Of a stretch of 64,000 nt of DNA, positions 1-64,000 are shown piece after piece. Both the position numbers and the translations under genes were made by a program. The notes beneath the pieces are model-generated. The model was not told the origin of the DNA and did no database searches. It saw only the letters and a program-made list of their open reading frames with translations. Source of the stretch: an uncultured Clostridia bacterium (GTDB lineage Bacteria > Bacillota > Clostridia > Christensenellales > Borkfalkiaceae); contig CALVZS010000001.1 of assembly GCA_944372575.1 (NCBI GenBank), positions 62,001 to 126,000 of the forward strand, given 5' to 3'. The first letter of the stretch is position 1, and each line of letters begins with the position of its first letter.

Positions 1-108
1 GCGCGGCATCCCCGCGCGAAGGATTGTTTGGATGACCTCCCGTTCCACGGGCCGTGCCTCAAATTTGCGCACCGACCAGCGCTCTTTCGCAAGCTGCAAA
101 AAATCCAT
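1..108 (-). CDS. nitroreductase family protein (partial, C-terminus beyond window)
   Basis: Only the first 36 codons lie in the window. The N-terminus has the pattern FLxLAKERxSVRKFxxxPVE followed by an ILRAG-like segment, which is the FMN-contacting start of NfsB/nitroreductase-like oxidoreductases. Two in-frame ATGs are present at 114 and 108. The GGAGGT motif at 115-120 directly abuts the first, so the ATG at 108, with a 6-nt spacer, is the better start. It begins 12 bases after the yfbR stop and is probably co-transcribed with it. Substrate cannot be inferred. Confidence 0.75.
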   Translation of the reverse strand, partial: MDFLQLAKERWSVRKFEARPVEREVIQTILRAGMPR

Positions 109-120
109 ACTCATACCTCC

Positions 121-693
121 TCAGAGTTCATCCAGCGTCAGCGAAAACGCGGGGATGAAGTGTTCAAAAAAGTAGCCGACGGCGCGCATATTCTTCTCCA
201 GGAGCGCCGCCCTGATGGTCTTTTCCGCCTGTACAAACTCGGAATTGCCCGAGCGGAGCTCCTCAAGGCATTTGATGTATGCCGAGAGCTTGTCCGCCGC
301 CTTGACAAAGGCGTACTCCTGCGACGACTTGTCCGCCTGCAGAAAGGGATAAATGGCGCCTTTGAGCTCCTCGGGCAGGGTGGAGGCGATCTTGTCCACT
401 GCGAGCTGTTCCACCTTGGCGTACTCGCCGTGCAGCTGCATATTGAAATACTTGACGGGCGTGGGCATATCCCCCGTCATCACCTCGCTCACCTCGTGAT
501 AGAGGGCATACAGCACCGCCTTTTCCACATTGACCTGCCCGCCGTACACCTTGTTTTCGATGGCGGCGAGCGCGTGCGTGAGTACGGCGACCTGGTGGGA
601 ATGCTCCATGATGTTCTCATCGCGCGTCGCGCGCATGAGCTGCCAGCGGCGGATGAACTTCATCCGGTCAAGATAGGCATAAAATTTGTCCAT
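121..693 (-). CDS. yfbR: HD-domain 5'-deoxynucleotidase, YfbR-like
   Basis: 190 aa. An HD-domain metal-dependent phosphohydrolase resembling YfbR, which dephosphorylates deoxyribonucleoside 5'-monophosphates. The metal site is visible as the N-terminal EHS histidine (EHSHQVAVLTH), then the HE pair in ALYHEVSEVMTGD and the later DKLSAY aspartate. Length fits the family (about 190-200 aa). The ATG at 693 is preceded by AAAGGAGC. The frame is open upstream to 741, but that part overlaps the promoter. The neighbouring nitroreductase start lies 12 nt beyond the stop. Confidence 0.88.
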   Translation of the reverse strand: MDKFYAYLDRMKFIRRWQLMRATRDENIMEHSHQVAVLTHALAAIENKVYGGQVNVEKAVLYALYHEVSEVMTGDMPTPVKYFNMQLHGEYAKVEQLAVDKIASTLPEELKGAIYPFLQADKSSQEYAFVKAADKLSAYIKCLEELRSGNSEFVQAEKTIRAALLEKNMRAVGYFFEHFIPAFSLTLDEL

Positions 694-712
694 GATTTTG
701 CTCCTTTCCCCC

Positions 713-741
713 ATTATACTATAAATCGGCGCAAAATTCAA
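713..741 (-). promoter_or_regulatory. sigma-A promoter for yfbR
   Basis: Minus strand: -35 TTGAAT (736-741), 17-nt spacer, -10 TATAAT (713-718). The yfbR start lies about 25 nt downstream of the -10. Its -35 box abuts that of the divergent thiT promoter. Confidence 0.8.
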
Positions 742-770
742 TTGACTTTCCCCAAAAAGAGCATTATAAT
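742..770 (+). promoter_or_regulatory. sigma-A promoter for thiT
   Basis: Plus strand: -35 TTGACT (742-747), 17-nt spacer, -10 TATAAT (765-770). The expected transcript start near 777 lies just before the TPP riboswitch. Confidence 0.85.
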
Positions 771-789
771 GAAACTACAAATTTGATAT

Positions 790-872
790 CCGTCGCGGGT
801 GCCGTAAAAGGCTGAGATCATACCGTTTGAATCGGACAAGGTAATCCTTGCACGAAAGAACAGGAGGAGTAA
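790..872 (+). ncRNA. TPP riboswitch (THI element)
   Basis: The conserved core is readable: CGGGTGCC, then GGCTGAGA with ACCG, and a second arm in which CAAGG-TAAT-CCTTG corresponds to the pyrophosphate-sensing CTGG-ATAAT-CCAG helix. It lies between a strong promoter and an intrinsic terminator and precedes a thiamine transporter, so transcription attenuation by thiamine pyrophosphate is the likely mechanism. Boundaries are approximate. Confidence 0.88.
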
Positions 873-881
873 GATTGTATT

Positions 882-909
882 CGCCCGCATTTTTTGCGGG
901 CGTTTTTTT
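882..909 (+). terminator. intrinsic terminator of the TPP riboswitch
   Basis: Stem CGCCCGC/GCGGGCG (882-888 and 896-902) around a T-rich loop, followed by seven T. It lies between the aptamer and the thiT ribosome binding site, so it is the expected expression platform. Confidence 0.88.
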
Positions 910-938
910 ACGCTTCGGGCGGATAGACAGGAGGTATT

Positions 939-2240
939 ATGTTACTCAATTCCCTTTTGGTCTCCTACCAGGACTACTTCGAGACCGGCGAAGGCGAGAA
1001 CATGATCCCGCACTACGACTATCCCGATGTCTGGACGTCGTTTGCGCAGGATTCGCTCATGCTCGTCTTCTTGTACGCGGCGATCGCCCTGCTCGTCATC
1101 CTGCTCGCCGTCGGCCTGTTCGTGCGCTACAAGCGCCCGGAATCCCTCGGCAGCTACACGCGCACGGCGCTCTCTCTCGCCGTCGGCTTCGCCGTGACCG
1201 TCATCGTGACGATGCTCTCCCTCGAATTTTTCGATATGCAGGAGAACGGTTACGTCTTTGACATCGTGCTCTGGCCCGCCGTCGCCTGCGTCGCCGTCGT
1301 CGTCCTGAGCATTGCCGCCGTGTACGTCGCCTCGCTCTACTCCAAACGCGCGTTCTGCCTTGCGGGCATCATCGGCGGCTCGCTCTCCGGCGCATCGCTC
1401 GTCGCGGTCATCGCCTGCCTGTGCGTCTACTTTGCATCGGGCGATGCGGAGAGCAACAACGGCGTCACCGTCACCGCCACGGAGAGCCTCGCCATGTACC
1501 TGTGCGCGATCGGGCTCATCACCGTCATTCTGGCGCTCGCCTTCCTGTTCGGGAAAAAGGACAAGAAGGGCTTTGACAGCAAGTCCATCGCCTATGCCGC
1601 TGTCTGCATCGCGCTCAGCTTTGCCCTCTCCTACCTCGCGCCCATCCATATGCCGCAGGGCGGCTCGGTGACCATCGCCTCCCTCGTCCCCCTCATGATC
1701 TACTCCTATATGTTCGGGACAAAGAAGGGCGTGTTCGCTGGCGCGGTCTACGGGCTCTTGCAGATCATCCAGGATCCCTGGATCATCCACCCCGCGCAGA
1801 TGTTCCTCGACTACCCCATCGCCTTCTCGGCGATCGGCCTTTCGGGCATGTTCGCCCATGTGAAGGCGCTTGAAAAAGTTCCGCAGGTGCAGATCGCGCT
1901 GGGCGGCATCGTTGCAAGCGTTCTGCGCTTTGCCTCCCACCTCTTCTCGGGCGTGTTTGCCTTCTCCTACCTCGCGCCCGACGTGGACGCATGGATCTAT
2001 TCCCTCGGCTACAACGCGACCTACGTCTTCCCCGACATTGCGATCGCGATCGCCGTGTGTGTCATCGTATTCAGTTCCAAGGCGTTCATGAAACAGGTAA
2101 GGCGGTACGCCGCCCCCGCAAAGGCGGCAGCCCCAATGCAGGAAGAAGCGCAGGAGGCGCTCCCCGACGCACAGGCGCCCGAGGAGAGTACGGCGCAGCC
2201 CGGAACGCCCACAGGTGATGTTTCCCCCAAACAACAATGA
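939..2240 (+). CDS. thiT: ECF transporter thiamine S-component ThiT with extra N-terminal membrane domain
   Basis: 433 aa. The C-terminal part (residues about 210-390) is a ThiT/YuaJ energy-coupling-factor substrate-binding subunit for thiamine. It contains MPQGGSVTIASLVPLM, a QIIQDPWIIHP segment, FLDYPIAF and RFASHLFSGV...YSLGYN near its end. The TPP riboswitch upstream agrees. Ordinary ThiT is about 180-200 aa. Here some 200 residues with about five hydrophobic segments (near 38-61, 74-95, 105-130, 135-163 and 180-202) precede it, and a Pro/Ala/Glu-rich tail of about 45 residues follows. The ATG has AGGAGG upstream. The extension's function is unknown. The ECF energising module is not in this window. 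Confidence 0.9.
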   Translation: MLLNSLLVSYQDYFETGEGENMIPHYDYPDVWTSFAQDSLMLVFLYAAIALLVILLAVGLFVRYKRPESLGSYTRTALSLAVGFAVTVIVTMLSLEFFDMQENGYVFDIVLWPAVACVAVVVLSIAAVYVASLYSKRAFCLAGIIGGSLSGASLVAVIACLCVYFASGDAESNNGVTVTATESLAMYLCAIGLITVILALAFLFGKKDKKGFDSKSIAYAAVCIALSFALSYLAPIHMPQGGSVTIASLVPLMIYSYMFGTKKGVFAGAVYGLLQIIQDPWIIHPAQMFLDYPIAFSAIGLSGMFAHVKALEKVPQVQIALGGIVASVLRFASHLFSGVFAFSYLAPDVDAWIYSLGYNATYVFPDIAIAIAVCVIVFSSKAFMKQVRRYAAPAKAAAPMQEEAQEALPDAQAPEESTAQPGTPTGDVSPKQQ

Positions 2241-2247
2241 GACTGTG

Positions 2248-2282
2248 AAAAAAGCTCCGCTTTGCAAAGCGGAGCTTTTTTC
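2248..2282. terminator. bidirectional terminator between thiT and rseP
   Basis: Perfect stem GCTCCGCTTT/AAAGCGGAGC flanked by A-run and T-run on the two sides. It can end both the plus-strand thiT transcript and the minus-strand pyrH-to-rseP operon. Confidence 0.9.
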
Positions 2283-3585
2283 ATACAAACTGCAGAATGT
2301 CGACGAGCACGGCGAAGCCGAGCAGCAGCACAAACCCGACGGCATGAATGATCGCCTCCACCTTGCGGCTGATGGGCTTGCCGCGGATCCATTCGATGAC
2401 GGTGAACACTACCTTGCTGCCGTCCAGCGCTGGGATGGGCAGCAGGTTGAACACGGCGAGATTGACCCCCAGAAAGCCCGCGATCTCCAGAAAACCGCGG
2501 AAGCTCCTGCCGGCGATCTGCGAGGTGAGCGTGATGGTCGTGATCGGCCCGCCCAGCGCAGACAGCCCCAGCTGTCCCGTCAGAAGTTCGCCGAGCACCT
2601 TGAAGATGGAACCGGCGATCTTGAAGGAATAGGCGAACGACCTGCCCAGCGTCTCCCAGAACCCGAAACGGTAGGAGGCGTTGGCGAGCATCCACGTCCC
2701 GCTCTCCCCCTCCGTCTCATACGCGATGCCCAGCGCCCGCCAGACGCAGTCCAGATCGGCGCTGTTTGCCACCGTCACGTCCGCGCGCAGAACGACCTGC
2801 ACCGCCATCTCCTCCCGCACATATACGCCGTCCGCGTCCGTTCCGACGACGCGGGAGATGACGAACTGCGCCCGGTCGCCCTGCTTTTTGCCGTTGAGCG
2901 CCTGCGCGATGTCGGTGGTCAGATAGAGCTTCTTCCCCTCCGCCTCCAGCAGGATGTCGTAGTCATGCAGGCAATACTCGGCGGGGATCTCCGCCGTCGG
3001 CTCCGCCCGATAGACGGCGACCATCGTCTGCCCGTAAGCAAAGAAACAGATGATGAGCAGCAGAACCGCCAGGACGTAGTTCATGAACGCACCCGCAACA
3101 AGCACAATGATGCGCTTCCACGGCGCCATCTTGGTAAATTCCCCGCCCGTGCGCACCGGAACGGCATCGGCGGCGTTTGCCGCGGCAGGCGCCGCCTTGG
3201 GCTCGGAGGACGGCGCGCTCTCCTGCCCGGCAGGCGGCGCAGAGGGAGCGGGCGTCCCTTCCTCCGCCCCCATTTCGGCAAACGGCTCGGGCGGCTCCGG
3301 TTTTTTCGCATCCGCCTCTTCCTCCTCCGTCCCGTCCTCGCCCGCAAAGGCGCAGTACCCCCCGAGCGGAATGAGGCGCAGCGCAAACAGTTCCCCCGTC
3401 TTCTTGCTGCGGTGCTTGATGAGCGCCGGCCCGAAGCCGACGGAGAACTCGTCGATGCGAAATTTGAGGATCTTGCCCGCGATATAGTGGCCGAACTCAT
3501 GGATGGTGACCATGACGAGCAGGATGAGGATGGCGAGCGCGACCGAGCCGACCGTACTCCATGCGTTAAGAAGCAGATTTTCCAT
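2281..3585 (-). CDS. rseP: RIP zinc metalloprotease, RseP/site-2 protease family
   Basis: 434 aa, an intramembrane-cleaving protease that in relatives cuts anti-sigma factors or signal-peptide remnants. The catalytic HEFGH is at residues 29-33 inside the first helix. A PDZ-like region follows in the middle. The C-terminal NLLPIPALDGS carries the LDG motif supplying the third zinc ligand. Residues about 82-140 form a Glu then Pro/Ala-rich stretch between the first helix and the second (KMAPWKRIIVLVAGAFMNY), longer than in typical RseP. The start at 3585 overlaps the end of dxr by 20 nt with no strong Shine-Dalgarno, suggesting translational coupling. Last gene of the operon. Confidence 0.92.
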   Translation of the reverse strand: MENLLLNAWSTVGSVALAILILLVMVTIHEFGHYIAGKILKFRIDEFSVGFGPALIKHRSKKTGELFALRLIPLGGYCAFAGEDGTEEEEADAKKPEPPEPFAEMGAEEGTPAPSAPPAGQESAPSSEPKAAPAAANAADAVPVRTGGEFTKMAPWKRIIVLVAGAFMNYVLAVLLLIICFFAYGQTMVAVYRAEPTAEIPAEYCLHDYDILLEAEGKKLYLTTDIAQALNGKKQGDRAQFVISRVVGTDADGVYVREEMAVQVVLRADVTVANSADLDCVWRALGIAYETEGESGTWMLANASYRFGFWETLGRSFAYSFKIAGSIFKVLGELLTGQLGLSALGGPITTITLTSQIAGRSFRGFLEIAGFLGVNLAVFNLLPIPALDGSKVVFTVIEWIRGKPISRKVEAIIHAVGFVLLLGFAVLVDILQFV

Positions 3586-4696
3586 AGATGAGCTTGTGCG
3601 CATATGCGCGGGCGCGCGCGTCCGCCGCCGCGAGCCGTTCAAAACTGTCCGCCTCCTCGCGCGGGAAGGCGGAGAGCGCGTCCCCGATAGTGTGCGCGAT
3701 CGCGGGGAAGGCTATGCGGCCCGCAAGGAAGGCGTACACCGCCTCCTCCGCCGCGGCATTGAGCACGGCGGGCAGCGTTCCCCCCGCCCTGCCCGCCCCG
3801 ACGGCGAGCGAATAACAGGGAAACTTCTCCTCGGGCAGGGGCAGGAAGGTGAGTTTTCCGACCTGTACGAGATTGAGCGGCCGTTCACAGGGCAGCCGCT
3901 CGGGATAGGTGAGTGCGAGCTGGATGGGAACGCGCATATCGGGATAGCCGAGCTGCGCGAGCGCCGCGCCGTCCGCAAACAGAACGAGCGAATGCACGAT
4001 GCTCTCGGGATGCACGACCGCTTCGATCCTTTCAAAGGGTGCGCCGTAGAGCCGGTGCGCCTCGATGACCTCATATCCCTTGTTGAGCAGCGTGGCGCTG
4101 TCCACGGTGATCTTGGCGCCCATCTTCCAGGTGGGGTGTCTGAGGGCGTCCGCGGCGGTCATGTGCGCAAGCTCCTCCTTTGTGCAGTGCAGAAAGGGGC
4201 CGCCGCTCGCCGTCAGGACGAGCCGCTCGAACGGGGCGTCGCGATGAAAGTGCAGACACTGGAAGATGGCGGAATGCTCGCTGTCCACGGGGACGAGTTC
4301 GGCGCCCGATTTTGCGGCCTCACGCAGGACGAGTTCCCCGCCGCATACAAGGGATTCCTTGTTGGCGAGGGCGATACGCACGCCCGCGCGCGCGGCAAGC
4401 AGCGTATACCTAAGCCCCGCAAAACCGGAGGCGGCGATAAGGGCGACATCGCAGTCTGCGAACAGCTGCCCCTCCTCCCCTCTCTCCACGCGCGCCGTCC
4501 CGGGCGGCGGGGTGAACTCCCCCTCCGCGCACAGCGCATACCGGGGCGAAAACTCCCTGCAGAGCGCGGCGAGCTCTTCCCCCGCCCGTCCGCAGGCGAG
4601 AGCGGAAAAACAGAATAGATCGGGATAGCGGCGCACGACGTCCGCCGTCTGCCGCCCGATGCTGCCCGTGCAGCCGATGAGTGCAATGCGTTTCAT
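3566..4696 (-). CDS. dxr: 1-deoxy-D-xylulose 5-phosphate reductoisomerase
   Basis: 376 aa, the second enzyme of the MEP isoprenoid pathway, converting DXP to MEP with NADPH. The N-terminal GCTGSIGRQT is the dinucleotide-binding loop. LANKESLVCGG and VPVDSEHSAIFQ carry the Lys and metal-binding Asp-Ser-Glu residues, and SGGPF and the NKG...EAH motifs follow. Length is close to the family norm (about 380-400). The ATG at 4696 is preceded by GAGGTG. It sits between cdsA and rseP as in many Firmicutes, but a terminator-like hairpin separates it from cdsA. Confidence 0.95.
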   Translation of the reverse strand: MKRIALIGCTGSIGRQTADVVRRYPDLFCFSALACGRAGEELAALCREFSPRYALCAEGEFTPPPGTARVERGEEGQLFADCDVALIAASGFAGLRYTLLAARAGVRIALANKESLVCGGELVLREAAKSGAELVPVDSEHSAIFQCLHFHRDAPFERLVLTASGGPFLHCTKEELAHMTAADALRHPTWKMGAKITVDSATLLNKGYEVIEAHRLYGAPFERIEAVVHPESIVHSLVLFADGAALAQLGYPDMRVPIQLALTYPERLPCERPLNLVQVGKLTFLPLPEEKFPCYSLAVGAGRAGGTLPAVLNAAAEEAVYAFLAGRIAFPAIAHTIGDALSAFPREEADSFERLAAADARARAYAHKLIYGKSAS

Positions 4697-4708
4697 GGCA
4701 CCTCTTTC

Positions 4709-4735
4709 AAAAAAACGCCCGCCTTGCGGCGGGCG
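4709..4735 (-). terminator. intrinsic terminator or attenuator between cdsA and dxr
   Basis: On the minus strand a perfect stem CGCCCGCC/GGCGGGCG with a small loop is followed by seven T. It lies 13 nt before the dxr start codon and overlaps the region just upstream of the dxr ribosome binding site. It should reduce read-through from pyrH-frr-uppS-cdsA into dxr-rseP. Confidence 0.75.
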
Positions 4736-4751
4736 CAATCCATACCATACT

Positions 4752-5789
4752 CTATGCCGGCACGCCCGTAAACATGATGCGCGCGACAAAGATGAGTGCG
4801 ACCACAAGGCTGGCATACAGGGAGGAATCGATCCTGTCAAGGATGCCGCCGTGGCCCGGCAGCAGATTGCCCATGTCCTTGATGCCCAGCTTGCGCTTGA
4901 AGGCGCTCTCCACCAGATCACCGAACTGCGAGAACGCCGAGACGACGATGCCGATGCCGATGAACAGGCCCAAATCGCCCCAGACGAACTGCGGCGAAGT
5001 GAGCGTGAAGTTCGCAAATCCATCCCACTGCACGCAGCAGCAGAGACCGTAATAGACAAAGAACACGATGCACCCGCCGATCGCGCCCCCCACGAGCCCG
5101 CCGAATCCACCGATGAGCGTCTTGTTGGGACTGACGTTGGGCGCCATTTTGGCGGGGATCTTTTTGCCGAGCGACTTTCCGAACGTATAGGCGAGACAAT
5201 CCGCCATCGGGCTGATGACGAACACCATCGCGACCGCCGCATCCGAATAGTAGGCAAGGTGGTTGCACACCGTCATGATGACGAGGAATACGGAGGGATA
5301 GAGATAGGCGATGAGCGTATAGCCCACCGACTCCAGGCTCACGCGCGTATGAGCAAAGACGAGAAGCCCGAAAATCACCGCGATCCCCGCAATGAACATG
5401 ATGAGCGTGATATGCGGTGCATAGTTGCGTCCCACCGCCCCCAGTGCGTCGCCCGGGTCAGGCAGTTTGACCCCCAGAATATCCGTAAACACGATATCGG
5501 CAGCGATGTACGTTACCACCACGAGAATGGCGAACGTCATGGCGACGATCTTCTGCGAGCGGTGCAGTTTATCACCGAACGCACGGATCATTTCAAACGT
5601 GCCGAGCACGGTAAAGAGCACGATCAGCACGTCGAAGAACAGCTTGTGGACAAAGATCTTGAGCGCAAAAAACGCAAACAGGATCAAAGCATAGACCGCC
5701 CCCGTGATGACGCGGAGCTGACCGTTCGTCATGCGCCGCGAAGGAGCGGGCGCGCCGCCGGGCGCGGGATTCATCGATTCTTCTTCCAT
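4752..5789 (-). CDS. cdsA: phosphatidate cytidylyltransferase
   Basis: 345 aa integral membrane enzyme making CDP-diacylglycerol from phosphatidate and CTP. The family signature is intact near the C-terminus: [14 protein letters not shown], then [19 protein letters not shown]. About eight hydrophobic helices precede it. The first 25 residues are a Pro/Ala-rich cytoplasmic lead. The start at 5789 has only a weak purine-rich upstream region. A second ATG at codon 6 follows GAAGAAG and could be used instead. It lies 12 nt after uppS. Confidence 0.95.
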
Positions 5790-5801
5790 ATCTTTTCTGT
5801 C

Positions 5802-6479
5802 TTATACTTTGCCGAAGCGACGCTCGCGGCGGGCATAGGCCTCGAGCGCCCTGTCCAGTTCCCGATCGGAAAAATCGGGGAAGAGTACGTCCGTAAAATA
5901 CAATTCGCTGTATGCCGCCTGCCACAGAAGGAAGTTGGAGATGCGCAGCTCCTGTCCCGTACGGATGAGAAGATCGGGATCAGGAATGCCGCCTGTGGAG
6001 AGCAGCGCGGAAAACTCCGCCTCCGTCACCTCTTTTCCCCCGCGCACCGCCGCATTGACGGCATCGAGAATATCCTGCCGCCCGCCGTAGCCGATCGCGA
6101 GCTGCAGAAGTCCCTGCCCGCCGCCTGCCGTGTATGCCTCGCCCTCTGCGATGAGGGAGACGACGTCCGCAGGCAGCAGCGCCCGCTCGCCGATGACCCT
6201 GAGCGCGATCCCCTTCTCTTTGAGCGTCCTCATATTGCGGGGAAAATATTCGCGAAAGAGGGCATACAGCCCCTCCAGCTCCTCACGGGGGCGGGAGAGG
6301 TTCTCCGTCGAGAGCGCAAAGAGCGTACAGTATCTGACCCCGCGCTCGAAGACGTGTTCGGCGAGGCCGATCATGCGCTTCATGCCCGCGCGGTGTCCCG
6401 CGCTGCGCGGCAGGAGACGCTTTTTTGCCCAGCGGCCGTTGCCGTCCATGATGACGGCGATATGGCGCGGAAGATCCAT
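5802..6479 (-). CDS. uppS: isoprenyl transferase (undecaprenyl diphosphate synthase)
   Basis: 225 aa cis-prenyltransferase producing the C55 lipid carrier for wall synthesis. The N-terminal HIAVIMDGNGRWAKKR motif holds the catalytic Asp, and HRAGMKR and the FALSTENLSRP segment follow. C-terminal IPDPDLLIRTGQELRISNF and the SELYFTDVLFPDF block are intact. The ATG overlaps the frr stop in a TGATG arrangement, so translation is coupled. Slightly shorter than the usual 240-250 aa, but all motifs are present. Confidence 0.95.
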   Translation of the reverse strand: MDLPRHIAVIMDGNGRWAKKRLLPRSAGHRAGMKRMIGLAEHVFERGVRYCTLFALSTENLSRPREELEGLYALFREYFPRNMRTLKEKGIALRVIGERALLPADVVSLIAEGEAYTAGGGQGLLQLAIGYGGRQDILDAVNAAVRGGKEVTEAEFSALLSTGGIPDPDLLIRTGQELRISNFLLWQAAYSELYFTDVLFPDFSDRELDRALEAYARRERRFGKV

Positions 6480-7051
6480 CAGATGGTGAGCAGCTCCTTT
6501 TCTTTCGCTGCCGCCGCCTTGTCGATCTGTTCGATGCAGGCGGCGATCTTCTTCTCCACATCCTGCTCGCTCGCCTTTGCCTCGTCCTCGGAGAGCTCCT
6601 TGCCCGTCTTCATCTTCTTGATGGCGTCCATCGCCTCGCGGCGGATATTGCGGGCAGCCACTTTGGACTCCTCCCCCATGCGCTTGACCTGCTTGACAAG
6701 ATCCTTCCTGCGCTCCTCGGTGAGTTCGGGGAACACGAGGCGGATGACATTGCCGTCGTTAGAGGGCGTAAGCCCGATATTGGAGGCCAGAATGGCCTTT
6801 TCAATGGACTTCAGAAGGGACTTATCCCACGGGCTGATGACAAGGCAGCGCGCATCCGCTGCCGAGATGTTGCCCAGCTGGTTCAGAGGGCTCATGCCGC
6901 CGTACGCCTCGACCTGGATCTTGTCGAGGATGTGCGGGTTGGCGCGGCCGGCGCGCACTGCCAGAAATTCCTCTTTGAGGACGCTGACCGTCTTGTCGAG
7001 TTTATCCTCGAGAACGAGGAAGATCTCCTGTACCTGTTCGTTGTCGATCAT
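6479..7051 (-). CDS. frr: ribosome recycling factor
   Basis: 190 aa, the normal length of RRF, which splits post-termination ribosomes with EF-G. Diagnostic segments are VRAGRANPHILDKI, YGGMSPLNQLGNI, DAR.LVISPWDKS and the long Lys/Glu-rich helices at the C-terminus. I take the ATG at 7051, because AAGGAG lies 7 nt upstream. The TTG two codons earlier is possible but poorly spaced. Second gene of the pyrH operon. Confidence 0.96.
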   Translation of the reverse strand: MIDNEQVQEIFLVLEDKLDKTVSVLKEEFLAVRAGRANPHILDKIQVEAYGGMSPLNQLGNISAADARCLVISPWDKSLLKSIEKAILASNIGLTPSNDGNVIRLVFPELTEERRKDLVKQVKRMGEESKVAARNIRREAMDAIKKMKTGKELSEDEAKASEQDVEKKIAACIEQIDKAAAAKEKELLTI

Positions 7052-7079
7052 ATTCAAGCTCCTTGCATCGTTTTTGATT

Positions 7080-7790
7080 TCAGTCGTTGGAAATGAGCGT
7101 TCCCAGCTTCTCGCCGCATACGGCGCGCACGATGGAATCGCTGTCGTTGAGCGCGAACGCGAGGACGGGGACGTGGTTCTCCATACACATGGTCGCCGCC
7201 GTCGTGTCCATCGCCTTCAGCCCCTTGTTGATAATGTCGCTGAACGTGAGATGGTCGTACTTCTTCGCATCCGGGTTGACGGCGGGATCGCTGTCATAGA
7301 TGCCGTCCACGTTCTTTGCCATGAGCAGCACGTCCGCGTCGATCTCGCAGGCGCGCTGCGCCGCCGCCGTATCCGTGGAGCAATAGGGATTGCCCGTGCC
7401 GCACGCCATGATGACGATGCGTCCCTTTTCAAAGTGGTGCAGCGTCTTTCTTAAGATATACGGCTCTGCGACGGAGGTCATGATGAGCGCCGTCTGCACG
7501 CGGGTGGGAATGCCGCGCTTTTCGATGGCATCCATCATGGCGAGCGAGTTCATGACCGTGGCGAGCATTCCCATGTGGTCTGCCGTCGTGCGATCCATAT
7601 TCGTTCCCTGGCGTCCCCGCCAGAAATTCCCCCCGCCGATGACGAGCCCGATCTGCACTCCCATCTCATGGACTTTAACGAGCTGGTCGACCACCATCGA
7701 TACGACGTTTTCATTGAGTCCGAACCGCTGATCGCCCGCGAGCGCCTCGCCCGAGAGTTTCAGAAGAATGCGATGATATTTCGGCGACAT
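7080..7790 (-). CDS. pyrH: UMP kinase
   Basis: 236 aa amino-acid-kinase-fold enzyme phosphorylating UMP to UDP. The start KYHRILLKLSGEAL, the glycine loop GLVIGGGNFWRG, the MGMLATVMNSLAMMD helix and the KNVDGIYDSDP motif are typical of bacterial PyrH. The ATG at 7790 is preceded by AAAGGAGAG. It opens the operon pyrH-frr-uppS-cdsA-dxr-rseP from a strong promoter at 7828-7856. Confidence 0.96.
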   Translation of the reverse strand: MSPKYHRILLKLSGEALAGDQRFGLNENVVSMVVDQLVKVHEMGVQIGLVIGGGNFWRGRQGTNMDRTTADHMGMLATVMNSLAMMDAIEKRGIPTRVQTALIMTSVAEPYILRKTLHHFEKGRIVIMACGTGNPYCSTDTAAAQRACEIDADVLLMAKNVDGIYDSDPAVNPDAKKYDHLTFSDIINKGLKAMDTTAATMCMENHVPVLAFALNDSDSIVRAVCGEKLGTLISND

Positions 7791-7827
7791 GTTTCTCTCC
7801 TTTCCCGCGGCTTCCGCCGTTTCTACA

Positions 7828-7856
7828 AGTATACCATACCTGTGCGAAAAATGCAA
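7828..7856 (-). promoter_or_regulatory. sigma-A promoter for pyrH operon
   Basis: Minus strand: -35 TTGCAT (7851-7856), 17-nt spacer, -10 TATACT (7828-7833), about 38 nt before the pyrH start. Confidence 0.85.
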
Positions 7857-7904
7857 GACGAAACGGAAAAAATGCCGCCCGCAGAATGCACAATTTCCAA
7901 AATA

Positions 7905-7937
7905 TGCAAAAGGATCCGCCGTATAAACGGCGGATCC
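7905..7937 (-). terminator. intrinsic terminator after tsf
   Basis: A stem of GGATCCGCCGT/ACGGCGGATCC (7912-7937) is followed on the minus strand by TTTTGCATATTTT. It separates rpsB-tsf from the pyrH promoter. Confidence 0.75.
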
Positions 7938-7956
7938 CGGATAATATCTTTCTTTT

Positions 7957-8853
7957 TTACTTCTTCATTGCCTCGACCTGCTTGGCAACTTCCTCGGAGA
8001 GATCCTCGCTCTTCTTCTCGAGGCCCTCGCCGCGGACGAAGAAGCAGAAGCGCTTCAGGCTTGCGCCGTCCGCCGTCTTGAGCAGCTGGGCGATCGTGAT
8101 CTTGTCGTCCTTGATGAACTTCTGATCCATGAGGCAGTTCTCCTCATAGAACTTCTTCATCTTGCCCATGACGATCTTCTCGGCAATGTTGGCGGGTTTG
8201 CCCTCGTTGATGACCTCCTGCGTGAGGATAGCCTTCTCCTTCTCGAGCGTCTCGGCGGACACCTCCGCCTCCGTCATATACTGCGGCTTGGAGAATGCGA
8301 CGTGCAGCGCAACGTCGTGCGCGACCGCCTTTGCCTTCTCGCTTGCCTCGCCCGCGAAGTCGAGCATGACGCCCATCGTGCCGCCCATGTGGATATACGT
8401 CTCGATGAAACCCTCTGCTTCATAGACGACGAAACGGCGGACGGAGATCTTCTCGCCGATGACGGCGATCTGCTCCTGCACATAGGTCTCCACCGTCTTG
8501 CCGCCCATGTCGGAAGCGAGCAGCTCCTCCACCGAGGCGGGCTTGACGGCCGCGATCTGCTTTGCGACCGCCGTCACGAGTTCCTTGAACTTATCGCCCT
8601 TGGCGACGAAGTCGGACTCGCAGTTGACCTCGACGAGCACGCCCGTCTTGCCCTCGACAAGGGCGTAGACGATGCCCTCAGCTGCCACCTTGGAGGCGCG
8701 CTTTGCGGCCTTTGCGATGCCGCGCTCGCGCAGAAGATCTGCCGCCTTCTCCATATCGCCGTCCGCATCGACCAGCGCGCGCTTGCAATCCATCATGCCG
8801 GCGCCCGTCTGCTCGCGCAGCTTCATAACGTCTTTTGCCGTGAACTCTGCCAT
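7957..8853 (-). CDS. tsf: translation elongation factor Ts
   Basis: 298 aa nucleotide-exchange factor for EF-Tu. The N-terminal UBA-like KDVMKLREQTGAGMMDCKRAL is diagnostic, and VNCESDFVAKGDKF is the core-domain motif. Length is normal for the family (about 290-300). AAGGAG precedes the ATG. It follows rpsB by 26 nt, the standard ribosomal operon. Confidence 0.97.
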   Translation of the reverse strand: MAEFTAKDVMKLREQTGAGMMDCKRALVDADGDMEKAADLLRERGIAKAAKRASKVAAEGIVYALVEGKTGVLVEVNCESDFVAKGDKFKELVTAVAKQIAAVKPASVEELLASDMGGKTVETYVQEQIAVIGEKISVRRFVVYEAEGFIETYIHMGGTMGVMLDFAGEASEKAKAVAHDVALHVAFSKPQYMTEAEVSAETLEKEKAILTQEVINEGKPANIAEKIVMGKMKKFYEENCLMDQKFIKDDKITIAQLLKTADGASLKRFCFFVRGEGLEKKSEDLSEEVAKQVEAMKK

Positions 8854-8879
8854 AATTGTATCTCCTTAAAACTCTGCGA

Positions 8880-9656
8880 TTATTCCGCTGCGGGCGCTTC
8901 CGCCGCGACGACTTCTTCGATGTCCTTGGGCTCGGCGGGAACTTCCTGCGCCGCCTGCTCCATCACGGGCGTCTCGCCCTGGTTCGCCTCGATGACCGCG
9001 TTTGCGATGACGGACGAGATGAGCTTGATGGCGCGGATCGCGTCGTCATTGCCGGGGATGACGTAGTCAATGAGGTCGGGATCGCAGTTGGTATCCGTGA
9101 TCGCGATGATCGGGATGTGCAGCTTCCGCGCCTCCGCGACGGCGATGTCCTCGTTGTGGGGATCGACGATGAACAGTGCGCCGGGCATCCCGCGCATATT
9201 CTTGATGCCGCCCAGATTCTCCTGCAGCTTTGCCATCTCCTTCTTGAGCCCGAGCACTTCCTTCTTGGGAAGCAGATCGAACTCGCCGGAAGCCTCCATG
9301 CGCTCGAGCTTTTCCAGGTAGTCGATGCGCGAGCGGATGGTCTTGAAGTTGGTGAGCGTACCGCCCAGCCAGCGGGAATTGACGTAGAACTGCCCGCAGC
9401 GCTCCGCCTCCTCCTTGATGGCGTCCTGCGCCTGGCGCTTGGTGCCGACGAACAGGATGCTCTTGCCCGACTTGACCAGCTCGACGACGAACGTATATGC
9501 CTGCTCGATGAGCTTCGCCGTCATTTCAAGGTCGATGATGTGGATGTCGTGACGGGCGGCGAAGATGTACTTCTTCATCTTCGGGTTCCACTTTCTCGTC
9601 TGGTGTCCGAAGTGGACGCCCGCTTCGAGAAGCTGCTTCATGGTGATAACTGCCAT
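8880..9656 (-). CDS. rpsB: 30S ribosomal protein S2
   Basis: 258 aa. S2 landmarks are [22 protein letters not shown] at the N-terminus, the [13 protein letters not shown] and the [10 protein letters not shown] segments, and the [15 protein letters not shown] and ITDTNCDP motifs. The last 30 residues are a Glu/Ala-rich tail. GGAGG lies 6 nt before the ATG. First gene of the rpsB-tsf operon, behind the promoter at 9769-9797. Confidence 0.97.
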
Positions 9657-9768
9657 AATTTCCTCCGTTTTACCTCCCCGCCCGGTGTCTTTCCCGCCCC
9701 TATCCGCAGCAAAAGATTTACGGACACGGAGAGCGGCACCTGCGCGGGTGCGTATTTACAGCCTTATG

Positions 9769-9797
9769 ATTTTACCATAGAACGCCCGCAAGCGCAA
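9769..9797 (-). promoter_or_regulatory. sigma-A promoter and leader for rpsB-tsf
   Basis: Minus strand: -35 TTGCGC (9792-9797), 17-nt spacer, -10 TAAAAT (9769-9774). This leaves a leader of about 105 nt before rpsB that is GC-rich and able to fold. I cannot assign it to a named ribosomal leader family. Confidence 0.75.
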
Positions 9798-9918
9798 GCG
9801 TTTTTGCCCCGCTTTTGCATATTTTTTGGCATGATCCGCTTCGCATGTTCCGCTTCCTCTGCGGCGGTCACGGCGGAAAGAAAAGCGCGGCGGCACAAAA
9901 CAGTGCCGCCGCACCCGC

Positions 9919-10525
9919 TCACTTCTCTTCGCCCTCCTCCCGCATCCCGCCTGCGGACGCCGCGCACACCTGTGAAATGCGCGCAAGCAGGGCATCCTTG
10001 CCCTCCCCGGTCACGCCGGAGGCGGCGATGACGTTGTCCGCCCCCAGCCCGAACGCATTGGCAACGGCACGCACGCGCTCTCTGCCCTTCATGCGCGAGA
10101 GCTTGTCGCACTTGGTGGCAATGACGGTGAACGGAAGGTTGTGATAGACCAGAAAGCGCACCATCTGCATATCGTCCGCCGAGGGATCGCGGCGGATGTC
10201 CGTCAGGAGAAAGACGTGGCGCACATCCTCCTTCCTTGCAAAGAATGCCTCCAGCGTCCTTGCCCACGCCGCCTGCTCCGCCTTGGACACGGCGGCATAC
10301 CCGTAACCGGGCAGATCGGCGAGCCAGAAATCGCCGAAGTCGAAATAGTTGACAAGGCGCGTTTTGCCGGGGGAGGCGCTCGTCTTGGCGAGATTCTTTC
10401 TGCCCGCCAGCAGGTTGATGAGCGTGGACTTGCCCGCATTGGATTTGCCGCAAACGGCGATCATGGGCTTCTGCGGGCGCAGAAACTGCTCCGGCCGCGC
10501 CGCGCTCGTGAGAAAAGAGGCGTTT

Positions 10526-10536
<11 letters not shown>
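9919..10536 (-). CDS. engB: ribosome biogenesis GTPase YsxC/EngB
   Basis: 205 aa TRAFAC-class GTPase needed for 50S subunit assembly. G1 GKSNAGKS is at residues 30-37. The region between G1 and G3 has the family pattern TSASPGKTRLVNYF, G3 is DLPGYGYA and G4 is ATKCDK. Its start overlaps the end of lon by 11 nt, the lon-engB pairing seen in many Firmicutes. The C-terminal 20 residues are low complexity. Confidence 0.95.
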
Positions 10537-12850
<2,314 letters not shown>

Positions 12851-12895
12851 TGTCACCTCTTGGTCACCTCTTGAAAAAAACATTCCCGCCACTTT

Positions 12896-12923
12896 GTTAT
12901 AAACGTACCGCGTGCCTTTTCAA
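12896..12923 (-). promoter_or_regulatory. probable sigma-A promoter for lon
   Basis: Minus strand: -35 TTGAAA (12918-12923), 16-nt spacer, -10 TATAAC (12896-12901). No CIRCE or clear CtsR heptad repeat was seen nearby. Confidence 0.6.
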
Positions 12924-12979
12924 CCGTCCGGGAAGAAATTTAACGCGCTTTTCACCCGGCTTCCCCCGTGCGCAAAATT

Positions 12980-13012
12980 GCGATGACCCCCGCGTCCGGC
13001 GGGGGTCATCGC
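12980..13012 (-). terminator. hairpin terminator after rubredoxin
   Basis: A long near-perfect stem GCGATGACCCCCGC/GCGGGGGTCATCGC with a short loop, followed on the minus strand by AATTTTG. The T-run is weak but the stem is strong. Confidence 0.6.
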
Positions 13013-13023
13013 ACCAAGGGATG

Positions 13024-13185
13024 TCAGTCCTCTTTCTCGAAGTCCTCTTTCCCCACGCCGCAGAGCGGGCAGGTGAAGTCGTCGGGAACGTCCTCCCACC
13101 TGGTGCCGGGTGCGATGCCGTTGTCAGGATCGCCCGTCGCCTCATCATACACATAGCCGCACACCGTGCATACATACTTTGCCAT
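13024..13185 (-). CDS. rubredoxin
   Basis: 53 aa. A one-iron electron carrier with the two knuckles [15 protein letters not shown] and [12 protein letters not shown]. The conserved aromatic pattern YVYDEA and WEDVPDDF is complete, and the size is exactly that of classic rubredoxin. The ATG at 13185 has CGGAGG upstream. It lies 44 nt after the flavodiiron gene and is the likely electron donor to it. Confidence 0.96.
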
Positions 13186-13229
13186 ATCATACCTCCGTTT
13201 TTTGCCCGTCGGGCTTATTCATTCTATTG

Positions 13230-14429
13230 TTATGCCTTTACATCCTCGGCAATGCTCCTGCCGAGCGAGATGAGCGCCGAGCGGCTCTCCTCATTGACCG
13301 CGGAGAGCACCGTGACCTTCTCCCCGATGCGCCGCATCTGCCTGAGCTGGGAGAGGATGCCGTCCATGAGCGCCCCCGCCTGCGGCGCCCACGAACCGTT
13401 TTCCACAACGGCGTAGGCACGGTTCTGAAAATTATGTGCCTTAAGATCGGCGAGAAATTCCTCCATGCTCACGAAGATGCCGTTGTTGTATGTCGAGGAA
13501 GCGAACACGAGGTGGGAGGCGCGGAACGCCTCGGCGACCAGCTCGCTCCTGTCCGTCACGGAGACGTCGAACACCCGCACGCGAACTCCCTGCGCCGCAA
13601 CGGCGGAGGCAACGATCTCGGCAGCGTTCTGTGTGTGTCCGTACACAGACGCGTAGAACACGGCGACGCTCTTCTCCTCCGGCGCATAGGCGCTCCAGGT
13701 GAGGTATTTTTCCAGATACCAGGAAAAATCCTCCCCCTTCCACACGGGGCCGTGCAGCGGACAGACGAGAGAAATGTTCAGCCCCGCCGCCTTCTTCAAG
13801 ACGTTCTGTACCTGCACGCCGTACTTGCCGACGATGTTGCAGTAATATCTCCTTGCGTCGTCCAGATATTCGCGCCCGAACACCTCCCGATCCGCGAACA
13901 CACCGCCTTGAAGGGCGCCGAACGTGCCGAACGCATCGGCGGAAAAGAGGATGCCATCCTCCGGGATATAGGTGAAGATGACCTCCGGCCAATGCACCAT
14001 GGGAGCGCCGACAAAGGAGAGCGTGCGCCTGCCCACGGAGAGGGTATCCCCCTCCTTGACGATCTGCACCCTGCCCGCAAAGCCGAAATAATTTTTCAGC
14101 ATCGCCGCCGCCTTCTGCGAAGTGACGACCGTCACGCCGGGATAGCGCTCCGCAAGGCGGGCGAACGTCGCCGAGTGGTCGGGCTCCATGTGATGCACGA
14201 CAATGTAATCGAGCGTCTCGCTCCCGAGCGCATACGCAAGGTTTTCAAAGAACACGTCCCCCACCGCGTTGTCCACCGTGTCGAAGAGCACGTTCTTTTC
14301 GTCCTTCAGAAGATAGGAATTGTACGATACGCCGCGCGGAACGGGATAGGCGCTCTCAAAGAGTGCGATGCGCCTGTCGTTCCCGCCGAGATAGTAAAGC
14401 CCTGCGGCGATCTCCTGACAATTTTGCAT
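13230..14429 (-). CDS. flavodiiron protein (FprA-type oxygen/NO reductase)
   Basis: 399 aa. An N-terminal metallo-beta-lactamase-like diiron domain with the HHMEPDH ligand motif and later HWPEVIFTY, DAFG and CPLHGPVW ligand segments is followed by a flavodoxin domain (VFYASVYGHTQNAAE phosphate loop, SSTYNNG). Such enzymes reduce O2 to water or NO to N2O in anaerobes, receiving electrons from rubredoxin, which is encoded next. The start at 14429 has GGAGTC upstream, and the frame stays open to 14486 without a better site. Confidence 0.93.
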   Translation of the reverse strand: MQNCQEIAAGLYYLGGNDRRIALFESAYPVPRGVSYNSYLLKDEKNVLFDTVDNAVGDVFFENLAYALGSETLDYIVVHHMEPDHSATFARLAERYPGVTVVTSQKAAAMLKNYFGFAGRVQIVKEGDTLSVGRRTLSFVGAPMVHWPEVIFTYIPEDGILFSADAFGTFGALQGGVFADREVFGREYLDDARRYYCNIVGKYGVQVQNVLKKAAGLNISLVCPLHGPVWKGEDFSWYLEKYLTWSAYAPEEKSVAVFYASVYGHTQNAAEIVASAVAAQGVRVRVFDVSVTDRSELVAEAFRASHLVFASSTYNNGIFVSMEEFLADLKAHNFQNRAYAVVENGSWAPQAGALMDGILSQLRQMRRIGEKVTVLSAVNEESRSALISLGRSIAEDVKA

Positions 14430-14457
14430 AGATGACTCCGTATGTTTTTTCGGGAAC

Positions 14458-14486
14458 AGTATAGCATATTCCGACCGAAAAAGCAA
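14458..14486 (-). promoter_or_regulatory. sigma-A promoter for flavodiiron-rubredoxin
   Basis: Minus strand: -35 TTGCTT (14481-14486), 17-nt spacer, -10 TATACT (14458-14463), about 29 nt before the start codon. Confidence 0.82.
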
Positions 14487-14511
14487 CCTTTCTGCAGCTG
14501 CTTTTGCGCGC

Positions 14512-15087
14512 TCAGAGCAGGCTTCTCACCCCTTTGGTGATAAACTCGCTCATCTCGTCCGCAAACTGCTCCACAGGCGGCCGGCTCTCCTGCCGCAGCC
14601 GCTCCTTGAGGCAGGCGATGCAGCCCGAGGAAACAAAGCGGTAAAAATCGCGCAGCTTTGCGGGCGGAACATTGCCGAAAAATTTCTGATAGTACTCCAC
14701 GCACAGTCTGCCGCCCAGTTCAATGAAGCGCGCCACCCCCTGCGCGTTGTCGGAGGAGAGAATGAGCTGACAGAGCGCCTCGTTCTCCTCAAGCAGGGCA
14801 AACACCGTGCGGCACACCCTGCGCGCCGATGCGATGTTCTCCTGCTGTTCGAGCGCCTCGCGCAGCGCCGCGGAAAATTCCTCCAAAAACTGTCCCTCCA
14901 GCTTTTCGTTGAGGTCGTACACGTCCTGAAAATGGGCATAGAACGTCCCCCGCCCCACGCCCGCCAGCGCACACAGTTCGCTCACCGTGATCCTGCGCAG
15001 CGGTTTTTCCTTCCTGAGCCGCAAAAAAGCCTCAATGAGCATCTTCTTTGTCATTCTCACGCGAAGATCTCCGCCTTCAATCTTCAT
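14512..15087 (-). CDS. TetR/AcrR family transcriptional regulator
   Basis: 191 aa. The N-terminal helix-turn-helix reads LRRITVSELCALAGVGRGTFYAHFQDVYDL, the TetR recognition-helix pattern. The C-terminal 120 residues are an all-helical ligand/dimer domain without a recognisable ligand class. The ATG at 15087 follows GGAAGGAG. It is divergent from an SDR gene whose promoter region it shares, so the SDR is the obvious target. The ligand is unknown. Confidence 0.88.
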   Translation of the reverse strand: MKIEGGDLRVRMTKKMLIEAFLRLRKEKPLRRITVSELCALAGVGRGTFYAHFQDVYDLNEKLEGQFLEEFSAALREALEQQENIASARRVCRTVFALLEENEALCQLILSSDNAQGVARFIELGGRLCVEYYQKFFGNVPPAKLRDFYRFVSSGCIACLKERLRQESRPPVEQFADEMSEFITKGVRSLL

Positions 15088-15155
15088 CCTTCTGTCTCCT
15101 TCCGGACATTTCCACAAAAAATGTCCGATAAAACACAACCGTTCCAAAACTGACT

Positions 15156-15185
15156 GAACAACTGCGTCCGCTTATGTGGTATAAT
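15156..15185 (+). promoter_or_regulatory. promoter for the SDR gene
   Basis: Plus strand: -10 TATAAT (15180-15185). A weak -35 TGAACA lies 19 nt upstream. The predicted transcript runs over the facing TetR promoter at 15225-15253. Confidence 0.55.
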
Positions 15186-15224
15186 AAAAACGGAAAAGGA
15201 AGCGCGACACTTTCTTCCGCAGCC

Positions 15225-15253
15225 ATTATACCATGCCGGCGGAAAATTTGCAA
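15225..15253 (-). promoter_or_regulatory. sigma-A promoter for the TetR gene
   Basis: Minus strand: -35 TTGCAA (15248-15253), 17-nt spacer, -10 TATAAT (15225-15230). It points at the plus-strand SDR promoter, so the two transcripts overlap. Confidence 0.8.
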
Positions 15254-15267
15254 GAGGAGGCGAAGCC

Positions 15268-16332
15268 ATGAAACAGCTCTATCTCATTACCGGAGCGGCC
15301 GGGCACTTGGGAAGCGCTCTGTGCGCCGGGCTGCACGCACGCGGCGCGGCGGTGCGCGCCCTTGTACTGCCCGGCGAGGACACGTCCTTTCTTCGCCGCA
15401 TGGGCGCGGAGATCTGCTTTGGAGACGTGACAAAACCCGAATCGCTCAAAACATTCTTTTGCCTGCCTGCGGGGACGCAGACCATCCTTTTACACTGCGC
15501 GGCGGTCGTGGACATCGCGGGAAAGACCAATCCCGCCCTCTCCGCCGTCAACGTGGAAGGCACGCGCAACGTCATGCGGCTCTGCCTTGCAGCAGGCGTG
15601 AGCAGGATCGTTTACGTCTGCTCGGTACACGCCATGCCCGCCCTGCCGCACGGGCGCGTCATGCGCGAGCTGCAGTCATATGACCCCGTCCCGCTCGAGG
15701 GCGGCTATGCAAAGAGCAAGGCAACGGCGGCGCAGCTTGTCCTTGACATGGCAAAAGAACAGGGCCTGCCCGCAGTCATCGTGCTGCCCTCCGGCATCAT
15801 CGGGCCGTACTGCGGCAGGGGAAACCATCTGGTGCAGCTCGTCAAGGACTACTGCTGCGGCAAACTTCCCGCCATAGTCAGGGGCGGGTACGACTTTGTG
15901 GACGTGCGCGACGTGGCAGAGGGCGTACTCGCCGCCGCAGAGCGCGGCCGCGTGGGCGAAAGCTACCTTCTGACGGGCAACTATCATACGCTCACGGAGA
16001 TGACCGCCATGCTCGCCCGGATCACGGGCAGGCGGAAAGTGGGCGCCGTCCCCATGTGGATGGCACACCTCGCCGTCCCCTTTGCGAAATGCACCGCAAG
16101 GCGCCGGCACAAAAAGCCGCTCTTTACCCACTATGCGCTGCACGTCGTACTGGAAAACGGACGCTTCTCACACGACAAGGCAACACGCGAGCTGGGCTAT
16201 TCCCCCCGCGATCTCTTTGACACGCTGGAGGATACCGTCGAATGGCTGCGCGAGACGGGCGAAATCCCTGCCGGCAAACGCCGCACGCCCGGGCGCTGCC
16301 GCATCCGCGCCCGCTCCGGTGCGCCGGGATGA
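15268..16332 (+). CDS. extended SDR, NAD(P)-dependent epimerase/dehydratase family
   Basis: 354 aa. The Rossmann loop TGAAGHLGSAL is at residues 8-18. FGDVT follows the third strand, HCAAVVD and VNVEGTRNV are extended-SDR motifs, and the active-site pair is in GGYAKSKA (YxxxK). Closest in style to dihydroflavonol-4-reductase-like or sugar-nucleotide epimerases. The exact substrate is not inferable. The C-terminal 30 residues are Arg/Pro-rich. AGAGGAGG precedes the ATG. Probably controlled by the divergent TetR protein. Confidence 0.87.
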   Translation: MKQLYLITGAAGHLGSALCAGLHARGAAVRALVLPGEDTSFLRRMGAEICFGDVTKPESLKTFFCLPAGTQTILLHCAAVVDIAGKTNPALSAVNVEGTRNVMRLCLAAGVSRIVYVCSVHAMPALPHGRVMRELQSYDPVPLEGGYAKSKATAAQLVLDMAKEQGLPAVIVLPSGIIGPYCGRGNHLVQLVKDYCCGKLPAIVRGGYDFVDVRDVAEGVLAAAERGRVGESYLLTGNYHTLTEMTAMLARITGRRKVGAVPMWMAHLAVPFAKCTARRRHKKPLFTHYALHVVLENGRFSHDKATRELGYSPRDLFDTLEDTVEWLRETGEIPAGKRRTPGRCRIRARSGAPG

Positions 16333-16348
16333 CCATGACCGATATGCA

Positions 16349-16382
16349 ATGCCGCCGCGCAATCCTGCGCGGCGGCATTTTC
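16349..16382. terminator. bidirectional terminator
   Basis: Perfect stem AATGCCGCCGCGCA/TGCGCGGCGGCATT with T-run on the plus strand and A-rich partner on the other. It separates the convergent SDR and MIF-like genes. Confidence 0.88.
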
Positions 16383-16383
16383 A

Positions 16384-16725
16384 TTAAAAATCCGATCCGT
16401 TCCAGCCCCAGTTTTCCACGGGGTGATAGCTGACGTAAGTCTGTTCGGGCGAAATGCCCGCCTCCTCCTGCAAAATGGCGCAGATCTGCGCCGTCATCTT
16501 CTCACAGTCGGCGGCGGAGGCACGGCCGAACAAGCTGACGGAAACGTAGGCGCCATGCTCTGCGGGTTTGCCCGCAAACCACAGCTCATACCCGTCCGTA
16601 AACCCCACCATGAGATAACGCTCCGTCTTTTTCAGCAGCGTGACGGCCTGACCGAGCCTCGCCTTGACGCGCTCACGCACCTCGCCCGAAAGTGTTACGG
16701 AAGTTCTGCAATCGATAAACGGCAT
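16384..16725 (-). CDS. MIF/phenylpyruvate tautomerase-like protein
   Basis: 113 aa, the size of macrophage migration inhibitory factor. The catalytic N-terminal proline is present directly after Met (MPFIDCRTSVTL). The central YLMVGF and C-terminal YVSYHPVENWGWNGSDF agree with the family fold (the last block is the usual SPDRVYI...WGWNGxTF-like end). Probably a tautomerase acting on small keto acids, though the physiological substrate is unknown for bacterial members. AAGGAGG precedes the ATG. Confidence 0.86.
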   Translation of the reverse strand: MPFIDCRTSVTLSGEVRERVKARLGQAVTLLKKTERYLMVGFTDGYELWFAGKPAEHGAYVSVSLFGRASAADCEKMTAQICAILQEEAGISPEQTYVSYHPVENWGWNGSDF

Positions 16726-16745
16726 ATGCTTTCCTCCTTGTTTTC

Positions 16746-16774
16746 AGGATACCACAAAGAAAACGGCCCGTCAA
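16746..16774 (-). promoter_or_regulatory. promoter for the MIF-like gene
   Basis: Minus strand: -35 TTGACG (16769-16774), 17-nt spacer, -10 TATCCT (16746-16751). The -35 overlaps the stop codon of the DUF1893 gene, giving the MIF-like gene its own start point. Confidence 0.7.
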
Positions 16775-17220
16775 GGGGTGCTGCGCAGTTCCTGCGCCCG
16801 CGCGCGCAGCGCCGCGAGCGCTTCGGCGGGATCGGTGACGGCGAGCACCGCCTGTTCCATCGGGCAGATGCCCGTGCCGGCGCGGTTGATGATGCGCGGC
16901 GTGAGCACGCCGTACTCCGCGCGGATGCCGGATCCCCCGAGCACGGCAAGCCCGCCCTCGGAGAGCACTTCGGCATACACCTCCTTCACGCCCATATAGA
17001 CATACAGGAGCGCCGCCGCCCTGCCCACGATCCTGTCCGCTGCAGACGCGCCCGCAGTATCCGCATTTGCACCGATCCACTCGAGCAGCGGACGGATGCC
17101 CCTTTGCGTGCTTGTGAGGACAGCGTCCCCCTTTTGCAGGATACAGGTCAGCCCCTCCCTCTCCAGCCGGGCGCGGAGCAGGGGAAGCATGTCCGCATGT
17201 ACAGATTTTACTTCAGACAT
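16771..17220 (-). CDS. DUF1893 domain-containing protein
   Basis: 149 aa. The body matches the DUF1893 pattern: GLTCILQKGDAVLTSTQRGIRPLLEW, a glycine-rich GRAAALLYVYMGVKEVYAEVLSE helix and a late cysteine in AGTGICPMEQAV. The fold is related to deaminase-like proteins in which this Cys would be active, but no activity is established. It begins 9 nt after an aldo/keto reductase and has GAGGGAG before the ATG. The C-terminal 20 residues are an Ala/Arg-rich helix. Confidence 0.8.
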   Translation of the reverse strand: MSEVKSVHADMLPLLRARLEREGLTCILQKGDAVLTSTQRGIRPLLEWIGANADTAGASAADRIVGRAAALLYVYMGVKEVYAEVLSEGGLAVLGGSGIRAEYGVLTPRIINRAGTGICPMEQAVLAVTDPAEALAALRARAQELRSTP

Positions 17221-17229
17221 GGTACTCCC

Positions 17230-18375
17230 TCAGCTGCCGAACATCTCCTTGGCAGCGCGCATATTCCCGATGACTTTCACCCCGAACGGGCAGCGCGCCT
17301 CGCACGCGCCGCAGGCGATGCAGTCGCCCGCCTTGGCGGAGAGGGCGGCGTAGTGTTCGCGCACCGTCTCGGGAACGGCGCCCTGTGCGCGGGCGAGATT
17401 GTAGAACTTGATGACCGTTGCCACGTCGATATGCTTTGGACAAGGCGCGCAGTGGCCGCAGTACATACAGTGTCCCTTCCAGCTCATCTTGGGGAAGGAG
17501 GCAAATACCTGCGCATAGTCGCGTTCGGCCTCTGTTGCGTCCTCATAGGCGAGCGCCGCGGCAAGCTCCCCGCGCGAGTGCGCGCCCACCATCACGCTGG
17601 CAGCGGCGGGACGGGTGAGCGCATAGTGAATGCACTGCACGGGCGTCATGGCCTTGCCCGCGGGGGAATTTTCCGTGAGCAGGTCGCCCCCGCCGTACAC
17701 CTTCATCACCGTGATGCCCACGCCCATGCGCTGGCACGTCTCATACAGTTCCTCGCGCGCGGGGTCGAGGTTAAAGAGCGGGCGCTTGTAGCTCTCCTCC
17801 TCGAAGAGCTTGTTCACGTCCTCATCCCCGGGCAGCAGATCATAGCACGGATTGACGGAGAACATGAGCACCTCGATCGCCCCGCTCTTCACTGCCTGCA
17901 GCGCGACGTCGGGATTGTGACTGCTCATGCCCACGGCGCGGATGACGCCCTGCTGCTTGAGCTTGAGCGCATACTCGAGGATCCCGCCCTCCGAGACGCG
18001 CTTCCAGGTCGCCGCGGAGTCCACATAGTGGATCATACCCACGTCCACATAGTCGGTACCCAAATTTCTGAGCATTCCCTCGAAGGAGGGAACGATCTCC
18101 TTTAATTTGCGCGTCGCCTTGTATTGCCCGTCCTGCCAGACGGTGCAGAGGTGCGCCTGATAGAGAAAATCTTTGTGTGCCGCGCCCAGCGCCCTGCCCA
18201 CCCGCCTGTGCATATCGGGATCGGGGCTGTACAAGTCCATGCAGTTGACGCCGCTCTCCAGCGCGAGCGAAAACATTTCACGCGTGAAGGCGTCGTCCCG
18301 TTCCAGAAATCCCTCGCAGCCGAGGCCGATCTCGCTCACCTTCAGCCCCGTTCTGCCCAGATCGCGCAGTTTCAT
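17230..18375 (-). CDS. aldo/keto reductase with C-terminal 4Fe-4S ferredoxin domain (copy 1)
   Basis: 381 aa. The first 280 residues are a TIM-barrel aldo/keto reductase (DLGRTGLKVSEIGLG start, DLYSPDP and the GMSSHNPDVAL motif). The last 100 carry two cysteine clusters, CMYCGHCAPCPKHID and CIACGACEARCPFGV, for iron-sulfur clusters. The usual barrel tyrosine is in MDLYSPDP, but the early DTA motif of the classic family is altered (NCMDLY). Probably a ferredoxin-linked redox enzyme of the cytoplasm. Its start abuts the stop of the membrane-protein gene by 1 nt. Confidence 0.88.
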   Translation of the reverse strand: MKLRDLGRTGLKVSEIGLGCEGFLERDDAFTREMFSLALESGVNCMDLYSPDPDMHRRVGRALGAAHKDFLYQAHLCTVWQDGQYKATRKLKEIVPSFEGMLRNLGTDYVDVGMIHYVDSAATWKRVSEGGILEYALKLKQQGVIRAVGMSSHNPDVALQAVKSGAIEVLMFSVNPCYDLLPGDEDVNKLFEEESYKRPLFNLDPAREELYETCQRMGVGITVMKVYGGGDLLTENSPAGKAMTPVQCIHYALTRPAAASVMVGAHSRGELAAALAYEDATEAERDYAQVFASFPKMSWKGHCMYCGHCAPCPKHIDVATVIKFYNLARAQGAVPETVREHYAALSAKAGDCIACGACEARCPFGVKVIGNMRAAKEMFGS

Positions 18376-18376
18376 G

Positions 18377-18955
18377 TCACTTGCTCTCTTTCACCAGAAG
18401 CAGGCGCAGCACCATCACGAGGAAGGGAACGACGACCGCCTGCAGCACCATACCCAGAAGTCCCGCCCGGATCTGCGACCACACCGCGGCTGCCGAGAGA
18501 GGCGAAACGCCCTGGAACACGGCGGCGAGGGCAAGGAAGGTGAGCCTGCCCGCCACCTGTGCGAGCAGCACGGCGGGGAATGCCATCCAGCCGTTTTCGG
18601 CGATCTTCTTGGAGAACAGGCCGGAGACCGCCGCGAACACGGCGAGTTCCGCCATCATGTAGGGAAGGCGGGCAGCCGCGGGCATCGCGTTGCCCGCAAG
18701 CGACGTGACGGCAAAGCTGACGACGGGCGAAAGGACGCCCACGCCCAGCCCCCACTGCCAGCCCAAAAGACAGCCGCCCAGCAGCACGGGCAGATACATG
18801 GGCAGCCATGCCACGCCCCCCTGCGCGCCCGCCGCGAGGTGAACGAGCTGGGGCAGCACCACCGCCAGCGCCACGACGCCCAGCGAGATGAGCATCTTCA
18901 CCGTCACCTTCACGCGAAGGGACACATTTCTTCTTGTCAGAACCGATTCGATCAT
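18377..18955 (-). CDS. membrane protein, ECF-transporter S-component-like
   Basis: 192 aa with about six hydrophobic segments (near 20-38, 46-66, 68-90, 100-118, 126-148 and 160-186). The LPMYLPVLLGGCLLGWQWGLGVGVLSP segment and a later AELAVFAAVSGLF resemble energy-coupling-factor S components, which bind vitamins or other small molecules. The ATG at 18955 follows GGAGG by 5 nt. It is packed between two ferredoxin-tailed aldo/keto reductases, so its substrate may be what they reduce. The ligand is unknown. Confidence 0.68.
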   Translation of the reverse strand: MIESVLTRRNVSLRVKVTVKMLISLGVVALAVVLPQLVHLAAGAQGGVAWLPMYLPVLLGGCLLGWQWGLGVGVLSPVVSFAVTSLAGNAMPAAARLPYMMAELAVFAAVSGLFSKKIAENGWMAFPAVLLAQVAGRLTFLALAAVFQGVSPLSAAAVWSQIRAGLLGMVLQAVVVPFLVMVLRLLLVKESK

Positions 18956-18991
18956 AAAAACCTCCAAAAATCTGATAAATGTATGCGTTTG

Positions 18992-20137
18992 TTATTCTTC
19001 CGAGCGCTGCAGCCTGTTTGTAAAGTCGCGCATCATCTCGGAAATTTTGATCTGCTGCGGGCAGACCTTCTCACAGCTCCTGCACCCGATACACGCCGAC
19101 GGCCACTTATCCTTGGGCATAGTGGAGAGCACCATGGGCGCAATGAACCCGCCGTCCGAGAAGCGGTGCTCGTTGTAGAGCGAGATGATGTCGGGAATAT
19201 CGAGGTGCCTGGGGCAGTGGCTCGTGCAGTAGCGGCACGCTGTGCAGGGCAGCACCGTGTGCTTGTACAGGCTCTCACCTACCGCGAGCAGCGCCGCGCG
19301 CTCGCTTTCGGTGAGCGGCTTCTCCTCGGAAAAGGTGGCGATGTTCGCCTTGACCTGCTCAAAGTCGGACATTCCGGAGAGGATCATCTTCACCTCGGGA
19401 ATGCCCGCAACAAAGCGGAACGCCCATGCGGGGATGGGCTCTTCGGGGCGCAGCGACTTAAGTTTTGCCTCGTTTTCGGGCGAGAGCGAGGCGAGCTTTC
19501 CGCCGCGCAGCGGCTCCATCACCCACACGGGGATGCCCCATTGCCGGAGCAGTTCCACCTTTTTGTTTGCACTCTGGAACTTCCAGTCCACATAGTTGAT
19601 CTGCAGCTGGCAGAACTCCATGTCCTTGCCGTATTTCTCCAAAAAGCGCCTGATCACCTCATAGCTGCCGTGCGCGGAAAAACCCAAATGGCGGATGCGC
19701 CCCGCCCTCTTCTGCTCAATCAGGTAGCGGTAGGTGCCGTACTTTTCGTCGTCCAGATAGGCGTCAATGTTCATTTCGCACACATTGTGGAACAGGTAGA
19801 AGTCAAAATAGTCCACGCCGCACTTTTTAAGCTGTTTCTCAAAGATCTCCTCCGCCTTTCCCATGTTGGAAAGATCGTAGCCGGGGAACTTGGTGGCGAT
19901 CTTGAGCGTCTCGCGCGGGTAAGCGGCGAGCAGCCTGCCCACCACGTTCTCCGATTCGCCGTTGTGATACCCCCACGCGGTGTCAAAGTAGTTGACGCCG
20001 TGCGAGATGGCGTAATCGAACATCTCTGCCGCCTGTTTTTCGTCCACGCGCGCATAGTCGCCGCCGATCACGGGCAGGCGCATGGTGCCGAAGCCGAGCG
20101 CTGAGAGCTTCTCTCCCTGAAAATCGCTGTAGATCAT
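18992..20137 (-). CDS. aldo/keto reductase with C-terminal 4Fe-4S ferredoxin domain (copy 2)
   Basis: 381 aa. The barrel is better conserved than in the neighbour: LGFGTMRLP, NYFDTAWGYHNGESE (Asp and Tyr of the catalytic set) and HLGFSAHGSYE. The C-terminal clusters are CTACRYCTSHCPRHLD and CIGCRSCEKVCPQQI. The ATG at 20137 follows GAGGAGG. It opens the operon AKR2, membrane protein, AKR1, DUF1893, all within short gaps (36, 1 and 9 nt). The two reductases are clear paralogs in architecture but not close in sequence. Confidence 0.9.
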   Translation of the reverse strand: MIYSDFQGEKLSALGFGTMRLPVIGGDYARVDEKQAAEMFDYAISHGVNYFDTAWGYHNGESENVVGRLLAAYPRETLKIATKFPGYDLSNMGKAEEIFEKQLKKCGVDYFDFYLFHNVCEMNIDAYLDDEKYGTYRYLIEQKRAGRIRHLGFSAHGSYEVIRRFLEKYGKDMEFCQLQINYVDWKFQSANKKVELLRQWGIPVWVMEPLRGGKLASLSPENEAKLKSLRPEEPIPAWAFRFVAGIPEVKMILSGMSDFEQVKANIATFSEEKPLTESERAALLAVGESLYKHTVLPCTACRYCTSHCPRHLDIPDIISLYNEHRFSDGGFIAPMVLSTMPKDKWPSACIGCRSCEKVCPQQIKISEMMRDFTNRLQRSEE

Positions 20138-20173
20138 AACAACCTCCTCTTCTTCCAAATTTCATGATTTCTA

Positions 20174-20644
20174 TCAACCTTCGCACAGGGCGAATGTCAC
20201 CGTGACCGGGCCGTCTCCCGCCGCCGCGGCAAGCCCGGACGCATCGTCCAGCCTACCCAGGGGCGTATAGGAATAGCTTGTGGAAAAGCTCTCATAGAAG
20301 AGCACCACACAGCTTGAACCGAACAGCATCAGATCGCCCGCCGCAATGGTATTCGGGCAGGACGCATCGGCGGGAAGGGCATCGTCCAGATAGCAGTATT
20401 TCTCATTGCCGTTGAGCTCGCGCATCTCCAGCGTCATGGGCAGGCGCGCCGCAAAAACGTCCGCCGCCTCCCCCGCCGCAAGCGTCGCCGTGAACATTGC
20501 GCCGCCCACGTCCAATGTGATCTTCATCTGCGCCTCCTGTTCTCCCTGCGGCGCACTCTGTCCGCTCTGCCCCGCCTCCTGCGCGGGCGCACAGCCCGCA
20601 ATCAGCAGGATAAGCGCAAGCACGGCACCTGCAGCCCGCCTCAC
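20174..20644 (-). CDS. lipoprotein with cyclophilin-like domain
   Basis: 156 aa. A short signal with lipobox (LALILLIAGC) ends near residue 18, followed by a Gln/Ser linker and a cyclophilin-like fold (KITLDVGGAMFTATL, FAARLPMTLEM and GDLMLFGSSCVVLFYES). Related domains occur alone in bacteria, and peptidyl-prolyl isomerase activity is not established. The start is GTG at 20644, overlapping the acetyltransferase stop as GTGA, with GGGAGC upstream. It would sit outside the membrane, anchored by lipid. Confidence 0.78.
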   Translation of the reverse strand: MRRAAGAVLALILLIAGCAPAQEAGQSGQSAPQGEQEAQMKITLDVGGAMFTATLAAGEAADVFAARLPMTLEMRELNGNEKYCYLDDALPADASCPNTIAAGDLMLFGSSCVVLFYESFSTSYSYTPLGRLDDASGLAAAAGDGPVTVTFALCEG

Positions 20645-21231
20645 AGCAGCTGCTCCCTGCGGCTGCCGTCCGTATATTTGAGAATACGCGCAGGCACCCC
20701 GCCCACGACGGCATTCGCCGGCACATCCTTGGTGACGACGGCGCCCGCCGCGATGACGGCGCCCTCCCCCACCGTGATGCCCGCAAGGATGGTGGCGTGC
20801 GCCCCCACCCACACATTGCTGCCCAGCCGCACGGGCGCGGGGTACATTCCGCCCCGCCTCTGCGGATCGAGGTCGTGGTTGAGCGTGGCGATGACCACCT
20901 GATGCCCGATCAGGCATCCGTCCCCCAAAAAGATGCCGCCCTGATCCTGAAAACAGCATCCCGAATTGATGAACACGCCCCTGCCGACGTGGATATTCCT
21001 GCCGAAGTCGGTATAGAAGGGCGGGAACAGAGAGAAGCTCTCGTCCACCTCCTCGCCCGTCAGACGGGAAAAGAGCGCGCGCAGCTGTCCGGCGGTGCGG
21101 TATGCGCCGTTCATCTCCGCCGTGATGCGCTGCGCCTCGCGCGCCGTCGCCGTCATGAAAATGTGTGCCGGAGAGCCCGCTGCGATATATTCCCTGCGCG
21201 CCGTGAGCGCGCGATATTCCTCAAGTTCCAT
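20641..21231 (-). CDS. sugar O-acetyltransferase (LacA/Maa/NodL family)
   Basis: 196 aa. An N-terminal helical lead (EYRALTARREYIAAGSPAH) like maltose acetyltransferase is followed by left-handed beta-helix hexapeptide repeats from residue about 75. The active-site His lies in ATLNHDLDP, and the SNVWVGAHATILAGITVGEGAVIAAGAVVTKDVPANAVVGG ending is canonical. Transfers acetyl from acetyl-CoA to a sugar hydroxyl. A perfect promoter is so close that the mRNA would be nearly leaderless. An AGGCG lies just before the ATG. Confidence 0.92.
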   Translation of the reverse strand: MELEEYRALTARREYIAAGSPAHIFMTATAREAQRITAEMNGAYRTAGQLRALFSRLTGEEVDESFSLFPPFYTDFGRNIHVGRGVFINSGCCFQDQGGIFLGDGCLIGHQVVIATLNHDLDPQRRGGMYPAPVRLGSNVWVGAHATILAGITVGEGAVIAAGAVVTKDVPANAVVGGVPARILKYTDGSRREQLL

Positions 21232-21239
21232 ACGCCTAT

Positions 21240-21268
21240 ATTATAAAATACAGTTTCCGTTCTGTCAA
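21240..21268 (-). promoter_or_regulatory. consensus sigma-A promoter for the acetyltransferase operon
   Basis: Minus strand: -35 TTGACA (21263-21268), 17-nt spacer, -10 TATAAT (21240-21245), both perfect. Transcription would begin near 21233, about 2 nt before the annotated ATG. Confidence 0.88.
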
Positions 21269-21287
21269 ATGCCTATCTTGCATACAC

Positions 21288-21310
21288 AACGATAGGAAAA
21301 AGCTATCGTT
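21288..21310. repeat. 8-bp perfect inverted repeat (possible operator)
   Basis: Arms AACGATAG and CTATCGTT are separated by 7 nt. It lies 20 nt upstream of the -35 box of the acetyltransferase promoter and could bind a dimeric regulator. No T-run on either strand makes it a terminator. Confidence 0.4.
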
Positions 21311-21328
21311 CCAACATAAAACGGCATG

Positions 21329-21366
21329 AAAAAGCCCTCCCCGTGCTACGGGAAGGGCATCTTTTT
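21329..21366 (-). terminator. intrinsic terminator after the SDR fragment
   Basis: Stem of GCCCTtCCCGT/ACGGGgAGGGC type (21334-21358), followed on the minus strand by a T-run (complement of the A-run at 21329-21333). Confidence 0.8.
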
Positions 21367-21371
21367 GCAGA

Positions 21372-21836
21372 TCACTTCTTCTTTTTGAATTCCTTCATGC
21401 CGTTGGTGCTGCCGCCGTCCACCAGCACGTCCACGCCTGCAAGATAGTCGTTGCGCTCATCGGCGACCGTGGCAAGCGCATAGCCCAGCTCCTCCGGCTT
21501 ACCCATGCGCTCCTCTGCCGAGAAGGGAATGAGCATCCCGCCGTCCTTGGCCTCCAGATTGCCCATGTCGGTGGCAATGAGGCCGGGGCTGAGCGATACC
21601 ACACGGATGCCCTGCTTGCCGTATTCAAAGGCGCATTTCTTGGCATACCAGACAACGAAGTTCTTGCTCAGCGAATAGGCAAAGCCCGAACGCTGATAGT
21701 CGCCCTTGGCAAGGTTGCTCTTCTTGATGAGTTTGGCAAAAAACTTCTCCTCATCCGTCTCCGCAAGGGCGTACACCTTCTTATTGATGAGGAAATTTGG
21801 CAGAACATATGCCGAATTGGAGGCGACGTCCATTCC
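21372..21836 (-). pseudogene. C-terminal fragment of an SDR oxidoreductase
   Basis: About 153 codons of a classical short-chain dehydrogenase. The catalytic SAY and YxxxK region is here (SNSAYVLP; GFAYSLSKNFVVWYAKK), as are SLSPGLIATDMG and the C-terminal DYLAGVDVLVDGGS. The entire N-terminal cofactor-binding half (TGxxxGIG and the following 100 residues) is absent. The reading frame is fused, out of frame, to the tail of a flavodoxin gene. The first ATG (21833) has no Shine-Dalgarno. A deletion that removed the start of this gene is the simplest explanation. Confidence 0.75.
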
Positions 21837-22333
21837 TTTGCCCAGGCCGCGATCGCCTGAGCGGACTGCTGCGTCTGCGCGCCGCGGATCGAAAGGCCCT
21901 TTCCGATGACCGCCCCCTTGCAGATGCGCCGCAGGTCGCGTTCGCTCACGCCCATGCCGCTGCCCTCGTTGGTGCAGAAGGGCGCGATCTTCTTGCCCGT
22001 AAAGTCAAACGCCTCCAGAAAGGTGAATACCGCCATGGGCATGGTTCCCCACCAGTTGGGATAGCCCAAAAAAATCACGTCACAGCCGTCCAGGCTCTCG
22101 GGCAGCTTTTTCAGCGCGGGGCGCGCGTCGGCGCGCTGTTCCGCCTTTGCCTCCTCAATACAGGCATAATAGTCCGCGGCGTACTCCCTGACGGGTTCCA
22201 GTTCAAACAGATCGCCGCCGACCGCCTTCTGAATGTACTCCGCCGCAACGGCGGTGTTGCCCCTGGCAAGGTTTTTGATCGATCCATTCCAGTAATTTTC
22301 GCCCTTGCGCGAAAATTAGACGATGAGATGCAT
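21837..22333 (-). pseudogene. flavodoxin gene with premature stop, truncated at its 3' end
   Basis: Starts well (GGAGGG before ATG at 22333, MHLIV) but codon 6, where flavodoxins have Tyr or Phe before FSRKGENY, is TAA (22316-22318). After it the frame reads on as a flavodoxin for about 160 codons: GNTAVAAEYIQKAVGGDLFEL, DVIFLGYPNWWGTMPMAVFTFLEAF and PFCTNEGSGMG. It then loses its end at the junction with the SDR fragment near 21840. Both lesions together argue for a real pseudogene rather than one sequencing error. Confidence 0.78.
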
Positions 22334-22420
22334 AAATTCCCTCCGAATGTTATCTCGCATCAAGTATATCACGGAGCAGCGGCATTGTAAAATACCTGTT
22401 TTTTATCAGTCCACATACGC

Positions 22421-22448
22421 AAAAGGCATGGCCGAAACCATGCCTTTT
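22421..22448 (-). terminator. intrinsic terminator after the nucleoside transporter operon
   Basis: Perfect stem AAAAGGCATGG/CCATGCCTTTT (22421-22431 and 22438-22448). T-runs on both strands make it potentially bidirectional. The 70 nt between it and the transporter stop hold nothing I recognise. Confidence 0.85.
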
Positions 22449-22518
22449 AGAATCCATGTTCTATTCCTGTCCCGCAAAGCGGTGTCGTGACCCGGCAGAT
22501 CCGCGCGAAGCGGAAACG

Positions 22519-23493
22519 CTAACGGTCTTCACGGAAATAGGAGAGCCCCAAACTTGCGGGCGGCTGCGTCTCGCGGTGGCCGATGATGCTCGTGACGATG
22601 AGTACAAGGATGGTCACGACAAAGGGGATCAGCCTGAGCAGCGGCTTGAACGCGGGCGCAACGCTGATATATGAGAAAAGAATATAGAGCGCGCCGAATA
22701 CAAAAGAACCGCCGATCGCAACTGCGGGACGCCACATGGTGAAGATGACGAGCGCAATGGACAGCCAGCCGATGATCTGGATGGTAACTTCTACGGTAGA
22801 ATCATTTCCCGAAGTATAACAGAGCGAGTAGCACAGTCCCCCGATGCCGGCAATGGCCGCTCCGATGATGGTGGCAGTGTACTTATACCCCGTAACGTTG
22901 ATCCCCACCGCGTCCGCCGTGGCGGGATTTTCGCCCACGGCACGCAGGTTGAGTCCCGCCTTTGTGCGTTTGAGCACGATCGCAACGACAATGGCGATGA
23001 CGATGGCAAGATAGATCAGCACTCCGTGTCCGAGAAAGATGTTCCCGAACCAGCCGAGCGCCTCGACCCCCGGGATATGTGCGTTAAAGAAGTTCAGCGA
23101 TGCAAAGGAGAGTCTGCCCGCTACAGTCACATCGGCAATGTCCACAACATCGTTTAAGAAAAAGGAAGTAAACCCTGCGCCGAAGATGGTACAGGCGAGC
23201 CCCGTCACATTCTGATTGGAGCGCAGAGAGACGGTGAGGAAGGCATACACGGCGCCCAGCGCGCCCGCAAAGAGCATGGCAAACAGGATGCCCATGAGCA
23301 GAACGAGTACGCCGTTGGGCGACTCTCCCATGGCAACAAGCTTCACGCCGAAACAGCCGCCCGCCGCCCCCATGCACATGATGCCGGGGATGCCGAGGTT
23401 GAGGTGTCCGGACTTCTCCGTCAGAATTTCGCCCACGCAGCCAAACAGGAAAATAGCACCGAATTGAATCGCGCTTGAAAGGAATACTTCCAT
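22519..23493 (-). CDS. nucleoside ABC transporter permease (NupQ/YufQ-like)
   Basis: 324 aa with about nine membrane segments. The FGCVGEILTEKSGHLNLGIPGIMCMGA block and the LNLRAVGENPATADAVGINV coupling loop are hallmarks of the BMP-family purine nucleoside importer permeases (branched-chain-permease fold). The ATG immediately follows the stop of the first permease gene. Works with the other permease, a double ATPase and a lipoprotein encoded upstream. Confidence 0.9.
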   Translation of the reverse strand: MEVFLSSAIQFGAIFLFGCVGEILTEKSGHLNLGIPGIMCMGAAGGCFGVKLVAMGESPNGVLVLLMGILFAMLFAGALGAVYAFLTVSLRSNQNVTGLACTIFGAGFTSFFLNDVVDIADVTVAGRLSFASLNFFNAHIPGVEALGWFGNIFLGHGVLIYLAIVIAIVVAIVLKRTKAGLNLRAVGENPATADAVGINVTGYKYTATIIGAAIAGIGGLCYSLCYTSGNDSTVEVTIQIIGWLSIALVIFTMWRPAVAIGGSFVFGALYILFSYISVAPAFKPLLRLIPFVVTILVLIVTSIIGHRETQPPASLGLSYFREDR

Positions 23494-24822
23494 TTAGTTT
23501 TCCTCCTTTTTACTACGTCTGCTTCTTTTTATGCCTTCCGGCGGACTTGGCTCCGTCTCAGGCGGCGGATCGGCGTCCGCCGCAAGCGGCCGCCCTTCCG
23601 TCTGCACCGGCGCATCCCCGCCGGCAGGCAGCACATCCCCGCCGTCGGGGGACGGCGCAGAACGGCCGTTCTCCTCGGAGGAAGAACTTTCCGCAGCATC
23701 CATGGAAAAGTCGGGGGCAGGATGTACGCTGCCCTTTTGGAAATTGAAATGCACCTTGTAGACGATGAAAAATTCGCAGCCGATGAAGAAAAAGTAGATG
23801 AGCCCGATGACGATATCGGAGAGCGCCTCGCTCGTAAAGCCGAAGTCGGTATTGACCTGCGCCATGCCGCGCGTGAGGAAGTTGATGAACAGCGCCACGC
23901 CCGCCATGATGAGGGGGTCGAACTTGCCCAGCCAGGCGACCATGATGCCCGTAAACCCCATGTTGGAGTCCATCGACGTGCTGACCATGTGATTGATGGA
24001 GCCCACCAGCAAAAAGCCCACCAGTCCGCACAGCGCACCCGACAGAACGAGGGTGCGGATGATGACTTTCTTTACGTTGATGCTCGCGTATCGGGCGGAG
24101 TTCTTGCTCTCGCCCACGAGGGCAACTTCATACCCGTGCTTGGTGAAGCGCAGGTAGCAGTAGATAAACGCCGTGACGATAACTGCCGCCAGAATAATGG
24201 GCAGGCTCCGCCCCGCCTGTCCCGAGCCGAAAGTAGGCAGATTGGCATCGGACAGGGGCGGCATGGCGCCCGTTCCGTTGGGATACCAAAGCGCAATGAA
24301 GAACGCCACCAAGTACATGGCGACATAGTTCATCATCAGCGTGAAGAGCGATTCATTGGTGTTGAAAAACGCCTTGAATATGGCGGGAATGACGGCCCAG
24401 AGCGCGCCCGCCGCGACGCTCACCACAAACATCAGAAGGCACACTGCGCCGTCCGGCCACTTGCCGCCCAGATAGTACATGCACATGGCGCAGGCAAGGC
24501 AGCCCATGAGCACCTGTCCGTTGCCGCCCAAATTCCAAAATTTCATTTTGAATGCGACGACAAGGGCGAGCGCCACGCACAGCAGAAGCGCCGTGTTCTG
24601 CAAAAGCAGCCAGAAGCGCCGCTCGGTGCCGAATGCTCCCGAAAAGAGGGAGGAAAAATAGTCAAAAAACCCGCGGTCGCGCGGCGACGCAGCCGAGATA
24701 AAGATGGCGCTGATGATGAGCGCGATGAGCACCGCACCCACGCGGATGCACAGGCTCTTCCACCAGGGCATGGGCTCGCGCTTTGTGATGTGGATAAACG
24801 GTTCCTTTTTTACGCGTTCCAT
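23494..24822 (-). CDS. nucleoside ABC transporter permease (NupP/YufP-like) with long disordered tail
   Basis: 442 aa. The transport fold occupies residues about 20-355 (FWNLGGNGQVLMGCL, LFTLMMNYVAMYLVAF, SKNSARYASINV coupling loop, MDSNMGFTGIMVAWLGKFDP). About 75 further residues are rich in Ser, Pro, Gly and Glu, with KRSRRSKKEEN at the end. This tail is longer than in typical homologs and would be cytoplasmic. The ATG has AGGATG upstream and overlaps the ATPase stop by 13 nt. Confidence 0.9.
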   Translation of the reverse strand: MERVKKEPFIHITKREPMPWWKSLCIRVGAVLIALIISAIFISAASPRDRGFFDYFSSLFSGAFGTERRFWLLLQNTALLLCVALALVVAFKMKFWNLGGNGQVLMGCLACAMCMYYLGGKWPDGAVCLLMFVVSVAAGALWAVIPAIFKAFFNTNESLFTLMMNYVAMYLVAFFIALWYPNGTGAMPPLSDANLPTFGSGQAGRSLPIILAAVIVTAFIYCYLRFTKHGYEVALVGESKNSARYASINVKKVIIRTLVLSGALCGLVGFLLVGSINHMVSTSMDSNMGFTGIMVAWLGKFDPLIMAGVALFINFLTRGMAQVNTDFGFTSEALSDIVIGLIYFFFIGCEFFIVYKVHFNFQKGSVHPAPDFSMDAAESSSSEENGRSAPSPDGGDVLPAGGDAPVQTEGRPLAADADPPPETEPSPPEGIKRSRRSKKEEN

Positions 24823-26486
24823 GTTTCATCCTCCCCGATCCTCGAGTCCTTGGCGACGCCCATCGGCTTGCCCTTTTCTTCGGCGAGGTCGAGCGCACCC
24901 GCCATCATGAGACCGAGCTGTTCTTTTGTGGTCTTATCCGCATGGACGACGCCCATCATCCGCCCGTGGCAGAGTACCATGATCTTGTCGCACAGCGCAA
25001 GCATGACGTCCAGATCCTCGCCGATGAACAGCACGCCCGTTCCCGCCTGCTTCTGGCGGTTGAGAATGTCATAGATAAGGTAGGACGAGTTGATATCCAA
25101 TCCGCGCACGGGATATGCCGTGATGAGTACGTTGGGCTCGGTGAGCATCTCGCGTCCGAGCAGCACCTTCTGCACGTTGCCGCCCGAAAGACGCCTGACG
25201 GGCGTCTCGGTGGACGGCGTTATGACGTCCAGCTCCTCAATGACGCGCGCTGCCTCGGCGCGCGCCTTCTTGCGGTCAACAAAGGGATCGTGCCGATCCA
25301 AAAAGGCTCCCGCACGGTTGAGCGCGTGCTTGGCGCAGCGGACAAAGGCATTCTCCCCCTCCCTGTCCGGGATGGGTCTGATGCCGAAGCGGGTATCCTG
25401 ATAGTTTTTGAGCATCATGTTGTCCGTAATGGACATGGAGGGTGCAAGTCCCATGCCCAGGCGATCCTCGGGGATAAAACTCATGGCGATCCCGCGCGCG
25501 GCAACTTCCTTGGGGGAGAGCCCCATAATGGATTCGCCCTCGTGGTAGATGCCGCCCTTTTCCGCCTTGCGCAGCCCTGCGATCGCCTCGCACAGCTCGC
25601 GCTGCCCGCAGCCCGCGATGCCCGCGACGCCCAGGATCTCACCGCCGCGGATGAAGAAACTCAGATCCTCGATGGCGCGGCTGCCCTCATCGCTCCTGAC
25701 GCACAGGTCGCGGATCTCGAGCAGCGGACGGTCGGACTTCACAGCCGGGCGCTCGATGGCGAGTTCCACCTTCTGCCCCACCATCATCTCGGTGAGTGCC
25801 TGCTCGCCGATCTTTGCCGTCTCCACACAGCCGATATACTCCCCCTTGCGCAGCACCGCCACGCGGTCGGAGATCGCCATGACCTCATGCAGCTTGTGCG
25901 TAATGATGATGATGGACTTGCCGTCCGCCTTCATCGCGCGCATGACGGAAAAGAGCTTCTCCGTCTCCTGCGGGGTGAGCACGGCGGTCGGCTCATCGAG
26001 GATGAGAATGTCCGCGCCGCGGTAGAGCACCTTGACGATCTCCACCGTCTGCTTTTCGGAGACGGACATATCGTAGATCTTCTTTTTGGGATCGAGCTCA
26101 AACCCGTATTTTTCGGCGATCGCGCGAACCTCGGAGTTGATGCGCTTGACGCCGTAGCCCTTTTTGCCGGGGCCGAGCACGACGTTCTGCGCAGCCGTAA
26201 AGACGTCGACGAGCTTGAAGTGCTGATGCACCATGCCGATCCGATAGCGGAAAGCATCCTGCGGGGAGGCGATGACCGCCTCCTTTCCGTTGACGAAGAT
26301 CTGCCCCTCATCCGGATAGTAGATGCCCGAGATCATGTTCATCAGCGTGGTCTTGCCGCTGCCGTTCTCGCCGAGCAGAGCAAGGATCTCCCCCTTGTAC
26401 AGCGCGAGGGAGATGTCCCTGTTCGCCGCTACGGAACCGAAATACTTGCTGATATGTTTTAATTCCAGAGTGACGTTCTCATCCAC
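24810..26486 (-). CDS. nucleoside ABC transporter double ATPase (NupO/YufO-like)
   Basis: 558 aa, two fused ABC domains as in ribose/nucleoside importers. The first Walker A is LLGENGSGKTTLMN near residue 40, with Walker B ILILDEPTAVLTPQE. The second domain lacks a standard Walker A (VAGIAGCGQRELCEAI), as is usual for this family, and has RRLSGGNVQKVLLGREM. A GTG start at 26486 is preferred because GAGGTG precedes it. The frame is open further upstream but without a site. Confidence 0.92.
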   Translation of the reverse strand: MDENVTLELKHISKYFGSVAANRDISLALYKGEILALLGENGSGKTTLMNMISGIYYPDEGQIFVNGKEAVIASPQDAFRYRIGMVHQHFKLVDVFTAAQNVVLGPGKKGYGVKRINSEVRAIAEKYGFELDPKKKIYDMSVSEKQTVEIVKVLYRGADILILDEPTAVLTPQETEKLFSVMRAMKADGKSIIIITHKLHEVMAISDRVAVLRKGEYIGCVETAKIGEQALTEMMVGQKVELAIERPAVKSDRPLLEIRDLCVRSDEGSRAIEDLSFFIRGGEILGVAGIAGCGQRELCEAIAGLRKAEKGGIYHEGESIMGLSPKEVAARGIAMSFIPEDRLGMGLAPSMSITDNMMLKNYQDTRFGIRPIPDREGENAFVRCAKHALNRAGAFLDRHDPFVDRKKARAEAARVIEELDVITPSTETPVRRLSGGNVQKVLLGREMLTEPNVLITAYPVRGLDINSSYLIYDILNRQKQAGTGVLFIGEDLDVMLALCDKIMVLCHGRMMGVVHADKTTKEQLGLMMAGALDLAEEKGKPMGVAKDSRIGEDETWNA

Positions 26487-26583
26487 TTCGGCACCTCGCC
26501 AGAAATTTCCCGAAAAGAACAAACGGCGGAGAGAGTATCTTCGCCGACTTGTCCTTATGTTAGGTTACAAAATTGTCATCCGA

Positions 26584-27819
26584 TCAGGAGTTGGCCTCTG
26601 TCAACTCTGTGATCCCGTCGATGCGCACATCGAAGTAGGGCGCGCTGCGGTGACGGGATTCATAGAACACGCCGTCCTCGATCGCCTCGGTATCGGGCGT
26701 GAAAGCATCGTCGGTGTCGACGTCTGCCAGATAAGAAGTGAGATGCTCGCCGTTGACGGTGAACGCGGAGCAGTCAAACACCTGCAGCGTACCGTTACGC
26801 AGTTCCGCCTCGACTTCGGCAAGTTTTTCTGCAGTACCCTCGGCAGCCGCCCCGCCCAACTCGGTCAGGACAACAGAACCCGTTTCCAGGGTACCCTTCC
26901 AGTCGGTATCGATCGTTTCCCCGTTCGCCACGCAGTCGATCATGTACTCGAAGTAGGGAACCCAGTTGATGCGCGAGGAGACGATGTAGGTATCGGGGCA
27001 GGACGCCGCCGTGCTGCCGTTGTAGGAGACGTTGGGAACGCCTGCATCCTCACAGGCATTGGGCGCGCCCATGGAGTCTGCGTGCTGGGAAATGAGCGCT
27101 GCGCCGCGCGAAATGAGCAGCCGCGCCGCATCGTTTTCCGCCTGCAGGTCATACCAGGAACTGGTATAGGTGACTTCCATCGAGACGCTGATCAGCGTCT
27201 CCTCTTCCACCACAGATCTTGCGCCCAGGAAGAAAGAGGTGTAGCCGGAGACGACTTCCGCATAGGGATATGCGCCGACGTAACCGATTTTGATGTTGCC
27301 GTCCGTATCGAAATTGTCTGCGTCCAGCACATCGCCGGCCTCGTACATTTCAACGAGCTTCATACCTGCGGCAACGCCCGCAAGGTATCTGCCCTGGTAG
27401 ATGTGCGCGAACGCATTGTGGAAGTTGGGAACATTTTCGGTATGTGCCGTGGTTCCCGTCGCATGGCAGAACTCCACATCGGGAAACTCCCGCGCCGCCT
27501 GCAGCATAAAGGACTCATGGCCGAAAGAGTCGGCGAAAATGACGTCACAGCCCTGATCGACGAGATCTGCCGCCGCATTGTAGCACTCCTGCGTCTCCGG
27601 GATCCCCGTCTTGATGATGAGGTGATCGGCATCGATCCCCTTGTTCTCACATGCCTCGCGGATGGCGTCGAGGAAGTTCTTGTCATACGTCGAGTTGTCA
27701 TCGTGCAGGGCGATGAAACCGACCGTCAGTTCGCCGTCCCCTTCCGTACAGCCCGCAAGCGCGCCGACACCTGCGACCGCAATGGTTGCCGCCAGACCCA
27801 AAGCCAACAGTTTCTTCAT
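26584..27819 (-). CDS. BMP-family nucleoside-binding lipoprotein
   Basis: 411 aa. A signal peptide with lipobox GALAGC ends at about residue 24. The mature part is a periplasmic-binding-protein fold of the BMP/Med family (VGFIALHDDNSTYDKNFLDAIREA, VIFADSFGHES, HATGTTAHTENVPNFHNAFAH, YQGRYLAGVAAG). The extracytoplasmic receptor of the importer encoded downstream. ATG at 27819 follows AAAGGAGA. The adjacent xanthine phosphoribosyltransferase gene suggests a purine nucleoside or base as cargo. Confidence 0.92.
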   Translation of the reverse strand: MKKLLALGLAATIAVAGVGALAGCTEGDGELTVGFIALHDDNSTYDKNFLDAIREACENKGIDADHLIIKTGIPETQECYNAAADLVDQGCDVIFADSFGHESFMLQAAREFPDVEFCHATGTTAHTENVPNFHNAFAHIYQGRYLAGVAAGMKLVEMYEAGDVLDADNFDTDGNIKIGYVGAYPYAEVVSGYTSFFLGARSVVEEETLISVSMEVTYTSSWYDLQAENDAARLLISRGAALISQHADSMGAPNACEDAGVPNVSYNGSTAASCPDTYIVSSRINWVPYFEYMIDCVANGETIDTDWKGTLETGSVVLTELGGAAAEGTAEKLAEVEAELRNGTLQVFDCSAFTVNGEHLTSYLADVDTDDAFTPDTEAIEDGVFYESRHRSAPYFDVRIDGITELTEANS

Positions 27820-27883
27820 AATGTTTCTCCTTTCCCGATAAATTATATAAAAATTATCGTTCCCAAAACAAAAAACCGCGCCG

Positions 27884-28459
27884 TCACTCTGCGCGGAACA
27901 CGACGCTCTCATCCGTCATGGAATCGATGATGGCGAGAGAGTCGACACGGATCCCCTCGGCACGGAGTTTGTCCCCCGCGCCCTGAAATCCCTTTTCAAT
28001 GGCGATGGCGCAGCCGACAAGGTGTGCCTCTGCATTCTCGATAATGCGGATGAGGCCGCGCACGGCGTTGCCGTTGGCGAGAAAGTCATCCACGATGAGG
28101 ACGTCATCGCCCTTCTTGATATAGTCCTTTGCAACGGCGATCTCATACGTCTCCTTGTGCGTGAAGGAATAGACGGATGCCGTATACACTTCCTTGGGCA
28201 TATTGGCGCTCTTGTGCTTTTTGGCGAATACGCTGGGAACGTGCAGGGCAATCCCCGCCGCAACGGCAATAGCGATGCCGGAGGATTCCACCGTCAGCAC
28301 GCGGGTGATCTTCTCGCCTGCATACAGGCGTGCAATCTCGCGTCCGATCTCCATGATAAAATCGGAGTCCATCTGCTGATTGAGGAAGCTCCCCACTTTG
28401 AGTACGTTCCCGGGAAGGACGGTTCCTTCCGCAAGGATCTTTTCTTCAAGCGCCTTCAT
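27884..28459 (-). CDS. xpt: xanthine phosphoribosyltransferase
   Basis: 191 aa, the normal size of Bacillus Xpt, which salvages xanthine to XMP with PRPP. The N-terminus LEEKILAEGTVLPGNVLKVGSFLNQQMD is highly characteristic, and the PRPP loop is VLIVDDFLANGNAV. AAGGATTACC precedes the ATG. It starts the operon of xpt, lipoprotein, ATPase and two permeases, so uptake and salvage are co-expressed. No purine riboswitch was found in its leader. Confidence 0.95.
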   Translation of the reverse strand: MKALEEKILAEGTVLPGNVLKVGSFLNQQMDSDFIMEIGREIARLYAGEKITRVLTVESSGIAIAVAAGIALHVPSVFAKKHKSANMPKEVYTASVYSFTHKETYEIAVAKDYIKKGDDVLIVDDFLANGNAVRGLIRIIENAEAHLVGCAIAIEKGFQGAGDKLRAEGIRVDSLAIIDSMTDESVVFRAE

Positions 28460-28490
28460 TGGTAATCCTTATGGAAAATGTATAATAACA

Positions 28491-28519
28491 CTATATCACA
28501 ATCGGGAGCATAAGTCAAT
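28491..28519 (-). promoter_or_regulatory. sigma-A promoter for xpt and transporter operon
   Basis: Minus strand: -35 TTGACT (28514-28519), 17-nt spacer, -10 TATAGT (28491-28496), giving a leader of about 25 nt. That is too short for a purine riboswitch. Confidence 0.85.
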
Positions 28520-28581
28520 TAAATCGACGAAGCGAGCGCCTCTTCCGAAAAAAATATTTTGCAGGATTTTCACACACTCTT

Positions 28582-28618
28582 AAAAAACGGGCGCGGTTCC
28601 CGTTCAGAAACGCGCCCG
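28582..28618 (-). terminator. intrinsic terminator of the eight-gene AAA/GH3 operon
   Basis: Stem CGGGCGCG/CGCGCCCG (28588-28595 and 28611-28618) with a 15-nt loop, followed on the minus strand by six T. It lies 8 nt after the last stop codon of the operon. Confidence 0.88.
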
Positions 28619-28625
28619 GATTCAG

Positions 28626-30572
28626 TCAGAACCGCCACTGCAGCCATCCGGCTGTCACCGTGATATTGTAATTATACGTCACGTCATTTCCTTCAAGGTC
28701 ATAGATGACGATACGGGATATGGTATTTTCAACGGGGATTCCCTGCGACGGATACAGTACGCCCGTGACGTCCGCCTCAAGATACTGCCCCTGCGCGAGC
28801 GAGCCGAACGAGATCCAGTAGGCGGGATCATACCATGAATCGCCGTAGAGCGGCTCCCCGTTCCAATCGGCAGACACGGAAATGCTCGTCACACCGATGG
28901 GACGCGGCAGAATGCGCAGCGCGCACATGCCCCCGTCCTCGTAGCGCAGGAGATTTTCCGACATGACGTCCCGCCCCGTGACGGGATCGGTCGCCGAGAC
29001 GCACGCCTCCCCGAAGTCCGCCGCCCAAAGCTCCCCCGCATCCGTGCGCGCGGGAAAGGCACAGGACACCTCGACGTCGGGCGGCTTGACGACGGAATAG
29101 TCCTCCTCCGTCAGCGAATGGGGCTGCCCGTCATAGTAGATTTCAACACTGTAGAAGGTGACGATGATCTCCGTCTTGACGCGCAGCTTTCCGTACTCGT
29201 AGGAAAAGTCATAGCAGTCCGTAACGTCGCCGCCGTCCGCTGCCGTCACGGTGAACTCGAGCGCATTGTCCACATAGCGCACCTCCGTTTCGCTGTCCGT
29301 GATGTCATAGAGCGTGTTTGCGCGCACGGAGGCGGGCGTCGGGGAGAGCGTATCACCTTCCGCAAGCCCGTAGGGCGAAGTCCCGGCAATGCCGTAATCC
29401 CCGGGCGCGGACGCCATGAACCCCACGCCGTGCTGATAGATCCAGGTGCGCGATGCCGTCCGGACGGTGACGGGGCGGGGCGTCACGGTGAGCGTGCCGC
29501 CGTCGCTGCGGAAGGAATAGTTGGCGGTCACCTCCCTTCCCGCGCCGTCAAAGACGGCAAGATCGGGCAGATTGGCAGCGCTGCCCGCCAGCGTGAGCGA
29601 CGCGTCGGCAACGACGCGCAGGCGATGCCCCGCGACGAGTTCCCCCTCCGCCCGAAAGGAGGGCGCGGTGAGCGGCGTGCCGTCATACATCTTCTGCGCG
29701 CTGTCCGCCCGGATGACGATCTCGCGCGGCAGCACCGTGAGTACCGCTTCCCGCCACTCCACGGCGTACCATTCGGTCACATCCTCCCCCGCCGCATTGT
29801 AAACGGTGAGGGCGGGACGATTGTCCGTTGTGCCGGCATCCGTAAGCTCGTCCCAGGCGAATTCCATCCGGTCGCCCTCCGCAAGCGTGCCGCTCTCCAC
29901 CTCGCACGAGGGCGCCGAGAGCGGCATGCCGTCATATACCTTCTGCGCGCTCTGCGGCGCGAGCGTGATCGGACGGGCGAGCTGCTCCGCCTCCGCCTTG
30001 CAAGCGGAGATCGAATAGCAGTCGGTCACGTCCTCCCCCGCCCCGTTGACAACGGAGCACACCTGTACCTCCACCTCATACGTCTGTCCCGTGAGAGGGC
30101 GGTAGGAAAATGCCACATCGCCGAGGCTGTCCGCATAGGCAAGGGTGGCGGTGACGGCGGGATCCTCGCCGTAGAGGAATGTATCCGCCGCCTGCACTTC
30201 CAGCGCGCGGGGCAGGACGGAAAAAGTGAACACGTCCCCGTATTTTTCTCCCGATATGCCGCGGGACACGGCGCGCACCTCATATTCCCCGACACGGGTC
30301 GGCTGCTCCGGCGACCACTCGTCCGTCCCCTTTTCGCGGTACTCCGCCGCTGCGCTGCCGAACACAGCCTTTGCCCGGAAACCGACGGGCGCGCCGTACT
30401 CGACGGAGGCAGGACAGAACTGATCGTAGAGATTGCCCGCCACCGCACACAGCGTGATGATGAGCGCGGCGATCAGTACGAGCGCGGCAAGGAGGAGGAA
30501 GCGGAACTTCCAAAATTTGTCGAGCACGCGGACTCCGCGCTCGAGTTTTTCCTTATAAGAACGATAGAGCAT
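28626..30572 (-). CDS. membrane-anchored surface protein with MBG/YDG-type repeats
   Basis: 648 aa. One N-terminal membrane helix (about 24-46) after a basic cytoplasmic segment; the rest should be outside. The exported part is a chain of beta-rich modules. Two are marked by SAQKVYDGMPLSAPS and SAQKMYDGTPLTAPS, and others by EDVTDCY, EDVTEWY, REVTANY and NDVTYNY ends, each about 85 residues. This is the MBG/YDG-like pattern of bacterial surface proteins. The same SAxKxYDGxPL repeat occurs in the transglutaminase encoded upstream, so the two probably act together. No sorting motif or catalytic site was recognised. Last gene of the operon. Confidence 0.8.
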   Translation of the reverse strand: MLYRSYKEKLERGVRVLDKFWKFRFLLLAALVLIAALIITLCAVAGNLYDQFCPASVEYGAPVGFRAKAVFGSAAAEYREKGTDEWSPEQPTRVGEYEVRAVSRGISGEKYGDVFTFSVLPRALEVQAADTFLYGEDPAVTATLAYADSLGDVAFSYRPLTGQTYEVEVQVCSVVNGAGEDVTDCYSISACKAEAEQLARPITLAPQSAQKVYDGMPLSAPSCEVESGTLAEGDRMEFAWDELTDAGTTDNRPALTVYNAAGEDVTEWYAVEWREAVLTVLPREIVIRADSAQKMYDGTPLTAPSFRAEGELVAGHRLRVVADASLTLAGSAANLPDLAVFDGAGREVTANYSFRSDGGTLTVTPRPVTVRTASRTWIYQHGVGFMASAPGDYGIAGTSPYGLAEGDTLSPTPASVRANTLYDITDSETEVRYVDNALEFTVTAADGGDVTDCYDFSYEYGKLRVKTEIIVTFYSVEIYYDGQPHSLTEEDYSVVKPPDVEVSCAFPARTDAGELWAADFGEACVSATDPVTGRDVMSENLLRYEDGGMCALRILPRPIGVTSISVSADWNGEPLYGDSWYDPAYWISFGSLAQGQYLEADVTGVLYPSQGIPVENTISRIVIYDLEGNDVTYNYNITVTAGWLQWRF

Positions 30573-30582
30573 CTCGCCTCCG

Positions 30583-32484
30583 TCAGATGACGCGCAGCGT
30601 GCCGTAGCGGACTTCGATTGCGTAATTGCCCGTCACATCGTTGCCGTCCTCATCATATATGGTAAGAAAGACGACGCCGTTCTCACTCTTGCCGCGCTCC
30701 GTCCGCGCGCCCGAGAGTTCGACGCGCATCCGATGCCCCTCAACCAGTCCGTAATACCCTTCCAATGTGTAATCGGCACAAGTGAGCGGCGTGCCGTCGT
30801 ACTCCTTTGTCGCCGAGCCGGTCACGAGTGTGATCGGCCGCGCCTCCACCTCCAGAACGCCGTACTCTTTCTCTATGGCGTAGAGATAGGTCACGTCGTT
30901 GCCGTCCTCATCCAGGATGCGCACACCGCGGAAGAGATTGACGGTCTTTCCCACCGAAGTGAGCTGTGTCCGCGAGCTGATCGCATAGGAATGTCCCGGA
31001 AGCAGGTCGCCTGCCCAGGTCTGCAGGGTCACATCTGCACGCAGCGGCTGCCCGTCATACATTTTGGAGGCGGACGAACTGATAAAGCGAAGAGGCCGCG
31101 CGGCGATCACGTCGCCACCCCAGGAATCCCCGGAACCGGCAGAGCCGGTCACTTCCACATTCACCCAGCCGAAGCCGTCCAGATAGACCTCCACCCACGC
31201 ATGGGCATTGGAGGAGAGAATATTGACGTATGTGTTCGCCTGCGTGTCGCCCACATAGCCGATGACATAACGTGCGGGGATGCCGAGTGCGCGGTAGAGC
31301 AATGTTGCGGCAGAGGCAAAGTGCTGGCACACCCCGGCGCGGTAGCGCGTGAGGAAGGCGGACACGATGTCCTCCTCCTGATCGAGCGCGCGGTCATACC
31401 CGCTGTCATAACGGGCGACATTCTTGATATACTGCGCGATTTCGGCGATGACGCCCTCGCGGTTTTTGTTCCAACCCCGCTCTGCGATGATGGATTGCAG
31501 CAGCTCGTTCGTCCCGTCGGGAACGCTAAGATAGTTCTCATATACAAAGGCGCGGTAGGCGGCCTCCACCGGCTTCATGTCGGCGGGCAGCTCTTCCCGG
31601 GGAAGGCCGTCCCGCACATAGTCGTAGTCATAGCACCAAAGAGAATAGGGAAGTTCCGTGCTCCCGGAGCAGACGACGTCGTCCGTCTGCACGGTGTAAT
31701 TTTCCCCGCCCATCTCTTCGTTATCCAGGTCGAAATAGTAGGGCTGCAGGTACTGCGTGCCGTTGACGATGATCTTCATCCAAACGGAGTTCCACGCCCC
31801 CTGCCCGAGCCGGTAGCTCGGCAGATAGTTCATGCCGTAGCCCTCCGCAACGGGATAGGACACCGCCCCGCCCCACGCCTGCCCGGTGTAGTCCCCGAAG
31901 CTCTTATATCTGAAATACACGCGCGCATCTTCGTCGGCGTAAACCGTGAGCGCAACCGTAGCAAAGCCGAGACTGCCGCCGCCCGTTCCGCCGCTGCCGC
32001 TCTCACCACCGCCCTCCGGGGCGCCGATCTGGCCGCTCTCATCCAGCATGGGAGATCCGCTCCCAGAGCCGCTGCCGCCCGTTCCGCCGCTGCCGCCGCC
32101 CGAAAAATCGGGAAACTGCACGTCTCCCCATTCACCTTGGGATCCGTCTCCCGGTTCACCGCCGGGATCGCCCGACCCGCCCGGATCGTCCCCCGGCTGT
32201 GCGGGATCGTCGCCCGACCCGCCCGGATCGTCCCCCGGCTGTGCGGGATCGTCGCCCGGAATACCGGGGCCGTCCCCGCCGCCGCCCGTTCCGCCGCCTC
32301 CGCCGCCCCCGGGAGGGTCGATGGAGGGCAGGTCTTCGGGAAGATCCAGACCGATATCGGGAAGATCGGGCGTTCCGATGCGGATCCTGCCGAGCGCGAG
32401 GAGCGCTGTCATCGCGATCGCTGCACACAGCAGGATCACGAGTACCGTGCCGACGATATATACCCATTTCGATCTCTTTGACAT
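30583..32484 (-). CDS. membrane-anchored transglutaminase-like protein with C-terminal MBG/YDG-type repeats
   Basis: 633 aa. Helix at about 9-32, then a Gly/Pro/Asp-rich linker (about 45-175) containing two copies of a 14-residue unit (GDDPAQPGDDPGGS). The transglutaminase core (about 350-450) has the catalytic Cys in RAGVCQHFASAATLLYRALG (Cys about 386) and His in SNAHAWVEVYLDGFGW (about 428). The usual third residue Asp appears as Glu (VNVEVT). Two repeats with SASKMYDGQPL and SATKEYDGTPL follow to the end. It may crosslink or cleave surface polymers. It lies 11 nt before the repeat protein. Confidence 0.85.
   Translation of the reverse strand: MSKRSKWVYIVGTVLVILLCAAIAMTALLALGRIRIGTPDLPDIGLDLPEDLPSIDPPGGGGGGGTGGGGDGPGIPGDDPAQPGDDPGGSGDDPAQPGDDPGGSGDPGGEPGDGSQGEWGDVQFPDFSGGGSGGTGGSGSGSGSPMLDESGQIGAPEGGGESGSGGTGGGSLGFATVALTVYADEDARVYFRYKSFGDYTGQAWGGAVSYPVAEGYGMNYLPSYRLGQGAWNSVWMKIIVNGTQYLQPYYFDLDNEEMGGENYTVQTDDVVCSGSTELPYSLWCYDYDYVRDGLPREELPADMKPVEAAYRAFVYENYLSVPDGTNELLQSIIAERGWNKNREGVIAEIAQYIKNVARYDSGYDRALDQEEDIVSAFLTRYRAGVCQHFASAATLLYRALGIPARYVIGYVGDTQANTYVNILSSNAHAWVEVYLDGFGWVNVEVTGSAGSGDSWGGDVIAARPLRFISSSASKMYDGQPLRADVTLQTWAGDLLPGHSYAISSRTQLTSVGKTVNLFRGVRILDEDGNDVTYLYAIEKEYGVLEVEARPITLVTGSATKEYDGTPLTCADYTLEGYYGLVEGHRMRVELSGARTERGKSENGVVFLTIYDEDGNDVTGNYAIEVRYGTLRVI
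32175..32258. repeat. 42-bp tandem repeat inside the transglutaminase linker
   Basis: Two near-identical 42-bp units encode GDDPAQPGDDPGGS twice, with a degenerate third part beside them. Such units change copy number easily, so linker length may vary between strains. Confidence 0.7.
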
Positions 32485-32493
32485 ACTGCCCTC

Positions 32494-33936
32494 CTATCCG
32501 TTGCGCGCGATGCGGCGGATGTATTCCTCACACTCCGCCAGTCTGCCCTCGCCGAACAGTTCGTCCAAAAATGCACAGAGCCCCTCTGCCTCGCTGCGTA
32601 CGTATGCGGCATTGAGGGCGACCAGCTTGCGCAGCACCTTCTTGCAGAGGATATCGTCCAGTGCATCCAGTTCTTCTCCGCCGCACGCGACATAGACGGA
32701 GACGTAGTTGCGGATCTGCTTCATGATGCGGTTGCCGAACGTAATCTGGAAGGTATCGATGAGATACTCGTCCAGCATCTTCAGGCGCCGCTCGTTGCGG
32801 CCGGTCAGTTCAAACCATGCCTGTTCGCTCCCGACGAGGGCGAAAAACTCCTCCGCGGGGAAGGAGACGCTGCCCTGCAGCCGCTCCTCGCCCGAAAGCT
32901 CGAAGCGCTCCGCCTTGTTGTTGAGTTCGAGCACCATTGCGCGGTCATACACCTTGTCGGAGATGGCAAACGTCGAATCGTCGTTGTTGACCGTGCCGAT
33001 AAACCACATGTTCTCGGGCAGCTTGATGCGCCCGTCTTTGAGCCCCTTCGGGTCGTTCTGCCACACGTCGGGGACGACCTCGAGATAGCGCGACTCGGGG
33101 TCGGGGATCTCCAAAAGGGACAAGAATTCCGCGAAGTAGTACTCCACGCGCGCGATATTCAGCTCGTCGAGCACGGTGATATAGATTTGGTTGCTCTCGT
33201 TCGCCTCATACATCTTGTCGAGCAGCATGGTCTCGTTGAACTTTTTGGTAAACTCGTTGTAATAGCCAAGAAGGTCGGTGCGCTCCTTCCACATGGGCTG
33301 TACGGGGATAATGACGGAGGGATTGCCCAGAAATTCACCGAACGCATAGGCGAGCGACGTCTTGCCCGTGCCGGAGATGCCCTGCAGAATGAGGATGTGC
33401 GAGACGGCAAGCCCCGCGATGAATTCGCGGATGACGGAGATGTCGTAATAAAGCCCCAGCCGCGCCGCCGCAAAGATGCGGAATTTTTCGCACAGCGACT
33501 GCAGGGAACGCACGGAATTTTCCGCCGCCGCACGGGGCGCGCTGCGCCTGTCAAGTTCCGCGAGCATCCCGAAGCGGGGCGGCGGAAGCGCATTCTTTTT
33601 CGCCTCCCGTTCGGCGCGCTCGCGCTCGATGCGCTCCGCCGCCTGGCGCAGGGCGTCCTGCCAGACAAAGCGCATCTCGCGCAGCTTTTTCCTGCGGCGC
33701 AGGCCGATGACGAACAGGATGATGAGCAGAACGGGGATGAGCAGCACCCAGATGAGAAGCAGGATACTGTAGACGCCGCCCGCCGCGAAAAACTCCGCAA
33801 TGCCGGCAAAGAATGCATCCCCCAGTCCCGTCACCCGCAGATAGATCAGACCGCCGATGAGCGTTCCGCCCACAACGATCAGCAGCGCAATGAGAAAGAT
33901 CCAGAGTTTGTCGTGCCGTTTACGCGTGCGTTCCAT
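32494..33936 (-). CDS. membrane-anchored McrB-like AAA+ ATPase (paralog 2)
   Basis: 480 aa. Two N-terminal helices (about 11-34 and 55-79), a charged linker, then an AAA+ domain. Walker A QGISGTGKTS is at 185-194, Walker B IYITVLDELN at 251-260, the sensor-1 region at FIGTVNNDDST, and the DRAM arginine near 332. The LDELNIARVEYYF and GNRIMKQI segments resemble the McrB/AAA_5 group rather than classical MoxR. No nuclease partner is adjacent. The central part is nearly identical in DNA to the gene at 35737. Its start overlaps the upstream stop by 17 nt. Confidence 0.85.
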   Translation of the reverse strand: MERTRKRHDKLWIFLIALLIVVGGTLIGGLIYLRVTGLGDAFFAGIAEFFAAGGVYSILLLIWVLLIPVLLIILFVIGLRRRKKLREMRFVWQDALRQAAERIERERAEREAKKNALPPPRFGMLAELDRRSAPRAAAENSVRSLQSLCEKFRIFAAARLGLYYDISVIREFIAGLAVSHILILQGISGTGKTSLAYAFGEFLGNPSVIIPVQPMWKERTDLLGYYNEFTKKFNETMLLDKMYEANESNQIYITVLDELNIARVEYYFAEFLSLLEIPDPESRYLEVVPDVWQNDPKGLKDGRIKLPENMWFIGTVNNDDSTFAISDKVYDRAMVLELNNKAERFELSGEERLQGSVSFPAEEFFALVGSEQAWFELTGRNERRLKMLDEYLIDTFQITFGNRIMKQIRNYVSVYVACGGEELDALDDILCKKVLRKLVALNAAYVRSEAEGLCAFLDELFGEGRLAECEEYIRRIARNG

Positions 33937-35719
33937 CTTCTCTCTCCTTCTCCTGCTGCGAGGCGCCGTCCCCGGCGGCCTCCTCCTGCACCGGCGCGGC
34001 GCTCACGCCCTCTCCGCCCGCATCTGCTGTCTGCTGCGCGCCCTCCTCTTCGGCCTGCGCCGGGCGCGCTTTTTTTGTGCGCGAGCGCAGCCATCCGCCC
34101 AGGATATTGCGCCGAAGCAGCTGTTTTGCGCTCGTCCACTGGCTGCGGGCATACCCGGCAAGCACCTCCAGTTCATGTTCCAGTTCGGTAAACGCCGCCT
34201 CCGACGTGTAGTCATCCGTCTGTGTGAGCAGCCCGTGTTCGCTGCGCAGCGCCGTGAGGCGCGCATGAAGAAGGGCGCACTGCTCTTCCCGTGCGGCGAG
34301 CGCTGCCTGCAGCTGCGTGCGTTCGGCACTGTCCTGCCTGATCTGCGCATCCCGTTCCTGCACCGCCCGTTCGTTCTTTTCGTTGAGCTGCGCGATCTCC
34401 TCCGCTTTTTGGCGGGTGAACTCGACGAGGGCGGCAGCGTGCTGCTCCTCTGCTTCATCCGCCCGGCGGCGGAGTTCCTCCTCGCGTTCATCGCGGCGGG
34501 AAAGCTCCTCGGCGTGGGAGGCGCGCAGTTCCTCCTCCTGAGCGTGGCACGCCTCAATCGTCTGCTGCAGGGCGGTCTTTTCCGCGCTGAGCGCCTCGAT
34601 CTCCGAGCGCGCCTGCACAAGCTGCCCGCTCTCCTTCTCCAGTTCGCCGATGCGCCGTTCGAGCAGCAGCATATATTCCTCGGGCGAACATTTCTTCTCG
34701 CGCATCCGCCGGCGCAGGTTTTCCACCTGCTCCTTCAGCGCGCGCGCCTCCTCCTCCCTGCGCCGGCGCTCCTCCGCCTCATACGCTTCGCGCAGCGCGG
34801 CGCCGATCTCCATGCCGTGTTCATAGGTGAGAAAGGAGAGCAGCAGCACGGGTTCGGCGAACTGCTCCGCGACCGCGCGGTCTGCAAGGTCGACGGCGTG
34901 TTCTTCCCTGCTCACGGTAAAGCCGTCCCGCGTGTAGGCGACGAGAAACTCGTAGAGCGCGACGACCTCCTTGAAGTTTTTATCCATGCGCAGGACGTTG
35001 GTCTTGGTGATGGGCGGTTTGAGCTTATCCGCCTTGGCGACTTCGGACATGAGCGGCGTATGCAAATAGAAATACACCGAACGCTGCAGCCGTTCCAGAT
35101 GCCCGAGCACTTCCCCGAGCTCGCTGCGGCTGCGCAGGTAGGGATCGTCGTCGGACGCCTCGCGCAGCGAAATATCGCATTGCAGGCGGCGCTTGCCGGA
35201 GGTCACAGACTTGTGCAGCACCGCCTCCCCGCGGTAGGTATTCGTCTCGCGGACGATGCGGTTGTAGCGCAGCGAGATGAAGTCGTTGAGCATACACAGC
35301 ACCATGTATAAAAAGCGGTTCTCATACACGGCATAGTTGTTGAGCCGTTCCACGGTAAAGAGCTTTTCGGGGAGCAGATCCTCCCCTTCCGCCGGCTCCC
35401 GCGTGATCAGGTTGCTGTGCCGCGCAAGGTGTTCCGCCGTCTCGCGTGAGACGTGGCGCACCTTCTCGATGGGCTGCACCTCCCCCTCCGAGCGGATGAA
35501 CTGCCGATCCTCATCGATCGCCTTGCCGATAAAGACGAGCCCGCGGTCGATAGCATCCACCCAGTCCTGTTCGACGTGGCAGGTGACCCGGGTGACGCTG
35601 ACCTTGTCCCCCTCTCCCGCCCGCGCAAGCTCGTCACGCAGGACTCTGCTCTCCCGCTCCCTTCCGAGCGCTTCGCGGTACGCGAGGAAGGCTCTGTAAA
35701 ATACATCAAGCTGCCCCAT
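33920..35719 (-). CDS. coiled-coil protein of the AAA/GH3 operon (possibly DUF2357-like)
   Basis: 599 aa, soluble. The N-terminal 330 residues are globular, with a conserved-looking ERLNNYAVYENRFLYMVLCMLNDF block reminiscent of the TPENRF pattern in DUF2357 proteins that pair with McrB-like ATPases. That link is tentative. Residues about 335-530 form a long Glu/Arg/Ala coiled coil, followed by a basic patch (RSRTKKARPAQ) and a disordered Glu/Gln tail. No PD-(D/E)XK nuclease motif was found. The ATG at 35719 follows GGAGGGG. It sits between the two ATPase genes, suggesting a shared partner. Confidence 0.72.
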   Translation of the reverse strand: MGQLDVFYRAFLAYREALGRERESRVLRDELARAGEGDKVSVTRVTCHVEQDWVDAIDRGLVFIGKAIDEDRQFIRSEGEVQPIEKVRHVSRETAEHLARHSNLITREPAEGEDLLPEKLFTVERLNNYAVYENRFLYMVLCMLNDFISLRYNRIVRETNTYRGEAVLHKSVTSGKRRLQCDISLREASDDDPYLRSRSELGEVLGHLERLQRSVYFYLHTPLMSEVAKADKLKPPITKTNVLRMDKNFKEVVALYEFLVAYTRDGFTVSREEHAVDLADRAVAEQFAEPVLLLSFLTYEHGMEIGAALREAYEAEERRRREEEARALKEQVENLRRRMREKKCSPEEYMLLLERRIGELEKESGQLVQARSEIEALSAEKTALQQTIEACHAQEEELRASHAEELSRRDEREEELRRRADEAEEQHAAALVEFTRQKAEEIAQLNEKNERAVQERDAQIRQDSAERTQLQAALAAREEQCALLHARLTALRSEHGLLTQTDDYTSEAAFTELEHELEVLAGYARSQWTSAKQLLRRNILGGWLRSRTKKARPAQAEEEGAQQTADAGGEGVSAAPVQEEAAGDGASQQEKEREDGTHA

Positions 35720-35736
35720 GCGATCCCCCTCCGACC

Positions 35737-37020
35737 TTACACGCTTCTGGCGATGCGGCGGACGTATTCCTTGCAACGCGCCATCCGCCCGTCGCCGAAC
35801 AGTTCATCCAGAAAGCTGCACAGATCCTCCGATTCGCTGCGGATATATGCGGTATTCTGCGTCTCAAGCTTGCGCAGCACCTTCTTGGTCATGATGTCGT
35901 CCAGCGCATCCAGTTCTCCGCCGCCGCACGCCATATAGATGGGAAGGTAGGTGTGGATCTGCCGCATGATGCGGTTGCCGAAGGTGATCTGGAAGTGTTC
36001 GATGAGATATTCGTCGAACTTTCTGAGCTTCTCCATCGTATCGGCGGAGACGGGATGCGCCGCCACCGCCTGCGCGGCGAGCGAAGTAAACTGCTTCGCC
36101 GTGATGCGGACGGTATGCGCGCCGGATGCCTGGAAGGGCTCCGACTTGCGGTCGAGGTTGAGCACCATCGCGCGGTCGTACACCTTGTCGGAGATGGCGA
36201 ACGTCGAATCGTCGTTGTTGGCGGTGCCGACGAACCACATATTCTCGGGCAGCTTGATGCGCCCGTCTTTGAGCCCCTTCGGATCGTCCGGCCACTTGTC
36301 CGAGACGACCTCCAGATAGCGCGACTCGGGATTGGGGATCTCCAAAAGGGACAAGAACTCCGCGAAATAGTACTCCACGCGCGCGATGTTCAGCTCGTCA
36401 AGGATGGTGATGTACATCTCCTCGCGCTCATTTGCCTCATACATCTTCTCTAGAAGCAGCGTCTCGTTAAAGCGCTTGGTGAATTCATTGTAATATCCCA
36501 GAAGGTCGGTGCGCTCCTTCCACATGGGCTGTACGGGGATGATGACGGAGGGATTGTCCAGAAATTCGCCGAACGCGTAGGCGAGCGACGTCTTGCCCGT
36601 ACCCGACATGCCCTGCAGAATGACGATGTGCGAAACGGCAAGCCCCGCGATGAATTCGCGGATGACGGAGATGTCGTAGTACAGCCCCAGCCTGCCCGCC
36701 GCAAAGATGCGGAACTCCTCGCACAGCGCGCTGAGGGTGAGTTCCTCGGGCGCGCCGGTCTCGGGCGCCTCGCTCTGCGCGGCATCGTAGAGCTTGAGCA
36801 TGGAGAAGCGCGACGTATGCTCCGGCTTTTTCTCATCCTCCCTGCGCTCGCGCTCCGCCCTGTCCGATGCCGCCTTCATCTCCCGCGCCGCCGCGTTGAA
36901 GCGGTGTTCGTTGACCATGACGGAGATGACGATGAGCAGCATGATCACAACGATCACGGCGATATAGATGATGAGATAGGTGGGCCGGGTAAGCACCTCC
37001 CAGATTTCTTCCATTGTCAT
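35737..37020 (-). CDS. membrane-anchored McrB-like AAA+ ATPase (paralog 1)
   Basis: 427 aa. A single helix at about 14-36, a charged linker, then the AAA+ domain with Walker A QGMSGTGKTS (136-145), Walker B MYITILDELN, sensor FVGTANNDDST and DRAM arginine. The C-terminal helical part (DEYLIEHFQITFGNRIMRQI...ACGGGELDALDDI) is shared with paralog 2 and, in decayed form, with the GH3 fusion protein. ATG at 37020 follows GGAGAGGGG and overlaps the stop of the fusion gene. The two ATPases may form a hetero-ring. Confidence 0.85.
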   Translation of the reverse strand: MTMEEIWEVLTRPTYLIIYIAVIVVIMLLIVISVMVNEHRFNAAAREMKAASDRAERERREDEKKPEHTSRFSMLKLYDAAQSEAPETGAPEELTLSALCEEFRIFAAGRLGLYYDISVIREFIAGLAVSHIVILQGMSGTGKTSLAYAFGEFLDNPSVIIPVQPMWKERTDLLGYYNEFTKRFNETLLLEKMYEANEREEMYITILDELNIARVEYYFAEFLSLLEIPNPESRYLEVVSDKWPDDPKGLKDGRIKLPENMWFVGTANNDDSTFAISDKVYDRAMVLNLDRKSEPFQASGAHTVRITAKQFTSLAAQAVAAHPVSADTMEKLRKFDEYLIEHFQITFGNRIMRQIHTYLPIYMACGGGELDALDDIMTKKVLRKLETQNTAYIRSESEDLCSFLDELFGDGRMARCKEYVRRIARSV

Positions 37021-40000
37021 ACGCTTCCCCTCTCCTTTCTTTTTTGATTGACTCTCGCAAGCATTGTCCGGCATGTGCCGATCTCCTCGGCGCCGAAGAT
37101 CTTCTCCATGGCCGAGAGCAGCGCCGTTCCCCCGTCCGACAGGACGGGCGCAAGCGCAAGCAGGCTGCCGAGCAGCTGCGTTGCGACGGCGCGATCGAGC
37201 GCATCCGTCTCACTCCCGCCGCAGGCGAGGCAGACGGAGACAAAGCGCTCCATCCTGATCCACGCGCGGTTGCCGATGCGCACGGGCGCGCGTTCCGCCA
37301 GCCACTCCTCCAGCCGGTCGATGCGTTTCCAGAGCCGCTCCTCCAGCGGATACGCGCTGCGCACCGCCTCGCAGAGGTTGGCAAACTGATAGTATCCGGG
37401 CGTGCGGACGGCCGTCCTGACGGCCGCTTCCCTGCCCGTGCGCACGGAAACGTCGAGGACGGACGCGATGTCCGTGACCGACGCGGGAAAGGCGGACGGC
37501 GCCTGATCGCTCAGCACCGCGATCCAGAGGTTGGGCGGCACCACGAACGCGTTTCCCGCCTGTCCCTGCAGACGGGCGACGTGCTCCGCCGCACGCGCAA
37601 AGATGAGATCGGCCATCACGTCCGGATGCGCATGGCGGCAGAGCAGAACGAACATCGCGCCCGGCTCCCGCCCCGCGTCGATGACCGCCTGCGCCAGTCC
37701 GTCCGTCCGCCCGCGGCGGTAGAGATAGCTGTCGTAGCGGAACTCCTCGTCCACGGTATCGGCATACGCCTTTGTCCCGAAATATTCGGAGAGAGCCGCG
37801 CAGAGCGCCTGCACCTGTTCCTGCGCCTCCAGAGGGAAAAACAGCACGCGCGAGCAGGCAAATGCCGCCAGCAGGCTGCGCAGATCCCCCTCGGCAAGTA
37901 CAATGCCGCGCTCTGCAAGAAACACCGAGAGCTGACGGCAGATGACCGCAAAGGTAAAATCCCGGTCAAAATACTTCGGTTCATCGGACAAGGGAAAGGT
38001 GCCGCTCTCGGCGCGCTCGGCCGAAAATACGCTGTCAAACACTTCCGGCGCCGTGGTCGCAGGCAGGACGGGATCGTCAAAGGCGAGCCTGCGCCCCTCG
38101 TTTGCGCGCCGCAGCACGGAACGGTGGACGGCATTTTCCGCAATGAGCGCCGCCGCACAGACGGCGAGCATTGCAGCAAGGACGATCAGGAGCGTCACAT
38201 GACTTCCGAGCTCCTGCCCCGTCGCGGCGATCACCGTAAACGCGATGACGAATGCCGCAAGCACCCCCAAGAGCAGGGCAAGCGCGCCGATGCGCAGCCA
38301 TCTGCGCCGCTGGGAGGCGCGCGCCCCGCGGGCCGCACTCAGGCGGTACGTCTGCCCGATATTGGACAGATCCCGGAAATATGCGCCCGCATCGCGCGTG
38401 TCCGAGGCGGGCCGATCGCCTGCAACGGCACGCACGCCCTGCAGGCGGATGTCCGTCACGGACGCCCCGATGCAGATCTTGTACCGCCCCTCCGCCACGC
38501 TCTCGCCGTGCGTTGCCTCATCATACGTCGCAAGCGCCCCGCGCGGAAGCGGGATGGTCACCTCGCGCGCCTCTCCGGGCGCGAGCGTTACGCGTGCATA
38601 CCCCTTGAGCTCCTTCTTCGGCATGGGGAATCCGGGCGCGCCGACATAGAGCTGCGCAACCTCGCACCCCTCCCGCCTGCCGGCGTTGCGCACGGTGAAA
38701 CGGACTTCGTCCTCCCCGATGTGCAGTCCGGAATAGACAAATTTTGTATAGGTAAGGCCGTATCCGAAGGGATAGCGCACCCGCATCCCCGCCGTATCGT
38801 AATAGCGGTAGCCGACAAACGCGCCGACGCGCGTTCTGCCCGCATCGCGGTCGGCGCACAGCGCCCGGTACCGGGCATCCGCGCCGTCATACCGGCTGCG
38901 CGTGAGCCGTCCGCAGGGCGATATGCGCCCCGTAAGGACGTCCCCGAGGGCGGCGGCGCAGAACTTGCTCTCCAGCGGCGCCGTCAGCACCGCATCGAGC
39001 GCGCCGTCCTCCGCCATGTCCGCCGGAAGATCGGCGGGAAAGACGCCGATCATGCGCTTGCCCGTCCTCTTCAGCACCCGGAGCAGTTCCGTCAGATTGG
39101 CGGGCAGGGCGAGCGCACGCACACTTTTATCCGCATCGAAGGTCGGATGCAGGAAAATGACGATGACGTCCGCGGCTTTTGCGGCACGCACCGCCTCCTC
39201 CGCGGGAATATCGTCCGTCGCCTCCTCGCGGGGATATCCCGCCGCACGCGCAGTGACGGAAAGACCCGCATCCGCAAGTCCTCCGCACGCATCCCCGATG
39301 ACGGCAACGCGCGTCCCCTCCTTGAGGGGAAGGACGCCGCTGTTTTTCAAAAGTACGATGCTCTCACGCGCCGCGCGCAGGCCGAGCGTCTGCCCGTCCG
39401 CCGATGCCGCGGACGCCGGCACAATCTTGCTGACGCGGTAAGCAAACCCGAGGACGCGATCTGCAGCCTCGTCCACTGCCGCGGGCGGAATGGCGATCCC
39501 GTCCTCCTCCGCGCCCTGCAGTTCCCGTTCGCTGACACTGCCCGCCTCCCGTTCGCGCACGAGCTTTTTATCCCGCCCGAGCGCACGGGAGAGCGCGACC
39601 CCGTCCCCGCCGATGCACACGTTCCCCCCGAGAAAGGCGTGGTAATCCACATCGGGCGCGAGGCGGCGCGAAAGGGCAAATACGTCTGTTCCGTAATCGC
39701 CGCTGACGATACCCGAAAACAGACGGACGTTGGTCGAAAGATACCCGCCGCACGGACGGTCGAGCGCGGAGACGATCGCATCGCATGCCTCCCCGCGCGC
39801 CGCAAGCGCAAACGGCTTGCAGAACAGGTCGTACACCGCGCGCCTGTCCTCATCCAGATCGAGATAGGCGACGTCCTCCGCACCGCACGAGAGCTGCGCC
39901 AGGGCGACCGCTCCGCCCGCCGCATGGACGGCGCGCGCCATTGCAGCGCCCGCCTCGCCGTTGAGCAGGGCGTCCTCGGACAGTCCCCGCGCATAATCAT

Positions 40001-40289
40001 TGGCGGCACACTTCAGATCGGGCGTCACAAAGAGACGGATCCCTTTGCTGCGCGCCTGCGCGGCAGACAGCTGTGCCGCCTGCGCGATCAGTTCGCCGTC
40101 CCAGGCGCACATCATGCTCTCATAGGAGGGAAACCCGTTCTCCGCCGCCAGATCGGACAGCGCCGCCGTCTGCACGGACGGCACACCGAGCGCGGCGATC
40201 TGCGGATCGGAGAGCGCCGAAAGGTCGGTGACCAGCGCCGTCTTCTTTTCGTCGCTCAGTTTTTCAAGAATGTTCCTGTATTTCAACAT
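37017..40289 (-). CDS. GH3-like protein fused through a membrane hairpin to a degenerate AAA+ domain
   Basis: 1,090 aa. Residues 1-290 follow the GH3 N-domain (LSDEKKTALVTDL, AALGVPSV, GLSEDALLNG, SGDYGTD, DEAADRVLGFAYRV), 300-480 the GH3 C-domain (AARESIVLLKNSGVLPL, VGYRYYDTAGMRVRYPFGYGL) and 515-615 the FnIII-like end. D198 sits where the nucleophile is expected, but the substrate-binding KHF is replaced by AQLS and the TAYN motif by SALD. Two helices (664-688, 697-717) with basic flanks imply both ends are cytoplasmic. Residues 775-1085 align with the operon's AAA+ domains but lack Walker A (PLEAQEQVQ) and Walker B. No signal peptide. Probably a sensor or scaffold. Confidence 0.82.
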   Translation of the reverse strand: MLKYRNILEKLSDEKKTALVTDLSALSDPQIAALGVPSVQTAALSDLAAENGFPSYESMMCAWDGELIAQAAQLSAAQARSKGIRLFVTPDLKCAANDYARGLSEDALLNGEAGAAMARAVHAAGGAVALAQLSCGAEDVAYLDLDEDRRAVYDLFCKPFALAARGEACDAIVSALDRPCGGYLSTNVRLFSGIVSGDYGTDVFALSRRLAPDVDYHAFLGGNVCIGGDGVALSRALGRDKKLVREREAGSVSERELQGAEEDGIAIPPAAVDEAADRVLGFAYRVSKIVPASAASADGQTLGLRAARESIVLLKNSGVLPLKEGTRVAVIGDACGGLADAGLSVTARAAGYPREEATDDIPAEEAVRAAKAADVIVIFLHPTFDADKSVRALALPANLTELLRVLKRTGKRMIGVFPADLPADMAEDGALDAVLTAPLESKFCAAALGDVLTGRISPCGRLTRSRYDGADARYRALCADRDAGRTRVGAFVGYRYYDTAGMRVRYPFGYGLTYTKFVYSGLHIGEDEVRFTVRNAGRREGCEVAQLYVGAPGFPMPKKELKGYARVTLAPGEAREVTIPLPRGALATYDEATHGESVAEGRYKICIGASVTDIRLQGVRAVAGDRPASDTRDAGAYFRDLSNIGQTYRLSAARGARASQRRRWLRIGALALLLGVLAAFVIAFTVIAATGQELGSHVTLLIVLAAMLAVCAAALIAENAVHRSVLRRANEGRRLAFDDPVLPATTAPEVFDSVFSAERAESGTFPLSDEPKYFDRDFTFAVICRQLSVFLAERGIVLAEGDLRSLLAAFACSRVLFFPLEAQEQVQALCAALSEYFGTKAYADTVDEEFRYDSYLYRRGRTDGLAQAVIDAGREPGAMFVLLCRHAHPDVMADLIFARAAEHVARLQGQAGNAFVVPPNLWIAVLSDQAPSAFPASVTDIASVLDVSVRTGREAAVRTAVRTPGYYQFANLCEAVRSAYPLEERLWKRIDRLEEWLAERAPVRIGNRAWIRMERFVSVCLACGGSETDALDRAVATQLLGSLLALAPVLSDGGTALLSAMEKIFGAEEIGTCRTMLARVNQKRKERGSV

Positions 40290-40842
40290 ATTCCCTCTCT
40301 GTCTGCAAATACTGCGCGCCGCCCCGCGCAATAACGCCGGGCAGAACGGCGGCAAGCACGGCCGCTGCCAGCGCAACGATCGCAAGAACGATGATCGCGG
40401 CCGCCCGTCTGTGTGAACGGGACACGCTCCCGCCCTTTCCCCGGAAAAATCCCGCAGCCCGTCTGCGCGCAGGCGCCGGCTGCATCAGGATGCGCTTCCC
40501 GTCTGCGGAGAGCGTATACGCATGCCCGTCCGAATACACGGCGACAACGCGCACCTCGACCGCCTTCCAGACGGCGGGGAGCGCAAGATCGGGCAGGAGA
40601 AATTCCTCGCCCGGCGGGCCGAAGATGCGCATGACGTCAAACTCGCGCTCCTCGCGCCCCTTACGTTCCACGTCCGTGCGCACGACGCGCAGCCGGACTC
40701 CCGTCACCGGGAAGGGCATATCGTTGCGCAGGCGCAGCGCCAGACGGTTCATATTCTGACCGTTCAGGACGAGGGACTGATGCACGGTGACGAAAAAACC
40801 GCCCTCGTATTCCCGTTCGGACAAGATCTCAGGCATTGCCAT
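40264..40842 (-). CDS. tail-anchored membrane protein of the AAA/GH3 operon
   Basis: 192 aa. A soluble beta-rich N-domain of about 125 residues (SLVLNGQNMNRLALRLRND; AVWKAVEVRVVAVYSDG), a basic stretch, one helix at about 143-168 and a 20-residue tail. The domain is not recognised; its strand pattern is like a small immunoglobulin- or C2-like sandwich. ATG at 40842 follows GGGAGGAGGGG and overlaps the upstream stop by 14 nt. It also overlaps the GH3 fusion start by 26 nt, so all three are translationally coupled. Confidence 0.7.
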   Translation of the reverse strand: MAMPEILSEREYEGGFFVTVHQSLVLNGQNMNRLALRLRNDMPFPVTGVRLRVVRTDVERKGREEREFDVMRIFGPPGEEFLLPDLALPAVWKAVEVRVVAVYSDGHAYTLSADGKRILMQPAPARRRAAGFFRGKGGSVSRSHRRAAAIIVLAIVALAAAVLAAVLPGVIARGGAQYLQTEREYVEIQEHS

Positions 40843-41731
40843 CGGCGCCCCTCCTCCCCCTGTCGCGCTTCCGGGCGCGCGGAGCATGGCCCGCGCGCGG
40901 CCGAAGCAGCAGAACGGGCGCGCTCCATGCAACCGCGTGCAGCGCATTTATCAGCGTGCACTTCGCTTTTTCCAAGGCATATGCGACCGCCCCTCCCGCC
41001 CGCCGCAGCGGCTTCCATACGGGACGGACGATGCCGGGACGCAGGCGGCGCCGAAGCAGCCGGACTGCAAAAACGGCGGCTGCGACGGCAAGCGGGATCA
41101 GCACGATGCCCGCTGCGACGAGAAGCAGCAGTCCCCCCGTCTCATTCCATCCGGCAAACGCAAGAGGGGGAAACAAGCCCGCCGTAAAGGAGAGCGTGAA
41201 CCAGATGAGCGCATCGGCGGCAAGGGCGATGCTGAAAAGAAAGAGCGTCAGCCAGGCAAAAAAGGGCAGGACGCGCACGGGCGCATGAAAGCGCTCCGCG
41301 CCTGCACGATGCAGCTGCACCGAAAGATAGTCCGTCCGCCGCGGCAGATCGGTCACGGCGGTGAAGCGCTTGCCTTCCACCCGCTCCCGCACGCGGATGA
41401 CGTCCACGCACCGCCCGCGGCGGTCAAAGGCGATCAGGCTGTAGTTCGCATCCGAGATCGGATACGCCCATTCGCCGAGAAAATACTTTTTTTCCGATGA
41501 GTTGAACTGATAGACCTGATACTGCCGCAGGCAGCGCTGCATGGGGACGGCGGGCGTGTACAGAACGGAGATCCCCTTTTCCAGGTTGCACCTGGCAATG
41601 CCACGGTCACGCACGGGGAGGGAATATGCGCGCAGACAATGCAAAAGACGGATCGGCACCGTGACGGCAAACGCCATCGTCAGACCGATCCCCACAATCA
41701 ACCATATGACCGAAAATACCAACCAAAGCAC
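40829..41731 (-). CDS. membrane protein opening the AAA/GH3 operon
   Basis: 300 aa from a GTG at 41731, chosen because GAGGGGG lies 6 nt upstream. An ATG at 41758 is in frame but has no site. One helix (about 2-24) is followed by about 125 extracytoplasmic residues (CNLEKGISVLYTPAVPMQRC and a YLSVQLHRAG strand), two more helices (about 155-190 and 200-224) and a strongly basic cytoplasmic tail. No family recognised. First gene of the operon. Confidence 0.65.
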   Translation of the reverse strand: MLWLVFSVIWLIVGIGLTMAFAVTVPIRLLHCLRAYSLPVRDRGIARCNLEKGISVLYTPAVPMQRCLRQYQVYQFNSSEKKYFLGEWAYPISDANYSLIAFDRRGRCVDVIRVRERVEGKRFTAVTDLPRRTDYLSVQLHRAGAERFHAPVRVLPFFAWLTLFLFSIALAADALIWFTLSFTAGLFPPLAFAGWNETGGLLLLVAAGIVLIPLAVAAAVFAVRLLRRRLRPGIVRPVWKPLRRAGGAVAYALEKAKCTLINALHAVAWSAPVLLLRPRAGHAPRARKRDRGRRGADGNA

Positions 41732-41806
41732 CTTGCGCCCCCTCTCTTCCGCCCGCATTCCAACGCATATTCATGCAATTTCTTGATAAAATCTGCTGTC
41801 AGATTC

Positions 41807-41835
41807 ATTATATCATAGGAGAGCGGAAAAAGCAA
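41807..41835 (-). promoter_or_regulatory. sigma-A promoter of the eight-gene AAA/GH3 operon
   Basis: Minus strand: -35 TTGCTT (41830-41835), 17-nt spacer, -10 TATAAT (41807-41812). The leader to the preferred GTG is about 70 nt. No other good promoter was found inside the operon. Confidence 0.82.
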
Positions 41836-41973
41836 TGCTTCCGGCACCGATTTTCGGGCGTTTTCCCGTATGGTGACATGCTCCCATGCGCATACGATGG
41901 CGTGTTTTTATGGACAACAGCATAAAAAGTCTTTTATATCAGCAAATCAACCGTGCTTACACATTTCCTTTCA

Positions 41974-42612
41974 TTATATGGACATTACCTTGATTTCACA
42001 TCTCACGCCGGCATAATCGATCGTTACCTCTCCGGGTTTAAGGCCCTCTATCATTACTGTGAAATAATTCCCGGCATCCGTTTCAAGCCTTACGACTGTC
42101 TCGTCAGATACCTGCCAAACGGAGGGAATTATGCCGGTCACGTCGCTCTTGTCGCCTTCCACCATTTGTATTTGCGGCATCCTTGACAGAAGTTTCACCG
42201 ACAGCAATGGTATCTTTTTCTTTTTCGATACAACGTGTATCGACTGTTTCAAACCATAAATCCCGACAGGCCCGGACATGATTGATACGTTCATCCTCTC
42301 TCAAAACACGATAAAGTCCTGTTTTTCCGCAAGTTTATCCTCCTCTAGCACAAAAAGCAACCCCAGAGGCGTCCATTCATTTACGTTTTTTTCCGTAACA
42401 TAAACTTTTTGAAACTGCAATGATGCAAATGCACTCTCAACGTCTTTCAATACATCATTCTCAAAACCGGCTTTTACATAGGCATAAACGGCATTATCGT
42501 TCGTCCACACCAAATCATCTTGTTCCCGATTATTGCCGCAGCCGCTCAGGAACCCCACCATGAAAGCAGAAGCCATCATCGCCGCCAAGATACCTGCAAA
42601 TCTTTTTTTCAC
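41974..42612 (-). pseudogene. lipoprotein gene interrupted by an in-frame TGA
   Basis: The first 103 codons give a lipoprotein (MKKRFAGILAAMMASAF...FLSGCGNN lipobox near residue 25) ending at a TGA at 42301-42303. The same frame continues without interruption from 42300 to 41974 for another 108 codons (NVSIMSGPVGIYGLKQSIHVV through VRCEIKVMSI), which looks like a beta-sandwich domain. The internal ATG at 42294 has GAGAGG directly abutting it with no spacer, a poor initiation site. One original gene of about 213 codons broken by a nonsense mutation is the best reading. Two separate small genes are possible. Confidence 0.6.
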
Positions 42613-42629
42613 AACCTCCCTCCTTAACC

Positions 42630-42985
42630 TTAAAATTCTGTAACGGTTATGACAACCGCATCAGATACCATTTCATGCCATGTTCTGTTTCCCTGACCAT
42701 CCGCCAAATAAAATGATGCTTTGAATTTTATCTCATGCTGTCCGAAATCAAAATAGCCCCCCCAAATTATATTTGGAAGAAATGACATCCTCCTGAAAAT
42801 CTTTTATTATATGGATCCACAAAAAACGCAACGAAACAAATACCTTCATACGTTCCGTTGCGGCAGATCATAGATTGAAAAATCCTCCCGGTTTCTCTGT
42901 TTATTGCAACAAACCCTGATGCGAACTCCTGATTGTTTACAATGCCGTAAAATACCTGTTCGGATACATAGCTGTACCCATGTCA
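42630..42985 (-). pseudogene. frameshifted remnant of an unknown small gene
   Basis: One frame reads as protein-like sequence for about 65 codons (YVSEQVFYGIVNNQEF, GFVAINRETGRIF, GTYEGICFVAFFVDP). The continuation moves to another frame (FLPNIIWGGYFDFGQHEIKF, then YLADGQGNRTWHEM to VTEF and stop at 42630-42632). The shift occurs near 42770-42795, around AGGAGG and a run of seven G. No start codon fits the first part. An intact promoter lies just upstream. Function unknown. It directly precedes the interrupted lipoprotein. Confidence 0.55.
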
Positions 42986-43014
42986 ATTATAACACATCGT
43001 ATTTTGAATGTAAA
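42986..43014 (-). promoter_or_regulatory. sigma-A promoter upstream of the frameshifted remnant
   Basis: Minus strand: -35 TTTACA (43009-43014), 17-nt spacer, -10 TATAAT (42986-42991). Presumably once served the remnant and the lipoprotein after it. Confidence 0.7.
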
Positions 43015-43083
43015 TAACAAAAAATGGATAACTTTTATAATTTCCCCGATAAGATTTTACTTGACACATGGCGTATCCGGCAT

Positions 43084-43113
43084 AAAAAAAGCGAAACGCG
43101 CTGACGCGTTCCG
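43084..43113 (-). terminator. orphan intrinsic terminator
   Basis: Stem GCGGAACGCG/CGCGTTTCGC type with a 4-nt loop, followed on the minus strand by seven T. No minus-strand gene lies to its right, only the plus-strand lgt promoter, so it may be left over from a deleted gene. The rest of 43015-43189 holds nothing else I recognise. Confidence 0.6.
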
Positions 43114-43189
43114 CAGCCCGTAAAATTGTATCACAACGGCATAGCTATGCCGGCGCCGTCGGGGCGATCGTAATTTTCCCGCGTCTCCT

Positions 43190-43218
43190 TGACAATCGCG
43201 ATGACCCGTGATATACTT
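43190..43218 (+). promoter_or_regulatory. sigma-A promoter for lgt
   Basis: Plus strand: -35 TTGACA (43190-43195), 17-nt spacer, -10 TATACT (43213-43218), 27 nt before the start codon. Confidence 0.85.
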
Positions 43219-43244
43219 GATTCAGTTTTTTACGCAGGTATTCT

Positions 43245-44021
43245 ATGTTTCCGGACGTCACATTTTTAGGCCTTGAACTCTATGACTGGTGCATCATCGT
43301 GGGAGTCGTGCTGGCGCTGATCGTCGCGCGCGTCTATTCCGATCTTCTGAAAATTCCCGCAAAACTGCAAAATCTGATCTACGTCACGGCGATTTTCTCC
43401 ATCGCCGGGGGGCTGGGCGGCGCCATGCTCTTTCAATCCGTCTACAACTGGATCGAATCGGGCGTATTTGAATGGCGCGGCATGACGTTTTACGGCGGAC
43501 TCATCTGCGGCGCAATCATCTTTCTCGCGGGCTACTTTCTCGTCGGAAAAAAGCTCTGCGGCGATTTGCCGAAGGAGTACTTTGGCAAAGTTTCGGGCAT
43601 GGCGGCCTGTGCGATCGCCATTGCACACTGCGTCGGGCGCATCGGCTGCCTGTTCGCAGGCTGCTGCTACGGCCGTCCCACCGACGCCTGGTACGGCATC
43701 TATCTCCCCGCCGTGGGAGAGCGCGTTATCCCGACACAGCTGTTTGAGAGCATCTTTTTATTCTGTCTCTTCCTCATCCTGACATTCCTGCTCTTCAAGA
43801 CGAAGATTTCCCCTCTGGGCGTATACCTCTGTGCCTATGCCGTATTCCGCTTCTGCATCGAATTCGTGCGCGGCGATGACCGCGGTCAGCTCATAAGCGC
43901 ACTCTCTCCTTCGCAGTTCTGGTCGATCCTGCACCTTCTGGCGGGGATATGCGTCATTGCCCTGCCCTATCTCATCCGCCACCTCCGGTCGCGAAAAAGC
44001 AAGCAGGATCCCTCCCCGTGA
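43245..44021 (+). CDS. lgt: prolipoprotein diacylglyceryl transferase family protein
   Basis: 258 aa membrane enzyme of about seven helices that lipidates the lipobox cysteine of prolipoproteins. Family motifs are MTFYGGLICG, AHCVGRIGCLFAGCCYGRP (the conserved H-x-x-G-R-I-G-C region), PTQLFES and RFCIEFVRGDDRG. The signature is of the short Clostridia type, with GCCYG as in many Lgt homologs. AGGT lies upstream of the ATG. The window encodes several lipoproteins that would be substrates. Confidence 0.88.
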   Translation: MFPDVTFLGLELYDWCIIVGVVLALIVARVYSDLLKIPAKLQNLIYVTAIFSIAGGLGGAMLFQSVYNWIESGVFEWRGMTFYGGLICGAIIFLAGYFLVGKKLCGDLPKEYFGKVSGMAACAIAIAHCVGRIGCLFAGCCYGRPTDAWYGIYLPAVGERVIPTQLFESIFLFCLFLILTFLLFKTKISPLGVYLCAYAVFRFCIEFVRGDDRGQLISALSPSQFWSILHLLAGICVIALPYLIRHLRSRKSKQDPSP

Positions 44022-44063
44022 CCGTGTAGTCTGCTCCGGTTTCACCGAATTCTTTGTAAAATT

Positions 44064-44105
44064 GGCCCGGGCGGCGCATCTTTTGATGCGTCGCCCGGGC
44101 CGTTT
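44064..44105. terminator. strong bidirectional terminator
   Basis: A 17-bp stem (GGCCCGGGCGGCGCATC with GATGCGTCGCCCGGGCC, one mismatch) around TTTT lies between the convergent lgt and CPBP protease genes. T-runs next to it are short, but the stem is very stable. Confidence 0.78.
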
Positions 44106-44139
44106 CAGTTTATAACATGCCGCTCTTGCGAAGATGCAT

Positions 44140-44991
44140 TCACACGATCGCGCCGCGCAGCACAAACCGCTGCTGCGGCGTGAGGCGGAACAGATCCGCG
44201 GCACGCCGCGGGCCCTCCCGCAGGAGCAGACGCACATAAAACATGACTGCAAAGACCGCCAGTGCGGCCGTTAGGAGGACGGTGGGCAGATTCCAGATTT
44301 CCGCAAATGCGCCCTCGCCGAGCGTGGGAACGAGCGTGCCGCCGAAATTATAGACAGCATGGAGCAGGATACACGCCGCCAGGCTGCCCGTGTGCAGATA
44401 TACGATCGCCAGCATCCCGCCGATCAGGAAGGAATACCCCACCTGAAGCGCCACCGCGCCCGCTCCCGCACCGGAAAAGAGATTGAGCAGGTGCGTCAGG
44501 CCGAACAGGGCGGAGGACAACAGGACGGCGGAAAACCTTGCGCGCCGCCCCGTTCCGAAGTGCTGCAGCATGAGCGGGAACAAAGCGGCACGGAAGGCCG
44601 TCTCCTCAAATGCCGCAACCGCGATGCACTGCAGCGCGAACAGAGCAATGGCAAATCCCCCGGCGTTCACACGCGCCGTTCCGGATATGAGCGCAATAAC
44701 GGGCGCATTGTTGAGCGCGACGAGCAGGGCGGGCAACACTGCAAAGACGGAACGCAATCCGCAGTTCCGGCGCGGGGCATCGAAGAGTCCGAGCTGAACA
44801 CAGAAGAAGAACATCACGGCAGCCGAAACCGCGCGGCAGAGCGCCATACCCGCCATGGATGCAGTGCGCGCATCGTCCGAAAACAGCCGTCCGATCTGTT
44901 CGCAGGGCAGTCCCGTCAGTCCGACGGCAAAGAGATAGACGATGAGCGCCGCGCCGAGCGGATCTTTCCGCAAAAAAAGCAAAACTCTCAT
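44140..44991 (-). CDS. CPBP-family intramembrane metalloprotease
   Basis: 283 aa with about eight helices. The abortive-infection/CAAX-protease motifs are EETAFRAALFPL (motif 1, EExxxR), FGLTHLLNL (motif 2, FxxxH) and ILLHAVYNF (motif 3, HxxxN). These are glutamic/zinc intramembrane proteases, and their bacterial substrates are mostly unknown. Two ATGs are available: 44997 lies only 3 nt from GGGAG and 44991 lies 9 nt from it, so I use the second. It follows the Gfo/Idh oxidoreductase by 49 nt. Confidence 0.85.
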   Translation of the reverse strand: MRVLLFLRKDPLGAALIVYLFAVGLTGLPCEQIGRLFSDDARTASMAGMALCRAVSAAVMFFFCVQLGLFDAPRRNCGLRSVFAVLPALLVALNNAPVIALISGTARVNAGGFAIALFALQCIAVAAFEETAFRAALFPLMLQHFGTGRRARFSAVLLSSALFGLTHLLNLFSGAGAGAVALQVGYSFLIGGMLAIVYLHTGSLAACILLHAVYNFGGTLVPTLGEGAFAEIWNLPTVLLTAALAVFAVMFYVRLLLREGPRRAADLFRLTPQQRFVLRGAIV

Positions 44992-45040
44992 GTCCATATA
45001 CTCCCGCAATGCCGCACCGAAACAGCTCCTTTCATCGTTT

Positions 45041-46306
45041 TCAGCGTTCGTTTGCCATATCGACGGCGATACCCGCCCTTCTCGACCGTTCCGCGGCATA
45101 GGCGATGAAGTGGCTCTCGGCAGAGCGCTCGAGCATCGTTTCCTCCCGCTCTTTTCCGCAGAGCAGATCATAAAATGCCGCCACCGTTCCCGTATCGCCG
45201 CCGCCGTGTCCCTGCGAACGCGCCGCCGCCACAAGATCGGAGATGCGCCAACGCTCCTGCTTTCCGCCAAAGGGCGCCAGAAGCAGAAGATCCCGCGTTT
45301 CATCCAGCTGCAGCTCTCCGAGCGTCCCGTGGAACGTGTACCTTCTGCCGCATCTCTCGGTAAACGCCGTCATGGTGAGCTGCGCCTTGACGCCGTTTGC
45401 AAAGGAGACCGACACCGTCTGATGATCGACGACGTCGTTGTCACAGCAGAACACGCACCTGCCGTAGGGGCCGTTTTCATACGCCGCCCGCAGACTCTCC
45501 TCGGTATTGGGCGCGAGTGCGATCACGTTGTAGGGCCAGCCGTCCTTCGGCATCCCCTGCGCTTTCCAGCGTTCGATATACAGCCGCTCGGCGCTGTATG
45601 CACAGGTGTGCAGATATCTGCATTCGGCGCAGCGCTCCGCAGCGTCTGCGGGATGGTTGCCGCGATGGAAAAAGGTCAGCCCGCCCGTTGAGTAGACTTT
45701 ATCCGCCGCGGAACCGGCGTAATACTGCAACAGGTCGAGATCGTGGCAGCATTTGGCAAGCAGCATGGGAGAAGTTTCCTCCTCATTGCGCCAGTTCCCG
45801 CGCACAAAGCTGTGCGCCTGGTGCCAGTACGCCACCTGCTCCAGCGCATCGATGAGTACCAGATCCCCGATGGCGCCGCTTTCAAGGATGCGCTTTGCTC
45901 TGACAAAGGCGGGCGCATAGCGCAGTACATGGCAGACGAGCACCTTCCCCGCGCTGCGCTCCGCCGCCGCAAGCAGCTCCTTCAGCTGCGCCTTATCGGG
46001 CGTGACAGGCTTTTCCAAAAGCACCGTATAACCGAGCTGCAGGGCGCGCAGGCACATCCGGACATGATCCCTGTCCTGTGTGGCGATGACGAGCGCATCG
46101 CTGCGCCGCTCACGGAAAAATTCCTCCTCGTCCGTAAACAGCTGCCGTGTGTTGTACAGCTTGCCGAAACGCTCCAGCCGCTCCGGACGGATGTCACACA
46201 GCGCCGCGATATGGAAGCGCTCCGGCTGCTGCGAAAAGAGTCTGCCGTAGACGTCGCACCCGCGGGATCCGCAGCCGATGATGGATACCGAAAATTGTTT
46301 TTGCAT
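45041..46306 (-). CDS. Gfo/Idh/MocA family oxidoreductase
   Basis: 421 aa. An N-terminal Rossmann domain (VSIIGCGSRGCDVYGRL), the family EKPVTP motif with the catalytic lysine, and a C-terminal beta-sheet domain (HDLDLLQYYAG). Three or four cysteines in CAECRYLHTCAY form a possible zinc knuckle, as in sugar-dehydrogenase members of this family. NAD(P)-dependent oxidation or epimerisation of a sugar is likely. The ATG at 46306 follows GGAGAAGG. It begins just after a hexosamine-kinase-like gene and is probably in its operon. Confidence 0.87.
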   Translation of the reverse strand: MQKQFSVSIIGCGSRGCDVYGRLFSQQPERFHIAALCDIRPERLERFGKLYNTRQLFTDEEEFFRERRSDALVIATQDRDHVRMCLRALQLGYTVLLEKPVTPDKAQLKELLAAAERSAGKVLVCHVLRYAPAFVRAKRILESGAIGDLVLIDALEQVAYWHQAHSFVRGNWRNEEETSPMLLAKCCHDLDLLQYYAGSAADKVYSTGGLTFFHRGNHPADAAERCAECRYLHTCAYSAERLYIERWKAQGMPKDGWPYNVIALAPNTEESLRAAYENGPYGRCVFCCDNDVVDHQTVSVSFANGVKAQLTMTAFTERCGRRYTFHGTLGELQLDETRDLLLLAPFGGKQERWRISDLVAAARSQGHGGGDTGTVAAFYDLLCGKEREETMLERSAESHFIAYAAERSRRAGIAVDMANER

Positions 46307-46323
46307 GGTTCCTTCTCCCGAAT

Positions 46324-47418
46324 TCATATTTCCTTCCCTGCCAGGCGCATCCTGTCAAGGCAGGAGAGCATTCCCTCCGCAAGTGCAAACTGCGTCCTTG
46401 CCCGGTCAAGATTGTGATCCGGGCGCGCCGTACGGAAGTAGACGTCCCCCTCCAGATAGTCCGTCAGAAAACGCATTCCACACTCATACGTCATGAGCAG
46501 CGCCCCTATGGGCAGATTTTCCCGCTCTGCCTGCGTGATACTCCCGCCAACCGCGGACAGATACCCCTCAAGATACGCCGTGTACAGGTCAAAACTGAAA
46601 TGCACCTTGCTGCAATCGGGTTCATCCTCCGCGGCAGTGTTACAGCCAAAACGAATGCTGTCGCCGAAGTCATAGCAGAGCGACCCGGGCAAGACGGTAT
46701 CGAGATCGATGACGGCGATCCCCCTGCCCGTCGCATCGTCCAGCATCACGTTGTTGAGCTTGGTGTCGTTGTGCGTGACGCGCAGCGGGATTTCTCCCGC
46801 AGCCAGCCGGTCGACGAGCAGCCCTGTCAGATGGCCGTGCGCCTGCACCCAGTCGATCTCCCTTTGCACTTGCGCCGCTCTTGCGCATACATCCCCTTCG
46901 ACGGCGCGCAGAAAGTTCGCGTACCGCACGCGGGTGTTGTGAAAGTCAGGAAGGATCTCGTAGAGCTGCGACGCATCAAACCCCGCCAAAAGGGATGCAA
47001 AATTGCCGAATGCCACGGCGCTCTCGTAAAAATCACGGCGGGAACGCACGCTCTGGTGCGCCGTAGCGCCCTCGATGAATATGTACATCCGGAAATAGTT
47101 CTCGCCGTCAAAGTGATAGTTCTCTCCCGTCCTTGTGGGTACAATGGTCAGGCATTCGCGCATGGGATCGCCCCCGCGCGCCAATACGCTCCTGCGGCAG
47201 AACGCAGTTACGAGCGCAATGTTGTGCATGAGCTTGGCGACATCCGGAAAGAGACGGCTGTTGATGCGCTGCAGAATATAGCGCACCCGCCTGCCGCCCT
47301 GTTTCATTGTCAGGCAGAACGTATCGTTGATATGTCCCTCGCCATAGCGCACGCAGGAGACAAACTCACCCTCTGCCTCAAACTTTCCCGCGATCGCGGG
47401 AAAATCATAGGAATCCAT
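46324..47418 (-). CDS. phosphotransferase, N-acetylhexosamine 1-kinase (NahK)-like
   Basis: 364 aa, APH/choline-kinase fold. THNDTKLNNVMLDDATG is the catalytic loop, and IAVIDLDTVLPGSLCYDFGDSIRFGCNTA is the metal-binding segment in the form typical of NahK and so-called mucin-desulfatase-like kinases. The N-terminal GEGHINDTF and ILQRIN agree. Probably phosphorylates GalNAc or GlcNAc at C1, as expected in a mucin or host-glycan degrader. ATG at 47418 follows AGAGGAG. Confidence 0.85.
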   Translation of the reverse strand: MDSYDFPAIAGKFEAEGEFVSCVRYGEGHINDTFCLTMKQGGRRVRYILQRINSRLFPDVAKLMHNIALVTAFCRRSVLARGGDPMRECLTIVPTRTGENYHFDGENYFRMYIFIEGATAHQSVRSRRDFYESAVAFGNFASLLAGFDASQLYEILPDFHNTRVRYANFLRAVEGDVCARAAQVQREIDWVQAHGHLTGLLVDRLAAGEIPLRVTHNDTKLNNVMLDDATGRGIAVIDLDTVLPGSLCYDFGDSIRFGCNTAAEDEPDCSKVHFSFDLYTAYLEGYLSAVGGSITQAERENLPIGALLMTYECGMRFLTDYLEGDVYFRTARPDHNLDRARTQFALAEGMLSCLDRMRLAGKEI

Positions 47419-47498
47419 TTTTTCTCCTCTGTTCCTTGTCCGGGCCCGTTTTCCGAAGCCGTGCATTGCACGGAACGCATCCCGGACGACACTCCTCT

Positions 47499-47527
47499 AT
47501 TGTATCACGCCAAAAAAACGCTGTCAA
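47499..47527 (-). promoter_or_regulatory. sigma-A promoter for the NahK-like operon
   Basis: Minus strand: -35 TTGACA (47522-47527), 17-nt spacer, -10 TACAAT (47499-47504), about 80 nt before the start codon. Confidence 0.85.
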
Positions 47528-47742
47528 TATAGACGATCAAATTTTATCGCACGCCTGGCATCTTCTCCGCCGCCGACCGTGCAGTACCCTGCCCCTTTTG
47601 CCGATCGGCCTTCCTCCGACCGGATACAACGGCGGGCGCAATGAATTCTATCCTTCCAAATTCAGAGCAGACAGATCAGCCTGGCCGCGGAATTTTCTGA
47701 ACTGTTCAAAAAAGATACCGCGCCCCAGCCGCAGCCCCTCGA

Positions 47743-47811
47743 TCATTTGACCTCGTCCTGTTCAATGGCCTCATTGCGGGACAAAAGAACCAACGTCTCT
47801 ACATGTGTCGT
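47743..47811 (-). pseudogene. detached 3' end of an rlmD/rumA-type gene
   Basis: A minus-strand frame reads THVETLVLLSRNEAIEQDEVK and then stop (47743-47745). HVETLVLL is the C-terminal motif of RlmD/RumA methyltransferases and matches HVETLVML at the end of the intact rlmD (stop at 49678). The core ACATGTAGAGACG is identical in both copies. No other part of the methyltransferase is present here. The rest of 47528-47954 (apart from this piece and the promoter at 47955) shows nothing recognisable. Confidence 0.6.
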
Positions 47812-47954
47812 ATGTCATACTTAGATATGTGTCATTCATGCATTGGTTACGGTTTTTCGATATGCGCAATCAGGCGGACATACCCATTTCGACATCATTC
47901 GTGCCATAAACGTGATTTATTTTACACTTTTTCGTATGTATTTCGTGATAAACA

Positions 47955-47983
47955 TTGACTTTCCCCAAACAATCTGCTATACT
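47955..47983 (+). promoter_or_regulatory. sigma-A promoter for the DUF4143 ATPase
   Basis: Plus strand: -35 TTGACT (47955-47960), 17-nt spacer, -10 TATACT (47978-47983), 24 nt before the start codon. The first 14 nt equal those of the thiT promoter. Confidence 0.85.
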
Positions 47984-48007
47984 TATCGTACATAAGGAGG
48001 CACTGAC

Positions 48008-49309
48008 ATGAAAAGGCTCATCGAAAGACGGCTCATTGAATGGAAAAATTCAGCAAACCGCAAACCGCTCCTCATCTACGGAGCAAGGCAAATCGGAAAA
48101 ACGTACTCCATGCTCGCCTTTGGCAAAGAGCATTACGCAAATACCGTCTATTGCAACCTTGAAAACACGGCGGATCTGCATGCCGTATTTGAGCGCGACC
48201 TTGTTCCTGAGCGTATCATTTCCGCGATCTCCGCCATGTACAATACGCAGATAACAAAAGGCGGCACGCTTATCATCTTTGATGAAATTCAGGCGTGCGA
48301 ACGCGCTCTGACATCGCTCAAATACTTTCAGGAGCAGGCGAACGATTATCACATCGTAGCGGCAGGTAGCCTGTTAGGGCTTGCTGTCAATCGGGGACAC
48401 TATTCTTTCCCTGTCGGAAAAGTCGATATGATAACAATGTATCCCCTCTCTTTCGAGGAGTTTCTGTTTGCAACGGGCAATGAAAAACTTATTTCACTCA
48501 TCAAAGAAGCGTATGCCGAGTTTTCCCCGTTTTCTTTACACGAAAAGGCAATGGACTTATACCGCACATATCTTATTGTCGGAGGCTACCCCGCCGCAGT
48601 ACAAACATATCTCGATTCGGATGACTTCAATGCAGTGCGCGCAGAACAGAGCACGATTTCCGATGCGTACATCGCAGATATGGCAAAATACACAACGCCT
48701 TCGGATATGATCAAGAGCATCGAAGTTTACAACTCGCTCTTTGCGCAGCTTTCAAAAGAAAACACAAAATTTCAATACTCCGTCATCGGCTCAAAAGCAC
48801 GTGCCAGAGATTATGAAACAGCGCTTGCATGGCTGAAATCTGCCAATGTCGTTCTTCGATGCCAAAGAGTAACCGAGGGCAAATATCCTCTTGCCCTGTA
48901 TGAAGATCTGACCTCGTTCAAGGTGTATTATTCGGACGTAGGGCTTCTGACAATGCGCATGTCGATTGCTCCAAATACAATTTTGCAGCCCTACAACCTT
49001 TCAGACAAGGCGCGAGGCATGATGGCTGAAAGCTATGTTGCCGAACAACTGACAGCAAACGGGTTCCCGCTGCACTATTGGTCGTCGGGAAATACTGCGG
49101 AAATTGACTTTGTAATACAGCAAGACGCCTGTTCGGTTCCCGTAGAGGTAAAATCTTCAGATAACGTAAAAGCAAAAAGCCTGCAAACGTATGTCAAAAA
49201 CTATTCTCCCAAATATTCTCTTCGCGTCTCCGCAAAGAATTTTGGCGATGAAAATGGAATACGGTCTGTCCCGCTGTACGCGGTTTTCTGTCTGCGCCCC
49301 GAAACTTGA
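48008..49309 (+). CDS. ATP-binding protein with AAA_14 and DUF4143 domains
   Basis: 433 aa. Walker A YGARQIGKT at residues 24-32, Walker B LIIFDEIQA, and LKYFQEQANDYHIVAAGSLLG with the sensor region. DUF4143 follows (AYIADMAKYT, then a PD-(D/E)XK-like core AEIDFVIQ...VPVEVKSSDNVKAKSL at the C-terminus). Such proteins are common mobile accessory ATPases of unknown role. Base composition is clearly more AT-rich than the neighbours, and codon use is different, which suggests transfer. AAGGAGG precedes the ATG. Confidence 0.9.
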   Translation: MKRLIERRLIEWKNSANRKPLLIYGARQIGKTYSMLAFGKEHYANTVYCNLENTADLHAVFERDLVPERIISAISAMYNTQITKGGTLIIFDEIQACERALTSLKYFQEQANDYHIVAAGSLLGLAVNRGHYSFPVGKVDMITMYPLSFEEFLFATGNEKLISLIKEAYAEFSPFSLHEKAMDLYRTYLIVGGYPAAVQTYLDSDDFNAVRAEQSTISDAYIADMAKYTTPSDMIKSIEVYNSLFAQLSKENTKFQYSVIGSKARARDYETALAWLKSANVVLRCQRVTEGKYPLALYEDLTSFKVYYSDVGLLTMRMSIAPNTILQPYNLSDKARGMMAESYVAEQLTANGFPLHYWSSGNTAEIDFVIQQDACSVPVEVKSSDNVKAKSLQTYVKNYSPKYSLRVSAKNFGDENGIRSVPLYAVFCLRPET

Positions 49310-49491
49310 CGCGTGTACCCTCTTCCGCTTATATACAATCGACATGTAAACTTTCAACAAATGCCACGCTTCCAAAATCACGAAAATGCCGTTCTTCCCC
49401 TATCCAAACGATGTATTCTGTGAAAATATCCGTTAAATCGGATTTCAAGTCCAAATTAACGGAAAAATTGAAAGTATCTTTTCTTGCGAAC

Positions 49492-49559
49492 ACTACCTGT
49501 CGTTTTTCACATATCCAAGCAAACTACCTGTATTTCTTCTGTCATATCCAAGCAAACTA
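49492..49559. repeat. direct repeats near the right end of the AT-rich insert
   Basis: CATATCCAAGCAAACTA occurs at 49510-49526 and 49543-49559, and ACTACCTGT at 49492-49500 and 49523-49531. A partial inverted copy (TTTGGATATGA) lies at 49619-49629. The rest of 49310-49635 has no gene I can support. Too few units for a CRISPR array. Confidence 0.6.
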
Positions 49560-49636
49560 GGCGAGTCAAAAAATGCCTGTTCTTGCATTGCAAAGCAGAC
49601 AATGAAATTGACTGTCAGATTTGGATATGAAAAAAA

Positions 49637-49664
49637 AGGCTGAAAAGTATCGTTTTCAGCCTTA
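49637..49664. terminator. intrinsic terminator after rlmD
   Basis: Stem AAGGCTGAAAA/TTTTCAGCCTT with a short loop. The A-run on the left becomes a T-run on the minus strand, and TTAAAAA on the right allows weaker plus-strand use. Confidence 0.82.
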
Positions 49665-49677
49665 AAAATTGCAGTTT

Positions 49678-51066
49678 TTATGGATTTTTTCGTTCCAACA
49701 TCACCAGCGTCTCTACATGTTTGGTCTGCGGGAACATATCGAACGGCTCGACGGTGATCAGGCGATAGTCGCCGGCAGGCCGTTCCGCCTTGACGAGTGC
49801 CCCATCCCGGTCGACCAGTGCGCCCGTCAGGATGCCGATGTCGCGCGCGAGTGTGGCGGGATCGCAGCTGATCATAACGATCTTTTTCACGCCGCTTTGG
49901 ATGAGCAGATCGATGACGCCGCGCGCCACGCCCGCACGGGGCGGATCGAGCACCACAAGCGCCCCCGGCTCCCTCTCCAGAACGCCCGGGAGCAGATCCT
50001 CCACCCTGCCGCACAGGTTGACCATTTTCTCCTCCAAACCATTGCCCGTGCGCAGCTTTTCGGCGCAGTCGTGCGCCTCAGGAACGATCTCGATGCCGTA
50101 GGCCTTCCGGCACTTTTTGGCGAATTTTGCAGTGAGCAGTCCGCCGCCCGCATAGCAGTCGATGACGGTCTCCCCAGCGTCCGCAAATGTGAGCGCGCGC
50201 TCATAGAGTTTGTTGCGCACGTTCTCATTGATCTGCACAAAGGTGCGCGGCCCCACCTCGTAGGCGATGCCGCCGTCCTGGCACTCATAAAAACCCGGGC
50301 CCTTGAGAAGCGTAAACGTCTCGCCGAATACGACGTTCGTCTTTTTATCGTTGACGTTGAGCCAGAAACTGTACACGGGGAACACCTTGTCCAGCAGGAA
50401 CAAAAAGTAATCGATCCCCTTGAGCTCCGGAACGGTTGCGACCAGCGTGACGATATATTTTTTCCGCAGTTCCCGCACGACGATGTGCCGGAGCTGCCCC
50501 TCGCCGCTCTCCTCGTCATAGCCGTCCAGGCCGCATTTCTCCATAAAATTCAAGAGCGCCGCGATCAGCCCTTCCGCCCAGTCCGGATGAAGCGGACACG
50601 CCTGCGTCGGCACGATACGGTGCGAACGTTCGGCATAAAACCCGACCACGTTCTTCCCGTTCCTGCGCCCGATGGGGAGCTGGAGCTTGTTGCGGTAGCC
50701 GTACTCGCGCTCGCTGCGCTCCGCCGCGGCGACGGAAAAATCGATCCCCGCGATCTTTTTGAGCGCATCGTGTACGAGCTGTGACTTGAACTTGAGCTGC
50801 GTATGGTATTTGAGATGCTGCAGCTGGCAGCCGCCGCACTTGCCGAACACGGCGCACCTGGGGCGCACGCGCACTTCCGCCGGCGTATCCAGTTCCTCCA
50901 CGCGCGCATAGCCGACATTTCCCTTCACCTTCAGAACGCGCACCGTGGCGCGCTCGCCCGGAAGAAGGCCCGGAACAAAGAGCGTGACCCCCTCCCTCTT
51001 CGCAATGCCCTCCCCCTGCGTACCGAGCGCTGCGCAGGTCACTTTGAACATTTCGTTTTTTTCCAA
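49678..51066 (-). CDS. rlmD: 23S rRNA (uracil-5-)-methyltransferase RlmD/RumA family
   Basis: 462 aa. An N-terminal TRAM domain (GLLPGERATVRVLKVKGNVGYARV), an iron-sulfur cysteine cluster (CAVFGKCGGCQLQHLKY plus CPLH), SAM-binding DCYAGGGLLTAKFA, VLDPPRAGV, and the catalytic Cys in IVMISCDPATLARDIG. The end DMFPQTKHVETLVMLERKNP is typical. The best start is TTG at 51066 because GGAGGTGAGC precedes it; ATG at 51051 is the alternative. The last dozen codons may be supplied by an inserted element. Confidence 0.93.
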   Translation of the reverse strand: MEKNEMFKVTCAALGTQGEGIAKREGVTLFVPGLLPGERATVRVLKVKGNVGYARVEELDTPAEVRVRPRCAVFGKCGGCQLQHLKYHTQLKFKSQLVHDALKKIAGIDFSVAAAERSEREYGYRNKLQLPIGRRNGKNVVGFYAERSHRIVPTQACPLHPDWAEGLIAALLNFMEKCGLDGYDEESGEGQLRHIVVRELRKKYIVTLVATVPELKGIDYFLFLLDKVFPVYSFWLNVNDKKTNVVFGETFTLLKGPGFYECQDGGIAYEVGPRTFVQINENVRNKLYERALTFADAGETVIDCYAGGGLLTAKFAKKCRKAYGIEIVPEAHDCAEKLRTGNGLEEKMVNLCGRVEDLLPGVLEREPGALVVLDPPRAGVARGVIDLLIQSGVKKIVMISCDPATLARDIGILTGALVDRDGALVKAERPAGDYRLITVEPFDMFPQTKHVETLVMLERKNP

Positions 51067-51072
51067 CGTAGC

Positions 51073-51627
51073 TCACCTCCCGATCCGCCGGATAATAGCA
51101 TCCGTCGCTCTCTGGCAGAGAAATATCATATAGTCATACACGGCAAAGAACAGCGTCCCGCCCACAAAGAGGATGACGAAGAAGCTGTTCTCCACATAGG
51201 GATACCACGTCAGTTCGCGCAGGCCCAGAAACTCCTCCAGAACGATCCATGCGAGCCACAGGGAGAGGTCAAACCACGCCGCCTTGACAAGGTAGAGCGC
51301 CCCGTGCAGGAGGGGCTTTCTGACATATTTTTTCTGAAGGTAATTGGCAAGCGGATGCAACCCGAAAAAGACGATGAAGGGCAGGATCTGCATGACGCCG
51401 AGCACGAACCCCGTGAAAAGAAGAGCGAGGATGACCGACCCCGCATAGGCGAGGAAAAAGCCGAAGATCTTCCCCTTTGCAAGCGGAACCATGAGCGCGA
51501 ACACCGCGATGAGATACCCTGCCGCAAGCAGGAACCGGACATAGGAACCCATGGTCAGCGCAAGCGCACCGACGGCGCAGGCGATCGCCGAAAGAGCGAT
51601 CTCAAACGAACGCGACTGCTTTTTCAT
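51073..51627 (-). CDS. integral membrane protein of unknown function
   Basis: 184 aa with about five or six helices (near 10-27, 30-52, 58-80, 83-100, 112-130 and 148-168). LANYLQKKYVRKPLLHGALYLVK is a polar loop in the middle. No family recognised with confidence. It starts with MKKQSRSFEIALSAIACAVGALALTMGS, which resembles small ECF-type or DUF-class membrane proteins of Clostridia. It ends 7 nt before rlmD, so the two are likely co-transcribed. Confidence 0.7.
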   Translation of the reverse strand: MKKQSRSFEIALSAIACAVGALALTMGSYVRFLLAAGYLIAVFALMVPLAKGKIFGFFLAYAGSVILALLFTGFVLGVMQILPFIVFFGLHPLANYLQKKYVRKPLLHGALYLVKAAWFDLSLWLAWIVLEEFLGLRELTWYPYVENSFFVILFVGGTLFFAVYDYMIFLCQRATDAIIRRIGR

Positions 51628-51659
51628 AACAAATCAAATAGGCGTGTGAAATGTTTCAA

Positions 51660-51698
51660 AAGCAGCCGCGCATGGGACGGCCGCTTTTTCAGTATCTT
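51660..51698 (-). terminator. imperfect hairpin after the J-like gene
   Basis: Imperfect stem of AGCGGCCGTC/GCGCGGCTGCT type, followed on the minus strand by TTTTG. Plausible end of the trpS-DUF5685 operon. Confidence 0.45.
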
Positions 51699-51755
51699 TT
51701 TTGCACCATTCCGGGAACGCCTTTCTTCCCTCCGAAAGGCCTCCCGCAAACCGTT

Positions 51756-52367
51756 TCACCTGCAATTACAGCACAGATTGAACAGACAGTTCACGCACAG
51801 GAAGGTATAACAGAAGGAGGCGCACTGGGAGCACCAGTTCCCGCCCATCTGCTCCTCCCCGTTGGGAACGGGGTCGGGGTTGGTGTTGGGCGCGCCGCCC
51901 GTCTGCTGGCGGTAGTCCGCGCGGTTCTTCAGCTTCTCATATGCCTCGCGGTACTTGCTGTTGCCGCCGTCCATCTGAATGGCGATCTCCAGCTGCTTCT
52001 TGCTCTCCTGCATCCAGTTCTTTTTGTAGAACACGACGGACTGCAGATAATGCCACTCGGCGCTGCGCTCGTTGAAGTCGTCGAGGAGCTGCTGGGCGCG
52101 GGCGATATCGCCGCGGCGGATGGCATCGGAAACCGCCTCAAACGAGGAGGCGCCCGACGTGTTGTTTGCCTGTTCGCGGCGTTCCTCCATGATCTCGTTA
52201 TAGGCGGCATCCAGCTTTTCCAGCATCCGGGCGGCGTTGTTGCCCTCCTCGCCGTCCTTCCACTTCTCCTCGTTGTAGATCTCCTTGAGCCGCTCGTAAC
52301 AAGCCTTGATCTCCTCGTCCGAAGCGTTCTCGTCCACCTGTAACAGCCTATAGTTATCCTTGTTCAT
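51756..52367 (-). CDS. J-domain-like protein with TPR-like core and Cys-rich tail
   Basis: 203 aa. Residues about 5-58 follow the J-domain helix pattern (YRLLQVDENASDEEIKACYERL...LEKLDAAYNEIM), but the HPD tripeptide that activates DnaK is missing (YNEEKWKD). The middle (AEWHYLQSVVFYKKNWMQESKKQLEIAI) is TPR-like. The last 30 residues contain eight cysteines (WCSQCASFC, CVNCLFNLCCNC), probably metal-binding or membrane-associated. ATG at 52367 follows AAGGA. A paralogous middle and Cys-rich tail occur in the preceding gene. Confidence 0.8.
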   Translation of the reverse strand: MNKDNYRLLQVDENASDEEIKACYERLKEIYNEEKWKDGEEGNNAARMLEKLDAAYNEIMEERREQANNTSGASSFEAVSDAIRRGDIARAQQLLDDFNERSAEWHYLQSVVFYKKNWMQESKKQLEIAIQMDGGNSKYREAYEKLKNRADYRQQTGGAPNTNPDPVPNGEEQMGGNWCSQCASFCYTFLCVNCLFNLCCNCR

Positions 52368-52390
52368 AGTCATTCCTTATTGATTGGATA

Positions 52391-52915
52391 TCAGAACCCG
52401 TCGCAGCTTTCGCATACGCAGGTGCAAAGTCCCGTCACGCAGCATTCCGCACAGAATCCTGCCGCCTCGTCCCCCATCTGCGCCTGTTCCCGCGGCTTCT
52501 TTTTGCGGCCCTTTCCCGCAAGCGCAAGGAGTTCATCGTATTCCTTCTTATAGAGCTCGTTGTCGGGGCTCTCTTTCATTGCCCGTTCCAAACAGCGCTT
52601 GCTCTCCGTGTACCACTTCTTCGCACGAAAGACCTTCGCCTGCATGAACTGCCATTCGGCGCTCCGCTCTTCCACACTATCGAGAAAACGCTGCGCCCCG
52701 TCCGTATCTCTCCGCGCAAGACGCTCCCGCACTTCCCGAAAAGGATCCTCGGGATTCGCCCCTTCCGAAGCGCTTTCTGCACAATCGCAGGCCGCGTTTT
52801 CCGAAGCGCTTTTTTCAATGCCGCAGGCCGCGTTTTCCGAAGCGCGGGCTTCGGAGGCGCGGGACAGCTCTTGCTTGTTTCGTTTTTTTCGGTCGCGCGC
52901 ACGTTTTCCGGACAT
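52391..52915 (-). CDS. TPR-like protein with Cys-rich tail, partner of the J-like protein
   Basis: 174 aa. A basic N-terminus (GKRARDRKKRNK), an Ala/Ser/Glu/Cys repeat region (ASENAACGIEKSASENAACD), a TPR-like core (ERSAEWQFMQAKVFRAKKWYTESKRCLERAM) closely matching the J-like protein, a basic linker, and a tail with CAECCVTGLCTCVCESC. It lacks the J-like part. AGGAGGGG precedes the ATG. Function unknown; the shared tail suggests the same binding partner or metal. Confidence 0.75.
   Translation of the reverse strand: MSGKRARDRKKRNKQELSRASEARASENAACGIEKSASENAACDCAESASEGANPEDPFREVRERLARRDTDGAQRFLDSVEERSAEWQFMQAKVFRAKKWYTESKRCLERAMKESPDNELYKKEYDELLALAGKGRKKKPREQAQMGDEAAGFCAECCVTGLCTCVCESCDGF
52768..52845. 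repeat. direct repeats inside the TPR-like gene
   Basis: Units with GCAGGCCGCGTTTTCCGAAGCGC occur twice about 39 nt apart, with a third partial copy, encoding the (S)ASENAAC repeats. They stay in frame and may vary in number. Confidence 0.65.
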
Positions 52916-52935
52916 GGCGTCCCCTCCTGCCGATA

Positions 52936-53817
52936 TTATGAACGGATCTTGGCGAGATCGACCGACGTCTCCTTGCGCGGTTCGCCCTTCATGACGCGGG
53001 CGGTCTCCAGCGGGATCCCGCGCAGGATGACGTTATCCGTGAGGTCGCGGTTGAAATGAAATTTCACGCCCGCAAGGCCTTCGCGCATGGAATAGAAGAG
53101 CGTGTCGAACAAAAAGGCGATCTCCTGCCCGTTCTGCTCCATGAGTTCCTTCCGCGTGTGCGCGCCGTAAGCGAGTACGAAGGGATTGTAGCGCCCCTTT
53201 TTGCCGTCCTTTTCATAGTCGTCGAGCGCGTCGATGAGGTACACCCATTTGCCCACCGCGTAGAACAGCTCCTCCGCCGCGGGGGAATTTTTTTCGCGCA
53301 GAAAGTGGACGCACAGCTTTTGCATGAGCAGCGCGGTCGCCTCCGCCGCCTCATCGGGCGAGGGGGAGCGCTTTTTTTCCACCGCCGCCTGCGCCGATAC
53401 ATATTCCTCGACGAGCGCGACCATCTCCGGATAGCGCTTTTGGGCGAGCCGGAAGCCCTTCTTGAACCAGGCGCGCTTGATCCTGCCGCCGCTGCCGTCC
53501 GCAACGTCATCCGCCAGTTTATAGTAGGTGAGCACGGTATTGAGCGCGCCCAGCTCCATCGTGAGATCGTCCACAACGGCGATGGGCCGCTTGCGGATGG
53601 TGTGCTCGAAACAGTTCTGCTTCTCCACCCGGATGTCCGTCCCCGTCATGTTGTGCAGGAGCGCGGATAAAAATGTGACGTCATAGGTCAGGCTCAGGCG
53701 CGCGCGCTGCCCGCACGAGGCGCCGATGGACTTGCAGAGCCCGCAGTAGAGCGCCTTGTAGAGCATGAAGTCCTTGATGAGCAGATTGGGCAGATCGTAG
53801 CGAACGTATCCGAACAC
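52936..53817 (-). CDS. DUF5685 family protein
   Basis: 293 aa, soluble and mostly helical. The family start FGYVRYDLPNLLIKDFMLYKALYCGLCKSIG with its CxxC, then ARLSLTYDVTFLSALL and the later KWVYLIDALDDYEKDGKKGRYNPF are characteristic. No activity is known. The start is a GTG at 53817; its Shine-Dalgarno (GGGGAG) lies within the last codons of trpS, 4 nt beyond the overlap of the two signals. It precedes the two Cys-rich genes, an association that suggests a common process. Confidence 0.85.
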   Translation of the reverse strand: MFGYVRYDLPNLLIKDFMLYKALYCGLCKSIGASCGQRARLSLTYDVTFLSALLHNMTGTDIRVEKQNCFEHTIRKRPIAVVDDLTMELGALNTVLTYYKLADDVADGSGGRIKRAWFKKGFRLAQKRYPEMVALVEEYVSAQAAVEKKRSPSPDEAAEATALLMQKLCVHFLREKNSPAAEELFYAVGKWVYLIDALDDYEKDGKKGRYNPFVLAYGAHTRKELMEQNGQEIAFLFDTLFYSMREGLAGVKFHFNRDLTDNVILRGIPLETARVMKGEPRKETSVDLAKIRS

Positions 53818-53821
53818 GGCA

Positions 53822-54817
53822 CTACTCTCCCCGGTAGAAACCCACCTTGCGGTATACCTTGGAGAGCGTCTTTCTCGCCGTGCGGAAGGCATTCTCCGCG
53901 CCGCGTTTGAGGATGTCTGCAAGATACGCCTTGTCGGCGAGCAGGCGCGCCTGCTCCGCCTGGATGGGTGCGAGCACGTCCGCGACCGTCTCCCCGACCG
54001 CCGCCTTGAAGTCGCCGTACCCCTTCCCTTCAAACTCCTTCTCCGCCTCCGCAACGGTGCAGCCGCGGAAGGAAGCATAGATATTGAGCAGGTTGGTGAC
54101 GCCCGGCTTTTCATCCGAGGCGCAGACGCGGTTGTCGCTGTCCGTCACGGCGCGCCTGAATTTGCGCAGGATGGTATCGCGGTCGTCCGAGAGATAGACG
54201 GACGCATTTGGATTTTCATCCGATTTGCTCATCTTGTGCAGAGGATCCTGCAGGGAATTGATCTTGGCGCCCTCCCTGACGATATACGCCTCGGGAATGC
54301 GGAAGGTCTCGCCGTAGCGGTTGTTGAAGCGGATGGCAATGTCGCGCGTGATCTCCAGATGCTGGCGCTGATCGATGCCGACGGGAACGAGCCCGGTCTG
54401 ATAGAGCAAAATGTCCGCCGCCATGAGGACGGGATAGTCCATCAGCCCCATGTTGACATTTTCGGCGTGCTTTGCCGCCTTGTCCTTGAACTGCGTCATG
54501 CGCTCCATCTCGCCGACATAGGTGATGGTATTGAGTACCCACGTCAGCTCTGCGTGTGCCGGCACGTTGGACTGCACATACAGCGTACAGCGCGCGGGAT
54601 CGATGCCGCAGGCGATGTAGAGCGCGGCGAGCTCCAGCGTGCGCCGGCGCAGCTGGGCGGGATCCTGGCGCACCGTGATGGCGTGCATATCGGCGATCGC
54701 GTAGAAACAGGTGAACTGCTGCTGCAGCTTCACCCAGTTGCGGATGGCGCCCACATAGTTGCCGATGGTCAGATTGCCGCTCGGCTGGACGGCGGAATAC
54801 AGAACATTTTCTTCCAT
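53822..54817 (-). CDS. trpS: tryptophanyl-tRNA synthetase
   Basis: 331 aa class I synthetase of normal length. The HIGH-equivalent is SGNLTIGNY near residue 13, and the KMSKS loop is intact (HKMSKSDENPN). FYAIADMHAIT and PVLMAADILLYQTGLVPVGIDQRQHLE are conserved. ATG at 54817 follows GAGAGAACC; a TTG five codons earlier is less well placed. No T-box leader was found. It opens an operon with DUF5685 and the two Cys-rich proteins. Confidence 0.96.
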   Translation of the reverse strand: MEENVLYSAVQPSGNLTIGNYVGAIRNWVKLQQQFTCFYAIADMHAITVRQDPAQLRRRTLELAALYIACGIDPARCTLYVQSNVPAHAELTWVLNTITYVGEMERMTQFKDKAAKHAENVNMGLMDYPVLMAADILLYQTGLVPVGIDQRQHLEITRDIAIRFNNRYGETFRIPEAYIVREGAKINSLQDPLHKMSKSDENPNASVYLSDDRDTILRKFRRAVTDSDNRVCASDEKPGVTNLLNIYASFRGCTVAEAEKEFEGKGYGDFKAAVGETVADVLAPIQAEQARLLADKAYLADILKRGAENAFRTARKTLSKVYRKVGFYRGE

Positions 54818-54849
54818 GGTTCTCTCGGTCAAATCAAAGTTTCAGGATA

Positions 54850-54878
54850 ATTATACCATAATTCCACGCAAATTGCAA
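54850..54878 (-). promoter_or_regulatory. sigma-A promoter for trpS operon
   Basis: Minus strand: -35 TTGCAA (54873-54878), 17-nt spacer, -10 TATAAT (54850-54855), about 32 nt before the start codon, leaving no room for a T-box. Confidence 0.85.
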
Positions 54879-54952
54879 TGGGTGAGCGCTTTCCGGTGAT
54901 AAAATTGTTGTGAACTATTTGTGCAGTTTTTTCACATCCGCCGCCTTCCGAC

Positions 54953-54984
54953 AAAAAGTCCCGGGCATTTTACCCGGGACTTTT
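54953..54984. terminator. bidirectional terminator after thrC
   Basis: Perfect stem AAAAAGTCCCGGG/CCCGGGACTTTT (54953-54965 and 54973-54984) with a 7-nt loop, immediately after the thrC stop. Confidence 0.9.
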
Positions 54985-54986
54985 GA

Positions 54987-56480
54987 TCAGATAAATTTCA
55001 TAACTTCTTCAAACATCTTGTCCGGCGTTGTACTCTCGCGGAACAGGATGGGCTTGTAGCGGATGGCCTTGAGCGCCTCCGGCACTTTCATGGCGGTGAG
55101 CAGGTTGATGCGCTTGATGCCCTTGAAGCTGTCCTTGACGTCGTTGCCCGTGAGCGCATACAGTACATCCTGCGGGAATTTATATGGACTTGCCGTGGAG
55201 ACGACCACCATGGGCGGCAGTTCCGCCTTGGGGTTCTCCTTCTTCTGCTTCTCCTCAAAGCGCTGGGCGACGCTCATCGCCACCCCCGTGTGGGTGTCCA
55301 TGGGATAGCCGTACTCTTCAAAGAACTCATAGATGCAGTCCACCGTGTCGCCCTCGCCGGCATAGCCCGCGTAAAATTCCGCGCGCATCGCTTTGAGTTC
55401 CTCCGCGCGGACGGAATATCTGCCCGTCGAGAAGAGGGATGCCATGCGTTCGGCCGTGAGCGCGGCGTCCCTGCCCGAGAGCTCGAAGATGAGCCGCTCC
55501 AGATTGGAGGAGACGAGAATGTCCATGGAGGGAGACATCGTCTTATAGAAGGGACGCTTGGCGTCGTAGGTGCCGCGCGTGAAGAAGTCGGTCAGAACAT
55601 TGTTCTTGTTGGAAGCGCACACGAGCGTGCCGACGGGCAGCCCCATCTTTTTGGCATAATAGCCCGCAAGGATGTTGCCGAAGTTGCCCGTGGGGACGGT
55701 GAAATTGACCTTGTCCCCCATTCTGATCTGGTCGGAGGTAACGAGGTCGCAGTACGCCGAAAAATAGTAGCAGATCTGCGGCGCGAGGCGGCCGAAGTTG
55801 ATGGAATTGGCGGAGGAGAGCAGATACCCCTTTTGGGCGAGTTTCTCCTTGCATTCCTGAGAGGCAAAGATCTTCTTGACGCCCGTCTGGCAGTCGTCAA
55901 AATTGCCGCGCACGGCGACGACGTTGACGTTGCCGCCCTCCTGCGTACACATCTGGAGCTTCTGCATCTTGGAGACGCCGTCCTCGGGGTAGAACACCAT
56001 GATCTTGATGCCGGGGGCGTCCCTGAACCCCTCGAGCGCCGCCTTGCCCGTATCGCCGCTGGTGGCGACGAGGATGAGGATGTCCTCCCGGATGCCGCAC
56101 AGATCGCACCCCTTGCGCAGAAGGTATGGCAGCACGGTGAGCGCCATATCCTTGAAAGCGCACGTCGGGCCGTGGAAAAGTTCGAGCATATACATCCCGT
56201 TCTCCACGCGCACGAGCGGGGCGGCATCCCCCCCTTCAAACTGGGAATACGCCTTTTTCAGGGCGGCGAGCAGTTCCTCCCCGTCATATTCATCGAGATA
56301 CTTGTGCAGAATGAGGGCGGCGCGCTCGGGATAGTCCATGGCGAGCATCCCCTCCATCTCCTCCCGCGTCACGGCGGGAAAGACGGACGGGACAAACAGC
56401 CCGCCGTCGCCTGCAATGCCCTTCACGATCGCCTGCGCGCCCGTAACGGTCTCCTGCCCTCTCGTACTGATAAATTGCAT
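54987..56480 (-). CDS. thrC: threonine synthase
   Basis: 497 aa PLP enzyme converting O-phosphohomoserine to threonine. Family blocks are MQFISTRG at the start, GPTCAFKDMAL with the PLP-binding Lys, ILVATSGDTGKAALEGF, and PTGNFGNILAGYYAKKMGLP. Length matches the long bacterial ThrC. ATG at 56480 follows GGAGGAT. A perfect inverted repeat lies about 50 nt upstream. No homoserine pathway neighbours are in the window. Confidence 0.95.
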   Translation of the reverse strand: MQFISTRGQETVTGAQAIVKGIAGDGGLFVPSVFPAVTREEMEGMLAMDYPERAALILHKYLDEYDGEELLAALKKAYSQFEGGDAAPLVRVENGMYMLELFHGPTCAFKDMALTVLPYLLRKGCDLCGIREDILILVATSGDTGKAALEGFRDAPGIKIMVFYPEDGVSKMQKLQMCTQEGGNVNVVAVRGNFDDCQTGVKKIFASQECKEKLAQKGYLLSSANSINFGRLAPQICYYFSAYCDLVTSDQIRMGDKVNFTVPTGNFGNILAGYYAKKMGLPVGTLVCASNKNNVLTDFFTRGTYDAKRPFYKTMSPSMDILVSSNLERLIFELSGRDAALTAERMASLFSTGRYSVRAEELKAMRAEFYAGYAGEGDTVDCIYEFFEEYGYPMDTHTGVAMSVAQRFEEKQKKENPKAELPPMVVVSTASPYKFPQDVLYALTGNDVKDSFKGIKRINLLTAMKVPEALKAIRYKPILFRESTTPDKMFEEVMKFI

Positions 56481-56527
56481 ATATCCTCCCTCGCCCGCGC
56501 TCTTCCGGCGATCCTGCCCATATTCAA

Positions 56528-56551
56528 ACCGTCCCTTGAACAAGGGACGGT
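56528..56551. repeat. perfect inverted repeat between the P-loop gene and thrC
   Basis: Arms of ACCGTCCCTTG/CAAGGGACGGT with a 2-nt centre. On the minus strand it is followed by TTTGAA, so it may be a weak terminator of the preceding gene, an attenuator, or an operator. Confidence 0.5.
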
Positions 56552-56582
56552 CATGCATTCGTGAAAGGTTCCGCTGTCCGGA

Positions 56583-56990
56583 TCAGAGATATTTTGCCGC
56601 GAACTCGGGAAGTTCGTTCTCCGCACAGCTGCAGGTGATGTAGATCTTCAGATCGCGCATCTGGGCAACCTTCTCCATCATGTAAAAGAACTGCGCCATA
56701 TCCTTGATCGCCTTCCCCGCGATGCGGGCAATGCCGTCCACAAAAACGTATTCGTTGTCGTAGCTACCGGCGATGACGCCCTTGATGAAGCCGCACAGCG
56801 CGTCCTCACCCGCAATGGAATAATCGCTCGTGTCAATGAAGCGGACGTCGCGCTTCAGATCATACATATACCGCTTGGTGTCGGTGATGAAGATCAGATT
56901 CCCCTTGGCAGAAGCAACTGCCTCGTTTGCCGCGTCGATGATGCGCTTTGTCTTGCCGCTTCCCTTGGGGCCGCAAATGACCTTTATCAT
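56583..56990 (-). CDS. small P-loop ATP-binding protein of unknown function
   Basis: 135 aa. Walker A CGPKGSGKTKRI at residues 6-17 and a Walker B-like YVFVDGIARI near residue 82. The rest is a compact alpha/beta domain (GNLIFITDTKRYMYDLKRDVRFID). Short stand-alone proteins of this kind are widespread in Clostridia and have no assigned role. GGAGG lies 7 nt before the ATG. The leader holds a perfect 16-nt palindrome just upstream of the ribosome binding site. Confidence 0.82.
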   Translation of the reverse strand: MIKVICGPKGSGKTKRIIDAANEAVASAKGNLIFITDTKRYMYDLKRDVRFIDTSDYSIAGEDALCGFIKGVIAGSYDNEYVFVDGIARIAGKAIKDMAQFFYMMEKVAQMRDLKIYITCSCAENELPEFAAKYL

Positions 56991-57005
56991 GATTCATCCT
57001 CCTGC

Positions 57006-57021
57006 CTCGCCCGCGGGCGAG
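57006..57021. repeat. 16-nt perfect palindrome next to a ribosome binding site
   Basis: CTCGCCCGCGGGCGAG lies on the leader of the P-loop gene, ending about 5 nt before its AGGAGG. It could be an operator or a hairpin affecting initiation. Confidence 0.45.
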
Positions 57022-57038
57022 AATTTTTTCTTATCTCT

Positions 57039-57067
57039 ATTCTACCAAGTTTTCGTGCAGTTTTCAA
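57039..57067 (-). promoter_or_regulatory. sigma-A promoter for the P-loop gene
   Basis: Minus strand: -35 TTGAAA (57062-57067), 17-nt spacer, -10 TAGAAT (57039-57044). Confidence 0.75.
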
Positions 57068-57107
57068 GGGGATTTGTGAAATTTCCCCAAAAAATTTCCG
57101 TCAAACT

Positions 57108-58310
57108 TCAATTCAGGCTCTTCAGGAAGCCGTCGATGCGCGCAAGACCCTCCAAAAGATCCTCCATCGAGAGCGAATAGGACAGACGCACGCAGTCCGG
57201 CGCGCCGAAGGGTGCCCCGGGAACGACGGCGACCTTCGCCTGTTCGAGCAGGGCGGAGGCAAAGGAAACGGAGTCGGTGATCTCCTGCCCGCCGCAGCGC
57301 TTGCCGTATGCGCCCGACACGACGAGCATGAGGTAGAACGCGCCCTCCGGCACGATGCAGTACGCGCCGTCCATCTTCGCGATGCGCTCCACCGCGGCGC
57401 GGCGGCGGTCGGCGAAGATGGCGACCATCTCGCGGATCTTGCCGTCGGAGAGGGACGAGGTGAGCGCCTCCAACGTGGCGTACTGCGCAATCGAGCAGGC
57501 GTTGCTCGTCGCATGGCTCTGGAAGGAGTCGATCGCCTTGGCGATGTCCGCGGGCGCGGCGAGATAGCCGATGCGCCAGCCCGTCATGGCGAACGTCTTG
57601 GAGACGCCGTTGACGGTGATCGTGAGCTCCTTCATCCTGTCGGACACCGCCGCCATCGAGAAGGGACGGGTGCCGCCGTAGACGAGCTTTTCATAGATCT
57701 CGTCGGCAAGCACGAAGATGCCGTGCTTTTCGCACACCGCGGCGAGCGCGCGCACCTCCGCCTCCGAATAGACGGCGCCGGTCGGATTGCAGGGCGAATT
57801 GAAGATGAACAGCTTCGTCTTCGGCGTGACGGCCGCCTCGAGCTGCTGCGCCGTGATCTTGAAGTTGTTCTCTTTGGCGCCCTCCACATAAACGGGAATG
57901 CCGCCGCACGTCCTGACGACTTCGGGATAGGTGAGCCAGTAGGGCGCGGGGATGATGACCTCATCCCCTTCGTCCACGAGCGCATAGCAGACGTTGAAGA
58001 TGGAATGCTTTGCACCGTTGGAGACGATGATCTGCGAGGGCTCGTACTCCAACCCGTTGTCGCGCCGGAACTTTTCGCAGACCGCGCGGCGCAGTTCGGG
58101 CAGGCCTGCCGAGGGCGTATACTTGGTCTTGCCCGCCCTGAGCGCGGCGATGCCCGCCTCTACGATGTATTCGGGCGTGGGGAAGTCGGGTTCGCCGACG
58201 CCGAAGTTGACGACGTTCTCCCCTGCCGCCTTCATCGCCTTCGCCTTGGCGCTGATCGCCAGCGTCTGGGAGGGCGAAATGGCGCGGATGCGTCTTGCAA
58301 GTCGTTCCAT
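57108..58310 (-). CDS. class I/II aminotransferase (aspartate aminotransferase type)
   Basis: 400 aa PLP enzyme of subgroup I-gamma. Motifs: VVNFGVGEPDFPTPEYI, KYTPSAGLPELRRAV, FNSPCNPTGAVYS (PLP contact Asn), LADEIYEKLVY (Asp-Tyr) and the Schiff-base Lys in TVNGVSKTFAMTGWRIGY. Most similar in style to AspC of Bacillus and Clostridia, but aromatic or prephenate activity cannot be excluded. ATG at 58310 follows GAGGTG. It lies 26 nt after prfA, probably in the same transcript. Confidence 0.93.
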   Translation of the reverse strand: MERLARRIRAISPSQTLAISAKAKAMKAAGENVVNFGVGEPDFPTPEYIVEAGIAALRAGKTKYTPSAGLPELRRAVCEKFRRDNGLEYEPSQIIVSNGAKHSIFNVCYALVDEGDEVIIPAPYWLTYPEVVRTCGGIPVYVEGAKENNFKITAQQLEAAVTPKTKLFIFNSPCNPTGAVYSEAEVRALAAVCEKHGIFVLADEIYEKLVYGGTRPFSMAAVSDRMKELTITVNGVSKTFAMTGWRIGYLAAPADIAKAIDSFQSHATSNACSIAQYATLEALTSSLSDGKIREMVAIFADRRRAAVERIAKMDGAYCIVPEGAFYLMLVVSGAYGKRCGGQEITDSVSFASALLEQAKVAVVPGAPFGAPDCVRLSYSLSMEDLLEGLARIDGFLKSLN

Positions 58311-58336
58311 AGATTTCACCTCGGTAAAATTAGTTT

Positions 58337-59410
58337 TCATTCGTTGTCTGCGGACTGCGCGAGCCTGCGCTCGGTGTCCGCCCGCGCAAGCGCGGCGATC
58401 ATCTCATCCAGATCGCCCGCGAGGAAAGACTGCAGGTTGTGCAGGCTCAGCCCGATGCGATGATCGGTGATACGGCTCTGCGGGAAATTGTAGGTGCGGA
58501 TGCGTTCGCTCCTGTCCCCCGTGCCGACCAGGCTCTTCCTGTTCGCCGCCTCGGCGCTCGCCGCACGCGAATTATAGTAATCGTACAGGCGGCTTCTGAG
58601 CACCCTGTACGCCTTTTCCTTGTTCTTGAGCTGACTGCGCTCGTCCTGACAGGTCACGACGATGCCCGTGGGAAAGTGGGTGAGGCGGATGGCGGTCTCC
58701 GTCTTGTTGACCTTCTGTCCGCCCGCGCCGGAGGAGCGGAACAGGTCGACGCGCACGTCCTTGTCGTCCAATTTGACGTCCACGTCCTCCGCCTCCGGCA
58801 GGACGGCGACCGTCACCGTGGAGGTGTGGATGCGCCCTTGCGATTCCGTCTCGGGAACGCGCTGCACGCGATGCACGCCGCTCTCGTACTTGAGCCGTGC
58901 ATACGCACCCTTCCCGTCGATATTGACGATGGCCTCCTTCATGCCGCCCAGTTCCGTCTCGTTGAGGTCGACGACCTCCCAGCCGAAGCGGTGCTTCTCG
59001 CAGTAGCTCTGATACATCCGGTAGAGGTCATAGGCAAAGAGCGCCGCCTCCTCGCCCCCCGCCCCCGCGCGAATCTCCAGCGTGCAGCCGCGCTCGTCGT
59101 TCCTGTCCTTGGGCAGGAGGAGAACCCGGAGCTGCCCCTCCATTGCGGCGAGCTCTCCTTTGCAGGCGAGCGCCTCGTCCAAAAGAAGTTCGCGCATCTC
59201 ACCCGTCTCCTTCTCCGCCTCGGCGAGCGCCGCGTCCCTCTCCCGCTGTTTTTTTTGGTAGGCGCCGTACGCAAGAGCGATGGGCTCGAGTTCCGCCCGC
59301 TCGCGCGAGAGCGCGCGCCAGCTGTCCAGATCGGCGAGCGTCTCGGGGCGGGAGAGCGTCTCCCCCAACTCCTCATAGCGCGCCATAATTTTGTCCAGTT
59401 TGGAAAACAT
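58337..59410 (-). CDS. prfA: peptide chain release factor 1
   Basis: 357 aa, normal for RF1, which reads UAA and UAG. The peptidyl-hydrolase loop is GAGGQKVNKTETAIRLTHFPTG with GGQ. EIRAGAGGEEAALFA and GVHRVQRVPETESQGRIHTST are conserved, and the first 90 residues are the usual helical domain. It starts 2 nt after the stop of the DUF1385-PrmC fusion, whose PrmC part methylates the GGQ glutamine of this very protein. Confidence 0.96.
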   Translation of the reverse strand: MFSKLDKIMARYEELGETLSRPETLADLDSWRALSRERAELEPIALAYGAYQKKQRERDAALAEAEKETGEMRELLLDEALACKGELAAMEGQLRVLLLPKDRNDERGCTLEIRAGAGGEEAALFAYDLYRMYQSYCEKHRFGWEVVDLNETELGGMKEAIVNIDGKGAYARLKYESGVHRVQRVPETESQGRIHTSTVTVAVLPEAEDVDVKLDDKDVRVDLFRSSGAGGQKVNKTETAIRLTHFPTGIVVTCQDERSQLKNKEKAYRVLRSRLYDYYNSRAASAEAANRKSLVGTGDRSERIRTYNFPQSRITDHRIGLSLHNLQSFLAGDLDEMIAALARADTERRLAQSADNE

Positions 59411-59412
59411 CG

Positions 59413-61245
59413 TTAAAACCCGATCTTGACGATGCGCTCAACGCCCGCCAGGTCGCGCACGACCATGGCAAAGTCACAGCGGGCGACGGTACGGAAGATG
59501 CGGATGATCTCCTGCGCCTGTCCCTCGCCGCACTCGAGGATGCACATCCCGCCGCGGACGATGTAGCGGTTGATCTTCTCGGCGATGCGGCGGTAATAAT
59601 TCAGGCCGTCCACGCCGCCGTCGAGCGCCAGGTGCGGCTCGAAGTCACGCACGTCCTCGGGAAGGGAGGAAATCTCCGCGCTGCAGATATAGGGCGGATT
59701 TGCGGTGATGAGGTTGTACCTGCCGCGCACGCCCTGGAAGAGGTCGGCCTGCACAAAGGTCACGTTCGCCTTGTTGAGGCGGGCGTTCTCGCGCGCCACT
59801 TCCAGCGCGCCCTCCGAAATGTCGGAGGCGACGACGGTGACGTTCTTGTCCTTTGCCGCCTCGCACGCGACCGCCACCGCAATAGCGCCGCAGCCCGTAC
59901 ACAGATCGAGCATACTGTCGCCGTCGCGCAGGGAGGCGAGCGCCTGCCGCACGAGGATCTCCGTCTCGGGGCGGGGGATGAGCACGCGTTCGTCCACCTT
60001 GAAGGGATAGCCGTAAAATTCGGTATCGCCGAAGATATACCAGAGCGGCCTGCCCGTCATGCGCTGCTCGAACACGTCAAGGATGCTGCGGCACTCCTTG
60101 CGGTTGACGATGCGCTCCTGCGTGAGCGCGCTGCGCGGGATCCCGAGTTTCAGGCCGGCGATCCACTCCGCATCCGCGGCATCGATCCCGCGCCGGGCGA
60201 AGCTCTTCTTCATCATGGCGAGCAACTCGGAGAGTCTGGTCTCCGTCGAAAACGTCTTTTCGGGGGAGGCGGGATCGTCGTCCATCTCCTTCGCCTTTTC
60301 AAAGGCACAGATGGCGCATTCGATCATCTTCTCGTCCGGCTCGCGCGTGGTGAGCATCTGCAGAAGATACCCGGGAGCCTTGAGGGGCAGCACAAGGACG
60401 GAATCCGTCTTGGAGAGCAGGCGCAGGAGCTCGTACGATACGGCGGCGACGACGGGCAGAAGCGCGATCTTGACGATGAGCGTGATGAAAAAATCCACCC
60501 CGCGGATGCCCGTCAGACCCGTGAGCGAGAGCGCCCAGTTGGCAAGTGCAAAGACAAAAATGGAGATGACGAGAACGAGAAAGATGAACGTCGTGCCGCA
60601 GCGGTCATGCATCCGGGACGCTTTTTTCACATTTTCAACGGTGAGTTCGTCGCCGTATTCATAGCAGTTGATCGTCTTGTGTTCGGCGCCGTGGTACTGA
60701 TAGGTCTCCCGCAGGGAGGCAAAGAGCAGCGTAAAGAGGATATACAACAAAAAGATGACGAAGCGGAATCCGCCCTCGATGAGGTTGTACCAGATACTGC
60801 CCGCGCCGCCGACGGCGTCGTAGGCGGCCTCCGAGATAAGTTCGGCAAAATAGTTGGGGAGGAACATGAACAAAACGACGGCGATGGCAACGCCGAGCAC
60901 GGTGGAGACCGTCGTGAGGATATCCCCCACCGAGATCTTCCAGTGTTCCGCCATCCACTTGGAGAGTTTGGACGGCTCCTCATCGTCGGCAACGGCGACC
61001 TCCGAACTGCGCAGGAGCGATTTCATGCCCAAAACGAGGGAGGAGACGAAGCTCACCACCCCGCGGATAAAGGGAAAACGCATCCACTTCTTCTGCTGTT
61101 CGGGCGGTGTGATCCGCTTTGCCTCCAGCTGCATTTCTCCGGTGTCGTCGCGCACGCAGGTCGCCATGCCGCTCTTCGAGCGCATCATGACGCCCTGGAT
61201 GACGGCCTGCCCGCCGATATAGGTGCGCTGTGTCTTTTTTCTCAT
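59413..61245 (-). CDS. prmC: fusion of DUF1385 (YqhQ-like) membrane protein and PrmC glutamine methyltransferase
   Basis: 610 aa. Residues 1 to about 325 are a DUF1385 protein: GGQAVIQGVMMRSKSGMAT, RGVVSF, four or five helices, and the YHGAEHKTINCYE motif with candidate metal ligands. Residues about 335-610 are PrmC/HemK: an N-terminal helical domain, RPLWYIFGDTEFYGYPFKV, SAM loop DLCTGCGAIAVAVA and the NPPY motif at 516-519. These are usually two neighbouring genes. Here one uninterrupted frame joins them, so the methyltransferase is membrane-tethered. ATG at 61245 follows GAAGGGG. Confidence 0.92.
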   Translation of the reverse strand: MRKKTQRTYIGGQAVIQGVMMRSKSGMATCVRDDTGEMQLEAKRITPPEQQKKWMRFPFIRGVVSFVSSLVLGMKSLLRSSEVAVADDEEPSKLSKWMAEHWKISVGDILTTVSTVLGVAIAVVLFMFLPNYFAELISEAAYDAVGGAGSIWYNLIEGGFRFVIFLLYILFTLLFASLRETYQYHGAEHKTINCYEYGDELTVENVKKASRMHDRCGTTFIFLVLVISIFVFALANWALSLTGLTGIRGVDFFITLIVKIALLPVVAAVSYELLRLLSKTDSVLVLPLKAPGYLLQMLTTREPDEKMIECAICAFEKAKEMDDDPASPEKTFSTETRLSELLAMMKKSFARRGIDAADAEWIAGLKLGIPRSALTQERIVNRKECRSILDVFEQRMTGRPLWYIFGDTEFYGYPFKVDERVLIPRPETEILVRQALASLRDGDSMLDLCTGCGAIAVAVACEAAKDKNVTVVASDISEGALEVARENARLNKANVTFVQADLFQGVRGRYNLITANPPYICSAEISSLPEDVRDFEPHLALDGGVDGLNYYRRIAEKINRYIVRGGMCILECGEGQAQEIIRIFRTVARCDFAMVVRDLAGVERIVKIGF

Positions 61246-61341
61246 AGGCCCCTTCTCACAAACTGCAACGCGCGCGCCCGCGCGTATCATACAAAGGCGC
61301 GCGGAATCCACGCGCCCCTACCCATCGGGATCGGAACAGAC

Positions 61342-61368
61342 AAAACAGCTCCCGTTCTGCGGAGCTGT
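61342..61368 (-). terminator. intrinsic terminator after rpmE
   Basis: Stem ACAGCTCC/GGAGCTGT (61345-61352 and 61361-61368), followed on the minus strand by TTTTG. It separates rpmE from the DUF1385-prmC gene. Confidence 0.75.
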
Positions 61369-61383
61369 CTTCCCTTCGGATCT

Positions 61384-61587
61384 TCAGATCCCGTATCTTT
61401 TTTTGAACTTATCGACACGTCCGCCGGTATCGACGAGCTTCTGCCGCCCCGTGAAGAAGGGATGGCACTTGCTGCAGATATCCACCTTCATCACGTCGAC
61501 GTCCTTCGTGGTACCCGTCTTGAACGTCTCACCGCAGGCGCAGACGACCGTCACTTCATGATATTTCGGATGAATGTCAGGCTTCAT
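61384..61587 (-). CDS. rpmE: 50S ribosomal protein L31, zinc-binding form
   Basis: 67 aa. [27 protein letters not shown] and [30 protein letters not shown] are textbook L31. All four zinc cysteines are present (CAC and CSKC), so this is the C+ form that can also store zinc. ATG at 61587 follows GAGGTG with a 9-nt spacer. Own promoter at 61627-61655. Confidence 0.96.
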
Positions 61588-61626
61588 TCTGTGTTCACCT
61601 CGCTTATTATGGAAAATACAAATGCT

Positions 61627-61655
61627 ATTATACCTGTTTTCCCGCCTTTCGTCAA
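61627..61655 (-). promoter_or_regulatory. sigma-A promoter for rpmE
   Basis: Minus strand: -35 TTGACG (61650-61655), 17-nt spacer, -10 TATAAT (61627-61632). Confidence 0.85.
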
Positions 61656-61745
61656 CTGATTTTGGGAGACATTGCAAAAAATTCAGCTTTGGCGGCCCGC
61701 CGGCCTCCCCCTCGCGTGCCGCAGAGCGAAATTATCGGCAAACAC

Positions 61746-61774
61746 TTGCAAATTGGCGGCCGGTGCTGTATAAT
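61746..61774 (+). promoter_or_regulatory. sigma-A promoter for the MDR-HAD-phosphoesterase operon
   Basis: Plus strand: -35 TTGCAA (61746-61751), 17-nt spacer, -10 TATAAT (61769-61774), about 68 nt before the start codon. The leader contains a GCGCGGG-type inverted repeat near 61790-61808. Confidence 0.85.
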
Positions 61775-61842
61775 AGAGCGGATCAGAGCGCGCGGGATCC
61801 CCGCGCCCGTGCCGTATGTGCGGCGCCCATGAGAGGTATCGT

Positions 61843-62847
61843 ATGAATGTGTGGAAACTCACCGCCCCCGAAAAACTCGAACAGACGGAGACGGAAAACC
61901 CCGCCCGCGAGGAGGGTAAAGTGCGCGTGCGCGTCACAAAGGTCTTTCTCAACGGAACGGATGCCGCCATCTACCGCGGCGCGATCGAGACACCCCGCCC
62001 CATCATCCCGGGACGGTATGCCGTCGGCATGGTCGCGGAAGACAGCGTAAGCTATCTGCCCAGGGGAACGCGCGTGCTGCTGCACGCCGTGGTGGACGCG
62101 CCGGATACGGGGATCCGGGCAAAGGACTTTTCCGACGATGAATTCCGCCTGTGCGGACGCACGGCGGACGGGTATCTGCGCGACCTTGTCAACCTTCCGC
62201 CCGAATGCATGACCCCCCTGCCCGACTCGGTGAGCGACGAAAAGGCGCTTCTTCTGCATCACGTCTCCCTCGCCAAGGCTGCGGCGGACAAACTCGGCGT
62301 CAAGAAGGGGCAGCACGTCGCCGTGGTCGGCGCCAACCTCCTGGGGCTGCTGCTGTGCCAGCTGCTCATCTATCAGCAGGCGGCGCCCATTCTCATCGAC
62401 GCCGAACCGGAACGGCTGGAATTTGCCAGGAGCTGCGGCATCTATTACACGATGCCTGCGGACGAGGAACTGCTCTCCGGTATCGCAAATGTAACGGGCG
62501 GCAGACTGGTGAGCGGCGCCGTGTACATGGCGTCCTCCCGCCGCAACGATGCGGAAATCCCCTTCAGGGTCTGTGCGCCGGGCGCCAACGTCGTGCTGTG
62601 CGGCTTCGGCGAAAACCTGCAGGTGGACTTTGCGATCCCCTTCCGCAAGCAGCTCTCCGTCTACTGCGTAACGCACCGTTCGGACAACCTGGAGGCGGCG
62701 ATCAACCTCATTGTGAGCGGCGCCGTGGACTTTTCCGCCCTCGATTTCCGCCTTGAAAAGCCGGATGACATCCCCGGCCTGCTCGCAAATTACTGCACGG
62801 GATCGGCAGAGAGCATGAAAAATATCCGTATCGTCACCCTCATATGA
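61843..62847 (+). CDS. medium-chain dehydrogenase/reductase-like protein lacking zinc ligands
   Basis: 334 aa. The layout is that of threonine-dehydrogenase-like MDRs: a GroES-like N-domain (VRVRVTKVFLNGTDAAIYRGAIE) and a Rossmann part (GQHVAVVGANLLGLLLCQLL). The catalytic zinc Cys of the usual CGTD/CGSD is Asn (LNGTD), and the GHE motif is replaced by PGRYAVG, so zinc catalysis is unlikely. The four-cysteine structural lobe is absent. Possibly a zinc-independent reductase or a non-catalytic relative. ATG at 61843 follows AGAGGT. Confidence 0.8.
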   Translation: MNVWKLTAPEKLEQTETENPAREEGKVRVRVTKVFLNGTDAAIYRGAIETPRPIIPGRYAVGMVAEDSVSYLPRGTRVLLHAVVDAPDTGIRAKDFSDDEFRLCGRTADGYLRDLVNLPPECMTPLPDSVSDEKALLLHHVSLAKAAADKLGVKKGQHVAVVGANLLGLLLCQLLIYQQAAPILIDAEPERLEFARSCGIYYTMPADEELLSGIANVTGGRLVSGAVYMASSRRNDAEIPFRVCAPGANVVLCGFGENLQVDFAIPFRKQLSVYCVTHRSDNLEAAINLIVSGAVDFSALDFRLEKPDDIPGLLANYCTGSAESMKNIRIVTLI

Positions 62848-62920
62848 GCCGGGAAAGACACAAAATGCGGACTGCGTCCCGGCGAAAATGCGGCACCGAC
62901 GGCGAAGAGGACGGGAAGAG

Positions 62921-63727
62921 ATGGTAAAATTCATAGCGACCGATCTGGACGGGACGCTTCTGGACGGAGAGCGCAGGCTCCCCGAAGAGATCTTCCCCCT
63001 CATCAAAAAACTCACTTCCCTCGGCGTCCTGTTCGCCCCCGCGAGCGGAAGACAGTACGCCAATATCCGGAAGCTCTTCGCCCCCGTGGCGGACGACGTG
63101 CTGTTCATCTGCGAAAACGGCGCCCTCGTCAAATACCGCGGCAAAACGCTGCATCTCTCCCCCATCCCCGACCGGGACGTGCGCGATGCGCTGCATGAGA
63201 TCCGCGCGCTCCCGCACCTCTATCCCATGCTGTGCGGTTCCGATTTTGCCTACATCGAAAACAGCGAGATGCCCTTTTTCCAATACGCCATGCTCTCCTA
63301 CACAAACTGCAGGAAGGTGGAAAATCTTGACGACGTCATCGGAAAAGAGGATATCTGCAAGATCGCCGTCTATGACGAGATCGCTGCAGCGGAAAACTGC
63401 ATCAAGGTGCTTCCGCAGCGCCTGCCCCACCTGCGCACCATCCTCTCCGGCTTTGACTGGTGCGACGTCTCCGCACCCGAGTCCAACAAGGGCGAGGCGA
63501 TCCGCTTTATCCGCCGGGCGTTCCGCCTGGAAAAGGAGGAGTGCGTCGCCTTCGGAGATCATATGAACGACTTTGAAATGCTGCGCGAATGCGGACGGGC
63601 ATATGTCCCGGAAAATGCCTATCCGCCCCTGAAAAAACTGATCGGGCGCGTCATCCCTGCCAATACGGAGGGCGGCGTCCTCAGAAAACTGGAAGAGATC
63701 ATCCGGGAACTGGAGGAGACATCATGA
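62921..63727 (+). CDS. HAD-superfamily phosphatase, Cof type
   Basis: 268 aa. Motif I IATDLDGTLLDGE at residues 5-17, motif II near FAPASGRQYANIRKL, and motif IV GDHMNDFEMLRECGRAY. The cap domain is of the C2B type (residues about 85-190). Acts on phosphorylated sugars or cofactors; the specific substrate cannot be told. ATG at 62921 follows GGGAAGAG. It lies 73 nt after the MDR gene, and its stop overlaps the next start as ATGA. Confidence 0.92.
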   Translation: MVKFIATDLDGTLLDGERRLPEEIFPLIKKLTSLGVLFAPASGRQYANIRKLFAPVADDVLFICENGALVKYRGKTLHLSPIPDRDVRDALHEIRALPHLYPMLCGSDFAYIENSEMPFFQYAMLSYTNCRKVENLDDVIGKEDICKIAVYDEIAAAENCIKVLPQRLPHLRTILSGFDWCDVSAPESNKGEAIRFIRRAFRLEKEECVAFGDHMNDFEMLRECGRAYVPENAYPPLKKLIGRVIPANTEGGVLRKLEEIIRELEETS

Positions 63728-64000
63728 AATACGTCATTGCTTCGGATATTCACGGTTCCGCATATTACTGCCGGCTCCTGAAGGAGCGCTTTACAAAAGA
63801 GAAGGCGCAGAAACTGCTGCTCCTGGGCGATCTGCTCTACCATGGCGCACGCAATGCCCTGCCAAAAGAGTATTCCACCCTGGAGACCGCCGCCATCCTC
63901 AACTCCATGAAGGAGGACATCCTGTGCGTGCGCGGCAACTGCGACTCCGACGTCGATGCGATGGTGCTTGAATTTCCCATTACCGCGGCATATGCCATTC
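63724..64000 (+). CDS. YfcE/MJ0936-family metallophosphoesterase (partial, C-terminus beyond window)
   Basis: 92 codons visible. YVIASDIHGS carries the first metal ligands, LLLLGDLLYHG the bridging Asp, and ILCVRGNCDSDVD the GNCD ligand block of calcineurin-like phosphodiesterases of the YfcE group (usually about 180 aa). The start ATG at 63724 overlaps the HAD stop by 4 nt, so translation is coupled. Confidence 0.88.
   Translation, partial: MKYVIASDIHGSAYYCRLLKERFTKEKAQKLLLLGDLLYHGARNALPKEYSTLETAAILNSMKEDILCVRGNCDSDVDAMVLEFPITAAYAI

Follow-up and report, generated by a model that had tools for sequence, protein, structure and literature searches.

The 64,000-nt window analyzed here, from an uncultured gut Clostridia genome, contains eight tightly packed minus-strand genes (g1–g8, 41731–28626) that, with a probability of roughly 0.55, encode a nuclease-free, membrane-anchored derivative of McrBC. 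Its inferred role would be the assembly, activation or remodelling of surface proteins. The known role of McrBC-type motors is restriction. If the proposal is correct, a ring-and-rod McrBC motor, driven by ATP or GTP, has taken on a further task at the bacterial membrane, handling surface fibres or repeat proteins with no nuclease involved, and the role of nuclease-free McrBC relatives becomes testable. The operon would then provide a natural motor pair, with one engine and different anchors, and its likely substrate would carry a short tail that is conserved.

Organization of the operon and its McrBC-type core

All eight open reading frames described in an earlier, sequence-only reading of the window were found on the minus strand in the claimed order. 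With start codons that agree with the family alignments, neighboring genes either overlap by 4–26 nt or are separated by 9–17 nt. A promoter-like site, TTGCTT-N17-TATAAT with an extended −10 (TGn), was read directly from the minus strand at positions 41807–41835. This promoter is plausible with a modest −35, and it is absent from the strict scan list because the −35 matches at only three of six positions. At the other end, a strong intrinsic terminator is located at 28582–28618 on the same strand (folding energy of −21.6 kcal/mol, z of −2.5, T run). The single promoter and single terminator of the earlier reading were both recovered, and the promoter scan listed no minus-strand promoter-like sites of at least 9/12 inside the operon. 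The product descriptions also held up in profile searches, where GH3_C, an Fn3-like domain, AAA_5 (twice), a transglutaminase core and, weakly, YDG-like repeats were all matched. The genes around the operon resemble transport and metabolism genes, as read from their sequence.

The two motors are encoded by g4 (motor A, 35737–37020) and g6 (motor B, 32494–33936), in which an intact McrB-type AAA+ domain is combined with a single-TM anchor and a two-TM hairpin anchor, respectively. AAA_5 was matched in both proteins, and a search of the PDB with the motors returned McrB alone at E ≤ 0.01 (best 2e-5). The Walker A, DE[LM]N, sensor-1 and Arg positions are kept in g4 and g6, and the aligned parts of the two motors share 67% identity. 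The motor signature motif, for which CoCoPALM has an NxD form, reads NNDD; this fits NxD followed by D as well as NxxD, and aligns without gaps to NTAD of McrB; the same letters are carried by the SipW-linked loci L087–L090. By hydropathy count, a single TM segment anchors motor A in 36 of the 38 loci, while motor B has at least two in every one of them.

Between the motors lies g5 (33920–35719), which the sequence-only reading had listed as a coiled-coil protein. Overlooked in that reading was DUF2357 (PF09823), matched above cut-off at 3e-6 and by family definition the N-terminal domain of McrC. In the structural model of g5 (pLDDT 81), the C-terminal half is helical and ends in a helix of ~150 residues; the protein has no TM segment. 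The best VIA structural match of the model was McrC (6ut7_G), with a Z of 7.6 over 131 residues that is lower than what is usually trusted; Foldseek returned no match at E ≤ 0.001. None of the eight operon products matched a nuclease family in the Pfam, NCBIfam and PADLOC searches. Based mainly on DUF2357 and on the pairing of the genes, we regard g5 as a McrC homologue with its nuclease end replaced by a long coiled coil. With g5 as a nuclease-less McrC partner, the operon encodes a derived McrBC pair rather than McrB-like ATPases devoid of their usual partner.

Accessory subunits and surface proteins

The first gene, g1 (40829–41731), has a GTG start according to the family alignment and encodes a membrane protein with about three TM helices. 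No Pfam or NCBIfam match and no convincing match in a PDB profile search were obtained for g1, which is a lineage-specific part. The product of g2 (40264–40842, 192 aa) is a tail-anchored protein with a cytosolic domain and a C-terminal membrane anchor; it gave no family match and no convincing PDB profile match, the best (E 0.011) being to designed coiled coils.

The largest accessory protein, g3 (37017–40289), starts with a GH3 fold and an Fn3-like domain (GH3_C 3e-22, Fn3-like 4e-18 in the profile search). Residues 1–627 of its model (mean pLDDT 86) match GH3 beta-glucosidases with a Z of 36 over 581 residues; GH3 matches filled the structural search list, so that it was uninformative about the remaining pseudo-AAA part. 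That part follows a TM hairpin and is homologous to the motors of the operon (E 1.6e-12 against its own AAA domains), with the Walker A, Walker B and sensor-1 motifs lost. At the alignment position of the catalytic Asp in a true GH3 enzyme, the window protein has Arg, while Glu is found in 21 and Asp in 6 of 38 sequences, single cells being uncertain owing to a neighboring alignment gap. The GH3 part of g3 is probably cytosolic, since no hydrophobic segment was found at the N-terminus. GH3 is absent from five loci (L047, L054, L056, L057, and L108) in which the core is still complete. Neither the GH3-pseudoAAA fusion nor the transglutaminase is universal; both are lineage-specific additions, and the earlier description of the operon as built around the GH3 fusion therefore does not stand.

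The last two genes encode membrane-anchored surface proteins. From its N-terminus, g7 (30583–32484) consists of a short basic cytosolic tail, a TM segment, a Gly-rich linker, a transglutaminase core and two YDG/MBG-like repeats. The transglutaminase core was matched at 4e-24, with Cys and His kept and Glu at the third position; these letters are missing from many g7 proteins, where Trp/Pro-rich repeats often take their place. The repeat protein g8 (28626–30572) likewise has an N-terminal TM segment, and its repeats align to those of g7 with an E of 2e-21. Both sets of repeats resemble YDG/MBG domains through weak Pfam matches. The g7 tail often reads KR[ST]KxxY, and the cytosolic tail of g8 in the window reads MLYxxYxxKL. 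In 37 loci the g8 tail follows the pattern MxYxxYxx[KR][LIM], with a nearly constant length of ~24 residues before the TM segment, in proteins that range from ~400 to >2000 residues. That the tails are conserved while the rest of these surface proteins varies suggests that g7 and g8 may be recognized from inside the cell.

Conservation and relation to known systems

A scan with g4 gave 62 public loci, of which L086–L090 were set aside and 57 were counted. Motor, rod (g5), motor and repeat protein occur in this order in 35 of the 57 loci, in 29 of them with g3 also in front, and many of the remaining loci are interrupted by contig ends. As the loci were fetched with g4, the presence of g4 itself is not independent evidence, and 200 genomes of the host order were searched separately with g3, g8, and g4. 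A g8-type protein, defined by a hit covering the N-terminal part of g8, was found in all 15 operon genomes. Among the 200 genomes, 16 carry a g8-type protein, and in the sole motor-less one (G055) the contig ends ~0.5 kb beyond g7, which removes this genome as a counterexample. The co-occurrence of motor and g8 has a hypergeometric p of ~1e-21, for genomes sorted by hand into two sets and including related genomes that are not independent. The neighborhood is thus strongly conserved, and judged by these sequences the invariant core is motor A, the rod, motor B and the repeat protein(s). The distribution is patchy within the host genus, with the operon in 6 of ~19 genomes among those listed, and a sample of the phylum outside the host order gave distant matches only. 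One contig titled Acholeplasmatales (L067) carries a window-type operon.

The nearest relatives of the operon are single-motor loci of the host order (L102–L106 and L109–L111), in which a SipW-type peptidase, a motor, a DUF2357/coiled-coil protein and a second SipW-type peptidase follow one another; L106 is interrupted by a contig end, and the gene order of L111 is slightly different. The SipW assignment is by likeness to the L090 proteins, which are themselves matched by TIGR02228 and NF046067. Pilin-like proteins with an xxAW motif are found near these loci. This arrangement fits CoCoPALM, a combination of McrBC with SipW-type peptidases and pilins that was named by Bell et al. (2024, eLife; PMC11090510), with its description deferred to a later paper; our literature search found no later paper describing it. 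In the motor tree, window-type motors form their own clade beside the CoCoPALM-like motors, at a fork joined by two long branches that leave the exact base of the window clade unsure. Judged from identity levels, two genomes (G634 and G705) appear to carry both types of loci.

Both types have a membrane-anchored McrB-like motor beside a DUF2357/coiled-coil McrC homologue among genes for surface proteins. The McrC homologue with a fused coiled coil that characterizes CoCoPALM is present as g5. The CoCoPALM motor is fused to a TM/coiled-coil (FtsB-like) region; both motors of the window have N-terminal TM anchors, whose relation to FtsB would be conjectural. Unlike CoCoPALM with its single motor, the window type has a pair of motors, adds the GH3-pseudoAAA protein and sometimes a transglutaminase, and has membrane-anchored YDG/MBG repeat proteins in place of a linked SipW-type peptidase or pilin. 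No protein of the signal peptidase family was found among the eight operon products, and the single archaeal-type signal peptidase hit over cut-off in the host genome is located on another contig. At about even odds, we propose that the operon represents a new McrBC-superfamily branch, with CoCoPALM as its sister, whose heteromeric nuclease-free membrane motor acts on surface repeat proteins. In some lineages, gene conversion would maintain the likeness between the motor domains of the two differently anchored subunits, and in others a dead-AAA/dead-GH3 subunit would join them.

Other McrBC systems are more distant. The operon shares the McrB-type AAA+ domain and the McrC N-terminal domain with McrBC type IV restriction systems (E. 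coli McrB; T. gammatolerans McrBC, 6ut7), but differs in having membrane anchors and surface-protein partners and in that no PD-(D/E)xK nuclease or DNA-binding domain was recognized. It resembles CoCoNuTs in being rich in coiled coil and in having a McrC homologue without nuclease. However, whenever a CoCoNuT has lost the nuclease of McrC, a different one, HEPN or otherwise, is linked to it (PMC11090510), and no linked nuclease was recognized in the operon.

Alternative explanations and proposed mechanism

The main rival is a membrane system for defence against phages or plasmids, with the McrBC-like motor as the sensor of an invader and the surface or membrane parts as effectors that block entry or disrupt the membrane. 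The McrBC ancestry is consistent with such a role, as is the patchy presence in the genus, which is seen for defence loci and for variable surface loci alike. In addition, both motors are matched by the PADLOC candidate defence family PDC-M26A (2e-47 and 2e-51), for which our literature search found no paper; this family, however, covers just the shared AAA part and also matches CoCoPALM-like motors. No nuclease, toxin or nucleic-acid-binding domain was recognized in any of the eight genes, what accompanies the motors throughout is a surface protein with repeats, and the transport- and metabolism-like neighbors also argue against defence, which we consider unlikely. An envelope-state sensor is more doubtful. 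Here the GH3-like domain would bind a sugar or a precursor of the cell wall in the cytosol, and the motor ring would regulate cell-wall linkage or crosslinking by the surface proteins. The GH3 fold is complete and its nucleophile column is mostly not Asp, as would suit a domain that only binds, and the window lineage has a transglutaminase. The core is nevertheless complete both in the five loci devoid of GH3 and in the many loci devoid of transglutaminase, so neither is the central function.

The sequence-only reading had pointed to known clusters of MoxR-type AAA+, DUF58, and transglutaminase, and membership in these would make the operon a maturation chaperone cluster with unusual parts. 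An AAA_5-class ATPase near a transglutaminase is indeed common to both, but the motors match McrB and not MoxR, neither a DUF58 nor a VWA domain is present, and the motor partner carries the DUF2357 of McrC. Membership was rejected on the type of the motors and the absence of DUF58, the CoCoPALM-type McrBC/pilin loci are closer kin, and the chaperone explanation is very improbable. What can be retained from the sequence-only reading is the pairing of cytoplasmic McrB-like ATPases with surface proteins that have a repeat in common, in a conserved operon that lacks DUF58 and a nuclease; it has to be revised in that the partner is a McrC homologue and the GH3 fusion is not universal, and the role of sensor or scaffold that it gave to GH3 is hypothetical.

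For the McrBC derivative that we prefer, a mechanism can be outlined by analogy. Motors A and B (g4 and g6) would assemble into one mixed ring at the cytosolic side of the membrane, with six subunits if it follows McrB. By family definition, McrC contacts the ring of McrB and stimulates its hydrolysis, and the DUF2357 part of g5 may correspondingly sit in the pore of the mixed ring and drive nucleotide hydrolysis, while its coiled coil would replace the nuclease as output and pass the motion on. In lineages having g3, the pseudo-AAA domain may dock to, join or cap the ring. Mechanical work on g7 and g8 would enter through their short conserved cytosolic tails, and the repeat proteins would be extended, clustered or, where the transglutaminase is present, crosslinked at the surface. 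In this scheme the operon would parallel CoCoPALM, whose motor/rod pair is associated with SipW-type peptidases and proteins resembling pilins.

Two observations hint at a mixed ring of motors on the membrane, namely the conserved 24-residue cytosolic tail of g8 and the near-identity of motor domains that have differing anchors. In L060, L063, L067, L072, and L074, the domains of motors A and B are 98.5–100% identical at the protein level and their anchors are unlike. Their codons differ by 56 synonymous versus 1 non-synonymous changes in L063 and by 61 versus 5 in L074. An assembly error cannot explain these two loci, as their motor copies differ at the DNA level. The near-identical pairs group by genome in the motor tree, whereas motors A and B form separate lines in the larger clade holding the window. 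This suggests motor-limited gene conversion followed by selection for an identical protein in the near-identical pairs. Identity under selection is expected if both motors sit in one ring or share partners, and the identical domains could thus come from shared partners instead of one ring.

In three loci (L061, L062, and L068), g5 and motor B are apparently missing. We did not count these as genuine losses, because assemblies may collapse or break at identical motor repeats; a search for g5 in the rest of the three genomes was negative, which neither proves nor refutes collapse. Several contigs (L066, L077, L092, L093, G177, G193, and G095) end inside or beside a motor gene, and exact motor repeats would also account for contigs stopping at this point.

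Chromosomal site of the operon

When the flanks of the operon were considered (window 18001-28600 and 41851-52000), the downstream flank was found to be common to the window and the relative L035, with 92% identity over 1215 bp, and the upstream flank is in part common to the window and the relative L034. In close relatives the operon thus occupies the same place on the chromosome, with an indel upstream of it. In another locus, an apparently intact GH3 glycosidase gene with a retained SDY motif (L037:2076-4220) is located directly upstream of the operon, and the GH3 part of the fusion protein g3 may stem from a gene related to it.

Motor genes at contig ends and in defence calls

Contigs end inside or adjoining a motor gene in L066, L077, L092 and L093, as well as in G177:C26, G193:C2 and G095:C11, probably due to the near-identical repeats formed by the paired motor genes. 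Binned genomes may therefore only seem to lack motor B and g5, the nuclease-less McrC homologue. The PADLOC model PDC-M26A matched both the window motors and CoCoPALM-like motors over their common AAA part, and defence calls based on this candidate family may consequently be in error at such loci.

Signal peptidase and long proteins of related loci

The only match above cut-off to an archaeal-type (SipW-like) signal peptidase in the window's own genome, G000, is at C4:33708-34241 (L116). No motor or DUF2357 gene was noticed in its neighbourhood (L132), where a pilin/camelysin-like protein (L132:7238-7897) adjoins the peptidase. Among relatives, the g2 slot of L063:1640-6619, L066:1438-6345 and L072:839-5029 holds a protein of ~1400-1650 residues resembling an enlarged g2, the tail-anchored protein, and L052:11165-19510 encodes a g7-type protein of 2781 residues in which the transglutaminase core occurs three times and which also carries 14 DUF1542 stretches.
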